NCBI GenBank assembly: GCA_003833135.1
Contig: QZLH01000170.1
Location: forward strand, 1-64,000
Reading direction: 5' to 3'
DNA length: 64,000 bases
Source: Oehlia diaphana
Taxonomy: Eukaryota > Glomeromycota > Glomeromycetes > Glomerales > Glomeraceae
This document shows, piece after piece, positions 1 to 64,000 of this stretch. Each line of letters opens with the position of its first letter. The first letter of the stretch is position 1. The translations under genes were made by a program, and so were the position numbers. The notes under the pieces were generated by a model. That model made no database searches, was not told where the DNA came from, and saw nothing but the letters and a program-made list of their open reading frames with translations.

Positions 1-1753
1 ATTACTAGTATATATAATGAGTAAAAGAATTTTTTATCGTAACTTGGAAAGTATCAGGAGATTCAACGTAAGGTTCAGATTTTTATAAGGGATGACGATA
101 ATTTGCGAAAATATAAAAATATTGGCCCAAATTGGTCTCATCTGACATGCAATGGGTATCATTTCGTCTTAAGCTATTATCTTTGGCCTTTTCCTTAGCG
201 GAGGAGATAGAGTTATAGTCTTTTTACTTATTTTTTCTTTGGTAGAATTACCTTGAGTTTTAATAAAATAAAAAAATCAACAATGATTCTCCAATGATTT
301 TAATTCGTAATTTAAATAGTCTTTGTAGCCTCTCGTTAGGTTTATAAAAAATTAAGATACTTCATGAACGCTGGCATATTGGTATTGTTGCGCAGATCAT
401 TTGACACGAAACTCGGCTTGGTCGGCAATTTTTTAGTATAACATACTTTGGATAACTTATACTTAGTATAATTTACACTAAGTATAAGTTATACCCACCA
501 AAAAATCAATATATAAAAACTCGCTAAACGATGCGAAAATGGATGGAATTTTTGGTTACGTATAATATTGTCAGATCGTGAAATATTGTTCAATTGGCAT
601 TTGATTTTATTATTTGTTGTACATTTCTTATTGTTTTATTTAAATAAAGCATACACTTTAATTTTCACCCATACACTTTAAATTTCGCGTTTATCTTAAA
701 CTATTCGTTAGTATTTCTGTTACCGTCACGTGACTTTGACGCCAATCGTATCATCATTGCTGGTAAGTCGTCGTCAATTTCTAATCACTCATTGTACAAT
801 GCAGCCAAATCCGAATTGAATTTTCAGATAATGCAACAAATTCTACGCTATATTAAATAAGCATTGTTTTTTCTTTGATTCTTTTTTGCTTAAATCAGTG
901 ACAAATACCAAATTGCAATGGTAAACAATAAAACAATAACAATTAATAACACTATTAATAATGTAAATTATTAACAATATAAAAAAGTTTTTAAAATAAT
1001 TAAAATAATAAAATTTAAACAAACTTTACGAATAATCAGGTTAATTTATTTTAGATAATTTTTAAAAGTTAATAATTTTTACCAGTAAAATTTATAATAT
1101 CAGAACTGGCTCAATCAGTTCAGTTCAGTTCTAAACTCCGTTCTAAAGTGATTTTTGGAGTCAGTCCTATCGCTCTGGCTCGTAGAACCGAAACCAAAAT
1201 GATAAATTTATTCCCATCTCTAGTTAAATTGTCATAATTTATGAATTCAAGAGAAGTTTTTACTTGATTTAGAAATTTTGAGCTTAATAAAATTTTAATT
1301 AGTATAAAAGATTGATTTCACATATTGGAAATGTTTATATTTAATAATTGAATAAGTTACAAAAAAAAAGATTTATTTAAATTACAAACTAAGAAACTTG
1401 TAAAATATTTACTACTCTAGCTTTAGTGTTTAAATAATTTTAAAAAAAATAAATAAAAGAGAATAATATATTTAATATCTGGATAAGCTATAAAATAAAG
1501 GAATTGTTTAAATTACAAACCAAGAAACTTGTAAATATTTTACTACTCTATGCTTAGTGTCTAAATAAATCAAAAAAGAATTGAATCAAAAATCAAAGTT
1601 TTGCATCAAAAAATATAGATTTTTTTTTAAAAAAAAACACAAATAATTAGTTAAATTTTATTTGTTTTAGTTTTAAATCTGAATAATTAAATAAATAAAA
1701 TTAATTCCACATAAATAATTTGCAAAATTACTTTTATTGTATATATCACTTAC
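1..1753. other. AT-rich intergenic region
   Basis: I see no open reading frame of note and no RNA gene. The stretch is A/T-rich with homopolymer runs. It contains one clear hairpin (452-492, listed separately) and a less AT-rich patch near 1105-1200. It lies downstream of the 3' end of the kinase gene. Confidence 0.6.
452..492. repeat. Perfect 16-bp inverted repeat (hairpin)
   Basis: Arm ATAACTTATACTTAGT at 452-467 and its exact reverse complement at 477-492 flank a 9-bp loop. The surrounding bases (a T-run with TATAAC on the left, TATACC and an A-run on the right) are also partly inverted, so this may be a decayed MITE. No function is visible. Confidence 0.7.
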
Positions 1754-4700
1754 CTAATCATTTATTTCTATAATTATACAATCATCTAAATCTTCACTAA
1801 CTGGTATTTCATTCACTTTTCCACTAGTAGATTGACTTGCATAATATGCTTGTAAATCTTTACTTTTAAGAGTTTCGTTCAATTCTTTACTACTGAAATT
1901 AAGTAAGCGACTTATATAATATACTTGTGGATGAGATTCAGTAGCGAGATTGTTAGGCCCAATTGGTGCATTTATAAATTCCATAACGTTAGATTTTAAT
2001 CCTTTATTCATTATACCATTATCAGGAAAAAAAATCCATCCTCCAATAATATTTAAAACTTCTCTAGAAGATGGCCTTTTTAATGGATCTTTATCCCAAC
2101 ACATTTTCATCAAATCTACGTAACATTGTGGGGTATTTTCGATAATTTCAGGACGTTCACCTTTACAAATACTTATACTAAGTTGAATATCATGTGCTCT
2201 ATCATTGAATGGTGGTACTCCGGATGTAAATTCCCACATAATCATAGAAAAACTATATATATCACTAGCTGGAGTATAAGATTTGCCTCTTAAAATTTCA
2301 GGTGCCATAAATGGTATAACACCATAAATATCATCTTTTTTCAAAAATGATTTTACAGGTCGACATAATCCTAAATCACTAATAAAAATTTTATCTTTAT
2401 CACTTTCCACATGAATTAAAATATTACCATCATGAAAATCACAATGAATAAGATCTTGTTCATGTATTCTATTAAGCCCAGAAATAATTTCGTATAACTT
2501 ATGTAATTTTTGTTTCCAATTTGTTTTGATTATTTTTGTTAAATTTCCTCTCAAATTACCTTTGTTCGCATAATCTATTACCACCATATAATTCAAAGTA
2601 TCTGGATTTCTTGTAAATCCATAAAATTTAATAATATCAGTTGAATATAAACAACGTTTATGATATTCCCACTATAAAAGATAATAATATAATATTAGTA
2701 TTAATAAATTATAATTTAAATTAAAAATAAGTAAATAATATGCTATTCATACTTCATTTAAGAATTCATTTAAATTTTCACTTAAATTATTATAACATTT
2801 AAAAATTATTTCTTTATTTTCATTATTTAACCAATTAGCTTTGTATATAACACTAAATCCTCCCTTATCAAAATATTTAATATTTTTAAATTTATCATAA
2901 GGAATCCATTTTAAATTTCTATCATAAATAAATCTATCCAAAATCATTTCTCCGCTTCTTCCAAATCTATAAATTTAAATAATTAAAATTATATTAAAGT
3001 TAATTATCAAAGTTTATGATTAGAAAAAATTAATATTAATACTTACTCTAAAGTTTAAACAGGGATTTAATAAAATATAAATTTAGCTTTTGTACATATA
3101 TATAGAATAACCTATATTTAATAACTTACCAACTAAAATAACAGATGTTTTTTCAAATAAAAATTTCAGTTAACTAAAATTATAGCTAAAATAAATTTAT
3201 AAATATATATACCAAAAGAAATAACTAATTACTTACATGCTATATTATTTAATAATTTTTTAAATAAAGAGTTTAGTAGTAGTTTAAATTATATAAACAT
3301 TATATAAATATATAACAATAAAATTAAATAAATAACTTACACCCTAATAATTTTTTTTTTAAATAAGGCATTTAGTTAGTTTAAACTATATGTGAACATA
3401 ATAGAAATACAGTATGTAATAATAGTAGAAATAAATAACTTACACTCTAACAATTATTTTTAAACGAGGAATATAGTTAGCTCTAATTATATATACAGTA
3501 TATTATCTGATATAAATATATAATAAAATCAAATAACAACTTACTATACTCTATATTATTAAAAATTTAGTTAGCTTTGGCTTATATAAATAATATATAA
3601 ATATGTAATAATAAAGTCAAATAATAACTTACTGCTATCTGTATTATTAAATAATTTTTAAATAAAAGTTTAATTAATTTGAATGATATAAATAAATAAT
3701 AATAAAATAAAATAATAACTTACAAGATGCTATGTTATTAAATAATTTTTTAAATAAAAATTATTAGTTAAATTATACAGAAATATAATAATAAAATCAA
3801 ATGATAACTTACAACGCCCTATATTATTAAATAATTTTTTGAGTAAAAAATTTAGTTAATTTGAATTATATTGAGGAAATATTATATAAATAAACAATAA
3901 TAAAATTAAATAAATAACTTACATCCTAATAATTTTTTTCAAATAGAGAATTTAGTTAACAAATTATACGCAAATATAATATAATAATAAAATTAAATAA
4001 ATAACTTACTATCTGTATTATTAAATAATTTTTTAATAATTAATTTAAATTATCATAGACATATAATAATATAATTAAATAAATAACTTATAACTTACCA
4101 TCTAAAAAAAGGAATTACCAAATAAATTTTAAATAAAGAATTTAGTTAGCTTAAATCAGATGAAAATATAAATATATAATAATAAAATCAAATAAATAAC
4201 CTACAAACTATATTATTAAATTATTTTTTAAATAAAGACTTTAATTAGTTTGAATTATATATAAATATATTATATATATAATAATAGAAACTAAAAAATA
4301 AATTATAACTTGCCATCTAAAAAAATTACCAAATAACTAAGAATTAACTCACTTAGTCAAATTGCTATATATATAAATATGTAATAAAAAGTTGAATAAC
4401 TTACAATCTATATTATTAAATAATTTTTTTTAGATAAAGAATTTAGTAAATATATTATAAATATATGATAATAAAATTAAATAAATAACTTACATTCTAG
4501 GTTATTAAATAAATTTTTAAATAAAAAATTTAGTCAGTTTAAATTATGTACAAATATATTATAAATATATAATAATCAGCATATGAAATTCAAGTAAAAT
4601 ACTTATTGCATATAAGAAAAAGTTGCAATACAATTTGTGGAAAATAAATTTGATTTTGTGCACAGATATGTTAATATTTTTAAATTCTAAACGGAAAGTT

Positions 4701-7700
4701 GCGTAATGTGCACTCTACAAATTCCACAAATAGATTTCATACACTGATAATAATAGAATTAAATAATTAAATAAATAACTTACCAACTAAAATAAATCAC
4801 CAAAATAAAGAATTTAGTAAGTTTAAATTATGTATAATAATAGACTGAATCATTAATAAATAACTTATAACTTACACGCTAAAATGAAATTACCAAATAG
4901 TTTTTTAAACAAAGAATTTAGTTAGTTTAAATTATTTATAAATTTATTATAAATAAATAATATGTAATAATAGAATTAAATAACTTACCAGTCCCTAATA
5001 TTATTAGTAAGTAATTTTTAGATGAATTTAGTATAAATTAAATATACATTGTAAATATATAATAATAGAATTAAATAAATAACTTATAACTTACCAACTA
5101 AAATAAGTCATTCATAATTTTTAAATAAAGAATTCATTTAGTTAAATTATACATAAATATTGAATAAATAAGCAATAATAATTAAATTAACAACTTACGA
5201 ACTATATTATTAAATAGTTTTTTTTAAAAAATAATTAATAAATTTGTTAGTCTAAAATATATAAATATATTATAAATATGCAATAATAGAATTAAACAAC
5301 TTACTAACTATTCATCAAATAATTTTATAAATAAAAGAATTTATTTAGTTTAAATTATATATGCTGTATATAAATATCTGTAAATAGAATTAAATAGCTT
5401 ACGAACTATATTATTAATTAATTTTTTATAAAAAAAATAGTTTAGTTTAAATTATATATAAATATTAAATAAATAAGTAATAATAAAATTAATTAAAATA
5501 AATTAACAACTTACTAACTATTCATTAAATAATTTTTATAAATAAAGAATTTAGTTAGTTTATATGTAAATATAAATACATAATAATAGAATTAATTAAA
5601 TAACTTACAAGCTATATTATTTAATTAATTTTTAAAATTTAATTAAATTATAATATTATATGCAAATATAATATAAATATGTAATAATGAAATCAAATAA
5701 ATAACTTACTCCCTATATGTTATAAAATAATTTAGTTTAACTTATATGTAAATATTATATAAATATATCATAATAAAATTAAATAAATAACTTACATTCT
5801 AGATTATTAAATAATTTTTTAAATAAAGAATTTAGTGTAAATATTATATAAATATGTAATAATAAAATTAAATTAATGGCTTACCCTCTATATTGTTAAA
5901 TAATTTTTTAAGATAAATAATTTAGTGTAAATATTATATAAATATGTAGTAATAAATTAAATTAATGACTTACTCTCTATATTGTTAAATAATGTTTTTA
6001 AGATAAATAATTTAGTTGTTTTAAATTATATATAATTATGCAATAATAGAATTAAATAAATAACTTACTAACTATAAGAAATTACAAAAATAAAGAATTT
6101 AGTTGGTTTAAATTATATGTGAATATCATATAAAAATGTAATAATAAAATTGATGAATAAATAACTTACAAACTACATTATTAAATAATTTTTTAAATAA
6201 AAGTCAGTTTAAATAATATGAGTATTTTATAAATGTATAATAGAATTAAATAATAACTTACCAACTATATTATAAAGTAATTTTTTAAATAAAAATTTTA
6301 GTTAGTTTAAATTATATAAATTACAATATTATATAAATATGTAATAATGGAAAACTTACAATCTATATTATTAAATAAATTAAAGAATTTAGTTTGTTTA
6401 AATTATATGTAAAGATATTGTAATTATGTAAGAATAGAATTATATAAACAACTTACAAACTATATTATTAAATAATTTTAAAATAAAGAATTTAGTTAGT
6501 TTTAATTATATGTAAATATATTATAATAGAATTAAATAAACAACTTACAGACTATTTCAAATTATTTTTAAATAAAAATTTAGTTAATTTAAATTATACA
6601 CGAATATTCACAAATATATATTAATAGTATTAAATTAATAACTTACAATCTATATTATTATAAAAATAATTAAGACTTAGTTAGTTTAAATTATATGTAA
6701 ACATAATTAATAATAGAGTAAAATAAATAACTTACAATCTATATTATTAAATTAAATTAAGAATTTAGTTCATTTAAATTATATATATTAAAATATATTA
6801 TAATTATGCAATAATAGAAATAAATAAACAACTTACAAACTATATTATTAAATAAAGAATTTAGTTAGATTAAATATATTACAAATATATAATAATAAAA
6901 TTAAAATAAATAACTTACTAGCTATGTGATTAAAAATTTTTTCAAATAGAATTTAATTAGTACAAATTATACAAATATATATAATAATAAAATTAAATAA
7001 ATAACTTACAAACTATATAATTTAAATGATTTTTTAATTAAAGAATTTAGTCAGTTTAAATTTTGTGTAAATATTAAATAAACTTAAATAACTTACAAAC
7101 TATATTATTAAATTAAATAAAGAATTTAGTTTGTTTAAAAATATTGAAACTAATAATAGAATTAAGTAAATAATTTATAACTTACGAACTAAATAAAATT
7201 ACCAAATTATTTTTTAAACAAAGAATTTTGTTAGTGTAAATTATATGTAAATATATTATAAACAATATGAATAATAAAATTAAATAACTTACTAATTGCT
7301 ATATTATTAAATAATTTTTTAATAAAAAATTTAGTTAATTTGAATTATACTAATAAATAATAATAATAAAATCACAAAAACAAATAAACTTACAATACAC
7401 TACATTATTAAAAATTTAGTTAGTATGATATAAATATATAAAATAAATCAGATAACAACTTACAACAACCTATATCAATATCTTATAACTTACCAACTAA
7501 AGAAATTACCAAATAATTTTTCAAATAAAAGATTTTTTTAGTTTAAATTGTTTATAAATATTACATAATTATGTAATAATGGCATTAAAATAACTTACTT
7601 ACTATATTATAAATAATTTTTTTAAATAAATAATTTAGTAAGTTTAAATTATAAATAAATATTTTGTTTAAGAGTTAATTAAATATAACTTACAAACTAT

Positions 7701-10700
7701 ATTACCAAATTAAATAAAGAATTTATTAGCTTAAATTATATCAATATTATATATAAATGTATAATAATAAATTAAATGAATAACTTACAAACTATATTAT
7801 CAGTTATTAAATAATTTTTTAAATAATGATATGGATTTAGTTAGTTTAATTTACTATATAATATAATAATATAATTATAAATTTAAATAAATAACTCACT
7901 CCCTATATTGTTTAATTAAAGAATTTAATTAGTTTATATATATTATAAATATATAACAATAGAATTAAATAAATAACTTACAGCCTATATTATTTAAAAT
8001 AAAGGATTTAATTAATATAAATTTAATACATGCAAATATTATATAAATATATTAAATGCTTACCAGCTATATTATTAATTAAATAATGAATTTAGTTAAT
8101 TTAAATTTTATATAAATATATTATAGTTATATAATAATAAATTAAATAAATAACTTACAAACTATATTATTAAATAATTTTTAAATGAAGAATTTAGTTA
8201 GTTTAAATTATGTAAATTATTATATAAGTAGACATTATATAATATACTAAATAAATAACTTACAAGCTATATTATTAAATATAAATAATTAAATTAGTTT
8301 AAATTATATATAAATATATCATAAATATGTAATATTAATAAAATTAAATAAATAACTAAACTACTTACAACCTATATTTTAAATAATTTTTTAAATAAAG
8401 AATTTTAATTAGTTTAAAAATATAATATATATTAATAAAATTAAATAAATAACTTACAAACTATATTATTAAAAATGAATTTAATATTATATATAAATAT
8501 ATAATAATAATTTAGTTAGTTTAAATTATATATAATATTATATAAATATGTACTAATAATAGATAGAATTAAATAAATAACTTACTTCCTATTTATTAAA
8601 TAATTTTTTAATAAAGAATTTAATTAGTTAAATTATATATAAATATTACATATAAATATGTAATAGTAGAATTTAATAAATAACTTACTTTCTATTTATT
8701 AAATAATATTTAAATAAAAAATTTAATTAGTTTAAAATATATGTAAATATATTATAACATATAATAACAGAATTAAATAAATTTTACAACCTGTATTATT
8801 AAATAATATTTAAAATAAAGAATTTAGTTAATTTAAAGTATACAATAATATATAATTAAATAAATTAGTAAATAACTTAATACAGCTTACTTTCTAAAAT
8901 AAATTATCAAATAATTTTTAAATAAAGAATTTAGCTTAAATAGCAATAATAAAATAAATAATCTATTAACATACCATCTAAAAGAAATTATCAAATAATG
9001 AATTTGGTTTAAATTACATGTAATATTATATAAATGCAATATGCAATAATGAAATTAAATAACTTATTACCATGATCTAAAAGAAATTAGCAAATAATTT
9101 TTTAAATAAAGAATTTAGTTTTAATTATAGAGTATGTAGATATAATATAAATATGTAATAATAAAATTAAATAAATAACTTATTAACATACCATCTTAAA
9201 GAAATTAGCAAATAATTTTAAATAGAGAATTCAATTTTAATATTATATAAATAGTATGTAATGAATGTAATAATGAAATTAAATAAATAACTTATAACTT
9301 ACAATCTAAAAGAAATTAGCAAAATTTAGTTTAAATTATATATAATGGAATAAATAGTAATGGAATTAAATAGATAACTTACGATCTATAATTATTCAAA
9401 TAAAGAATTTAATTAGCTTAAATTATATGTAATATAATTTTACTTCAAATCACCGGGGGGATGATCACCGGTGACTGAAATTATGACGACCACCAGCATT
9501 AAAAAAAATATAGAGCCAGTAAAAATTGATAATTCTGGCCAAAGGTGATGATCACCCCCGGTGATTTGAAGTAAAAAGCATAATAGATATAAATAACTTA
9601 CAATCTATAATATTAAATAATTTAACGAATTTAGTTAGTTTAAATATAATATAAATATATAAAAATTTGGGTTGCAGACATTTCTTATGTTAAGGGTAAC
9701 TACCCAGTTACGTCTTGACTTATATTAGTTTATGTTATAATGTCTGCAACCCTAATAAAAATAAATTAAATAAATAACTTAACTTACCATCTAAAATAAT
9801 TTACCAATATTTTTAATAATTAGTTAAATTACATGCAAATAGCATTAAATAAATAACTTACCACCTAAATTATAAAATAATTTGTGATTTATTAAATAAA
9901 AAATTTAGTTTAAATCATATGTAAATATATAAATATGCAATCAGAATTAATAAATAACTTACTTCCTATATTATTAAATAATTTTTTTAATAAAGAATTG
10001 GTTAATTTAAATTAAATGCAGATACAGTGACACCTCTATGAGTGCACTCTCTATAAGTGCATGCACTATATAAATTCGCTTTAAGTGCACGGTTGGCCTC
10101 TTTCCAACTTATAAAAGCCCTTAATATTTTACTCTTTATAAATGCACACCCTCTCTAAGTGCACATCCTACTATTTTTTTTACTATGGTCCCAAGGGGAT
10201 GCACTTAGAGAGGTGTCACTGCATTATATATATAAATATGTAATAATAGAATTAAATGAATAACTTATAACTTACGATCTATAGAATACAGAATTTGTTA
10301 GTTTAAATTGTATATAAGCATATAATAATAAAAACCTACAATCTATTTTATTAAAAGAATTCAGTTAATTTAAATTATATGCAAATATTATAAAAATACA
10401 TAATATTATAATTAAATAAATAATTTACCCCCTATATTTATTAAAAAATTTTTTAAATGAAGAATTTAGTTAGTTTAAATCATATGCAAATATTATAAAA
10501 CATGTAATAATAGAAATAAATAACTCACAAACTATATTATTAAATAATTATTAAATAAAGGATTTGATTAATCTAATTATCATATAACATATAATAATAG
10601 AATTAAATAAATAACTCACATTCTAAAAAATAATTTTCAAATAAAGAATTTGGTTAGTTTAAATTATATGCAAATATAAAAATACATAATAATAGAATTA

Positions 10701-11594
10701 AATAAATAACTTACTTCCTATATTATTAAAATAAATAATTTGGTTAGTTAAATTATACGTAAATAAAATATAAATATATAATAATAATAGAATTAAATAA
10801 ATAACTCACTCTCTATATTTTAAATAATTTTTAAATAAAGAATTTAGTTTGTTTGTTTAAATATTATATAAATTTATAATAATAAAATTTAATAAATAAA
10901 CTTATAACTTACCAACTAAAAGAAAATTTTTAAATAAAGAATTCAGTCAGTTTAAATTATATAATGATAAAAATATTGATAACATATAACTTACACCCTG
11001 TAGTATTATTAATTATTAATTTGTTAGTAGGATTAAATATGATACAAAACTATATTATAATAAATCAAATATATTACTCACAATCTTATCATTTAAGTAA
11101 AGAATATATAATTAATTGAATTATATAAAATATTAAACAAATAAATATAATATTATTAAAAATTGAAACTTTACCTTCTGTAATATAATTAATTATTAAT
11201 AGTTATTTAAAAAAATATTTAGTTATTTAAATATTGTGTAAATTAAAATAAAAAATTAAACAACTGATAACTTACTAACTATAGTATTATTAATTATTAA
11301 TTATTTAGTTACATTAGAATATAACAAAAATAAGTAATTCCATTATTATTCAATTATAAGATAACTCTATTAACTTACAAACTAAATAAATTATTTGATA
11401 TAATTAATATTAAATTAATGCATAATGTACAATTATAATATTTAAAATTATTTACAATTTAATATATTATATTTACCTTTAATTTCCTCAGTACTTAAAA
11501 CTTATTGCAATTTGATTAGAAATTTAGAGTAATTCTAATTTATATTAAATACTCATACTATATGCTTTTTACCTTCATTATTACTATGAGCCAT
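1754..11594 (-). CDS. TKL-type protein kinase with N-terminal region encoded by a microexon array
   Basis: Model: complement of exons 11573..11594, 11477..11500, about 82 microexons between 11381 and 3047 (separate entry), 2753..2966 and 1754..2671. The total is 1449 nt (482 codons plus stop) and the frame is consistent end to end. The N-terminus reads MAHSNNEVLSTEEIK from the first two exons. Residues 16-40 (microexons) are acidic/aromatic, 48-72 and about 76-91 are hydrophobic (probable membrane segments), and 107 onward is the kinase. Kinase marks: GGFSVIY glycine loop, IIFK as the ATP-binding lysine, HCDFHDGN catalytic loop (HRD replaced by HCD), DLG in place of DFG, MAPEIL, and KRPS near the end. 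The C-terminal tail starts HPQVYYISRLL. The two kinase exons join as NE|WEY across 2672-2752. One in-frame TAA falls across microexons 8788 and 8689; skipping the 8788 unit, which has a weak GTAAAA donor, removes it. The kinase exons are certain. The microexon part is inferred from splice signals and frame. A conventional short model would start at Met 2947. Confidence 0.75.
4577..4746. mobile_element. MITE, 170 bp, CAG...CTG termini
   Basis: The ends CAGCATATGAAAT and ATTTCATACACTG are imperfect inverted repeats. ATAAT flanks both sides (possible target-site duplication, but low-complexity). Inner TTTGTGGAA and TTCCACAAA are also inverted. It lies wholly inside the intron between microexons 4784 and 4494, which explains that oversized spacing. 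Confidence 0.7.
9443..9571. mobile_element. MITE with TA duplication (Tc1/mariner-like)
   Basis: The termini CTTCAAATCACCGG and CCGGTGATTTGAAG are perfect inverted repeats that continue imperfectly through the GATGATCACC region. TA flanks both ends (9441-9442, 9572-9573), as expected for Tc1/mariner-type insertion. There is no transposase inside. The element sits in the intron between microexons 9602 and 9383. Confidence 0.85.
9669..9752. mobile_element. 84-bp MITE with perfect 14-bp inverted ends
   Basis: GGGTTGCAGACATT at 9669-9682 and its exact reverse complement at 9739-9752 bound a short GC-richer core. It lies in the intron between microexons 9788 and 9602. The target-site duplication is not clear. 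Confidence 0.8.
10025..10221. mobile_element. MITE, CAGTGACACCTCT ends (pogo/Tigger-like)
   Basis: The left end CAGTGACACCTCT and right end AGAGGTGTCACTG are perfect inverted repeats. Inside, several AAGTGCA motifs recur in both orientations. TA precedes the left end, but the right flank is CA, so the duplication is not intact. CAGTG termini followed by ACCTCT resemble pogo/Tigger elements (inference). It lies in the intron between microexons 10276 and 9963. Confidence 0.75.
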
Positions 11595-11644
11595 TATTCT
11601 CCCTAACTGAAAAGGATAACGAAAATAATTTTTTTTTAATTTAA

Positions 11645-11665
11645 TAAGGAGGGTTTATATACAGT
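11645..11665 (-). promoter_or_regulatory. Putative TATA box of the kinase gene
   Basis: On the minus strand the sequence CTGTATATAAACCC lies about 55-70 bp upstream of the ATG at 11594, a suitable place for a core promoter. Assigned by position and motif only. Confidence 0.45.
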
Positions 11666-12690
11666 ATGGTTGGTTGTGTAACGTATACGCAAAATGCAAA
11701 TCTTGATCAAGCACTGCATGTATGACAAAACAAATTCGCCTTATTGTGACACAGCAAAAATCACAATATGACTTCTAAAAACCTTTAAGTATACTTGATT
11801 TTTTCGTTAAAAACACCTTAAAATGACTGGATGGTAAAGACGATAATATTACTTTTTTATACATATAACATGATAGTCAAAACCAGTATTAAGATCTCCT
11901 TTCAAACTCTTAAACAAGAAGTTAATAATACGTCTAATATAAGATTTAGAGCTTTATTTAAAAAAAAAATTAATTTAAGAGACAGATCGTCACTCAACCA
12001 GAGAAAATGATCGACATTCTATAATTAATTTTACGGGCTTTGTAATTAATAAAAAAAAATTTTTTGAAATATCTTGTTCTTTACTATAAATTTTTTTCCA
12101 ATAAGTGAAAAAAAAACAGTATACAATAACTTTCATGTCCAAAAAAATATTTTATAAACTTGCACTATAGGTATACATATGTAGTTTTATTAGTAGGAAC
12201 TGTACAAGTTTAACAAATAATGTGAATATTAAAAGGACTCAAAATAAAGCTAAATAAAGATTTAAAAACTAAATAAAAAACCAAATATAGCTTAGTTACA
12301 GTGAAAAATGCTCAAAAATATTTCATCCAATATTTGAGTTAATAGGAAATTTACCGTCGGAATCTTGCGTTCCTACATAGAAAATTCAAAAGACGCGAAA
12401 CTCAAACTTTTCAAGTGGCTTAGCTAAGATTGTCACTATTAATTCCCGTCTTTAAATTTTAATATTTCTCAACTCTAATTGCAATTCAATTTCATCACTT
12501 TATTTTCTATTTCCATCATTTATAACAATTATCCGATGATCGAAAAATGTTTATCACAAATTATTAAAAAGTCGTAAGTATCAACATTTTGAGTTGTAAT
12601 ACTGTATATTTGAGATGATTAATAAACAATATTCTCACAAACATCATCAAAAAAAAAAAAGTTCACTTCTTTCATGATATTTGTATTATT

Positions 12691-12760
12691 TATTTCATGG
12701 AGAGTTGTGAATTTTTTTCCCTTCGGAAAAAAACCCCTAATGTTCCCTTCCCATGAAATA
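12691..12760. repeat. Nested hairpin repeat, copy 1
   Basis: Perfect arms TATTTCATGG (12691-12700) and CCATGAAATA (12751-12760) enclose a second hairpin built from TTTTTTTCCC, CTTCGG and AAAAAAACCC. A close relative of the inner hairpin is at 16231-16257, so this belongs to a dispersed family. Confidence 0.65.
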
Positions 12761-14109
12761 AATGGGTAATCCCCTGGAGCGTATCACTCATTAAATATTA
12801 ACTATTTTAAACTTAACTATTTTAAACTAAAATTAGTAATTTCCCGGTTATCTATATGAGGCCGGGAAATAAGTAAACGAAGATTCCCGGTTATTTATAC
12901 AATATAGACTCAGCTAATCACTCGCAATATTTAAAATTAGTATGAAGGTGATCATTAGTGACACTTAGAGCGACAGAGGATTATAATTATTATTCACTTA
13001 AAAAAATAATTTACTTATGCTTTACTAGTTTACACCAAAATATTGAAATACATATGGTTAATCGTACGCAAAACTGGAACCTGACCTTTTTACGTATATT
13101 TTGAGTTTTATTAGATACTGTCTTTTATGTACATGTATGTTTGAATCCTAAATTTCCAGAATATCATAATAACCAGAATGGGGTAATAATTGAAGAGAGC
13201 TTTTTATAATTAGCTGGAAAGCAATATTATTTCAATTATTTTGAGCAAAAGATATTATTGAAAAAAAAAATGATAAATGAGTCAGATAATAAATAATTTT
13301 ACTATAAATCAAAGTTATTGTTTTGAAAAATTAAATTTTTATCCTTTAAAGAATGGAAGTTTAAAATGATTTACACCATTTATTTTGACGTTTCGTATTA
13401 TAATTATATATGATTTTTCTAGTAATATAAATATATAAGTACAAAAAAAAAAAAAAATGTATATGTGGGATTTTTAAAAGAGTAATGGACATCTGCTGAT
13501 ATTAAAAACCCGTAAAAATACATATATATTGAGTAGATAGATAACAAAACATTTTATTAACACATTGCGTATCCTTAGATAACTTCAAGAAATGATCATT
13601 ATTTGGCAGTAAATCATATATAAATAAATGTTGTATTGCATAAAAAAGAAATTTCTGGGCCATATGCCTCAACTTTATGTCAATATGTCAATAAAATTGA
13701 GCGATAACCTATAACTTACATGCTAGCCGTTCACAACTTAAAGTGTGCAGTAGAAAATGACCTTTTTACGTACTATAAAATGGAAGGAAACAGAAATAAT
13801 TTCCAGTATCATTTCTATTTTATAACTTATTTATAAATAATAATAAATATAAAAAATAAATAGCTTTGTATATTATGATTTTATAAAATTCAGTAATTTT
13901 ACAATAATATCAATCAAATTAAAAATTGAATCTAATAGTATATAACTTCATAAGCAAATATCATTATTATATAATGTGAATGATAGAAATAAATTAATTA
14001 AAGCAAATAACCTGAAAATTCCTACAACTTACCAATTCTTACTGTAAAGTAAAAGTGAATTCAATAGGAGAGAATGAAATCTAAAAATATAAAAATATAT
14101 AATAAAATA

Positions 14110-14410
14110 GTTAGAAGACTCGAGTACTCTAAGTAAGCTTCACAGAAATGACAGATTCAGGCCCCCATGCCTACTATCAATTGACATTAACGTATATCGT
14201 GAGTGATCAAACTCGTGCAGAGGTACTGTCATATTGATAATAAGACATGAGACCCACCACCAAAGGGACGGGCCCCACATACAGAAGTCTGCGACATAGC
14301 TTGAGATATTAATTTCTCATTGAAGGTAACCAGACTACTAGAAGAGGAGGATAACCAAAGCACACTAGGTGCACTAGTCCCTTGTACATCCCAGCTTAGC
14401 CATTTCCACT
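14110..14410. other. GC-richer island of unknown origin
   Basis: About 300 bp with clearly higher G+C than its surroundings, including GGGACGGGCCCCAC near 14264. I found no long reading frame, no tRNA fold and no terminal repeats. It could be a fragment of an unrecognised transposon or a noncoding RNA. Confidence 0.4.
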
Positions 14411-15928
14411 TACCCGAATATTAGAAAATATCATTATTGATACTTGATGTGTATTTTGATTGTTTCTAGAAAAAAAGATATGCTGAATAACTAACTGTTC
14501 ATAACTATCCACATCTCACGACACCTTTAACTAGAAGTTGCTTACGATATTTTTTTAATAATATTAGTTTCTAAATAGGAGATAATATGAGTGGCCGAAG
14601 ACGTAAGATATTTATGTGTTTCTGAACGGTAAGTTAATAAAAAAAAATCTACGTTATAATAAATATTAAAGAAGGATAAAAAAATATTACAAATATGAAA
14701 GAAAAATACGAGTACAAGTGTAAAAGGATTTTGCGTAGGAAAAAATGATTTTTTATAAGAAATATTTAATGGGGAAATTTGTTGTGGCTGAGTCAATGAG
14801 TCATTATTATTAAAACTGATGGTTGCGATTATAATCACAATTTGAAGTTCCGATGCATGATTTTCATCATTTGATTAATATCACTGAATGATATCTATTT
14901 TACTTATTATACACTTGTAAAATACTCTTAACCCGTTTCGTTAGTCACTATATTAAAAATTATAGTAAATATACAATGGATTATTAAAGAAGCTTTGCAA
15001 CATTATAAAAAGTATTATAGAAATATTATTCAAGGCATTTGATTTACATATTAGCCAATTAGATACACTCATACACACATGTTGGCATGGGATACTATAA
15101 TCTCTTTAACTTTACAAAATAATATTATAACGTGGGAAATGAATTTTGGGAATTTATAACTCAATCGGTGTATAGTTTTTGAGAGCTATTATTTTAATTT
15201 AATGCAAATTATTCATAATGTTAAATATTTATTTTTTCGAGATTGAAATATTCGACCATCCCACTTTTTATGATCTGCCATAACAAAACAATACATACAT
15301 ATTTATTCTTACTTTCGTAATTTCAGAGTAGTATAATGGCAATATATGTAAAATATGATGCTTATATTTATAATAAATAGTGCAAATCATGTCAAATGCT
15401 GGGCCAGTGGTTTAGTTCAAGAAATACAATTAAAAATATTACTTCTCCGCTCTCTGACGATGTTTGTTATATCATACAGTCAGTTTGACGATATTAAATG
15501 AGTAGGTTATGTTTAGCAATATGGAAAGATGGTCCATTATATCATAAATTTATTAATTTACTGAAAATGAATACATATGAATTATGACTATAACTAATTA
15601 TATACAACGTGATTTATGGAGGGGTAGCAAAATTCTGAAAAGCGTAGTAACTTTACTTGAGAGTTTAGAGACGATTTATTTCATGAATGAAAATTATTTA
15701 ATCATTGTAAATGATTGGTTCTTAGTGATTTTTGAATCATATTATAAATTTTACATTATCATTCTCGTAATAATGTTTGATATCTCTAGCGTTGACAATT
15801 TGAATCTCGTGATATTCATTCAATAAAATTTATTGCGCGTGACTAATGTCTAGATCATACTTTAGACTTTATATATAATAAAAAGATGTATTTGCCATAT
15901 ACAATAATATTCAGGGAGCTTAATCATG

Positions 15929-16212
15929 AATTACCCAAGTTATACCCGTCGCACTAAATGTGACTTATGATATAGAGCATCACAATTTCCCTAATGATAT
16001 ATGCAAATATTTTTTTTCCCGGGATATTTTTAGACTGTTTTTTCATGGTAATAAACTTTATCAAATTATTATATACATATATAATTACATTAAATAGTCA
16101 AGTGACTTAATAGTGACTTCTACTAAAGTTTAAAAAAGTATAAATAATGATTGTACACGTGATAGTAATAGTGATCATAAGTCACACGCTCCTGGGTATA
16201 ACTTAGTAATTT
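15929..16212. mobile_element. Inverted-repeat element with ~40-bp arms
   Basis: The left arm (15929-15970) and right arm (16172-16212) are imperfect inverted repeats sharing AAGTTATACCC and TGTGACTTATGAT. The right side continues into the TTTTTTTCCCTTCGGG hairpin at 16231-16257, which recurs near 12711. Probably a decayed MITE. Confidence 0.55.
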
Positions 16213-17105
16213 CACGCGGGCGGAATACCATGTTTTTTTCCCTTCGGGAAAAAAACCCTGATATTCCTAAACCCATAAAATTACTTATATTAATTATTTT
16301 TTATTTATTATAATAGAAGAAACAAATAAAAATTGAAAACCGAAAAATTCTTTGATGAAAAATAACATCACTAGAAATATATTAAGTAATAAAAGCAATT
16401 TTAAATTTTCAACTTGAGTAGTGTTGATAAATAAAGATATATTTACACTATATAAAAGTACCGTGGAATGAAAATTGTGAATAATGAGAATAATGAGATC
16501 ATTGCGATGCATTGGAATAAAATATCATAACTTTTAGAATAAGTAAACAAATTTAAATCTTTCTATGTCTAATATAACAATTTTCCAAAGTCCAGATTCC
16601 AAGTAATATTAATTATAAATTTAGTTATAAATAACAATAAACTTTTAAAATAAAACGATTTTTATCATTAAATTTTTATTTAATCAAAACATTAGTATTT
16701 ATTTCGTGATTGTAGTACGATGACGTGATCAAAAAATAATTTTTTTAATTTTAAAATGGTTGTAGTAATCATTTGAATAATTATGATTCTTTTCGAACTT
16801 GTTTATTTGTTATTGACGTGACGCAGCAGGACAAACGAAAATATTCACATGACATTTAATTTCACCGATAGAATGTGAAAAAAATTTCACACCTGATATT
16901 ACATATTTTTTTTATTATTTTTTGACGAATGAACAAATGCTTCTAAAAATATTCATTAATTTTGCAGAAAAAAGGTATGCATATGTATGTATCATCGACA
17001 AAATCAAATATTACATTTCTTTGAAAAACTGAATCTAGCATTAGTTACAAAATCAAAGTCAATTTCTGACAAGTAATGAATTTAAAATAACTTGAACCTT
17101 ATCAA

Positions 17106-18352
17106 TTATAACTTATATTCTAATTTACTCTTACAAATAAGTTCAATGCGCCACTAACAAAAATAAAAGATAATAAATAAATGTTTATTTATTGAACATT
17201 TCAAATACAAAACAAAATAACTTACTTCATCATTTCCTCCTAAATTTTCATTATGACAAACAACTTCTTGAAAAGTATCGTTCCCAATAGTAAATCGAAC
17301 ATCATGACTACGTAAAAATTCAACTTCTTTATTACCATACGTTTTCTTAATGCCAAGATTAATAGTATCATATGATTTTAAATATCCTTTATGATTTTCC
17401 GATTTACTGTGTTTAAAATCCCAATCACAATTATCTCTGCCACAATATACTAGAAAAATAATAATAATGAATACTTTAATTAAGATAGTAATAAACTTTC
17501 AATTTATTATTACCTTCTGTATGTTCAGTTGTCGGAGATTTGTAATAAGTATGAACTTTTGGGGCAAAATAACATAATCCAAGATAATGACCGGATTCAA
17601 TATGTTGTAATTCTATTAAAGTTCCATTATATATAGCAATTTCTCCTCTAAACTTAATTTTCCATAAAGCATTTAGATCAAGCTCTGAACTGCCTGCAAA
17701 AACCTTAAATAATTGAATAAAAGTTAATTATCAATGAAACAAAAAAGAAATGTGTAAATAATATATATACCACTTGATTCTTGCTTCCAGTTGTATAACA
17801 CAAATCTTCAATTGAACTTAAATATTTTCTTGTAGCAACATGCTTTAAAGCTATAATAGATTCATTTCTAATTAAATTTAATTCATCTGCAATAATTTCT
17901 GTAAATTCTTTAATTAAATCATTCATTGAATTAATTTTCTTTCTTCTATTAATAAATTCCAAAAGATAACAATAATTATTATTATAAAGTGTATTACAAA
18001 AATAATTTTTTTGTTCTTCTATATCATTAATTTCAGAATTGTAACATAATTTACGAAAATCTGAAATAAATTTTGAAGTAGTTCCACCTTCTTTTTCAGG
18101 AATATATTTTAATGATTCTAATAAACTTTTATTTGTACATTTAAATACTGTAAAAGAAATATCCTCTTTAAGTGCATTACGAAGTTCTTCAAAACTATTA
18201 ATTTTAGTTGGAAGTGAGATAATACTGGAATCTACTAATGATATAGCAATATTCAAATAATCATCATCATATTGCTTAAGTGCAAGATATTTTTGAATAT
18301 CATTTATCCATTTATCCGGATGTATATTTCCATCATATTTTGAAAGTTTCAT
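17106..18352 (-). CDS. Gag-like/MIR-domain protein, copy A
   Basis: Four exons: complement(join(17106..17153, 17226..17449, 17514..17703, 17771..18352)), 347 aa. Start MKLSKYDGNIHPD aligns with the paralogues; the upstream Met is not conserved. Residues 1-160 resemble a retroelement capsid-like region (YDG..HPD.W..DI..Y at the start, then a charged helical part). The C-terminal half is a MIR-type beta-trefoil: IALKHVATRKYLSS, GSKNQVVFAG, NALWKIKF, FLRSHDVRFTIG, FQEVVCHNE, GGNDE|WRIELI. MIR repeats occur in protein mannosyltransferases and IP3/ryanodine receptors; the role here is unknown. No signal peptide or membrane segment is visible. Intron phases (0,1,0) match the rest of the family. Unlike the other cluster members, it lacks the shared E-box block upstream. 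Confidence 0.85.
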
Positions 18353-19177
18353 TTTTTTTTTCCTAAAGTTGACGGTGCAAAATGCAAGTAAGTTGATGGT
18401 GTAAAAGTGCAAGTTAATTAATATTTATATACATAGACACCCCCTTTTATTGGTTATTGATAATAGTGACTTAATCCTTGACTTGAAATGACAAATAATT
18501 TTACGCTTTCAATACACAATAAAATACAGATTTAGATGAATGTACTGCTTTTTTTTATAAATTTGATAATCATCACCAAATATAAATAATTTAATTTGAT
18601 TGATAAGTTTACTAATATACTAAGCTAAATGACGCTATTTTTTTGAAATCTTCAATAATATAAAATGAAAGCAGTATTGTTATTTTGCTTAAAGTATCGA
18701 TTAATAAAATATATTTTACGTTATCAGAAAAAAAAAATAAATATTTCTCAAATAATTGGAAACTTACCATTATTAAAATAACTATTATCATTACATGAGC
18801 AACTTTGAGAAAAAAATATATTTCTAACAGACAAATAAATTGGTAAAAGATTTTACTGTCATATTCAAAAATGATGGCAATTTGAATATTAATCATTTTT
18901 ATAAATCGTACTGTATATAGCGACAACACCGAAAACAGCAATAACTGGAGACTTTATTTTTATCGGATTTTTTTTAATTAGAATAGTCAGCGTACGTAGT
19001 TTATTGAAAACTATCAATATTATAAGATTGTTTTATTGAAAAAACTTCAAGAATCTAGAAATATTTATTTAAGATTATTAAAAAATTCGAACATAGCTGC
19101 TTAAGGAATTCAATTTTTTGACAATTAAAATTAAAGTAATTTATATTTTCTCAAATATAACTTACATCCTATTTTAT

Positions 19178-20430
19178 TCAACCTTGTCTAATCAGTTCAA
19201 TGCACCACTAAATAAAGGGAAAATCAGTTAGTATTTATTTATCACTTCAAATATAAAATAATAAAATAACATACTTCATCATTTCCTCCTAATCTTTCAC
19301 TATGGCAAACAACTTCTTGAAAAGTATCATTTCCAATAGTAAATTGAACATCATGACTACGTAAAAATGAATTTTGAGAATTATACATAATAATGCTAAG
19401 ATTAATGGTATCATTTGACATTAAATATCCCTGGTGATGTTCTAATTTACTATGATTAAACTTCCAACTAATTTCATTTCCGACGCAACATACTAAAAAA
19501 GAATTACTAATGAGTACTTTCTGTCGCTTTAATTAATTAATAAATTAAGTAAATACCTTCAATTTATTACCTTCTGTAAGTTCAGTTATCGGAGATTTGC
19601 AATAAATATAATTGTATCCATTGTGATAACTATATAATCCAAGAAATTTGTCAGATTTGATATGTTGTAAGCTTATAGAAGTTTTGGTTTTATTATATAA
19701 TGCTAATTCTTTATCAAATTTAATTTTCCATATAGCATTTATATCAGGCTCTGAACTGCCTGCAAAAACCTTAAAAATTTGAATAAAAGTTAATTACCAA
19801 TAAAATACAAAAAGTACTATATAAAAAGTCATACCACTTGAAAATTACTTCCGGTTGTATAAAGTAAATTGTCAATTGAACTTAAATATTTTCCTGTAGC
19901 AAAGTGTTTTAAAGCTACAATAGATCCATTTCTAACTAAATTTGTTTCATCTGTAACAATTTCCGTAAATTCTTTAACTAAATCATTCATTGATTTGATT
20001 TTCTCTTTTCTTTTAAAAAATTCGGTTAAAAAATAATTATAATATTCATTGTTTGGAAGTAATCGATAAAAATAATTTATTTGTTCTTCTATATCATTAA
20101 TTTCGGAGTTATAACATAATTTACGAAATTTGAAATAAACTTCGAAGTATTTCCACCTTCTCTCTCAGGAATATATTTCAATGATTGTAATAATCTCTTA
20201 TTTGTACATTTAAATAATGTAAAAGAAATATCCTCTTTAAGTGCATTACTAAGTTCCTCAAAACTATTAATTTCAGCTGGAAGTGAGATAATATTTGAAT
20301 CTACCAATGCTATAGCAGTATTCAAATAATAACTACCACATTCATTATTATGACTAAGTTCAAGATATCTTTGAATATTGTTTATCCATTCATCTGGATG
20401 AATATTTCCGTCATATTTTGGAATATCCAT
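19178..20430 (-). pseudogene. Gag-like/MIR-domain gene copy B with one frameshift
   Basis: Exon pattern as in the family: 19178..19207, 19275..19492, 19571..19769, 19835..20430. Start MDIPKYDGNIHPDEW. Exon 1 is 596 nt where a multiple of 3 is expected. Next to the other copies, one base is missing near 20125-20130 (around TTACGAAATTTGAAA), so the frame stops at 20089. The other exons remain open, with normal splice sites and the final WCIELI motif. It is either a young pseudogene or a sequencing/assembly error in an A-run. Confidence 0.8.
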
Positions 20431-20470
20431 ATTTTTAAATTTTTTTTAAGCGTAAAAAAAGGACTCGGCG

Positions 20471-20538
20471 TTTTTATATCCAGTTTTATACATTTTATTA
20501 ATTATATCATGCATATCATTTGTCACGTGTGCGAACAT
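20471..20538 (-). promoter_or_regulatory. Core promoter and E-box block of copy B
   Basis: On the minus strand, a CACGTG-containing block (20506-20538) precedes TATAAAACTGGATATAAAAA (20471-20490), 40-60 bp upstream of the ATG. The same arrangement occurs in front of copies C, D, E and F. Confidence 0.6.
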
Positions 20539-20549
20539 ATATGGTCAAG

Positions 20550-21168
20550 TATGAAGCGGCTGAAGCGTAATACTGATCAAAAGTCTGGGATTAAACCCTA
20601 GGATTTATCCGAAATGAAAAATTGATTAATATACCGGATTTTCCTATATGTTATCCCTTTTATCCCGGATTAATTACTTAAATTTCATATTTTATCCCAA
20701 GTGTGACATCAGCAGGCAATAAATTAAAATCACGTGCTCCTGCTTAAACACCCCGTAAAAACAGAGAAATTTTTTTATTTTAAAGTTATAAGAGAAGTTT
20801 CTAAAATGATCTTATAAACAAAAAATCTGATTACATAAGTTAGAAACAACTGTGATATAATTAATCCAAGGATAAAATTTATAAGATAAAATCAAATCCG
20901 GGATAAATATAGATCAAATTCAGGATGAAATCATATTGATCAAATCTGGGATAAAGAGTAATCCAGGGTTTGATAATTGGATGTGATATAATTTTTGGTG
21001 AAATTCAAGGAATTAACCTGGGATAAAATGTGGATCAGAGGATAAAATATGGATCAGATCCAGGATAAAATATAGGAAGATCCGGGATGAAATATGGAAT
21101 AGTCTATTTTCACCCCAGGGTTTGATCCAGGTTTTAATCACAGATTTTGATCAGTATGGCGCTTCATA
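20550..21168. mobile_element. Non-autonomous TIR element, 619 bp
   Basis: Imperfect inverted ends of about 45-60 bp begin TATGAAGCG and end CGCTTCATA. Both arms contain ATACTGATCAAAA and a GGATTAAA-type motif. The element is flanked by GTCAAG on both sides (20544-20549, 21169-21174), a probable target-site duplication. The interior is made of many degenerate GGATAAAAT / GATCCGGGAT motifs in both orientations. It has no coding capacity. It inserted just upstream of the E-box block of copy B. Confidence 0.8.
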
Positions 21169-21847
21169 GTCAAGCAAATCCTTAAATCCAAATGATCCCG
21201 GTGATCATTACCGATACTGATTACTTAAAATAATGATAATAAAAAAAATATTATTTTTTTTTTTGCGTTCACGGTTCATAAATACATGGGGCGAATTAGG
21301 CTCAAACCATGCCGACGGCTGACGGTACATTACACCGACCAATTCATTACACCGGTGTAATACTGGTGTAATAGTACTATATTAATATGAATCTTTGAAC
21401 AAAAATTCGGTGTAATATATTTCACCATTGTGCTGTCTTAATGCTGAATTATCTGAAATAATTACGCCCTCCCATGTTTACGTTCATCAGACAAAAAAAT
21501 AGTAAAAATTTTCAAATAATTGAAACTTATCATATTATTAAAATAACTAACAATTTGAATATTAATCATCTTATAAATCGTAAATAGCAAACACATTGAA
21601 AACAGCAAAAAACTATCCATTTATATTCATATAAAATTATCGATATTTCTGAAAATGGCTTGTCATAATTTTTTTTTTAAAATTAGAATAATCGGCGCAC
21701 GTAGTTTGTTTATTGAAAGTTTGAACTATCAATATTACAAGTGATTTTTTTTTAAAGGAAAAAACATCATTGGTTAAATGAATTCAAATTTTTGATGATT
21801 AAATTGAAATAATTCATAATTTCAAATATAGCCCCAATCCAATTTAT
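21169..21847. other. Intergenic region between copies C and B
   Basis: No gene seen. It includes a TTACACC/GGTGTAA repeat cluster near 21331-21375 with the palindrome TTACACCGGTGTAA. From about 21480 there is sequence homologous to the 3' flanks of neighbouring MIR genes, showing that the duplicated unit extends beyond the coding region. Confidence 0.5.
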
Positions 21848-23108
21848 TCAACCTTGTTTAATAAGTTCAATGCACCACTAACGAATATAAAAAAATAAAC
21901 AATAAATATTTTAATTAACATTTCTAATATAAAACAAAATAAATTACTTCATCATTTCCTCCTAATCTTTCGTTATGACAAACGATTTCTTGAAACGTAT
22001 CATTTCCAATAGTAAATTGAACATTATGACTACGTAAAAAATTTTGAGAATTATCATGTCTATGAATGCTAAGATTAATAATATCATTTGACTTTAAATA
22101 TTCTTGGTGATCTTCTAATTTACTATTCTTAAACTTCCAACTAATTTCATTTCCGCCACAACATACTAAAAAGAATTACTAATGAGCACTTTCTGTCGCT
22201 TTAATTAATTAATAAATTAAGTAAATACTTTCAATTTATTACCTTCTGTAAGTTCAGTTATCGGAGATTTGTAATAAGTATAAATATAATTGTATTCATC
22301 GTAATAATAATATAATCCAAGAACATTGCCAGATTTGATATGTCGTAAGTTTATAGAAATTTTATCATATATAGCTAATTCTTTATCAAATTTAATTTTC
22401 CAAAAAGCATTTGTATCAGGCTTTGGACTGCCTGCAACAACCTTAAATTTGAATAAATGTTAATTACCGATGAAATAAAAAAAGAAATGTATATATAAAA
22501 TGACATGCCAGTTGACGCTTGCTTCCAGTTGTATAACATAAATTTTCAATTGAACTTAAATATTTTCCTGTGGCAACATGTTTCAAAGCTACAATAGATT
22601 CACTTCTAATTAAATTAAATTCATCTGTAATAATTTCCGCAAATTCTTTAACTAAATCATTCATCGAATTTATTTTCTCTTTTCTTTTAATAAATTCCAA
22701 AAAATAATAATGATGACTGTTATCATTATTTGGAAGTGCATTATAAAAATAATTTTTTTGTTCTTCTATATCATTAATTTCAGAATAATTACATAATTTA
22801 CGAAAATTTAAAATAGACTTCGAAGTATTTCCACCTTCTCTTTCAGGAATATATTTCATTGATTGTAATAATCTCTTATTTGTACATTTAAATATTGTAA
22901 AAGAAATATCCTCTTTAAGCGCGTTACTAAGTTCCTCATAACTACTAATTTTAGCTGGAAGTGAAATAATATTAGAATCTACTAATGATATAGCAGTCCT
23001 CAAATAATAATCACCATATTTATTTGGTTGCTTAATATCAAAATATTTTTTAATATCATTTATCCATTCATCTAGATGAGTATTTCCATCAAATTTTGAA
23101 ATATTCAT
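21848..23108 (-). CDS. Gag-like/MIR-domain protein, copy C
   Basis: complement(join(21848..21877, 21948..22165, 22243..22441, 22509..23108)), 348 aa. Start MNISKFDGNTHLDEW by alignment with paralogues. An upstream in-frame Met at 23231 exists, but that extension lies in the core promoter of the family. The capsid-like N-terminus and MIR-type C-terminus (IVALKHVATGKYLSS, GSKRQ, WCIELI at the end) are intact. The exon 1 donor is CTG|GCATGT, a GC-AG intron, where the other copies have GTATAT. This may be a tolerated change or reduce splicing. Confidence 0.8.
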
Positions 23109-23160
23109 ATTTTTAAATTTTTTTAAGAAAAAGCGTAAAATTTTTAATAAAAGGGACTCC

Positions 23161-23187
23161 GCATTTTTACATCCAGTTTTATACTGG
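23161..23187 (-). promoter_or_regulatory. Core promoter of copy C
   Basis: Minus-strand CCAGTATAAAACTGGATG lies about 65 bp upstream of the start codon and matches the TATAAAACTGGATAT element of the other family members. Confidence 0.55.
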
Positions 23188-23232
23188 TTTAATAAAACGC
23201 TAGTATATATATATATATATGCGATTATCATG

Positions 23233-23425
23233 GCCTAGTGCTTCGACCCGGATTGATCCGTTGATTAGCAACATTTTCTATTATTTTTGTCAAACTATAA
23301 TTTTTGTCAGATATTCTTCTACAAATTTTATTAATTTTGGCCAAAGTTATAGCTCCAACTCAAATAAACCGATCCAAACCGTAGTAAACCGCGGATTGAT
23401 CCGTTAATAACCCATCGCACTAGTA
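23233..23425. mobile_element. 193-bp insertion in the copy C promoter
   Basis: The segment is flanked by TATCATG on both sides (23226-23232 and 23426-23432), while paralogues D and E have one uninterrupted copy of this sequence. Termini carry CTAGTGC (23235-23241) and GCACTAG (23417-23423). CGGATTGATCCGTT is repeated near both ends. It separates the E-box block (23427-23458) from the core promoter. Short hAT-type elements give similar 7-8 bp duplications (inference). Confidence 0.75.
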
Positions 23426-23426
23426 T

Positions 23427-23458
23427 ATCATGCATATCATTTATCACATGTGCGAACA
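23427..23458 (-). promoter_or_regulatory. Conserved E-box block of copy C (displaced)
   Basis: Same block as in copies B, D, E and F, but the core hexamer is CACATG rather than CACGTG, and it now lies about 320 bp from the ATG because of the insertion. Confidence 0.5.
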
Positions 23459-24371
23459 CAAAAAAAATGGCCAAATGATCACTGTGATCATTGTTCACGA
23501 GATCTATTTTTAAAATCTCAAAATGGTGAATCGAAGCAGAATTATTTCTAGTATATATTTTGCTTAAAGTGTATTGATTAATAATAAATATATATATATA
23601 TATTACATTTATCAGAAATAAGTAAAAATTTTTCAAATCATTAAGTAACTATTATCATCAAATATAAAAAATATTTTAACAGACAAATAAGTTTTTAATA
23701 CTGCTATATTCAGAAATGTTGGCAAATTTGAATATTGATCATTTTATGAATCGTATATAGCGAACACAGCAGTAAAAATTATCCACATCCTTGACCGGAC
23801 TTGAGATAGAGTATCGTACACATTTTTCGTTCGGCAACACCTGCAAACCATTTAATGATGTATTCGTTAAAATTCCAGTCTCTTAATGCATAAAGATGAA
23901 TTTTATGCCAGCATGTACCTTTGCTTCAAAATCAGACAAGAGTTGTCAGTAACTTATATATATCGATATGTTATTGTCAATATTTCTGAAAATGGCAACA
24001 ATTAGAGACTTCCACGGATATACAAGGTGAATAGTGCTAACCATATCTGTTTGTTTTATAAGTTGAATCAATTAGATTTAACAATCATAACGCTCAATAT
24101 TCTTGAGTCGTTCGAGATACGCAAATACGATACTTTTAGTGGACTGGTGGGTAACACTATAACTTCCAACTTGCGTCTTTTTTTAATTAGAAATTTAGAA
24201 TACAGTAGTTAATTTACGTACTAGTTTATTGAAAGTTTGAGCTATCTATATTATAGATGACTTTTTTAAGGAAATCGTTATGGATCTAGTGCTACTTATT
24301 TATTATCATTAACAAATTTTTTGACAAATAATATGAAGTAATTCGAATATAGTAACTCACATCCTACTTTA
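23459..24371. other. Intergenic region between copies D and C
   Basis: No gene supported. It is AT-rich and partly homologous to the spacers between the other MIR genes (the TTACTGTCAT..TCAGAAATGTTGGCAA type of sequence). A less AT-rich insert lies around 23780-24190. Confidence 0.45.
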
Positions 24372-25569
24372 TTAAACTCGTTTAATAAATTCAATGCACC
24401 ACTAATAAAGAAATAAATAAATATTTAATTAAATATTTCAAATACAAAACAAAATAACTTAATAACTTACTTCATCATTCCCTTCTATTATTTCGTTATG
24501 ACCAACAATTTCTTGAAAGTATCATTTCTAATAGTAAATTGAACACCATAACTACGTAAAAATGAATTTGATAATTACCAAACGATTTAGCAATAATAAT
24601 ATCATTTGACTTCAAATATCCTTGGTGATTTTCTAATTTACTATCCTTAAACTTCCAACTATTCAGTTTTCATTTCAGTTACAACATATTACTAAAAAGA
24701 ATTACTATTGATTACTTTCTATTCTTTAATTAATGATAAATTAAGTAAAATTTTTTAATTTATTACCTTCTGTGTGTTAGCTATCGGAGATTTGGATAAA
24801 TAAATCCATCTCTATAAAAATTACATAATCCAAGAACATTGCCAGATTTGATATGTCGTAATTTTATAGAAGTTTTATTATACATAGGGAATTTTTCTTT
24901 AAATGTAATTTTCCATAAAGCATTTAGATCAGCTCTGGGCTGCCTACAAAAGCCTAAAATAATTGAATAAAGTTAATCATTGATGCAATAAAAAAGAAAT
25001 GTATAAATGGATATACCAGTTGATTCTTGATTTCAGTTGTATTACACAAATTGTCAATTGAACTTAAATATTTTCCTGTAGCAACATGCTTTAAAGCTAC
25101 AATAGAATTATTCCTGATTAAATTTGATTCATCTGCAATAATTTCCGCAAATTCTTTACTAAATCACTCATTGATTTGCTTTTCTTCTTTCTCTTAATAA
25201 ATTTCAGAAGATAATTAATACAATCGTTATCATCATCATTTGGAAGTTTTGGAAGTGTATTACAAAAATAATTTTCTGCTTTACTATATCATTAATTTCA
25301 GAATTGTAACATAATTTACGGAAATCTGGAAGTATTTCCACCTTCTTTTTCAGGAATATATTTTAATGATTATAATAACCTTCCTCTTTAAATGCGTTAC
25401 TAAGTTCCTCAAAACTATTAATTTTAGCTGAAAGTATAATAAGATTAGAATCTACTAGTGATATAGCAATATGCAAATAATAATCATCATGTTTAGCACT
25501 TTAGCTGTGTATCTAAGTTTAAGGTATTTTTGAATATCATTTATCTCCGTTATATTTTGGAATATCCAT
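24372..25569 (-). pseudogene. Decayed gag-like/MIR-domain gene, copy D
   Basis: All four exons can be recognised: final exon 24372-24401 with WCIEFI, the third from about 24474, the second near 24770-24955, and exon 1 from about 25020 to the ATG at 25567-25569. There are several 1-nt losses, such as CTTGAAAGTATC near 24512 where the intact copies have CTTGAAAAGTATC. Larger deletions remove the HPDEWIN segment near the start codon and the FKCTNKR region near 25380. No long reading frame remains. Confidence 0.85.
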
Positions 25570-25570
25570 A

Positions 25571-25667
25571 TTTTTTTATATCCAGTTTTATATTGGTTTA
25601 TGAAGCGCGTATTACGTGTTAACAAAAATATCGATTATCATGCATATCATTTATCACGTGCGAACAC
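25571..25667 (-). promoter_or_regulatory. Core promoter and E-box block of copy D
   Basis: TATAAAACTGGATATAAAA on the minus strand (25575-25594) and the CACGTG block (25634-25667) are preserved although the gene is dead, so loss of the coding region is recent or promoter activity was not the first to go. Confidence 0.5.
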
Positions 25668-26262
25668 AAAAAATCTACAAACAGATCTGAGAATCTAACA
25701 TACTGAGCATTCTTCAATAATAGAAAACGAAAGCAATAAAAGCAATATTATTATTACCGATATTTATTTTTCTTGATTAATAAAAAAAAATTATATACTT
25801 TTTACATTCAACAGACAAAAAAAATGTAAAAAAAATTTTTCAAATAATTGAAACTTATCATACTATTAAAATAACAAATTTGCTATATATTTTTAACAGA
25901 GGTAATAGACTTTACTGTCATAATCAGAAATGTTGGCAACTTGAGTATTGATCATTTCATAAATCGTAAACAGCGACACTTATATTTACTTAAATTGTCA
26001 ATATTTCTGAAAATGAATTACCACGATCTGTTTTATAATAGTCGACGCATGTAGTTTGTTCATTTAAAGTTTGAATTATCAATATTACAAGTGATTTTTT
26101 TAAAGGAAAACATCGTGGATCCAGTACTATTTATTTGTGATTATTAAAATCAAATATTAGAATAAATATTATGCACAAAAATTATGGCTATTTATAATTA
26201 AGGAATTCAAATTTTTGATAAATAAACTAAAATAATTATATTTAACTCACATCCTAATTTAT
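25668..26262. other. Spacer between copies E and D
   Basis: No gene seen. The sequence is strongly similar to 27678-28230 (shared AATCAAATATTAGA, GGATCCAGTACTATTTAT and TTGGCAACTTGAG blocks), so it is part of the tandemly duplicated unit of about 2 kb. Confidence 0.6.
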
Positions 26263-27520
26263 TCAATCTCGACTAATAAGTTCAATGCGCCACTAAAAAA
26301 AATAAAAAATTAATAAATAAATTTTTTATTTATTGAATATTTCAAATACAAAAAATTTTAACTTACTTCATCATTTCCTCCTAATCTTTCGCTATGGCCA
26401 ACAACTTCTTGAAAAGTATTATTTCCAATAGTAAATTGAACATCATGACTACGCAAAAATGAATTTTGATAATCATAGTACGATTTAAGAATACTAAGAT
26501 TAATAATATCATTTGACTTCAAATATCCTTGGTGATTTTCTAATTTACTACACTTAAACTTCCAAATATCTTCATTTCCGCCACAACTTACTAAAATGAA
26601 TTACTATTGATTACTTTCTATCTCTTTAATTAATGATAAGTTAAGTAAAAAATTTTCAATTTATTACCTTCTGTATGTTCAGTTATCGGAGATTTGCAAT
26701 AATCATCACAGCCGTAATCATAATAAAATCCAAGAACACTGCCAGATTTAATATGTCGTAATTGTATAGAAGTTTTATTATACATAGGTAATTTTTCACT
26801 AAACTCAATTTTCCATAAAGCATTCAGATCAGGCTTTGGGCTGCCTGCAAAAGCCTAAAATAATTAAATAAAGTTAATCATTGATGCAATAAAAAAGAAA
26901 TGTATAAATAGATATACCAGTTGACGCTTGCTTCCAGTTGTATAACACAAATTGTCAATTGAACTTAGATATTTTCCTGTAGCAACATGCTTTAAAGCTA
27001 TAATAGAATTATTTCTAATTAAATTTAATTCATCTGTAATAATTTCCGCAAATTCTTTTACTAAATCATTCATTGATTTGATTTTCTCCCTCCTCTTAAT
27101 AAATTCCAGAAGATAATAATAACAATCGGTATCATCAGTATTTGGAAGTTTTGGAAGTGTATTACAAAAATAATTTTTTTGTTCTTCTATATCATTAATT
27201 TCAGAATTGTAACATAATTTACGAAAATCTAACATAAATTTTGAAGTATTTCCACCTGCTTTTTCAGGAATATATTTTAATAATTCTAATAACCTTTTAT
27301 TTGTACATTTAAATAATGTAAAAGAAGTATCCTCTTTAAGTGCGTTACTAAGTTCTTTAAAACTATTAATTTTAGTTGGAAGCGAGATAATATTGGAATC
27401 TACTAATGATATAGAAATATCCAAATAATTTTTATCATATCTCCTAAGTGCAAGATATTTTTGAATATCATTTATCCATTCATCTGGATGAATATTTCCG
27501 TCATATTTTGGAATATCCAT
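26263..27520 (-). CDS. Gag-like/MIR-domain protein, copy E
   Basis: complement(join(26263..26292, 26367..26590, 26668..26854, 26918..27520)), 347 aa. Start MDIPKYDGNIHPDEW. The capsid-like region (FKCTNKRLLELLKYIP, then NTSKFMLDFRKLCYN) is followed by the MIR part: IIALKHVATGKYLSS, GSKRQL|AFAGS, NALWKIEF, LRHIKSGSVLG, FLRSHDVQFTIG, FQEVVGHSERLGG and the last exon WRIELISRD. All introns are GT-AG with phases 0,1,0. It is the closest relative of copy F, 1.97 kb upstream, and the flanks are duplicated too. Confidence 0.87.
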
Positions 27521-27570
27521 ATTTTTATATTTTAAAGTTTTTTTTTTTTAAGAAAAAAGCGTAAAATTTT

Positions 27571-27677
27571 GGCTGCGTTTTTTCCAGTTTTATTTTGGTT
27601 TATGAAGCGCGTATTTTACGCGTGTTAACTGAACAAACATGTCGATTATCATGCACTTCATTATCACGTGTGAACAC
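27571..27677 (-). promoter_or_regulatory. Promoter region of copy E
   Basis: The CACGTG block (27645-27677) is present. The core element is degenerate here (AAAATAAAACTGGAAAAAA in the minus-strand sense), lacking the second TATA stretch of the other copies. Confidence 0.45.
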
Positions 27678-28230
27678 AAAAAATCTACAATACTGAGTTT
27701 TCTTCAACGAAAGCAATATTATTATTACCGATATTTATTTTCTTAAAGTGTTGATTAATAAAAATAATTATATACTTTACATTTAACAGACAAAAAAAAA
27801 AATGTAAAAAAATCTTTCAAATAATTGAAACTTATCATACTAATAATAAAATAACAAATTTTCTATATATTTTTAAGACAAATAAATTGGTAATAGATTT
27901 TACTGTCAAAATCAAAAATGTTGGCAACTTGAGTTTTGATCATTCCATAAATCGTTACGTGAATTATCAATATTTCTGAAATGGATTACCACGATCTGTT
28001 TTAGAATATTCGATGCATGTAGTTTGTTCATTGAAAGTTTGAACTATCAATATTACAAGCGATTTTTTTAAGGAAAAACACGTGGATCCAGTACTATTTA
28101 TTTATGATTATTAAAATCAAATATTAGATTAAATATTATGCACTAAAATTATGGCTACTTATAATTAAGGAATTCAAAATTTTGATAAATAAACCAAAAT
28201 AATTTATGTTTAACTCTCATCCTAATTTAT

Positions 28231-29489
28231 TCAATCTTGACTAATAAGTTCAATGCGCCACTAACAAAAATAAAAAAAAAAAAAACAAATAAATTTTGAG
28301 CATTTCAAATACAAAACAAAATAACTTACTTCATCATTCCCTCCTAATCTTTCGCTATGGCCAACAACTTCTTGAAAAGTATCATTTCCAATAGTAAATT
28401 GAACGTCATGACTACGTAAAAATTCAACTTTATTATTATTATACCTTTTAATAATACTAAGAATAATAATATCATTTGACTTCAAATATCCTTGGTGATT
28501 TTCTAATTTACTATGCTTAAACTTCCAAAGATTTTCATTTCCGTTACAACACACTAAAAAGAATTATTATTGATTACTTTCTATCTCTTTAATTAATAAT
28601 AAATTAAGTAAAAAAATTTTAGATTATTACCTTCTGTATGTTTAGTTATCGGAGATTTATAATAAATATAATAATCGAATAAATTGTAATAATATAATCC
28701 AAGAACATTGCCAGATTTGACATGTCGTAATCTTATAGAAGTTTTATTATATATAGGTAATTTTTCATCAAATTCGATTTTCCATAAAGCATTTAGATCA
28801 GGCTCTGGGCTGCCTGCAAAAGTCTAAAATAATTGAATAAAGTTAATCATTGATGCAATAAAAAAGGAATGTATAAATAGATATACCAGTTGACGCTTGC
28901 TTCCAGTTGTATAACACAAATTGTCAATTGAACTTAAATATTTTCCTGTAGCAACGTGATTTAAAGCTACAATAGATCCATTTTTAATTAAATTTAATTC
29001 ATCTGTAATAATTTCCGCAAATTCTTTAACTAAATCATTCATTGATTTGATTTTCTCCCTTCTCTTGATAAATTCCAGAAGATAATTATAACAATCGGTA
29101 TCATTCTTATTTGGAAGTTTTGGAAGTGTATTACAAAAATAATTTTTTTGTTCTCGTATATCATTAATTTCAGAATTGTAACATAATTTACGAAAATCTG
29201 AAATAAATTTTGAAGTATTCCCACCTTCTTTTTCGGGTATATATTTTAATAATTCTAATAACCTTTTATTTGTACATTTAAATACTGTAAAAGAAATATC
29301 CTCTTTAAGTGCATTACGAAGTTCTTTAAAACTATCAATTTTAGTTGGAAGTGAGATAATACTGGAATCTACTAATGATATAGCAATATTCAAATAATTA
29401 TCACCTGTGTATCTAAGTTTAAGGTACTCTTGAATATCATTTATCCATTCATCTGGATGAATATTTCCGTCATATTTTGGAATATCCAT
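28231..29489 (-). CDS. Gag-like/MIR-domain protein, copy F
   Basis: complement(join(28231..28260, 28330..28553, 28631..28823, 28887..29489)), 349 aa. Start MDIPKYDGNIHPDEW. It has the same architecture as copy E: capsid-like residues 1-150, then a MIR-type trefoil with HVATGKYLSS, GSKRQL|TFAGS, FLRSHDVQFTIG and WRIELISQD. Intact, with GT-AG introns and phases 0,1,0. A 61-codon alternative frame inside exon 1 is only a shadow. Confidence 0.87.
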
Positions 29490-29540
29490 ATTTTTTAAAA
29501 AATTTTTTTAAGAAAAGCGTAAATTTTTATTGAAAAAGGA

Positions 29541-29580
29541 CTCTGCATTTTTATATCCAGTTTTATACTGGTTCATTATG
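29541..29580 (-). promoter_or_regulatory. Core promoter of copy F
   Basis: Minus-strand CCAGTATAAAACTGGATAT lies 60-85 bp upstream of the ATG, matching copies B-D. Confidence 0.5.
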
Positions 29581-29601
29581 AAACGCATATGTACAGTATG
29601 T

Positions 29602-29798
29602 CCGACACTTTTTCCACCCCCACGTGATTTTGTAAAATTCATCACCGGCATCACGCCCCACTGCGTTTTCACTGTTTATATTTTTCTGAGGGACTTTAAT
29701 AGTTTTTTTTTTGCTTCACAAAATTATTTTTTTTCACATCCCTTTAAATGTCACCGGGCACGTGGGTGTGGAATTTTAATTTTAATTATAAGTGTCGG
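29602..29798. mobile_element. MITE in the copy F promoter
   Basis: Inverted termini CCGACACTT (29602-29610) and AAGTGTCGG (29790-29798) are followed inward by CCACCCCCACGTG and its near reverse complement CACGTGGGTGTGG. It is absent from the matching position of copies D and E. It separates the core promoter from the E-box block. Confidence 0.75.
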
Positions 29799-29807
29799 GG
29801 TAAATAG

Positions 29808-29836
29808 CATGTATATCATCTGTCACGTGCGAACAT
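29808..29836 (-). promoter_or_regulatory. Conserved E-box block of copy F (displaced)
   Basis: Contains ATGTTCGCACGTGACAGATG on the minus strand. The same block lies upstream of copies B-E. Here it is about 320 bp from the ATG owing to the MITE. Confidence 0.5.
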
Positions 29837-30022
29837 AATAAATTTTTACTGATACGAAGCCGGACATTTTTTATTAAAAAGTTACATTGTTTTTTTTTTT
29901 AACAAAAAAAATATATATATATATAATTTTAAAATATCCTTTTTTTCCTTGAAAATTAAAATTATTAAAATATAAAATGTATTTTTTTTTTAAAAAATCT
30001 TAAAAGTATTTATAATGTATTT

Positions 30023-31359
30023 TTAATGTTCAACAAGTTCGATACACCACTATAAAATATATTATATAAAAAAAAAATTAGTAATTTTCAATAAAAAAAA
30101 ATAATAATAATTTTTTTTTCATAATCTTTTTTTTCTTTTTTTTTATAAACTCACCTCATCTTTTAAATGAATTCTATTATCATGACAAAAAACTTCTTGA
30201 TATAATGAATTATCTATAGTAAATTTAATATTATGACTATGTAAAATCATAACTTTTTCTTTACTTTCATTTACAATAACAATTTTATCTTCTGATTTTA
30301 AATATCTTTTTTCTTCATTACTATTTTTATTTGTACTAATATTACTAATATTTGGTTCAATCATCCAATTATTATATTGATTCATTGAATAACAACTAAC
30401 TAAAATGATTAGAAAAATTAATAAGATATTTATGTATATACATATATAATCTGTAAAAAATATATTTTTTAAATACCTTCAACGTGACCAGAAGTTGGAG
30501 ATTTATAATTTGGATACGCCCATAGCATTTTCCCTAATTTATTTTGTAAACTGATCGTATCTCCATATGATACTATTTCATTATTTGCTTTAGGTTGACT
30601 TCCAAATGGATAATTAATTTTCCATATAGCATTAGCTTCAGGTAATGCATCAGTTGAAAATACCTTTAAAAAGAAAAATAATTTTTTAAAAATCTTTAAA
30701 ATTTTTAAGGAAAGTAAAAAAAAATAATTACTTACAATTTGACCTCTTGAGCCAGTAAGATATTTTTTATCATCAGTAGTCAAATATTTTCCAGTAGTAA
30801 TATGTTTTAAAGATACAAAATTACCATATTTAATTAATTTAGAATATTCATTAACTATATTATTAAATAATTTAAATAAAACTTCTTTTGAATTAACGTT
30901 ATGAATTTGTTTATTAAATTCTTTACGAAAAAAATCATCAGAAAAACTATGAAATAATAATTTCTTTTGTTCTTCTAAATCATTTATTTCAGCACCAAAA
31001 CATTTCATATTAAAATATGAAATAAATTTTGCTGTATCTCCTCCATGAATTTCTGGTGCAAATTTTAATACTTGTAATTTTCTTTTACATGTATCTTTAA
31101 GTATTTGAAATGTTATATGAGATTTTAAAGCATTTGAAAGTGAATCTAATGTATTGATTTCTTCTATTTCATTATTATTATTATTATTATTATCATTATT
31201 ATCATTATTATTATTAATATTAATCGTTGAATGTATCATTGATTTACAAAATTTTACTATTTCTTGTTCTTCTGTAATTTGCTTAAAATAACAAAATGTT
31301 CTAAGTTGTTTAATCCATTCATCTGGATGAACAGTTCCATCATATCTTGGTGGGTTCAT
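30023..31359 (-). CDS. Gag-like/MIR-domain protein, divergent copy G
   Basis: complement(join(30023..30049, 30155..30399, 30477..30663, 30736..31359)), 360 aa. Start MNPPRYDGTVHPDEW. It has the same four-exon structure and phases as A-F but is clearly divergent. An Asn-rich run at about residues 50-68, coded by an AAT-type repeat (31170-31220), sits in the capsid-like part. MIR marks: FVSLKHITTGKYLTT, GSRGQI|VFSTD, NAIWKIN, LHSHNIKFTID, YQEVFCHD and the last exon WCIELVEH. This is the first (most upstream) gene of the cluster. It has no E-box block like the others. Confidence 0.83.
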
Positions 31360-31681
31360 TTAAATTGTTTAAAAAAAAGCTTTTTTTTTTTAAAAAGAAA
31401 AAAAAAATTTTTTTTGGAAAGTTAATAATGATTGTTTATATAATTAATATCTCTGGGCAAATTTTGTGAAACATTTATAAATATTACCTCAAGACATGTG
31501 ATTATCAGGTCTGCTGTACAGTCGATCTCAAATGATCGAATTTTGAACTCATTTTAATTAAAAAGATTTTTATTGATTTTTATAATATTTATAGTAATAA
31601 ATACAAATAAATAATAGGAATAAAATAAATATTAAATAAGCTAGCTATATGAAAATTTTTGTATTTTTAAACTATGTAAAA

Positions 31682-34600
31682 CTATGTAAATATTTCAGCG
31701 GGAGTTACGGCATTTGAAATTACACTTCCTAATAAATTTTCTTTATTTAAAAATTCATAAGGAAATTCAACTAAATGTCCACGAATATTATTCAATTTTT
31801 TAACTGTTTCATCTATAGGAGTCTCCGAATTTGCGACATGCCCTATGGGGACTTTAGTTTGATCAGGAACGAAGTGTCTATATTCATCCCATGACGTTAC
31901 TAAATAAAAGATAATTAATAAAATTAGTTTAATCAAATTCCATAACATTAAAAGACATTCAAAAAAAAAAAAAAAAAAAAAAAAAACATAAAAAAAAAAA
32001 AAAAAAAAAAAATGATACACACCATTCTTATCAGGAATACATCTAAATACCGATCGATATGTTTCAGAATTGTTTTTCGCAGTTGTTTTCCAATGATCAT
32101 AAAATTCATCAGAGAGTGGATCCATAACAATTAAATCTTCTTTTGTTGGATGTTTAATTTTAGGTTGTTTATAATTCATATCATCATCTAATATTGAAGA
32201 AATAGATCTATCTCTTTCGTGTAATAAATCAAATAATATTTCTCTATTCACGGGCGGCAGAGAACTTTTCGTAACTGACGAATGGTCTTGTGGTTCACAT
32301 ATTCCCAAATGTTCCTTGAAAAGGCTGCTCCGTAATGTGTATGCAAATTTTGATGCTTGATACTATAAAATTATAAAATTTAAAAGAAATAATTAAAATA
32401 AAAGAAGAAATTCGAAGAATTAATTTAAAATAATCACTTACTTCTACTCCGTTCATGCGTGATGGGACATGTTTCTTATCTTCAATAACAATTGCAATTT
32501 CCGAATCACGATTTCCAACCTGCGATCTGTCATTTATATTAGCTATATAAAAAGTTTTTTTTTAGAAAATTATCATCTCAAATATGCGTTAATAAAGTGA
32601 GTATATTAAATTGATTCTTTAACAAACCTGAACCACAAATCACAAATCTATCATCTACAATCATTAATTTACTATGGATATAAACCTCTTCGGTTACAAA
32701 ATTTTGTTTTGGATCCATCTGTTTTATGCCTGACGGGATAGCTGGCTCACCGCCAATTCTACCATCTGAAATTGGACGAGGTTGTTCATCTGAGAAAGAA
32801 TCTGTTTTAGTATGATCCGTTGATGAAACATCAGTTTTCTTTCCCTTATCATCACTTGCATGAATTCTATCATAACCACGCAAAGCAAAAAATGAAATAT
32901 AATCTTCCGGATTGATTTTTTCCTCTGCAATTTTCTCTAATACTGATTTCCCGCCTCGACATATTGAAACATATTGCCAATGCATGACCATACTAAAAAT
33001 AAAATAAAATAAAAAAAATTAAAATTAGAAAAATGAATCATTTACCCTTCCTAAAGCGGTTTTTATTATTTACCGGATTGTTCCAGCATCTTTTGAACTT
33101 AAATCGGCTTCGAATGCAGGTAATAAAGGCATAATAACTATTATACGGAATTTTTCATTATTTTTATGAGCTCGCTTCACTCGTTCAACAATAGCCTAAA
33201 AAGAAATAACAATAAATTGATTTAAATTAAGTTCTAGTACAAGTTATAGATTAAAAGCAACTTTTGAAATTGTAATTAAAATTTATACAATACCTCTCCT
33301 ATCCTATTTTTAATAACATAATTGTTGTTTTCACGTTCGGCGGACGTGACTAATACGTAATAAGAGAAATTAAAAATGAATAATTAAAAAGTTACTTGAA
33401 ATACTAGTTGTTTAAAATATTATTTATTTCAAAATATAAAAACTTACTGAAAAATTGATTTTCAATATAAATAAAATGTTTGGAAGTTCGAATTAAATGA
33501 ACATAAGCATTATAGATAGAATTCTAATTTGAACAATTAAAAATATCAGAGTTATAAATAAGCGTAATAATTTAAATCTGATTTGATAAATAAATAATTA
33601 TTATACAAAACATTACTCACCTCCTGTTTAATCCCACTACTCCACTCTGCACTACTTCTTAGCAATTGCACATCACAAGTACCTCTGAATAAACTTTCAT
33701 CGCGAGTACTAACATATTCTCCTTTTGGAGTTAAAAATGGGAATTTTTCTTTATTATAAGCCTTTTCATCTTTAATGAAATTCCATCTTTGTACAAAGTG
33801 TCTAGCAACATCACGAGCGGGAGTTCCAATCTAAAGATCAATATTATTTCAATTAAAATCAAATTTTTTAACCTTTAAATAATAGTTTAATTTATTGTGT
33901 GAATTTACCATTCCTATAGAAACATCGTGCCATGGCATACGAGGGGTACGTTTTTTATCAATGATCTCGTGCAAATAATCCGCAACTATAAAAAAAAACA
34001 GAAATAAAAGTGATTAAAATAATGTAATAGGATTTATTAAATAAATTCGTTCTTTATTAGAAGAGAAATACCATTTACGAAATCCTTAACTCTTGGATTG
34101 GAGTAATCTAATCCCGGCCATATTGGTCGAAGTCTTCTGGTTTCATCAGGAAACCAATCAATCATTTCATGTGTATGAGTATCATAACGCCCAAAACATA
34201 AATCCAATCCTCCTATGAACGCTACTTGACTATCAACCACAACCATTTTCTATATAATTTTGTGTCAAATATTGTTAATAAATGAGAATAAAAAAGTAAT
34301 AAACAAAATATTTTAAAGCAGTAAACTCACTTCATGATGCTGAAATGAAATAAAAATTTCATAGAATAAGAAACTGTGTTAAAATTAAAAATTAATTATA
34401 CATGAATACTTTATTTCTTACCGCCCAAAACATCGTTCCCTCAGGTCCATGATCCGGATGCCTTTGAACTAAAAAAATAATTAAATTATTATAAGTTTCA
34501 AACTATTTAAACTATTTGAATCAAAATCATCAAAATCTTAAAATCTTGAAAAATAACCTCTTATATTCCGATGAAGTTTTTCTAATGATAGTTTTGTATG

Positions 34601-36767
34601 ACGCGAATCCAAAGTCAGAGCATATCTCACTTCTTTATATACAACAATATAAATCATAACTCCTTCTTCTGCTTTCTTTTTAAGTAATTTATCTAATCGG
34701 AAATCTTCATTTTCACTAGGAGGTCTGCGAAGATACTATACAAGGAATTATTAGAACAATTAATTTATAAAAAATATATATATATGTACGCATATTACGT
34801 ATACTTACTAATTCAGGAGATAACCACCAATCTTCGATATAAATTTCAGATTTAGCCGTCAAAATGGCTTGTGAAACGGCGAAGAAATAATCTTTGCCAT
34901 CAACATACCATTTTATTTTTGCACCTTCTCTTATTGGAGCATAAGAATCGAACCGATGTTGTCTCACCCAAGGAGATGATATTTTAACTTTATTTATACT
35001 TTCCATAAGACTTTCCAAGGTACGTTTATCACCTCTGAGCTCAATTTTACGAGAACTATTTGATAAATCAACGCGATCGTGTAATAAAACTTTATGGATC
35101 CCATGAATTTCAGTTCTATCGCATTTAAAATATTTATCCATCAGAAACACATCTGCTGGGGATGGTGAACTTATATGTGAACAAAATGCAATATAGCTAT
35201 TTGACGATTATTTTATAATTTTTTTTATATATATATATTAAGGATTCAATAAAGTTAAGAATAAAGAAAATTGTATTAAAAAAAAATAATAATAATAAAA
35301 AAGGATACGAATCACGAACTATAACCCATTCTTTTTCCCATTTTTCATTAGAACTTTTCATTCTCCAAAAAAACATCGGTTTCCTAAACTTTTCAACTTT
35401 ATTTTCCAAATAACATTCTTTACCCTTCCAACCCATATCTCTTGTAATCGAAATAGCACTAAGCTCCAAGAATTCATTAAGCTCATAAGAAACATGTTTA
35501 CGCAATACTTCTATTAATCGGATAAGATAATCTTGCAAAGTTTTCCTTCTCTCAAGGGCCAATGTAGCTTGTCTTGCATGTCTTTCTTCAGATCTATGAA
35601 ATAATGATCCAACCCATGCTGACATACCAGTCGAGAAGGACGGTATGCCAGCAATTTCTTGTCTCTTTTTTAAATTAAAATCAAGTTGAAAAAATTCATA
35701 TCCAGTTCTTTTTATGACCCATTTGACATCACCATATTCCAACTCAATTCGAAAAATTGTTTGTAGGTTATACATATTATGGTCAGCATAAGAATCTGTG
35801 ATAGCAAGCTATTTATTATAAAAATAAGAATGAAACTATTTTTAATTACTGATCACGTAATCAATGAATACAATAAAAAAGTTTTATGACCAAACCTTTA
35901 AAGCTTCAAATATAATAGGAGGCTGAATTGATTAAATAAAATAAAATAAAATTAAAAGATGTTATCGTTATAATATCATAAATCATAAGTTCTGACTAAA
36001 AAATTTATATTACCGCTCTACGACCTTTATAGTCTAGACGAGCCCACAAGAATGGAACAGAAATTGAAATTGGTAACAATTCAGAAGCTAAATTTCCAGC
36101 ATTCTCTAAATGTTCCTTATTAGAAGGTGTAAATAAATTTTGAATGTGATGTAACGCCAAAGCTTTCTTTGCGCGATCCCTAAGACTATTTTCATGTGGA
36201 CGTAGGCTCGAGCCTATTTTAAAACGAGAATTTAATAAGAAATATATTTATTTGTTTTTAAGAAAAAAAAAAATTATATATAGATATACCTTCAGCTTCT
36301 GAAGATTCCAGCTGTTCTTCTGGAGTCAATAAAGGTGTTGTACTAGAACGTTTGAAATCTTCGGGTTTCTCGGGTTGTTCTTCTTCAATGTACGGCGCAG
36401 CTAATTGATGTTCACTTAAACCACAATCAAGAGATTTTCTATCAGTCTGAGATTGTAAACGATGAATATAAGGCCTCTTTTGTCTCTTTTGATGATCTAC
36501 ATTTGTAGAACGTGGTTGAGTTGGTTGGTTGTCACCAATAGATTTAAAGACATTAGCGAAAAAATTTTCATGCCAATGTGAACTTTCATCATCTACATCA
36601 TCTTCATCATCCGATGGACTTTGCTCTTCTTCATGAGGATTAAGTAATGCTAATGTACTTTTTGATAATTGTACTGTTTCACGTGGATTTTGTCGTATAC
36701 TTTCATTTTGATTTGAAATTTCACTTTGAACAGACTCGGGGTTATTTGGTTCATTTGATGTTGACAT
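31682..36767 (-). CDS. PLD1: Phospholipase D1-type (PX-PH-PLD)
   Basis: Hydrolyses phosphatidylcholine to phosphatidic acid and choline at membranes; fungal Spo14/PLD1 family. Eighteen exons, 1180 aa: 31682..31899, 32023..32362, 32442..32542, 32628..32992, 33074..33195, 33294..33349, 33448..33523, 33621..33830, 33909..33985, 34072..34249, 34331..34339, 34422..34468, 34558..34735, 34809..35169, 35309..35808, 35896..35922, 36014..36213, 36290..36767 (all complement). Order: acidic Ser-rich N-terminus, PX-like region ([21 protein letters not shown]), PH-like region ([21 protein letters not shown]), first HKD motif [23 protein letters not shown], second HKD motif [19 protein letters not shown]-terminal domain ending in FT. 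The frame is continuous through every junction. Two tiny exons stand out: 27 nt (35896-35922) and 9 nt (34331-34339), the latter encoding His-His-Glu with the first catalytic His. Poly-A runs lie in the intron at 31958-32012. Confidence 0.93.
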
Positions 36768-39402
36768 TTTTTTTTTTTTTAAAAAAAAATAACAATAATA
36801 AATAAGTAAATAAATAAATATTATTTTTTATAATTATTATTTTTTTTTTTTATAATTGTAATTTGGAGTTTAATTAAATTAAGAGTTATGGACCTATGAT
36901 AGAAAAAATTTTGAATTATTTTAAATTTTTTCGTTCAAGTTGAAAAAAGAAATCAATTATTTTGCTAAATGAGAAAACAAAGATGAGGGCGCATATCTAA
37001 CAGTTACGAAAATACTTATATAGGAATTGATTGTCACACGGATATTAACGTTCCGGTCACTTACCCAAAATTTCATTTATGGACGTGCTTCTTGGCGAAG
37101 TTGCGTAAGACTACGTTAGACCATATATGCATGAACGAAAATTAGGAAATTTTCGATAATGATGATATAATAAAGGGATCACCTTCCATTTAAACATCAA
37201 ATAAACGTACATGTATCATCTATTCATAAAAGGAATAAAATCTTTTTTTTTTTTTTTTTTCTGTGTCACATATAAATCGCAAATTTGTTAAATATGTGAA
37301 TATGTGATCTTTTTTATTAAACGAAAAAAAACATTACGACATTTATAACTTATGATAATTTGTAAATTTCGTAGGGGCAACAATTTTGTTAATCATTTCT
37401 TACTAATTACTAATTACTAATTTTCCCAACATTTCCAAAAATGTCATACTTTAAGTAATAGATTATTTTGATCTTTGATATACATTAAGTTTTTCCCTTA
37501 GAAATTTCTCTTTAGTATTGCCTGAAACTCACTGGAGGGATGACAAGATATACCGGAAATATTCGGATAAAATTTTTTTATAGCGCAATATTGACACAAT
37601 TGCACAAATACATCAAGCGTCACGTGATGTACACCTCATCCTGTGTAAATTCAACGAAAAAAATGACAACGACCAATTAAAATAAATGCGGGGATCTTTA
37701 TACTTATTTTATCAGTCTATTCAGTATTTTGTCATTCCGTCATTTCTTCATTCCGTCGTTCCGTCTTTCCGTCGTTCCGATGGGCACATGACAATTCGGA
37801 ACCGATATGGAATTTTAAAAAATCCGTTTTTATCCTCAACATATGGGTTTTCTGATACGATTGAACATATTATTTTATTGGAAATTTAAATATTTCTAAT
37901 TCTAAAATTCTGAAAATAGAATTGAAGTTTGAGTAATTTGCGAGAACGAATGGAACGAATGGCTTTAAAAAAAATAATTATTTTATTAGGATTTCCTTAT
38001 TTTTTTAAATTAAATTACAATTAATCAATTTGTATTTATTACAATAATTTTTCTTCTTTTTAAAGAATGTTAAGAATATTTGAAATTCTTTTTAATAACA
38101 ATTAATAACAATTAATAACAGTTAATAACAGTTAATAATAGTTAATAATAGTTAATAATAGTTAATAAAAGATAATAATAGTTAATAACCTTTTAATAAT
38201 AATTAATAAATTTTATATTTTATCCTTTGACGACTGATCATAAAATATACAGTAAGTTATGGGATTGTTTCTAGCCCATTATTTAAGAAAAAAAATATAT
38301 GCTGTGCGCGTGTTTACATTTTATTATTGAATGAGTGTATTACATAATTTTATTACAATGTGAAAGTAAAGATTTGATATCAAATATTATATTATGTCGT
38401 GTAATTTAAACTTAATTGATAATTGCTGTTTATTTTACTTTCGTGTACTATTTATTCTTTAGATTCATTCTTGTTATTATTGATTGGTTTTAATTTTAAT
38501 TAAGGATTTACCATATTCGGTTGAAAGTTCGAATGATAAATAAATATTTAAGCATGTTATAAAAAGTTTATGCATACGTGAAAATAATAAGATAAGGTTC
38601 ATTAAAAACGTTATCTTGAAAATGAAACAGAAATTTTTTAATTTATCGTATATAAGCGCATGATAAATAATTAATTGTATCAGTTAAAAAAAAAATTAGA
38701 AATGATAACTATAAAAAGGATTAAAAGAAATTAAAGAATAATAGTTAGTTAATATTCTCAACCAATAAAAATGAGAATAATGTTCTAAGAAGGAAATTTT
38801 TTTTTCACGGGTAATCTTCGTTATATACCAAAAATAGTAACAATTTCAGAGCATATGGGTTACAGAACATTATACTTTTTTTTTATTATACTAAAATAGT
38901 TTAAAGGTCGATCCGAAAATCGTTTTTATTGGATAATTTTTGATATACTATTAGTATTACGTATTAAATTGGTATTACAACCTAATTTATCTATTATATA
39001 AACTTGACGTATTGATAATTAAATATATATTCAAATTGAAATTTCTTTTTGTTTGAGAATTAAATTTCCCTTCTTTTCCTTTCACAGTTACAAAATTCTC
39101 GCGGGCTTTAAAGAGTTGGCGGTTATTTAACCTTTGCCTTTCTTTATACTCCTTTCTCCTTTTTCTTTATCCTCAATATCGCAAATCCCCTTATTACCAT
39201 CACGTTTTTTTAATTAAAAAAGGAATTTTCACCTTTTTATAAAAAACATTTACGTATATTAAATAAGTTTTCTTTTGGAAATCTTATTATTCATATCTAC
39301 CAGCTAGATTATCCATATATAAACGAAATCCTTATTACGCGATATTTTTTTTTTCACTCTCTTTGTATCTTCATTAAATTTTAACGAAATCTTTATTACA
39401 AC
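36768..39402. other. Intergenic region between PLD1 and the MARVEL pair
   Basis: No gene supported. The reading frame at 37686-37889 overlaps a TTCCGTC/TTCCGTCG microsatellite (37734-37782) and looks spurious. A 10-bp tandem repeat of the GTTAATAATA type covers about 38093-38208. Divergent promoters for PLD1 (minus) and the MARVEL genes (plus) should lie at the ends of this stretch. Confidence 0.5.
38093..38208. repeat. Tandem repeat, ~10-bp unit
   Basis: About ten copies of (A/G)TTAATAA(C/T)A in a row, drifting gradually from the CAATTAATAA form to the AGTTAATAAT form. Confidence 0.8.
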
Positions 39403-40312
39403 ATGAATTCGCAATCTGTATCCAATATTTTTAAAATCTTGAGAGCCGTTGAAATCTTGATTGTTTTCATCTGCTTTATTTTAGGTAGGTGGTCTTGGAG
39501 AAGTTTTTTTTAAAATTTTTGCAAGTATATATATATATATATCTAATAACATAATTTCTTTCTTTTTTAGAAATTGTCGAATATGCAGCATTTCAATTAT
39601 TCTACATAGATCAAGGTTTTAACGGATCGGCTTATTTCAATGCCGACATGTAAGTTTTTATTATAATTTATTAAATGTTTTGTTTTCTCGCTTCAATTAT
39701 CCTAAAATTATTTTTTTTCATTTTTTCAATAGTAACAAATCCACGAAAGACGATAATGTCGTATATTATAATGGAACAAAAATATTTTTTTATATTGTTC
39801 TAATAATAACTTTAGCAGATAGTGGATTTTATTTATCAAGATTTTGTCGTTTTTATATGGGTCCATATAAACGCGATATTTCTATTAATGCATTTTTCAT
39901 GACATTATGGTTAACATCCGGTATAGCAAACATTTATCCATCATTTAAAGGATATGGATATACTTGCGATAATTTAGCTGTAATAGGGGAAGATACAATT
40001 TTAACCACCGCTGTCGCCCGCGAGTGTAATGCTAAAGTGATGCTTATATCACTTGGCTGGATTAATGGGTTTCTTTTCCTTACAACAACCTTAATAGCAT
40101 TGAAATTATGGAAAGAAAGACAAGAAAGATATGAAGGTGAAAGAAGAGTTGAAGCTTTAGGAGAAGTGGTTTACAAATATAGACCACGTCCTAATACGAT
40201 AGTTCAAGTTGATGAACCTGAACAAGTTATGATTTATAAAACTTATAGTAAAAAGGAAATGAAGAGAGGAACACCAACTTATATCATAAAAACTTCTCAA
40301 AATCCCATCTAA
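39403..40312 (+). CDS. MARVEL-like four-helix membrane protein 1
   Basis: join(39403..39484, 39571..39649, 39733..40312), 246 aa. Four hydrophobic segments: LIVFICFILEIVEYAAF (about residues 18-36), FFYIVLIITLADSGFYL, FFMTLWLTSGIANIY (FMTLWL.SG marks the third helix of MARVEL-type proteins) and a fourth, VMLISLGWINGFLFLTTT. The loop before helix 4 has two cysteines (YTCDN, AREC). The cytoplasmic tail is charged. MARVEL proteins act in membrane apposition and vesicle or plasma-membrane domains. Start ATG at 39403 after the AACATG context; all three introns-exon junctions are GT-AG. It is followed 1.2 kb downstream by a paralogue in the same direction. Confidence 0.85.
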
Positions 40313-41540
40313 AAAAAAAGGAATTACTTGAAAGTTTTTTTTTTTTTTCACCTGAGATGTTTTTTATGATACCCTTTAATCCACGATTTCACGATTTAAT
40401 ATAAATACCCTTTTTCCTCACTTGTATCTATAACGTACAGTAATAGTATTAGCATATAACTGTAATTTTTAATTGTAAATTATTCATTTTTTTTCCTTTT
40501 TTTGGCATTTATCCCATGCATCCCATTCATTCACATTGTACTCATTTTTTTTCATTTCATGGTCAGACTGGCAGGAACAGACTTGAATTTGTGCGGCTTT
40601 TTTTTCTCAATATTGATTTCTTTTATATGTCATATTATATAATTGTTATATTATAAATAATAAATTGCGGTTTGATTTTTTTAATGATTTTATAAAAAAG
40701 TATATGTAGATTAAGTATATGTATTTCCTACTATACAAAAATTTACATGGATTTAAACTTTAAATAGTATTTTCTCTGACACGATATGTAAAAAATTAGC
40801 CGTAATTTTTATATGTCAAAGATAAGATATTAACTTAAAAGGAAACGCCCATATTCATTTTGCTAAAAATAAATAATTTCGAATTATATTATAGAGTTTA
40901 CTTAATTGGATATATCTGAAAGACGTATAAATGTCCTGATCTGCGTAGTACCGCATAACCGGATAAAACGGGATGATTATATAAACATAAAGATATAGAC
41001 TAAAAATATTTTTCCGCGGTATTTTACTTTTTCTCTATTTTTTTTTTTTTTAAAAAAAAAAAAGATACTTTTTTAAAAACGCCCGCGCTCGGTTGTGCTT
41101 TATCATCACGAATAATTTTTTCGATTATTTTGGTATCTTGTAACAATTTGTAACTATCGTAGAAATCTTATTGGTTTGACCTCATTTAATGATTTATTTC
41201 CATTGTTTCTATCATCCTTTTTGTCTTCTTTAATGCTTTATTAGGTTTAATAGGTACCATTTGTTTATTATAACGGATAAATTATTTATATATATTAAGG
41301 ATTTAATTCATTTTTGATTTTATTATCGTACGATACGAATTTTTTTTTTTTATGAACTTTTTAAAAGAAAAAAAAAAAAAATTTTTTTTTTTTATTGTTT
41401 CTTGTAAAATATTTTAACAAATATTATACATTATATACTTAATAACATTTTTTTCACATTCGTAAAAAATTCGTAAAAATTATATACATTATACAATATA
41501 ATAATATATACACATACATATATATATGAAATATTAAATC
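40313..41540. other. Spacer between the two MARVEL-like genes
   Basis: No gene seen. A/T homopolymers (41039-41064, 41341-41393) dominate. The promoter of the second gene should lie near its 3' end, but no clear TATA element can be singled out in this composition. Confidence 0.5.
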
Positions 41541-42721
41541 ATGAAAGCTAGTAAACATCCATATTATTTTTTATTTGTAAAACTAGCACAATTATTGGTA
41601 TGTTTAATAATAGTTATACTAGGTAAGATTTTTTTTTTTCCTAGGGATTTTTTTTTCTTTTTTTTTTTTTATAAAAGATAATTTTTTTCTAATATTATTC
41701 ATTTTTTTTATCATTTTATTAGAAATTACATCATATGTTGCTTGGTCAAATTATGTTGATGAACTTAATTCATCAAAATTTTATCCACAACTCAATATTG
41801 ATAAGTCAGTGTATTTTAAGAAGCAACCTTTACCAACTGATAAATCTATAACGTGAGTTGTAGTATATATTATAACATTTTTTTTTTTCTTCCTTTCTTT
41901 CTTTCTTTTTTTTTCTATAATAATAATAACGTATTTATTAAATTTTTTTCAGTTATAATGGACAAGTTAAAATATGGTATTATATCGTAGTAGTAACAAC
42001 ATTATTGGGAGCAAGTAAATATAAATTATATAAATTTCAAAATTATATTATTATATGGTTTACATTTTGTGTATTTTGTGTGATAAAAATTAAATATTTT
42101 TCAAATTTTGTAGTTGTTTATGTATCAAATTATAAATGGTTATGGAATCATGCATTAAGACTTATTTTAATGGAATTGTTTGTATTGTAATTTATTTTTA
42201 TGTGATTTTTTATTTTTTTGTAAAAATATTAAATTTTACATTAATTTATTACGTTCTAGATTCTTCTTTGCATTATGGTTTTCATCAGGTAAAATCATTT
42301 TCACGTCATTTATTTTTTTTTTAAAAAAAAAGCAAGATACCAGTTTATATTCTTTTTTCCTTCTTTTTCAGGAGTGGCAAATTTTGATCCGTGGTATTCA
42401 GGACCAGGATTAAGATGTGACCTAATTCAAACAAATCATAAACATCTTGAATTAACAAAATTAGCAGAATTAGCACAATTACAATGCAATACGGATGTAG
42501 CAAGTATATCATTTGGATGGATAAATGTAGGATTATATGTTATATCATTATTAATCGCGAGAAAACGATCATCAGAATTGGATTGGACTAACGTGAGAAC
42601 GTATAATAATAGTCAAGATAGTGAAGAAAATGATAGTCCAAGAGATTCAAGAAGACAATCTAGAGGTTCAAGAACCTTTAATCTAAGAAATAATGGTGGT
42701 AACCGTCCTGTATTCTTTTAA
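41541..42721 (+). CDS. MARVEL-like four-helix membrane protein 2
   Basis: join(41541..41622, 41723..41852, 41953..42014, 42114..42177, 42260..42288, 42372..42721), 238 aa. Exon 1 is 82 nt with a phase-1 end, exactly as in the upstream paralogue. Helices: VKLAQLLVCLIIVIL, WYYIVVVTTLLGA, FFFALWFSSGV (aligned with FFMTLWLTSGI of gene 1) and ISFGWINVGLYVISLLIA. The tail is rich in Ser, Arg and Asp. Compared with gene 1, the middle is broken into four exons, including a 29-nt exon (42260-42288). The exon 4 donor GTTTGT at 42178 is chosen because it is the only one that keeps frame. Exons 1, 2, 5 and 6 are firm; exons 3 and 4 less so. Confidence 0.78.
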
Positions 42722-44149
42722 AATAATAATAATTATTATTTTTTTTGTTTTGAAAAAAAAAGAGAAGCAGACTGTTGTGTTTTTCCTTTTAAAAAAAAAA
42801 AAAAAGAAAAGGGAAACAGATTGTTATATTTTTTTTTAAAAAAAGAAAAAGAATAAAAAATTTCTATAATTTATTAGTTCTATTTTTTATTGTGCATATT
42901 TTGTCACAGGGGTAAAATTCTATTTTTAGCCATAGGAGTTATTTCTAGGCATACTTCTGGGCACAGTTTTTTTACGTCATAAGGAGAGCGTATTATTATA
43001 CCATACACATATACTGTTTTAAATAATTACGTATTTTATTACTAAATCTATTGTTAATATCAAAAGGGGGGGAAATCCATTTAATACCGAATTTTGCTTT
43101 ATATTTTCAGATTAAAAAAGGGATAAGGTGACTAACTAAATGGATTAAAAGTTGACTAAAGGGATTAAATTGATTAAAGGGATTAAAAATTGGCTAAAGG
43201 GGATTAAAAACGTTGACTAAAGGAATTAGGGGATTGAAGAGATTTAAAGGGATTTAAGGGGGTTAAAAGAGATTAAAGAGATTAAAGAGATTAATATTGA
43301 TTAGAGATTTTTGATTTATAATTACACGACGGCTTTAATTTAAGGCGTTGTAATTTGGTAAATCCCGTTCTTAAAATGAATACGATTTACACATTCATGG
43401 TCTTCATGGTCCGCGCCAATATCCGAAAATCCGATGGCGTGATAGTAATACGTAATTAATCAAGATTGTATCGTGGCAGAAAAATCAAAAAAAAAACAAA
43501 CCTTACCAAATATTTAAAACACGTGAAAAATTATGATAATCTTTTTTTTTTTTTTTTTAACAATGGTGGTTTTTCACAATAGAATGTTGCGTGGCATTTT
43601 TTGATTTTTTTTTTTTATGGAAATTCCCACATGTAAAAAAAATTTGACAAATTTTTTTTTTTTTTTTAATGAAAAAAAAATGCATTATACGCTAAATGTC
43701 AAGTTTATACTAATCAATAGTATAATATAATGCTTGGCATTTTAGCGTGTGATGAATTATTTTTTATTTCGGAAAAATGTAATACGTAAAAAATGTAATG
43801 TAATAATGAATATAATAAATAATAATAATAAATACTTTTTTTTTTCCTCCATTACTCCAACCCTAAAGAAAAAGTAATCTGATTCTAATAATAAACAAAT
43901 GAAGAAATGATAATGATAATGAAAATATACAATACGGTAGTTATACAGTTATACAACAAAAAGAAATATATATATATATATATATAAACAAATTAAACAA
44001 ATTAAAATAAGTAAATTAAAAAAAAAATTTTTCCCTAACGTCTTAACCCAATCCCAAACTTTAATCCCAAACCTAATCCCAAACTTAAATTCCAAACCTA
44101 ATCCCAAACTTAAATCCTAAACCTAATCTCATGATTTAAATCCCAAGAT
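42722..44149. other. Intergenic region with low-complexity repeats
   Basis: No gene seen. A degenerate GACTAAAGGGATTAAA-type repeat covers about 43110-43300. Long T and A runs occur at 43543-43690. An inverted pair near 43690-43748 (TACGCTAAATG... and ...ATTTAGCGTG-like) may form a hairpin. The AATCCCAAACTTA minisatellite at 44040-44160 abuts the stop codon of the RING gene. Confidence 0.5.
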
Positions 44150-44160
44150 CTAATCCCTAG
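44040..44160. repeat. Minisatellite, ~12-13 bp CCCAAAC-type unit
   Basis: About nine degenerate copies of AATCCCAAACCT/AATCCCAAACTTA. They lie immediately after the RING gene and reach into its last codons. Confidence 0.75.
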
Positions 44161-45566
44161 AAGTGAAAGATCTAGTTAAATTTTCCCAACAAATTTTTCC
44201 AAAAGTTATTAAACATATCACATAAATTGCCCAACTCATAAAAAAAAACCACCCTTTTAAAACCCAAAATATTATCATCAAGTACATAAATAACATTAAA
44301 CACCTTCCTCCGACATTGTATAATGAACTTGCCACATTTCTTAGTATTATTTCAAAACTTTGATCGTTATTATTATTAACATCATCATGATTCATTAAAG
44401 TGACAAAAAGATCTTCAAGAGAATGAAAGAATCTTTCAAAATCATGACATCCTGACCCCGTTATATTTCCAATAATATTTCCAATGATACCAAGTAATCC
44501 TGATATAATACACATTAATAAAAATGGTATATCAATATCACTTGCTTCTATTAAATGTTCTTGTGAACTCGTTGATGATGATGTTGAATGTGAAGAATGA
44601 TCAGATGGTCTTAATAAATTTGCGGTAGGAACGAATTTGTGATGAATTAAATAATGATCATATAATTCCGATGAATCATAAAAATGAATATTACTACACT
44701 CTGAGCAAGAAGGATGACCTTGAAAATATGGATCTGCTGTATTATTTCCATTATAATGGTTTACAAGTTCCTCTCGTGTGTATAATTGATGTTCCGATAT
44801 AAATATTTTTCGATTTACTATACACATGGTACTAAAAATAAATAATGATAATAAAGTTAATAATTATTGTTATATATATATATTAGATTATTATAAATAA
44901 ATAAAAAACTTACCAAAATAATTTATTATGAGCAATTCGCACGTGACATGATAAATCATGCCAGTCTTTACATATAACTTTACAATTTTTTGATGGACAT
45001 TTAAATTCCATCAATTGAGTCGCAGTATGAAAAATAGAAGCATCCTCGCATAAAACATTAATTTTGGAGATTGTTATCCAATTAATTGATGACGATTTTA
45101 ATTCTTCGAATGATTTATTTGAATCTCGTGTTAATAAAACTTCATTTTGTTGAGTCTATTAAGTTTTTTTTTAAAAAAAAATAATAATAATTTTTTTCAG
45201 TATTTTAAATATATATTAATCTTCAAATAAGAATAAATAATAAAATATTTAATGAAAAAAACTTACTCTACAATATGCACAAGTATCGGAGTCAAGTAAA
45301 ATTCTTGTTCGAAGAGAACATAAATGACAAGTTCGATGATTACATTTAGATATTGAATAAATTTCTATTTGATCCGAACATATGTAACAAATATTATCCG
45401 TATTCTCATTATTGGAGGATAAATTGGAAGAAGGTTCTTGTTTTTTGTTTTTATTTATACTTGATGGTTCATATAATGATACCAAAGGTGCACAACTTGT
45501 ATGTTGATTTTGTGCGCTTGTCACATTTGTCATATTTTCATGATGTTGAGAAAATTCGTTTCCCAT
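44150..45566 (-). CDS. Hel2/ZNF598-like RING and zinc-finger protein with hydrophobic C-terminus
   Basis: complement(join(44150..44831, 44914..45155, 45267..45566)), 407 aa. RING finger near residues 60-100: CYICSDQ, then CNHRTCHLC and CAYCR (C3HC4). Next comes a C2H2-type segment FKCPSKNCKVICKDWHDLSCHV, followed by LFCTMCIVNRKIFISEHQLYTREEL, then GHPSCSECSNIHFYDSSELYDHYLIHH. This order matches the N-terminal half of Hel2/ZNF598, the ubiquitin ligase that senses collided ribosomes. In place of the usual long tail there is a Ser/His linker and hydrophobic stretches (IPFLLMCIISGLLGIIG near residue 280; CLMLFMYLMIIFWVL and WFFFMSWAIYVICLITFG near 360-395), suggesting membrane anchoring. Junctions are GT-AG and in frame. 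Whether it works in ribosome quality control is inference. Confidence 0.82.
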
Positions 45567-45820
45567 TTTTGTTTTTTTTTTATAAAAAAAAAGAAAATTA
45601 TTTTTAATACTATTTTTTTATAAAAAGAAAAAAAAAATGAAGTGAAAAAAAAAATAATCTATTATACGATATATATACAAAAAAAAAACGATTAAATTTT
45701 GAATGTTTATTTCACAAGGGTTAACAATATTTCACAAAATTTACAATTGTTAAACAAATAAAAGATGTTAAGATTATTCCTTTTTTTTTTTTTTTTTTTT
45801 TTTTGATGGAAAAAAAATTT

Positions 45821-46437
45821 NNNNNNNNNNNNNNNNNNNNNNNNNNNNNNNNNNNNNNNNNNNNNNNNNNNNNNNNNNNNNNNNNNNNNNNNNNNNNNNN
45901 NNNNNNNNNNNNNNNNNNNNNNNNNNNNNNNNNNNNNNNNNNNNNNNNNNNNNNNNNNNNNNNNNNNNNNNNNNNNNNNNNNNNNNNNNNNNNNNNNNNN
46001 NNNNNNNNNNNNNNNNNNNNNNNNNNNNNNNNNNNNNNNNNNNNNNNNNNNNNNNNNNNNNNNNNNNNNNNNNNNNNNNNNNNNNNNNNNNNNNNNNNNN
46101 NNNNNNNNNNNNNNNNNNNNNNNNNNNNNNNNNNNNNNNNNNNNNNNNNNNNNNNNNNNNNNNNNNNNNNNNNNNNNNNNNNNNNNNNNNNNNNNNNNNN
46201 NNNNNNNNNNNNNNNNNNNNNNNNNNNNNNNNNNNNNNNNNNNNNNNNNNNNNNNNNNNNNNNNNNNNNNNNNNNNNNNNNNNNNNNNNNNNNNNNNNNN
46301 NNNNNNNNNNNNNNNNNNNNNNNNNNNNNNNNNNNNNNNNNNNNNNNNNNNNNNNNNNNNNNNNNNNNNNNNNNNNNNNNNNNNNNNNNNNNNNNNNNNN
46401 NNNNNNNNNNNNNNNNNNNNNNNNNNNNNNNNNNNNN
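45821..46437. other. Assembly gap (617 N)
   Basis: A run of N. Both sides carry the same sequence, a T-run followed by GATGGAAAAAAAATTT (left 45781-45820, right 46438-46479), so the two contig ends may simply overlap. Confidence 0.95.
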
Positions 46438-48072
46438 TTTTTTTTTTTTTTTTTTTTTTTTTTGATGGAAAAAAAATTTATCATTGAAGTTAAACGCGTA
46501 ATATGATCAAAGTTTTATATTAATTTTTACCCGAGCGCACTAAACATATTTTATGCCTTGTACACATATAAACAATCAGCACTATATTTATTATTGAAAA
46601 AAAAAAATGGAAAAATGGAAAAAGAAAAAAAAAAGTGTTAGGGAACACAAAACTTCTCTATGTAGAAGATACGTTCATGTGAATATCATCACTAATATAG
46701 AAACTCATATGTAATTGGCGCTTTTTTTGAAACAAGGATTTACCAGATTTCGACGATATTTAGGCTAATTATAGTGTCAATGTTTTTGGTGATAAAAATA
46801 ATAATTAACAGGTGTCGATTTCGTGTTGGCTAACTTGTATGAGGTCCATGCATAGTGTCATCAGAGAACGCCGATCATTTATGCACGAATTATATGCGCA
46901 ACATAAATAGTGGTAACTTTTATAAAGTATATCAATAACATTTTTCTTTTTCGTTTGGGGCATTGTTCTTTGAATGATGATTTTCATCTAAATCAAGTAA
47001 ATCTAGCGTCTATTAGACATTGAAGTTTATTCCCGCGTGTTTTGCAGAATTTTCCTAAGATTTTCATTACAGTTTACTTAATTTGTATGATTTCATAATG
47101 AAATTCCATTGAATGGATCTACATTACTTATACCGCAGTTTACCTTTCAAAGACTCAAAGAGCATGAAAATAATTAGTTCTTACAGTTCTTACAGGAAAC
47201 AATAATCTTTATCACCTGTTCATACCATGGTTTGCATTCGATCCATCACTTTTTTAAAAATTAGATAATTAAATATGATTATATATATTCTTTATTCTTT
47301 ATACATATAATGCACAGAAAATATACTGTAATTATAAATACATTTTTTTCACGGAAATATCAAACATACGTACATTATTATTCCCAATCATACATTTTTT
47401 TTCACGAGAATTTTAGATATGTAATGTATAAGCCGCAAAATTGACAATGATCATTATAAGATAAACATGTGGTTTACCGATTTAACGAAGCATTCATTAA
47501 AAAAAAGACCATTGTTCTTTCTTGAGATTTCGTTTTAAGGCGTGATTCAACTGATTCATAATGGAGAAAAAAAAGGTGTATACCACCTTTTATAGTTTAA
47601 ATTTTATTTGTCAGAAGGTAGAAGATAGATTAACAATTTCAAACACGTGATATGCGAGTTTTATATCGCGTGACAAGATTACTTTGTTACGCAAAAAAAT
47701 ATAATAAGTACACAAAAAAAAAAAAAAATTATTTTTTTTTTTGTTTACCACACTTTTACCGCCCCGTAAACAAAACTTCAAAGTTCAAAACTTACATACC
47801 CACGGTAAATTCTAAATAAAGTTACGTCGGACTTTAATACTTTTTTTTTTTTTCTTAAAAGAGATCTTTCTTGCCAAATTTATATATATTTTTATTATAT
47901 ATATTTATTATATATATTTATTATTTATTTTAAACCCACATTATCTAAATAATCAATTATCAACTAGACTTCATTTAGGTTAATCGGAAACACAAGCATT
48001 GCAAGCACCTGCATATCAATTTGCAATGACCCTAGAAAATCATCGGACATCACTCGAGAACGGAAAATGATT
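46438..48072. other. Intergenic region
   Basis: No gene supported; the 60-codon frame at 46805-46987 has no recognisable features. A small hairpin, AAAAGGTGTATACCACCTTTT, lies near 47572-47592, and A/T runs at 47714-47743. Confidence 0.45.
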
Positions 48073-49340
48073 TTAATCCTTTTTCAAAATAAATTCAATA
48101 CACCACTAAAATATTAAAAAAAATTTAATTTAATGACATAAAAGAGATTAACAAAAGAAAAGACAAAAGATAATAATAATAATTTGATAATTTACTTCAT
48201 CATTTCCACCAAATCTTTCGTTATGACAAACAACTTCTTGAAAATTTTTATCTTCTATATTGAAATGAAAATCATGACCTCTTAATAACGACTTTGTGCT
48301 CCCAATTTCGCACAATAACGAAAATTTATCATTTAATTTCCACATTCCATTATAATTTACAGAGTTATCAAATTGTACAATCCAATTACATGTAGTAACA
48401 TAGGAATTGGTAAATACTATACATGTATTCGTAAAGATGATTGTTTTAATAATAATAAATTTAATTAAATTAATATTATTAAAAAAGATTACCTAGCTTA
48501 TGATTTGTTGCTGGAGATTTATATCCATTCGCGGAATATAAATATCGATTTGTCATTTGATTTTTTAATTGAATTTTATTTCCATAATGAATCTCGTTAT
48601 TAAAATTAAGACTTTGACCAATAATTTGCCATTGACAATATGGGTCAGATTGATTATCGGATAATGTTACCTAATAATTAATTGAAATGATTAATTATAA
48701 TTAAAAAATATATTAAAATATAATCTATATATTTATATTATATACAAACCACGCATCCATATCTACCATTTGAATAATTATTTGATGATAAATATTTTCC
48801 AGTTGCTACATGTTTAATTGTAACAATATAAGAATAACGAATATTACATTTTTGATCAATTATAAAATCTTGAAAAGATGTTAATAATTCATCAAATGTA
48901 TTAATGTTAATGATTTTTATACGAAATAAATTTTGATATATAATATCCAAAGTATGAATAAGATAAGATTTTTGCTCATCAATATCAATAATTTCAGCAT
49001 TATCACAAAGTTTTTTGAATTTAACAAGAAATTCTATAGTACTTTCATCATCATCACCACATGTATTAAATCTATAACTTAAATCACGCAATTTTTGTTT
49101 ACTTGATTTAAGAAAAATTTTAAATAAAATATTATTTTTAAGTGTGGTGAGTAATTGATCATTACTTCTTACATTATTAACATTAATTGACGGATCCACT
49201 AATGATTTTGCAACTTCAAGAGTCATGTTTTCAAGATTAGAATAATATTGGTTATTAATATGAATCATGCATTGTGTTTTAATTTGTCTCAGCCATTCAT
49301 CTGGATGAATAGTTCCATCATATTTTGAAAGAAGATTCAT
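48073..49340 (-). CDS. Gag-like/MIR-domain protein, dispersed copy H
   Basis: complement(join(48073..48105, 48196..48416, 48493..48670, 48750..49340)), 340 aa. Start MNLLSKYDGTIHPDEW. It has the same four-exon layout and phases (0,1,0) as the cluster 17 kb away but low identity. MIR marks: IVTIKHVATGKYLSS, CQWQIIG, LLRGHDFHFNIED, FQEVVCHNERFGGNDE|WCIEFI. The first donor is GTG|GTTTGT. It shows that the family's gene structure is older than the local tandem duplication. Confidence 0.83.
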
Positions 49341-49762
49341 GATAGTATTTTTTTTAATTATTCGGGTAACTCAAAAATTTAATGATCGTCAGCTGAAGAT
49401 GTGTAAGTGTATGAGTGGTATTTATAAAAAAAAATCCTTTATTATATAAGGAAAAGAGCAACAACAAAAAAAAAAACTTGATTTTATACTAAATAATAAA
49501 TTTTCTGTTGTGTTACTGTATCCCGTTTTAATTCACGTGAAATTTTAGGAAAAAACCTGTGTGATAATCGTACTCATTCCAAGAATACTCATTCATTACA
49601 ATTAGTTAAAAAAAATTTTACACAAAAATAACTTTCTCATTAAATTTTATACCTGCATATATTATAACATAAATAGATACTGAATGGATTTCTCAAGAAA
49701 TTCAATTGTTAATATTGTTTACCCTCAATCTTTTTATTTTTTACGAGATTTCAAAAATCGTT
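49341..49762. other. Divergent intergenic region
   Basis: Between two divergent genes (copy H on minus, small Ser-rich gene on plus). TATAAGGAAAA near 49444 and TATAAAAAAAAATCC on either strand could serve as core promoter elements; none is compelling. Confidence 0.4.
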
Positions 49763-50171
49763 ATGGTTAAAACATCAAAGTTGTTACGAAAAAAAAGAAG
49801 TTATTCATCTAATTCTTCAGATTCTTCTGATAATTCAATTCATAAAAAAAGAAGCAAAGAATCTCACAATGATGAGAAAGATAAATTCGTAAAATGTGAT
49901 ATAGAGATTTTTATTCCTTATCGCGCAGATCAAATTAATGAATTGAAAAGAAAAGTATGAGATTATTTTATTTGGTATCGTTCATTTATATTATTTATAT
50001 TAAATTTAATTTTTTTTTTTTTTCTTTTCATAGATTTCGGAATCAAAGAATGAACGGACGGAGTCACCTGAGGAAGAGATGCCTTTTTTAATAGATTTTG
50101 AAGATGAAAATAATGAATTTAATAAAAGTGCACTAAAATATGGTGCTAATGATTGTTTCTTATTGGATAAT
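49763..50171 (+). CDS. Small Ser/Lys-rich protein of unknown function
   Basis: join(49763..49954, 50034..50171), about 109 aa. Start MVKTSKLLRKKRSYSSNSS; a Met at 49706 is also in frame but adds a hydrophobic leader that I do not favour. Residues 6-40 are basic and Ser-rich (possibly nuclear). Then comes VKCDIEIFIPYRADQINELKRK|ISESKNE, which recurs in a nearby truncated relative. The intron is 49955-50033 with GTATGA...CATAG. The frame ends at TAA 50169-50171. The next bases in the +1 frame continue as LLDNSSFKLDFDVRN, so a recent frameshift at the end is possible. Not recognised as any known family. Confidence 0.65.
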
Positions 50172-50553
50172 AGTTCTTTTAAATTGGATTTTGATGTGAG
50201 AAATATGGATTTTTGAAATTGAAATTTGTATAATTAATCTACACAATATATTTACTTGTAAAAAATATTTTGTAAATAATTTGCAATGTGACAGTAAAGT
50301 AGAAATTCGAGTAATATAGTACGTAGTGAGAAGAGGGGTAATAAAATTTGATCGAAATTATCATATTTATTTGATTAGTATCTAGAGTATTGTGACCAGT
50401 GCAATATAATAATAAATTGTTACTTAAGCTTTATATTAAATATTAATTCGTTATGTCAATTAAAAAAGTTTTATACGTGCGCTTTGTACAAAAATGATAA
50501 TTAGAATTGCACCTAGTTCTTGATGTCACATGACAAATATTACATTTCGAAGA

Positions 50554-50896
50554 GGTGTTACGATCCGTTCATCCGTCACTTGGATAATCTCTGGTACCGT
50601 ATGAAACGGTGTTACGATCCATTCATTTGTCACTTGGATAATCTTTAGACGATCCGTTCATCCGTCACTTGGATAATTTAGAAATTGGTACGAAGCGGTG
50701 TTACGATCCGTTCATCCGTCACTTGGATAATTTAGAAATTGGTACGAAGCGGTGTTACGATCCGTTCATCCGTCACTTGGATAATCTTTAGAGATTGGTA
50801 CGAAGCGTGTGTTACGATCCGTTCATCCATCACTTGGATAATCTTTAAAGATTGGTATGAGACGGTGTTTCACTTGGATAATCTTTAGAAATTGGT
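50554..50896. repeat. Minisatellite of ~55-bp units
   Basis: Six to seven copies of a unit containing GTTACGATCCGTTCATCCGT, CACTTGGATAATC and a TTGGTACGAAGCG-like end. Unit length varies by internal deletions. It lies between a small gene and its truncated paralogue. Confidence 0.85.
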
Positions 50897-50978
50897 AAGT
50901 TTTACGCATAATTTATTCTATTCGTATATAAAAAAAGGCTCTAATAAATCTTTTACTTCTAATACTTCTAATTCGAAA

Positions 50979-51095
50979 ATGTCAGAAAGCCAAGATAAAA
51001 AATGCTTAGCACAAATCTTTATTTTAATCCCTTCAAATTGTTTGGAAAAACGGATTTCGGAATTTTTATATTTTGATTATTTACAAGAAAAATGA
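50979..51095 (+). pseudogene. Truncated paralogue of the small Ser-rich gene
   Basis: The frame from Met 50979 (open from 50892) reads MSESQDKKCLAQIFILIPS followed by NCLEKRISEF. This aligns with VKCDIEIFIPYRADQINEL of the gene 1 kb upstream, preceded by a similar Ser/Thr/Asn-rich stretch (SFTSNTSNSK). The downstream part is missing. It may be a remnant or a very short gene. Confidence 0.5.
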
Positions 51096-53477
51096 GCCGA
51101 ATTTAATGATATATATACTGTAAATATATATAAGGAAAACACAAATTCTTAACGAAATGTTTGCTTTGTTTGATATACTTCCTTCATTGAATTACAATGT
51201 GAATATTTCTTATTTATAAAATTTCTCTTCTTCTCAAAGAATGTATATAGGCGGTGAAAAATATGATGAGTTAATGATGATGAAAATTTTTTTTTTAAAT
51301 TTTCTGGAAAAGTAAAAAGATATTGGTTTCATTGCATGTGAAATGATTCGTAAAAGAAATTTCCAAGGAACGAAAGATTTATTTCTAAATGCTTTACAAT
51401 AGGAATCAAGTTGTAAAATCGGTTTGATTGTTTCATAAAAAGAATATGAAAGGTTATTATGGTTTACAAGTTCAATAAATTTCAATAGTTTATTTAGGAA
51501 CCAATCAAACACAATCTCTATATTACATCACAATTAAAATACATTAATGAGAGCTAATCCTTTCTTAATTATATTTAGTTGACGACTATTTATGAAATCA
51601 CATTTTTAATCAGTTAGAAAAGGAAATCAGGCATTGCTATGATAATTCATTGCCATGTGCATGTTTTTAAAAACATGAGGATACGATAAGAACACTCTAT
51701 TAGATATCCGATTAAAAGCACAATGTATTCAGAGTATTTTTTTAAAAAAAAGGATAGATATTGAGATCCAAACTCCGATACAACGCTGGGATCCATGTGA
51801 AAATCATTGAAAATATCGTTATGTTTTTTAATCTATATCGATATATCGAATACCGGTGAAAACTTGAAAGTATCGCTTTGTTTTTATTAATAAATTCCCT
51901 TTATTAAATTCTCAATTAAATAAAACAATATATACCATTATTATCTATAATCACTAAAAATAGTAATATTATCAAAATATTTAGTACATAATTGATTATT
52001 GAAAACTCGTTATCTTTACGTATTATGTTCTCCACTACATCATAATAAATAATTTCCCATTGCGCCGGAAACATTACACCGATTTAACCTTTGATTTAGC
52101 ATAAAGCATCATATTTTTATATTGTCGTCATTTTTTTCTCTTTAGGAGTGTTCTTTCTTGTTTAGTTCTATTAGTGAATACGATAAAGTTACATTTACCC
52201 AAAAAAAGATGTTAATTAATTATAAATAAAAAACATTCACCCCATTTAACAGCGAATAATCCTAACGCAAATTGTCACTTAATACGGATAATAAGCCGCC
52301 ACCAACTTTTCCAAGATAAAAATATTCGTAACACGATTCCTTACCTGTTTTGTACGAATGAGAAAAAACGTGCTTATTTAATTTACTCTTTCAAAATGAA
52401 ACCATTTTGGTATATTATTCCTAAAAAAAGGAATTGATAAAAGACAGAAATGACATACAATGAGAAAAACAAACTCAATTCCTTATTTCAATATGAATAA
52501 ATTCAAACTATATTTGTTTAAACGTTACTATTTTAGTTTTAGACTATTAACAATCGGAAAAGATTTTCAAATACAATAATTTTAGAACAATAGTAGCCTA
52601 TTATTTTACCTGGATACGGTTACATTTCTATTATGACGAATTGTTTGATACATTGGCATTCTTTGATAATACAATTTGTTTGGAGTGAAAAAGAGCAAAA
52701 ATGTTGTTAGGCGCATGAAATTTTCCTTTTATAATAAATCCCACTATTTTTAATGTTGCACAGCCTTGTGAAACGAAATATCAATTGTGAGTAAAATGTA
52801 TCATCAAAATATAGTATAAAATTGTCTTTTTGTCTTTTTGTCTTACTTTTTTAAGTATTGTTACTTTCGGGTGAGAGGTTTTTCTTTTAAGAAATTCTTT
52901 AAATAAATAAGATTTGAGAAAAATGTTTCATCCAATTTAATTTGGTCATACAATCGTCAAATTACAATCATTACCAAATTATTTGAAACAATCCAACAAT
53001 CCAACAAAAATTTCACATACACAAAGAAATTCACGTAAAACATGTGAATTCGTACTCACCGGCCAGCATTCTGTGCCACACCGGGTGTATATACATTAAG
53101 AAAAACTATGATTCGAACCGATTTGATCAACCAAAAGTATGATTAAATTGACTAAATTGACTAAATTGACTAAAAATTGACCAAACATTAAAAGTAAAAA
53201 TTGGATCGTCAGATCGGACTTTGAGGAATTATATTTTTGTACTTTTATGGATAACGGTATAAGCTTATTCCATAAATGAATTTCTATCCGAGTTTTTTGT
53301 ATATAAATTTACTATTTTTAATTGTTTGCAATTAATGGCCATTTATTATGATAATCTATTCTATATCCGGTTAAGATAGAATACTCGAACAATCTATAAA
53401 AACCGTTGATGTTTTCTTCAGCTTCCCTCAAAAAAAAAAAATAATAATTTTCTTTAATTTCATTTTATCTTACAACC
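51096..53477. other. Intergenic region
   Basis: No gene I can support. A 92-codon frame on the minus strand (51234-51512) has fairly normal residue use but no recognisable domain. A short direct repeat of TAAATTGACTAAATTGAC lies near 53146-53180. TATAAA at 53395 is about 80 bp before the dioxygenase start. Confidence 0.45.
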
Positions 53478-55634
53478 ATGTCTTTAAGAGGATTATCAGG
53501 ATTATTTCAAAAATCAACTGATGATGAAATAGAATCTAAAGTTGTACAATACCTTTTAGGTCTTCCTGAACCAATTCCGGATAAACATATTTCCCTCAAG
53601 TATAAATTGATTGATTTATTCAAGATATTTCTTATACCAAAATTACCTGTAGACGATTCTCAATTGGAGGTAAGGATAAAAAAAATTTTTTTTTGACTTA
53701 GTTTTTTTATATATATATATTACATATATTAATAATTCTAATAATATTATTGTTATTATTAGCTGGAAATATACATTACAGCTTTGACCCATATTCCTAA
53801 TACTCCTGAAGGAGAAGAAATTTTGTCGCTCTTGGGTAGGCTATTGGTTACACAACTATGGCATGACATCGCTAAACCACCTATTATGATCGCTGGTGAC
53901 ATGTATCGCAGTTCTGATGGTTCCGGTTACAACAGGATCATCCAATCACTTGGAAAAGCTAATAGCAAATATTCGCTTACATCCCGTATTCAGTACCCTA
54001 TTAAACTCCCAGTCCTTCCCAAAGCAGAAGATATCTTTGATAAACTAATGGCTCAAGAAGGAAAATTCGTGGAACATCCATCTGGAATCAGTTCAATGTT
54101 ATTCTATTTGGCCATAATCATCACTCACGATTTATTCCATACCAGCTTCGCTGATCCTACCATCAACCTTACTTCTTCATACCTTGACCTCACTCCATTG
54201 TATGGAAGTAATGATGAACAATTAAAATCTATTCGTGCCTTTAAATCTGGACTCTTAAAACCTGACACATTTGCTGATTCACGAATCCTGTTACAACCAC
54301 CCGGCGTATCTGCTTTGTTAATACTTTTTTCGCGAAATCACAATTATATTGCACAAACTCTTCTTGAAAAAAATGAGCAAGGACGATTCAGCGTTAAGAA
54401 TCAAAATGATCCTGAACAACTCAAAAAGCAAGATGAAGACCTCTTTCAAACCGCACGATTGATTAATTGTGGATTTTATATTAATATAATCCTTCATAAT
54501 TACCTTCGTACTATCCTTGGTCTCGATCAAACTTCTTCAACTTGGTTCGTTGATCCTACAGTGCCATTTAGTAAAACAGGACAACTTGATGCCTTACCTT
54601 CTGGAACCGGAAATATAGTCTCTTTAGAGTTTAACTACATCTATAGATGGCATCCAGCTGTCTCAGAAGATGATACAAAATATGTTGTGGATGAGTTCAA
54701 AACGATTTTTGGAGATGATTGGGAAAATGTAAACATTTTTAACTTTATGATTAATTATTTCTTCCAATTTAAAAAGGACCAGCACGTATTAACATTATTA
54801 TTTTATATAACAGATAGCTATTGATAAATTCAAGGAAAAGATGTCTACTTGGAAGAGGTCGATACCCAAAGATCCATCCAAATGGAAGTTTAATAATATA
54901 GAAAGAGGAAGTGATAACCGTTTCAAAGATACTGATATTGCAAAAGAGATCATTGATGGAACAAGAAAAGTTTCAGGTAAGGAACTAGTATAATATTTAT
55001 CATCTTTATTTATGAAAACTAATAATTGGTTGCATCATATTGGATAGGTGCTTTTGGAGCAAATCGCGTTCATAAAGTTTTCCGTCCTATTGAGCTTCTC
55101 GGCATTGAATCAGCTAGATCTTTGGGATTAAGTAGTCTCAACGATTTTCGTCGGTCCTTAAACTTGAAGCCTTATGATACATTTAAGGAAATGAATCCTG
55201 ATCCAAAGGTAGCGGAAAAACTCGAAGAACTTTATGAACATGTAGAAAATGTCGAATTGTATCCTGGTCTCATGACAGAAAAAACGAAGCCTGCTATGCT
55301 CGGTTCAGCAATCGCGCTTCCATTTACCATCAGCCGCGCTATTCTATCAGATGCGATTAATCTTGTACGAAACGATCGCTTCTATACGAATGATCTCACT
55401 CCACGAAATTTAACAACCTGGGGCTGGAAGGAAATTCAAAGCGATCCAAATGATATGGCTTCTGGAGGAATTTTACATAAACTCATCTTGAGACATGTAC
55501 CCAACGTTTACAAAGAAAATTCTGCTTGGGCTTTATTTCCGTTTACTACACCCTTGCAGACCAAAAAGAATTTGCAACGTCGTGGAAGCGACTTATGGAA
55601 GAAGTTCGATTATGAGGAGCCTAAATTATCATAA
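53478..55634 (+). CDS. Haem-peroxidase fatty-acid dioxygenase (Ppo/linoleate diol synthase type) lacking P450
   Basis: join(53478..53669, 53763..54728, 54814..54976, 55048..55634), 635 aa. Oxygenates unsaturated fatty acids to hydroperoxides (oxylipin pathway). Motifs in order: ITHDLFHTSF (distal haem His region), SSYLDLTPLYGS, FSRNHNYIAQTLLEKNEQGRF, ARLINCGFYINIILHNYL, FNYIYRWHPAVSEDD (Tyr radical and proximal His in YRWH), ELYPGLMTEKTKP, ISRAILSDAINLVRNDRFYT, LTPRNLTTWGW. Intron 2 interrupts right after DDWEN. Start ATG 53478 follows ACAACC. Fungal Ppo proteins usually continue into a cytochrome P450 domain (about 1000 aa in total); here the frame ends at KLS with no P450 in the next 2 kb, so the product would be the dioxygenase half only. 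GC content is higher than in neighbouring genes. Confidence 0.92.
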
Positions 55635-57560
55635 AATTCTTTGCCTTACTTAAATTAATATTTGATTTAGTGTAAAAAATTGAGACATAGCATTATTAGA
55701 TCTAGTTACATTAGCGAGTTAATTATATAAAATTTTTTATTTCAATATATTTTTTTTAATCTATACTTTATCTTCTTTCCCAGATAAATAAAATAATCAA
55801 CTTTAAAAAATAATAATTATTAAAAAGTATTTAATGTGAAAAAAAATTATTAATTATTAAAAATAAGTAGTTGTGATTTTTAAATAGATCGAAATTTCTA
55901 ATATGTTGTTAAGGTTTTGAAAGCCGGATTTTTTCGTAGTAATTATTTATGTTGACGCTCGTGACCAATAATATTGGTTTTCCAAACTTTGACAATTTTG
56001 AAATTAATTCGGATAACATAAGTACTTTCCATTATTTTTGAGATGGTTCATTAGAACAGATTTATTGTTGGTAAAGTAATATCTTTTGAATCACTTTATT
56101 ATTTCATGGTTTTTTTCGTATGAGAGAATTAACCAATTTTCTGTTACATTACATTTAGAACAATTACATGCAACTAAGTATATAATATTTTTATTACTTT
56201 AGTTAGTACATAATGAATTTTGATTTAACGAAATTTTTTAATACTTTGTATAACGAATGGTAAATGACCTTATTGCAACGGATTTTTCCTTATAACGAAT
56301 TTAACGAATGTTAATTATAACAAAGATATTTTGTGTGACATAAGTTATAGTAGATAATGAAGGCTTGGACAATTGGCACGTCATCCAGACCCATTGAGTC
56401 ATGTGATCCTAATGCTGGCTGAGATTTTGGTTACACCAGCTACTTGCTAATTTTGGCCTGATTTAATTTTAAATTTTACTTTAACCTTGTCAGATTCAGT
56501 AAAAAACAAATGACAAAATGATGTCATTTTGAAATGAATTTGATATCATTTGGAAATTGATCAAAATACAATGTCATTTGCCATCACTGTCCCGGACACC
56601 ATCAGTCATAAATAATAATATTCTAACTTTGCCAATTTTTTTTTTAAATTATATTTTCTAAAAAAGCCTTTTCCAAATCGATCCCATTAATTACCAAAAT
56701 CTACCTAAAAAAAATGAAGCCTAAAAAAAATGATGGATAAGTGGAAAAAAATATAAATCATTATTGAAGATTCGCTATTTATTGTATCGGGTCGCTTTTT
56801 TTCGTTTATTAAAAAAAATTATTACAAACCGTTACGATAATATGGAATATATGGTCTAATGATTGAGCTTAAAGATTGGGCTACAAGTATAATTTTTTTT
56901 TTTTCTTTAAAAGCGGTTTCAATTTTTGAATTTATATACAGTATCATTTAAAAAAAACAGTCGTGTTGTCACATAGACGTTTCTCATCTTTGAGGCATAT
57001 GTACATGTACATACAGTATTTACAAAAAACAATTCTGTTCGTAAAAATTTGAATAAAATATTGACAAATTTTAATTTTAATTAATACAAAACCTGTTATA
57101 TAGTGTGAAACATTTTATGAACATAATTAATCGGAACTTTACGTGTGAATAATAATGACATTTATAAATTTGAACAATCAAAGATATATAATCATTTTAG
57201 TCAGTCCATACATAATGAAATATTTGGCTCGTTAAAATTATTTCCATTTCCGCCTTGGCGCTAAAATACTTATGATCAAAAATGTATATAAATTTGGATT
57301 AGATCAATTTCAAAGAATTTGATTATTTTGGTTTAAATCATGTTTATGTCAATCAATTTTTGAATGTCAATCAATGCGCGAATTAAACTATTGCGAAATT
57401 CCACATTATTTACATTATTTTCAGAAAGGATATAAAGAGACAAATAATCATATCATACTAAAAGGTGATCTTATCTGTATTATTTTATAAATTTTTTCTT
57501 TGATAAAGAATTTATTATTTGTTGATCATTACTGAAAGAAAATTTACATTTTGTCAAAAA
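55635..57560. other. Intergenic region
   Basis: No gene seen. A GC-richer patch at about 56340-56600 contains TGTCCCGGACA and several AATGTCATTT/AAATGACAT motifs in both orientations, probably an old repeat. Confidence 0.45.
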
Positions 57561-57752
57561 ATGCCTTTATCTATTCGATCATATCAATACCAAAGGTATC
57601 AGAAAAGACGAAGGTTTATTAGAAAAATTATAAATCATTCTCGAAGATTCGTATTGAATAATGATGACACGCTTAGAAGAATTTCAAACCTTCCCCAACA
57701 AAATTCGACCAATTCATTCGTAAATCAACTATTTAACGGGTCGACATTCTAG
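57561..57752 (+). CDS. Arg-rich 63-aa orphan protein, copy 1
   Basis: The start at 57561 (MPLSIRSYQYQ) is chosen because its paralogue begins at the same point with the same length (192 nt) and the same AAAAAATGCC context; the longer frame from 57519 is not conserved. Residues 15-32 are strongly basic (QKRRRFIRKIINHSRRF). The C-terminus NNDDTLRRIS followed by LPQQNSTNSFVNQLFNGS is nearly identical in the two copies. No signal peptide, no membrane segment, no known domain. Could bind nucleic acid or membranes; I cannot tell. Confidence 0.7.
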   Translation: MPLSIRSYQYQRYQKRRRFIRKIINHSRRFVLNNDDTLRRISNLPQQNSTNSFVNQLFNGSTF

Positions 57753-59661
57753 ATACTGTACCTTTTTTTTTTTCAACGCATCTTAATTACATCGAAAAGA
57801 TATTCCTATTCTCCTTTACGTTTATATTTATTATTCATTATTTATCGATATTACGTTTACAAATTATAACATATCATGATTCATGACACTCAAATTTAGA
57901 CTATTTTCATTTTTGATTTAATAATAATTTATCTATATTTATAATTTTGGTTAAAATGTAACGAAATGTAAAAACATTCTTTCATTTATAACAATGAAGT
58001 ACAAACCGTACAATGATATTATATAGTTAAAGTTTTATGATTAAGCCATAAATATATTTTTGATTATGATGAGCTTAAAATTTTTCTTATATAAAATTAA
58101 ATAAAAATTAAGAATTAAATCAAGTTTTTACTTAACAATATTATTGCATTACCTTTATTTATTTTTTTATTTATTTTTTATATATTTTCCTCTATTATTT
58201 ATCTTGTTATATAAAATAAATAAAATCATCAACGTTAGAAATGCGAATATCAGAACTTATATCAAGAACGTTTTCGACTAAATCACACGTGTTTGACCGC
58301 ATTACCCGTATGGGCTGGAAAAAAACGCTTGTTGGCATATTAAATCCTTTATTACCTTATTTAATTATCTAACTAATTCGGAATAGGTTAGAATATTGAA
58401 TTGTTAGAATTGTTAAGCGAAGAGTATAAGTACTGCATAATGTACTGTACAAGCAAATTGGGAAAAAAATATTTTTTTTTCGAGGGGTTTTTTCCCGTCA
58501 AACTTTATACATTTAATGCATTCAAATAACATAAATATTCAAATAGCGTAAAATAGCGTAAGAATTATTTTCTATGTAATATTCCCTTCATTGTAAGTAT
58601 TATTTTAATTATAATTACATTTATTAAAATTTCATAATATTCAGAAATTTTACAACTTACTTATTTTTGAGCAAATACGATAATTTAAAAATACACTAGT
58701 ATATACTGTATAAGGGTTAATAAATCAAAAAAAACTTTCAACTAACACAAAATAGGTTAGATATATATATGAGAAAAACGGAAATGAATACGCTGTTATT
58801 GAGAAAAAAAGATTTTTTTTTTTTAATGCATGCAAATAATAACAAAAGTAGGTAAAGAAGGAATAAAGTTCAAAACTTGGGCTATTATAAACTTTTCTTT
58901 GTAATTATTTCTATTTTAAATAATTACAAAATTGTCCATCCCTTTATTACGTCATAGAATTATTTTTAAATTATATCTCATTAAAATTATTCTCCATAAT
59001 TAATTTGGGCGTAAATTTGCATATGACTTTGGATTAAATGGATTAAAATTGTCAATCAATCAATCAATAATTAGTCAGGAATGTTTTAACTTTTTCCGAG
59101 TTTCTTTTGAATATAAATCAGCGAAAATCCATGGTCTAAAAGTCAGTAGATATAAAAAGGAATAATTACTTTATGCAACGGGCTTAGTATTTGATAAAAG
59201 AAATGATCTACGAACCTTAATTGAAAGGATCCATAAAAGTTTCAAGGAGGTTTTACCCGTATTATTTTTTTTTTATTTTGACAATACAAATTTTCCGAAT
59301 TTATTCGTTAATCATTATTTTAATAACAAACACGAAAACGGAATAATTGTCGATCGCTTGTTCTAGACTCAAAGATCATCATATGATTATTTAAAGTCTA
59401 GTTAAAATAGAGTAATTGTAATTGTCGATCATATCATGTGATATAAATATATGTTGATATCTTATTCATAAAAAAATCATTGTAAACGAATCAGATTCTT
59501 CTTTTTTGGTCATCCTCGCCTTTTTTTTTTTTCGTGCATTATTTCCTTATACAAATTTTCATACAAGAAACACGACATATTATTTTTTATCACAAAAAGT
59601 TATATAAACCCCCTTTATTCCATACTGTTAAATAAATTATTTGTATCGTATTTTGTAAAAA
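57753..59661. other. Spacer between the two Arg-rich orphan genes
   Basis: No gene seen. A TTTTTTTTTTCGAGGGGTTTTTTCCCG-like stretch at 58471-58498 recalls the T-run/CCC hairpins at 12711 and 16231. The region just upstream of the second gene ends in TTTTGTAAAAA, as in the first copy. Confidence 0.45.
59595..59615 (+). promoter_or_regulatory. Putative TATA box of orphan gene copy 2
   Basis: GTTATATAAACCCCC, about 50-65 bp before the ATG at 59662. The same kind of element (TATATAAACCC) lies before the kinase gene. Confidence 0.45.
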
Positions 59662-59853
59662 ATGCCTTTTTCTAATCGACCACGTCAATCTCAAAGTCAC
59701 CAGAAAAGACGAAGGTTAAGAAGAAAAATTATAAATCATTATCGAAGATTCATATCGAATAATGATGACACGCTTAGAAGGATTTCAACCCTTCCCCAAC
59801 AAAATTCGACTAATTCATTTGTGAATCAACTATTTAATGGGTCGCCATTCTAA
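59662..59853 (+). CDS. Arg-rich 63-aa orphan protein, copy 2
   Basis: Begins MPFSNRPRQSQSHQKRRR and continues LRRKIINHYRRFISNNDD. It has the same length as copy 1 with strong conservation from residue 15 to the end (C-terminus VNQLFNGSPF). Many differences between the copies leave the protein unchanged or conservative, which argues for a real coding gene. A TATATAAACCCCC box at 59598-59612 lies about 55 bp upstream of the start. Confidence 0.75.
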   Translation: MPFSNRPRQSQSHQKRRRLRRKIINHYRRFISNNDDTLRRISTLPQQNSTNSFVNQLFNGSPF

Positions 59854-62800
59854 TATAATTTTGATCTAAAAAATTTTTACTATACCTTTTTTTTAACGTG
59901 TCTTAAATTATATTTTTTATTAAGCTAAATTTTCATTTTTGATTTTTTATTAATTAATAGTGTGATAATAGTATTTCCTACTGTAGCATTCTTTTTGGTT
60001 ATTGCTGCACTCATAATTTCTTTTTGTTGTTGTGCTGGTAAATACAACTGTTGTATTGCATAGTAATAGTATAATCTTATAGAAGGATTTCATTTCATAT
60101 TTTTCTATTTTTTGCTTAAAACCTTTTTTCATTATTATCATGAATATATATACCTATATATTTTGATACAATTAATATTGATCATTTATAAAATTTATAA
60201 TAAAAAAATGCTTTTAGAATTTTAATAAGAAAAATAAACAAGCCGTTGATCGATGCTAATTAATTAAAGGTTACATATAAAATATGTGCAAACGTTTGAT
60301 GTTTTTTTTTTCTTCAAAATTTCAAAATCCGTGAACCAAGTTTTTTTTTATTTGTCATAAACTTGAACATTCTTTTATAATCGTTCTTTATCTCTAATTT
60401 TTAGCAATAATCATTTCATATACGGATTAATTGTGTAAAAAGAATCTTTAAAAATAAGTTTCATAACTGATAATATGAATATTCTTGATTGATTTCGGCT
60501 TCAAAATGGAAATTTTTAATAATGTTTAAACTATATTCTGCGTAATTGTTTCTGAAGTAGTGACGTACATAACGTACGTACTATTTTCATAAAAAAACAA
60601 GTGACAAATTTTAAATTATTAACAAATTAGATTGACACATTATAGAGAAAAGAATGCGCGATTTGATCCCAGAAATATCTCCCTGATTTATAATGTCCCA
60701 TAAAAAATTTTGTTACGGAAAAAATGATTTTTCTTTAAAATAAGGATTTCTTATAAAGATTTATATTACTGTATAATTTTTAATACGAAAGTTATAACTC
60801 GACCGTTTTTATGATTCAATATTTCAGATAAAAAAAAATGATATATATATATACTAACAAAAGTAACGAAAGTCGGTAAATCATCACTATACAAACCCAA
60901 TGGAAAACTGAAAAAAAAGAGGGCAAACTAATTAGTAAGAAAATCACCTCCAAGAATTGAACTTGGACACAGAAATTGTGGAACCAACAGTGATGGATAA
61001 TTGTTGAGTTGATAAGTTATCAAGGAAAGAACTCAACAAAGGAACAAAATAAAGGGTATCACATGTGAAAAATGAAATCACATGAGATAGATCAAATGAT
61101 CAAAAAAAGGGTAAATTTTTACAAGACAAAGGATCTCTCTGACACCAATCAGCGCGGTGCAATGCTTCATGGGCGATGCAAATGATCCCCTTATAAAAAT
61201 TATCTATCTAAGAATGGCCAAGTATTCCCCAGTTGACCAAATGGTAAAGATTACGTCTCCATGCTATATTTGGTAAGCAATGGATCTAGCTACATAATAT
61301 AAATTATTTAATTTAATAATGTTTAAATTATTAGGAATTTTTAAGGGTATTTTTTAGATCAACTATCAAATCCATTTTATGTTTGTAATAAGAAAGTGAA
61401 GATAAAAGAAATAAAATTATAGAATGAGTCAATTCATAAAGAAAATCAAAAAATAAAAACAAGAATTAAGAAATAAAAGAAGAATTGACATAACAAGAGA
61501 ATATTGTAATAATAATAATAATAATGAAAGTTTTGAAATAAGAAAATGTTTAAAAGAAGAGAGATTTGATAGTAGATTTGTACTTCTCGATGGCTGATTG
61601 TGATTGATAAATTCACTGACAAGTTTATCCTGATATAATGGATCTAAATTGTGAAAAGGTACAAGGAAAGGAAAGAATAATTTAATGATAGATTTTATCA
61701 AAATAAGGATTAAAATGAGTGTATAGTTAGGTAGATTTGTAAATATCAATAAAAGAGCCAAAAGAATATATAGATAAGTTATGAATAATGGTAAGTATTG
61801 GAAGGTAGATGCCCCAGATTGGAAATAATGATAGCATTTGTCAATGGGAATATTGTTAAAAGGAGTATTGAAGTTTGGTCACATTTGGTATGACATTTTG
61901 ATTATAAAAATTTAAAAATTTGATTTTGGAAAAAAATTGTAATAATATTTGAAGATTTGTAATAATATTTGTAAAAAAATATTTGAAGGTAAATTTGATT
62001 TTGTTATAATATTTGTAAAAAAATTTTGTAATAATATTTGTAAAAAATATAATATTTGAAAAAAGATTTTGAAATTCCTCAAGGAAAAATGTAAGGGTAT
62101 ATATATATTTTAAAAAACCTTTTGAATACATATGACTAATAGTAACTTATTAAAAAAAAAAAAATTAGATCATCATGTATGATCACATCTATTGTATCAA
62201 TTAATTTATAGCTATTTAACCTAAAACTAGTAATATGGGTTAGCTTAATGATGACTAATAATGTATAATTGTTTGATTATAATGCATAGTCAATATGATT
62301 TACTCCCTTATTGGAATTTACTGACAATAACACTAGCAAACCAGTAGTGATTTCTGAAGATGATTAATTTAAAATAAAAAATTCTTTTTGATTTATAGTA
62401 TTTGGAATAACATGGAAAATGCAATTACATGTTTCTTCAATATAAAAAATATCAAAAAAAACGTTTTTTAATAAGCACTATCTACCTATAATCATGATTA
62501 TCTATAAATCAGTAAAAATCTAGATATCTAATTGTGGCATATCAACATATATCTACAAAATTTGGTATATAAATACACATGAAGTCATGATTTATATGAT
62601 AATATATTTTGTACTGTATATACTCATTACAGCACTACAGCACTGTGCCTTTGATATCAGATCAATCTATCTATTGTTATCACGTTGCAACACTATGATA
62701 AATACAAATTTTTATTTTTGGTTTTTGGCTAATTGATACTAATTTGATTTAATACCATAGTTTGTAATTTTAAAAACGCAAAAATGAAACATTTGTCTTT

Positions 62801-63897
62801 TTAATTAAATGATTTGCATTATTAATATTTTTTTTATAATTAGAATGATTGTGTTGAAACATATATATACTTTAACTAAAACATTTTTAATCTATAAATT
62901 TTTTATATGAAGTGATTTTTTCGTTGGCTAAAAATAGTCTTAAGAGCTGATCTGCCTACAAACGACAGAAAATTACTATATAAATTCAGGGTGAAGTTAT
63001 TATAAAAATGCCAAAATTGGCTAAATTTCATGAGCTATAAAAACTGCACCAAAATTTGCATGATAAATCCTTAAATGTCAAAAGATAAAAAAAAATAAAA
63101 AAAAATTGAGAAATTTATTTATTTGTTCAAAACTTTACTTTGAGGCAGACAGGTATGTATATATATGTATACGAGAATTTCAAGTTATAACTACGTTATA
63201 TTAACAAATATGAACACTTAAAATTATGTTTTCATGTATTTTATACATTTAAAACTACTTGTTTTATATAATTCTAATATTTTCTCTTGCTTTTAGTCCA
63301 CATGTTACTATGGTCTCTTTCTATTTTCATGAGAAGTAACCTGTAAATTAATTTCAAATGGTGAAAGTTTTGGTATATGTATTCTTATCTAGTTTTTCAA
63401 TCTGAGTATATCACACAAACTCTTAGCATTAGTTTGCAAATTATTATTAGCTTTTTGAAAGTGTTAAAATAATAATATAAAAAAAATAGCATACAATTAC
63501 CAGAACAATAGGTAATAATGGCTTTTTAGAAGGATTTACTGTATATAGCAGGTAGATTATTTTAGGTTAAATTTTTTATTTTTAGATCTTTTCTATTTGT
63601 ACGTTAGTTACACTTGTTTTTAGCCAAAAAACCATCACTTTGACAATAATATTTGAGTAATATTAATGAGTGTACCAACTTTTACTGAATAATAAATGTT
63701 TAAGACATGGTAGGTGTCAGATTTTAGCATTTATTGTGAGTTACTATGTGAAAATTTTTTTCTTGATATTTTTCTTGGCATTTTTAAGTTTCATCACATG
63801 AGTTGGTACCACAACATGATTTGTCATAATTTTGATTGGCAAAATTTTGCCTATTTAGTTTATTTTAGCAAATAAACACCTCAGTCACGCCATCATT
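59854..63897. other. Long non-coding region at the window end
   Basis: I find no gene. 60950-61280 is less AT-rich and contains CCTCCAAGAATTGAACTTGG, which on the minus strand looks like a tRNA B-box (GGTTCAATTC), but no cloverleaf can be completed; it may be a tRNA-derived SINE fragment. Minus-strand frames at 61429-61761 and 61856-62131 are Leu/Phe/Ile low complexity caused by AG-rich sequence. Confidence 0.45.
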
Positions 63898-63949
63898 GCC
63901 TTTTATAAAAGGTAACCCAAGGTACCCCAGGTTACCTTTTATAAAAGGC
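63898..63949. repeat. Perfect 20-bp inverted repeat
   Basis: Left arm GCCTTTTATAAAAGGTAACC (63898-63917) and its exact reverse complement (63930-63949) are separated by 12 bp that contain the palindrome GGTACC. Each arm is itself centred on the palindrome CCTTTTATAAAAGG. It may be the terminal or sub-terminal repeat of an element running past the window. Confidence 0.85.
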
Positions 63950-64000
63950 TATAGTATAACCCATTGGTGACCTATTGTTTTGGCACTTATCACCAATATT

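Follow-up and report, generated by a model that had tools for sequence, protein, structure and literature searches.

The bicycle genes of aphids are built of many small exons, each of them far longer than one codon. Schistosome micro-exon genes (MEGs) vary their products by alternative splicing. Their exons measure 6-36 bp, and the encoded proteins are described as secreted or membrane-anchored (PMC5825161). Exons of 3 nt and of 1 nt can be spliced, as exemplified by the 1-nt exon of Arabidopsis APC11 (PMC4674806), and a functional micro-exon has been reported for Xlr2 of the filamentous fungus Trichoderma (PMC11121469). Introner-like elements of fungi are sets of near-identical introns that multiply within a genome (PMC4457414). 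In stwintrons and recursive splicing, adjacent introns are removed stepwise, and intron definition is described for filamentous fungi (PMC5639578).

The window analyzed here is a stretch of 64,000 nucleotides from Oehlia diaphana (contig QZLH01000170.1). The original prediction, made from the letters of the window alone, had proposed a gene on its minus strand with a long run of 3-nt exons. Our analysis confirmed 78-81 consecutive micro-exons ahead of a protein-kinase exon. The gene and the inserts found in its introns are laid out as follows.

11573..11594, minus strand: exon 1 (ATG...GAAG, MAHSNNE), ending in phase 1; from the sequence and paralogous first exons
11477..11500, minus strand: exon 2 (VLSTEEIK plus one base), ending in phase 1; from the sequence
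3047..11381, minus strand: array of 78-81 micro-exons, mostly of 3 nt; from splice-site chaining
3047..3047, minus strand: last exon of 1 nt (A), shifting the frame from phase 1 to phase 2; the same feature stands before 22 of 23 kinase exons
2753..2966, minus strand: first kinase exon, (E)FGRSGEMILDRF...FLNE; from the sequence and homologous kinase exons
1754..2671, minus strand: second kinase exon, through the stop codon; PF07714 (2.5e-38) and PF00069 (2.3e-36)
9438..9576, no strand given: insert with 22-nt perfect inverted ends within one array intron; adjoining micro-exon sites intact
10022..10224, no strand given: insert with 25-nt inverted ends (88%) within another array intron; adjoining micro-exon sites intact

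Every micro-exon of the window array is followed by an intron-like unit of about 95 bases with the donor GTAAGTTAT and the acceptor TAG, and with these two matches Pfam assigns a protein kinase domain to the gene product. A third insert with inverted ends was seen by eye inside an array intron at about 9669-9752, and its bordering micro-exon sites are intact as well. First exons akin to exon 1 of the window (MALSNDK, MGQCIGK, MSQYIGK and others) were found at 14 of the 19 loci listed. Paralogous second exons likewise end in ...AAAG or ...GAAG ahead of GT, this phase being a condition imposed by the script that listed the paralogues and not a discovery. The first exons reading MGQCIGK or MGQYIGK (L025, L030 and others) resemble N-terminal lipid-anchor signals.

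For the window, splice sites were chained with exon length left free between 1 and 30 nt, using splice-site profiles from strong donors. Training used strong donors with an AG no more than 14 nt upstream, so that very short exons were somewhat favored, with no length within that range preferred. The resulting chain comprised 76 micro-exons, 69 of 3 nt and seven of 6 nt. Softer settings gave 78, including the closing 1-nt A; in this chain the micro-exon at 3443, which had been chained as 1 nt (T), was set by hand to AGT. In the fullest chain, to which three weak-donor units were added by hand (among them GTT at 8787, donor GTAAAATT), there are 81 micro-exons: 72 of 3 nt, eight of 6 nt and one of 1 nt. 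The original prediction had counted 72, nine and one, respectively; its ninth 6-nt exon was probably GTTGTT at 7463, which was left out here since it would need an intron of about 24 nt. The single in-phase stop that had been claimed appears in the 81-unit chain once the weak-donor units join, and the 78-unit chain is free of stop codons. That the only stop depends on weak-donor units would fit with such units having gone out of use. Entropies of the three exon bases across 61 aligned window units are 1.83, 1.23 and 1.71 bits, with an invariant AG before and an invariant GT after them, in agreement with the diverse exon bases and conserved intron ends that had been reported.

The window array belongs to a genome-wide family, which goes beyond the original prediction. 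Exact counts of TAG-N3-GTAAGTTAT gave 1346 genome sites, compared to 29 for N2, 18 for N4 and 43 for N6, while reversed control patterns with spacers of 2, 3, 4 and 6 nt gave 46, 46, 59 and 38. The excess at 3 nt is not a product of chance. With a 6-nt spacer this close to its control, exons of 6 nt show no genome-wide enrichment and are mostly peculiar to the window array. The looser pattern ATATAG-N{0,20}-GTAAGTTATTTATTTAATT occurred 264 times (control 0), and among the 100 matches listed the spacer was exactly 3 nt in 99 and 6 nt in one. A comparison of 1 kb of the window array with the genome returned at least 217 matching places, with 40 of 192 candidates scored. Array sites among the matches listed for the two patterns were mostly clustered. 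In 20 stretches the first upstream AG lay exactly 3 nt from a strong donor in 615 of 650 cases. When the chaining, again with 1-30 nt allowed, was extended to 25 arrays (the window and L009-L032), 857 of 887 micro-exons measured 3 nt; lengths were 3 or 6 nt, the exceptions being the closing 1-nt exon and a small number of irregular units. Micro-exons of lengths other than 3n, named beforehand as speaking against the proposed gene, are therefore rare in the paralogues. The 862 chained introns have a median length of 97 nt, and 629 of them carry a CTRAY branch-like motif at a median of 34 nt from the acceptor end.

At least 75 of 150 scored candidates matched the first kinase exon of the subfamily at an E value of 6e-12 or lower, and three of these contain an internal stop; 27 stretches, fewer than these 75 genes, were fetched for the array check. 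Three of the stretches, L033-L035, were chosen because they were absent from the first array search listing, and their arrays are short or lie at a contig end. At L034:2002-2600 the array stands downstream of a kinase-like coding stretch. Here, the conserved array start is partly contained in one 18-nt exon (GAGAAAAATATTTTGATG), followed by the micro-exons ATT GGT GGA, and this exon is possibly an intermediate of exon splitting or fusion. Repeated blocks of micro-exons in L024 and L026 (multiple copies of TTG AGC; CTC TTA ATG GAA GAA) suggest that more than one unit was duplicated at a time.

These arrays share with schistosome MEGs a long succession of very short exons, each a multiple of 3 in length and thus fit for in-frame skipping. 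They differ in that nearly all exons measure 3 nt, below the range of MEG exons, in that there are up to about 80 of them, and in their position ahead of a protein kinase. Exons as tiny as that of APC11 are singles in ordinary genes and Xlr2 has one regulated micro-exon, neither of them an array; bicycle genes share with the arrays a large number of small exons. With introner-like elements the arrays have in common that near-identical introns occupy many places in the genome, as the 1346 sites and the matches to the 1-kb piece demonstrate, but here the like introns stand in tandem, one per codon, and no spread through unrelated genes was seen among the matches listed. Introner-like elements also duplicate target bases on both sides of the intron. 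Such a duplication is not apparent in the arrays, where neighboring codons are identical in 52 of 657 cases, compared to 52.7 after shuffling. In stwintrons and recursive splicing, as described, no base is kept between the parts, whereas the arrays keep three coding bases. Among the matches listed from open-licence PubMed Central papers, with subscription journals mostly outside this search, no description of such single-codon exon arrays was found.

The coding signal was examined by translation of the joined micro-exons. Array starts recur as CTC TTG ATG ATT GGT and variants, and array ends as CTT TTG A; read in phase 1 after exon 2, the segment starts with xLDDW and ends with SFE before FGKSGN. 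Across the 25 arrays, phase 1 contains two stops in 835 codons. Shuffling the order of units (2000 shuffles, runs cut at pieces of 10-28 nt) gave a mean of 35.6 stops (sd 4.6, minimum 20), and none of the 2000 shuffles was as low. The other phases showed no depletion, with 5 stops vs 5.7 shuffled in phase 0 and 132 vs 111 in phase 2. Internal units alone (3-nt units only, L018 and L031 left out) had three stops in 615 codons compared to 26.8 in shuffled order, with 0 of 5000 shuffles as low. Avoidance of stops in one phase argues that the 3 nt are translated, and it falls in exactly the phase in which codons are split between their first and second base, as had been suggested. Straight translation of the raw chains gave phase-1 stops in five of the 25 arrays (L014, 1; L018, 2; L028, 2; L029, 2; L031, 5), all of which except L028 hold chained pieces of 10-28 nt. 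Residues other than stops lie near their shuffled order (z -2.5 to +2.3, compared to -4.7 for stops), and the encoded segment would consequently resemble an arbitrary peptide without stops. At all fetched loci the micro-exons mostly have T or G as their middle base. At third codon positions G exceeds A in the arrays (205 to 76), and A exceeds G in 16 kinase exons (460 to 75).

The kinase exon requires phase 2. A 1-nt exon A was located 68-91 nt upstream of it in all but one (L009) of 23 stretches; 28 stretches had been examined, and in five the kinase exon lay outside the stretch or was not recognized. The same search also turned up AG-T candidates in front of 11 of the 23 kinase exons. The exact pattern of the 1-nt exon together with the kinase exon start occurs 14 times in the genome (control 0). 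In-frame joining of array and kinase exon, put forward for the window, is supported by this 1-nt exon, by the stop avoidance in phase 1 and by recurrent first and last micro-exons that read approximately xLDDW ... SFE-FGKSGN. Summed over the chain as obtained, micro-exon lengths give 3n+1 in 13 of 23 arrays, and in three more (L010, L028, L033) after addition of the 1-nt exon. The window array reaches 3n+1 after one acceptor is reset by hand, and L018, L021, L022, L025 and L031, each with an irregular unit inside, do not sum to 3n+1.

Not foreseen by the original prediction either was that the three exon bases are far more variable than the introns around them. Internal units were compared in 52 disjoint nearest pairs. 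The micro-exon bases differ at frequencies of 0.40, 0.29 and 0.44, compared to a mean of 0.075 over the flanks (70 and 60 nt), where the profile is flat; the highest value at any other position is 0.21. In other words, these near-identical units differ at 38% of micro-exon positions and at 7.5% of flanking intron positions. Base composition was rejected as the sole cause of the exon variability, since the contrast stays large at A/T sites (0.373 vs 0.060); at G/C sites it is smaller (0.386 vs 0.221). Triples displaced from the micro-exon, 37 in number, reached a mean difference of 0.105 and a maximum of 0.179, compared to 0.378 for the micro-exon triple itself. Among 54 classified codon changes, 48 were nonsynonymous and six synonymous, while about 10 synonymous changes (18-19%) were expected, which is no clear difference. 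When whole introns were compared, codons showed a loose tie to the upstream intron and next to none to the downstream intron.

Judged from the sequence, the array is very probably a coding stretch that consists almost wholly of single-codon exons. Successive introns of about 97 nt are 3 nt apart, acceptor to donor, so that codons would be split 1+2 by an intron. The likely route of splicing is intron definition, in which the introns would be taken out one after another and the exon itself would not need to be recognized. Indeed, every intron has its own unusually strong donor (GTAAGTTAT) and a TAG acceptor, which would make exon recognition dispensable, and the donor is conserved on the intron side to about +9, the exon side being free to vary. 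The joined micro-exons would encode a hypervariable stretch that links a short N-terminal piece to the protein-kinase domain, and the final 1-nt exon would be required to reach the kinase frame. Since all units are 3n, skipping of any of them would keep the frame, and hence one gene could yield many isoforms that differ by single residues. It is highly improbable, in our view, that the array is instead an untranslated intron-like tandem satellite, or one very long intron removed by recursive splicing with the 3 nt discarded. Tandem, similar units of about 97 nt would suit such an element, and so would the omission of the array from most deposited relatives, but it predicts neither a fixed 3-nt spacing with variable letters nor stop avoidance in one phase nor a conserved 1-nt exon. 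Spacing, phase and frame led us to reject satellite DNA, understood as tandem units without coding constraint, and equally recursive splicing.

If the units are single-codon exons, two histories may account for the variable codons between similar introns. Introns may have been copied or homogenized from site to site, by introner-like spread or gene conversion, over pre-existing codons and without special selection on the codons; alternatively, units may have duplicated, after which the codons changed quickly by diversifying selection or local hypermutation. We regard the former as plausible, falling a little short of probable. It fits that codons differ in 76% of 87 pairs whose upstream introns are at most 4% apart and in 75% of 85 pairs whose downstream introns are this similar, that identical neighboring codons are not in excess at lag 1, and that synonymous changes are not clearly depleted. 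However, codons are partly linked to the upstream intron end (TCTTTT-AG with TTG, TAATAT-AG with GGA; K-means groups), in pairs that match to within 3% on each side the codon is mostly retained (10-20% difference at each position, n = 10 pairs), and the exact spacing at every codon would demand insertion at one codon phase each time. Duplication followed by rapid codon change is, to our mind, a serious candidate with not quite an even chance. The excess of differences at the three bases over the flanks, its persistence at A/T sites, the low values of displaced triples and the block duplications in L024 and L026 are all consistent with it. On the other hand, codon composition is about random except for stops, and the synonymous share is not clearly off expectation.

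Database searches revealed how annotated proteins treat such genes. The 85 homologous matches are Rhizophagus kinases, 15 of which start at an internal MDNF or MDHF, and many deposited relatives lack an array. The R. diaphanus protein P0002 corresponds to the kinase of L021, being identical across 110 aligned residues, which makes R. diaphanus or a very close fungus the probable source of the genome, and 23 of its 24 N-terminal residues match L021 micro-exons in phase 0; the D that is absent corresponds to a GAC unit skipped by the chain. In P0086, also from R. diaphanus, all 64 array residues match the L016 micro-exons in order, using 64 of the 74 units in the span and skipping ten, four of which have plainly weak donors. 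Both proteins therefore contain strings of 3-nt exons, but in another frame, with odd starts and with units skipped. They may be software predictions and not transcripts. An annotation pipeline thus joined such exons, in a frame that leads into the kinase only after adjustment. P0090 and the L019 model have the same first 39 residues, after which P0090 reads DEWWNRMVE. A protein search with two readings of the window's own array gave 12 kinase matches, none of them named R. diaphanus; the spliced cDNA of exons 1 and 2 had no match in viral_contigs, and the kinase start none in genome_contigs. Since the deposited models seen here miss or misread array genes, a large part of the kinase family in these symbionts may be wrongly annotated.

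If transcripts confirm the single-codon exons, one gene would be spliced about 80 times, with one amino acid placed each time. This would test how small an exon can be and how much intron definition can achieve, would bear on intron multiplication, and would turn around the usual pattern of conserved exons and variable introns. Rather speculatively, the arrays might act as a codon-by-codon generator of diversity. The N-terminal segment of the kinase would then be assembled from singly skippable codon exons whose rate of change is several times that of their introns, and evolution and splicing would both vary the protein residue by residue, as a recognition or signaling repertoire of a coenocytic symbiont.

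Two further observations concern the window. Between 6261 and 8000 on the minus strand, the segment predicted from the array has a hydrophobic run (WIFLIVYSIILFSIYYFFYFVF), which could be membrane-spanning or could merely reflect T-rich codons; the segments of other arrays are mostly polar. Outside the array, several related open frames on the minus strand at 17705-31359 and 48738-49340 form a local gene family with common motifs that include KYDGNIHPDEWINDIQKYL and HVATGKYLSS.
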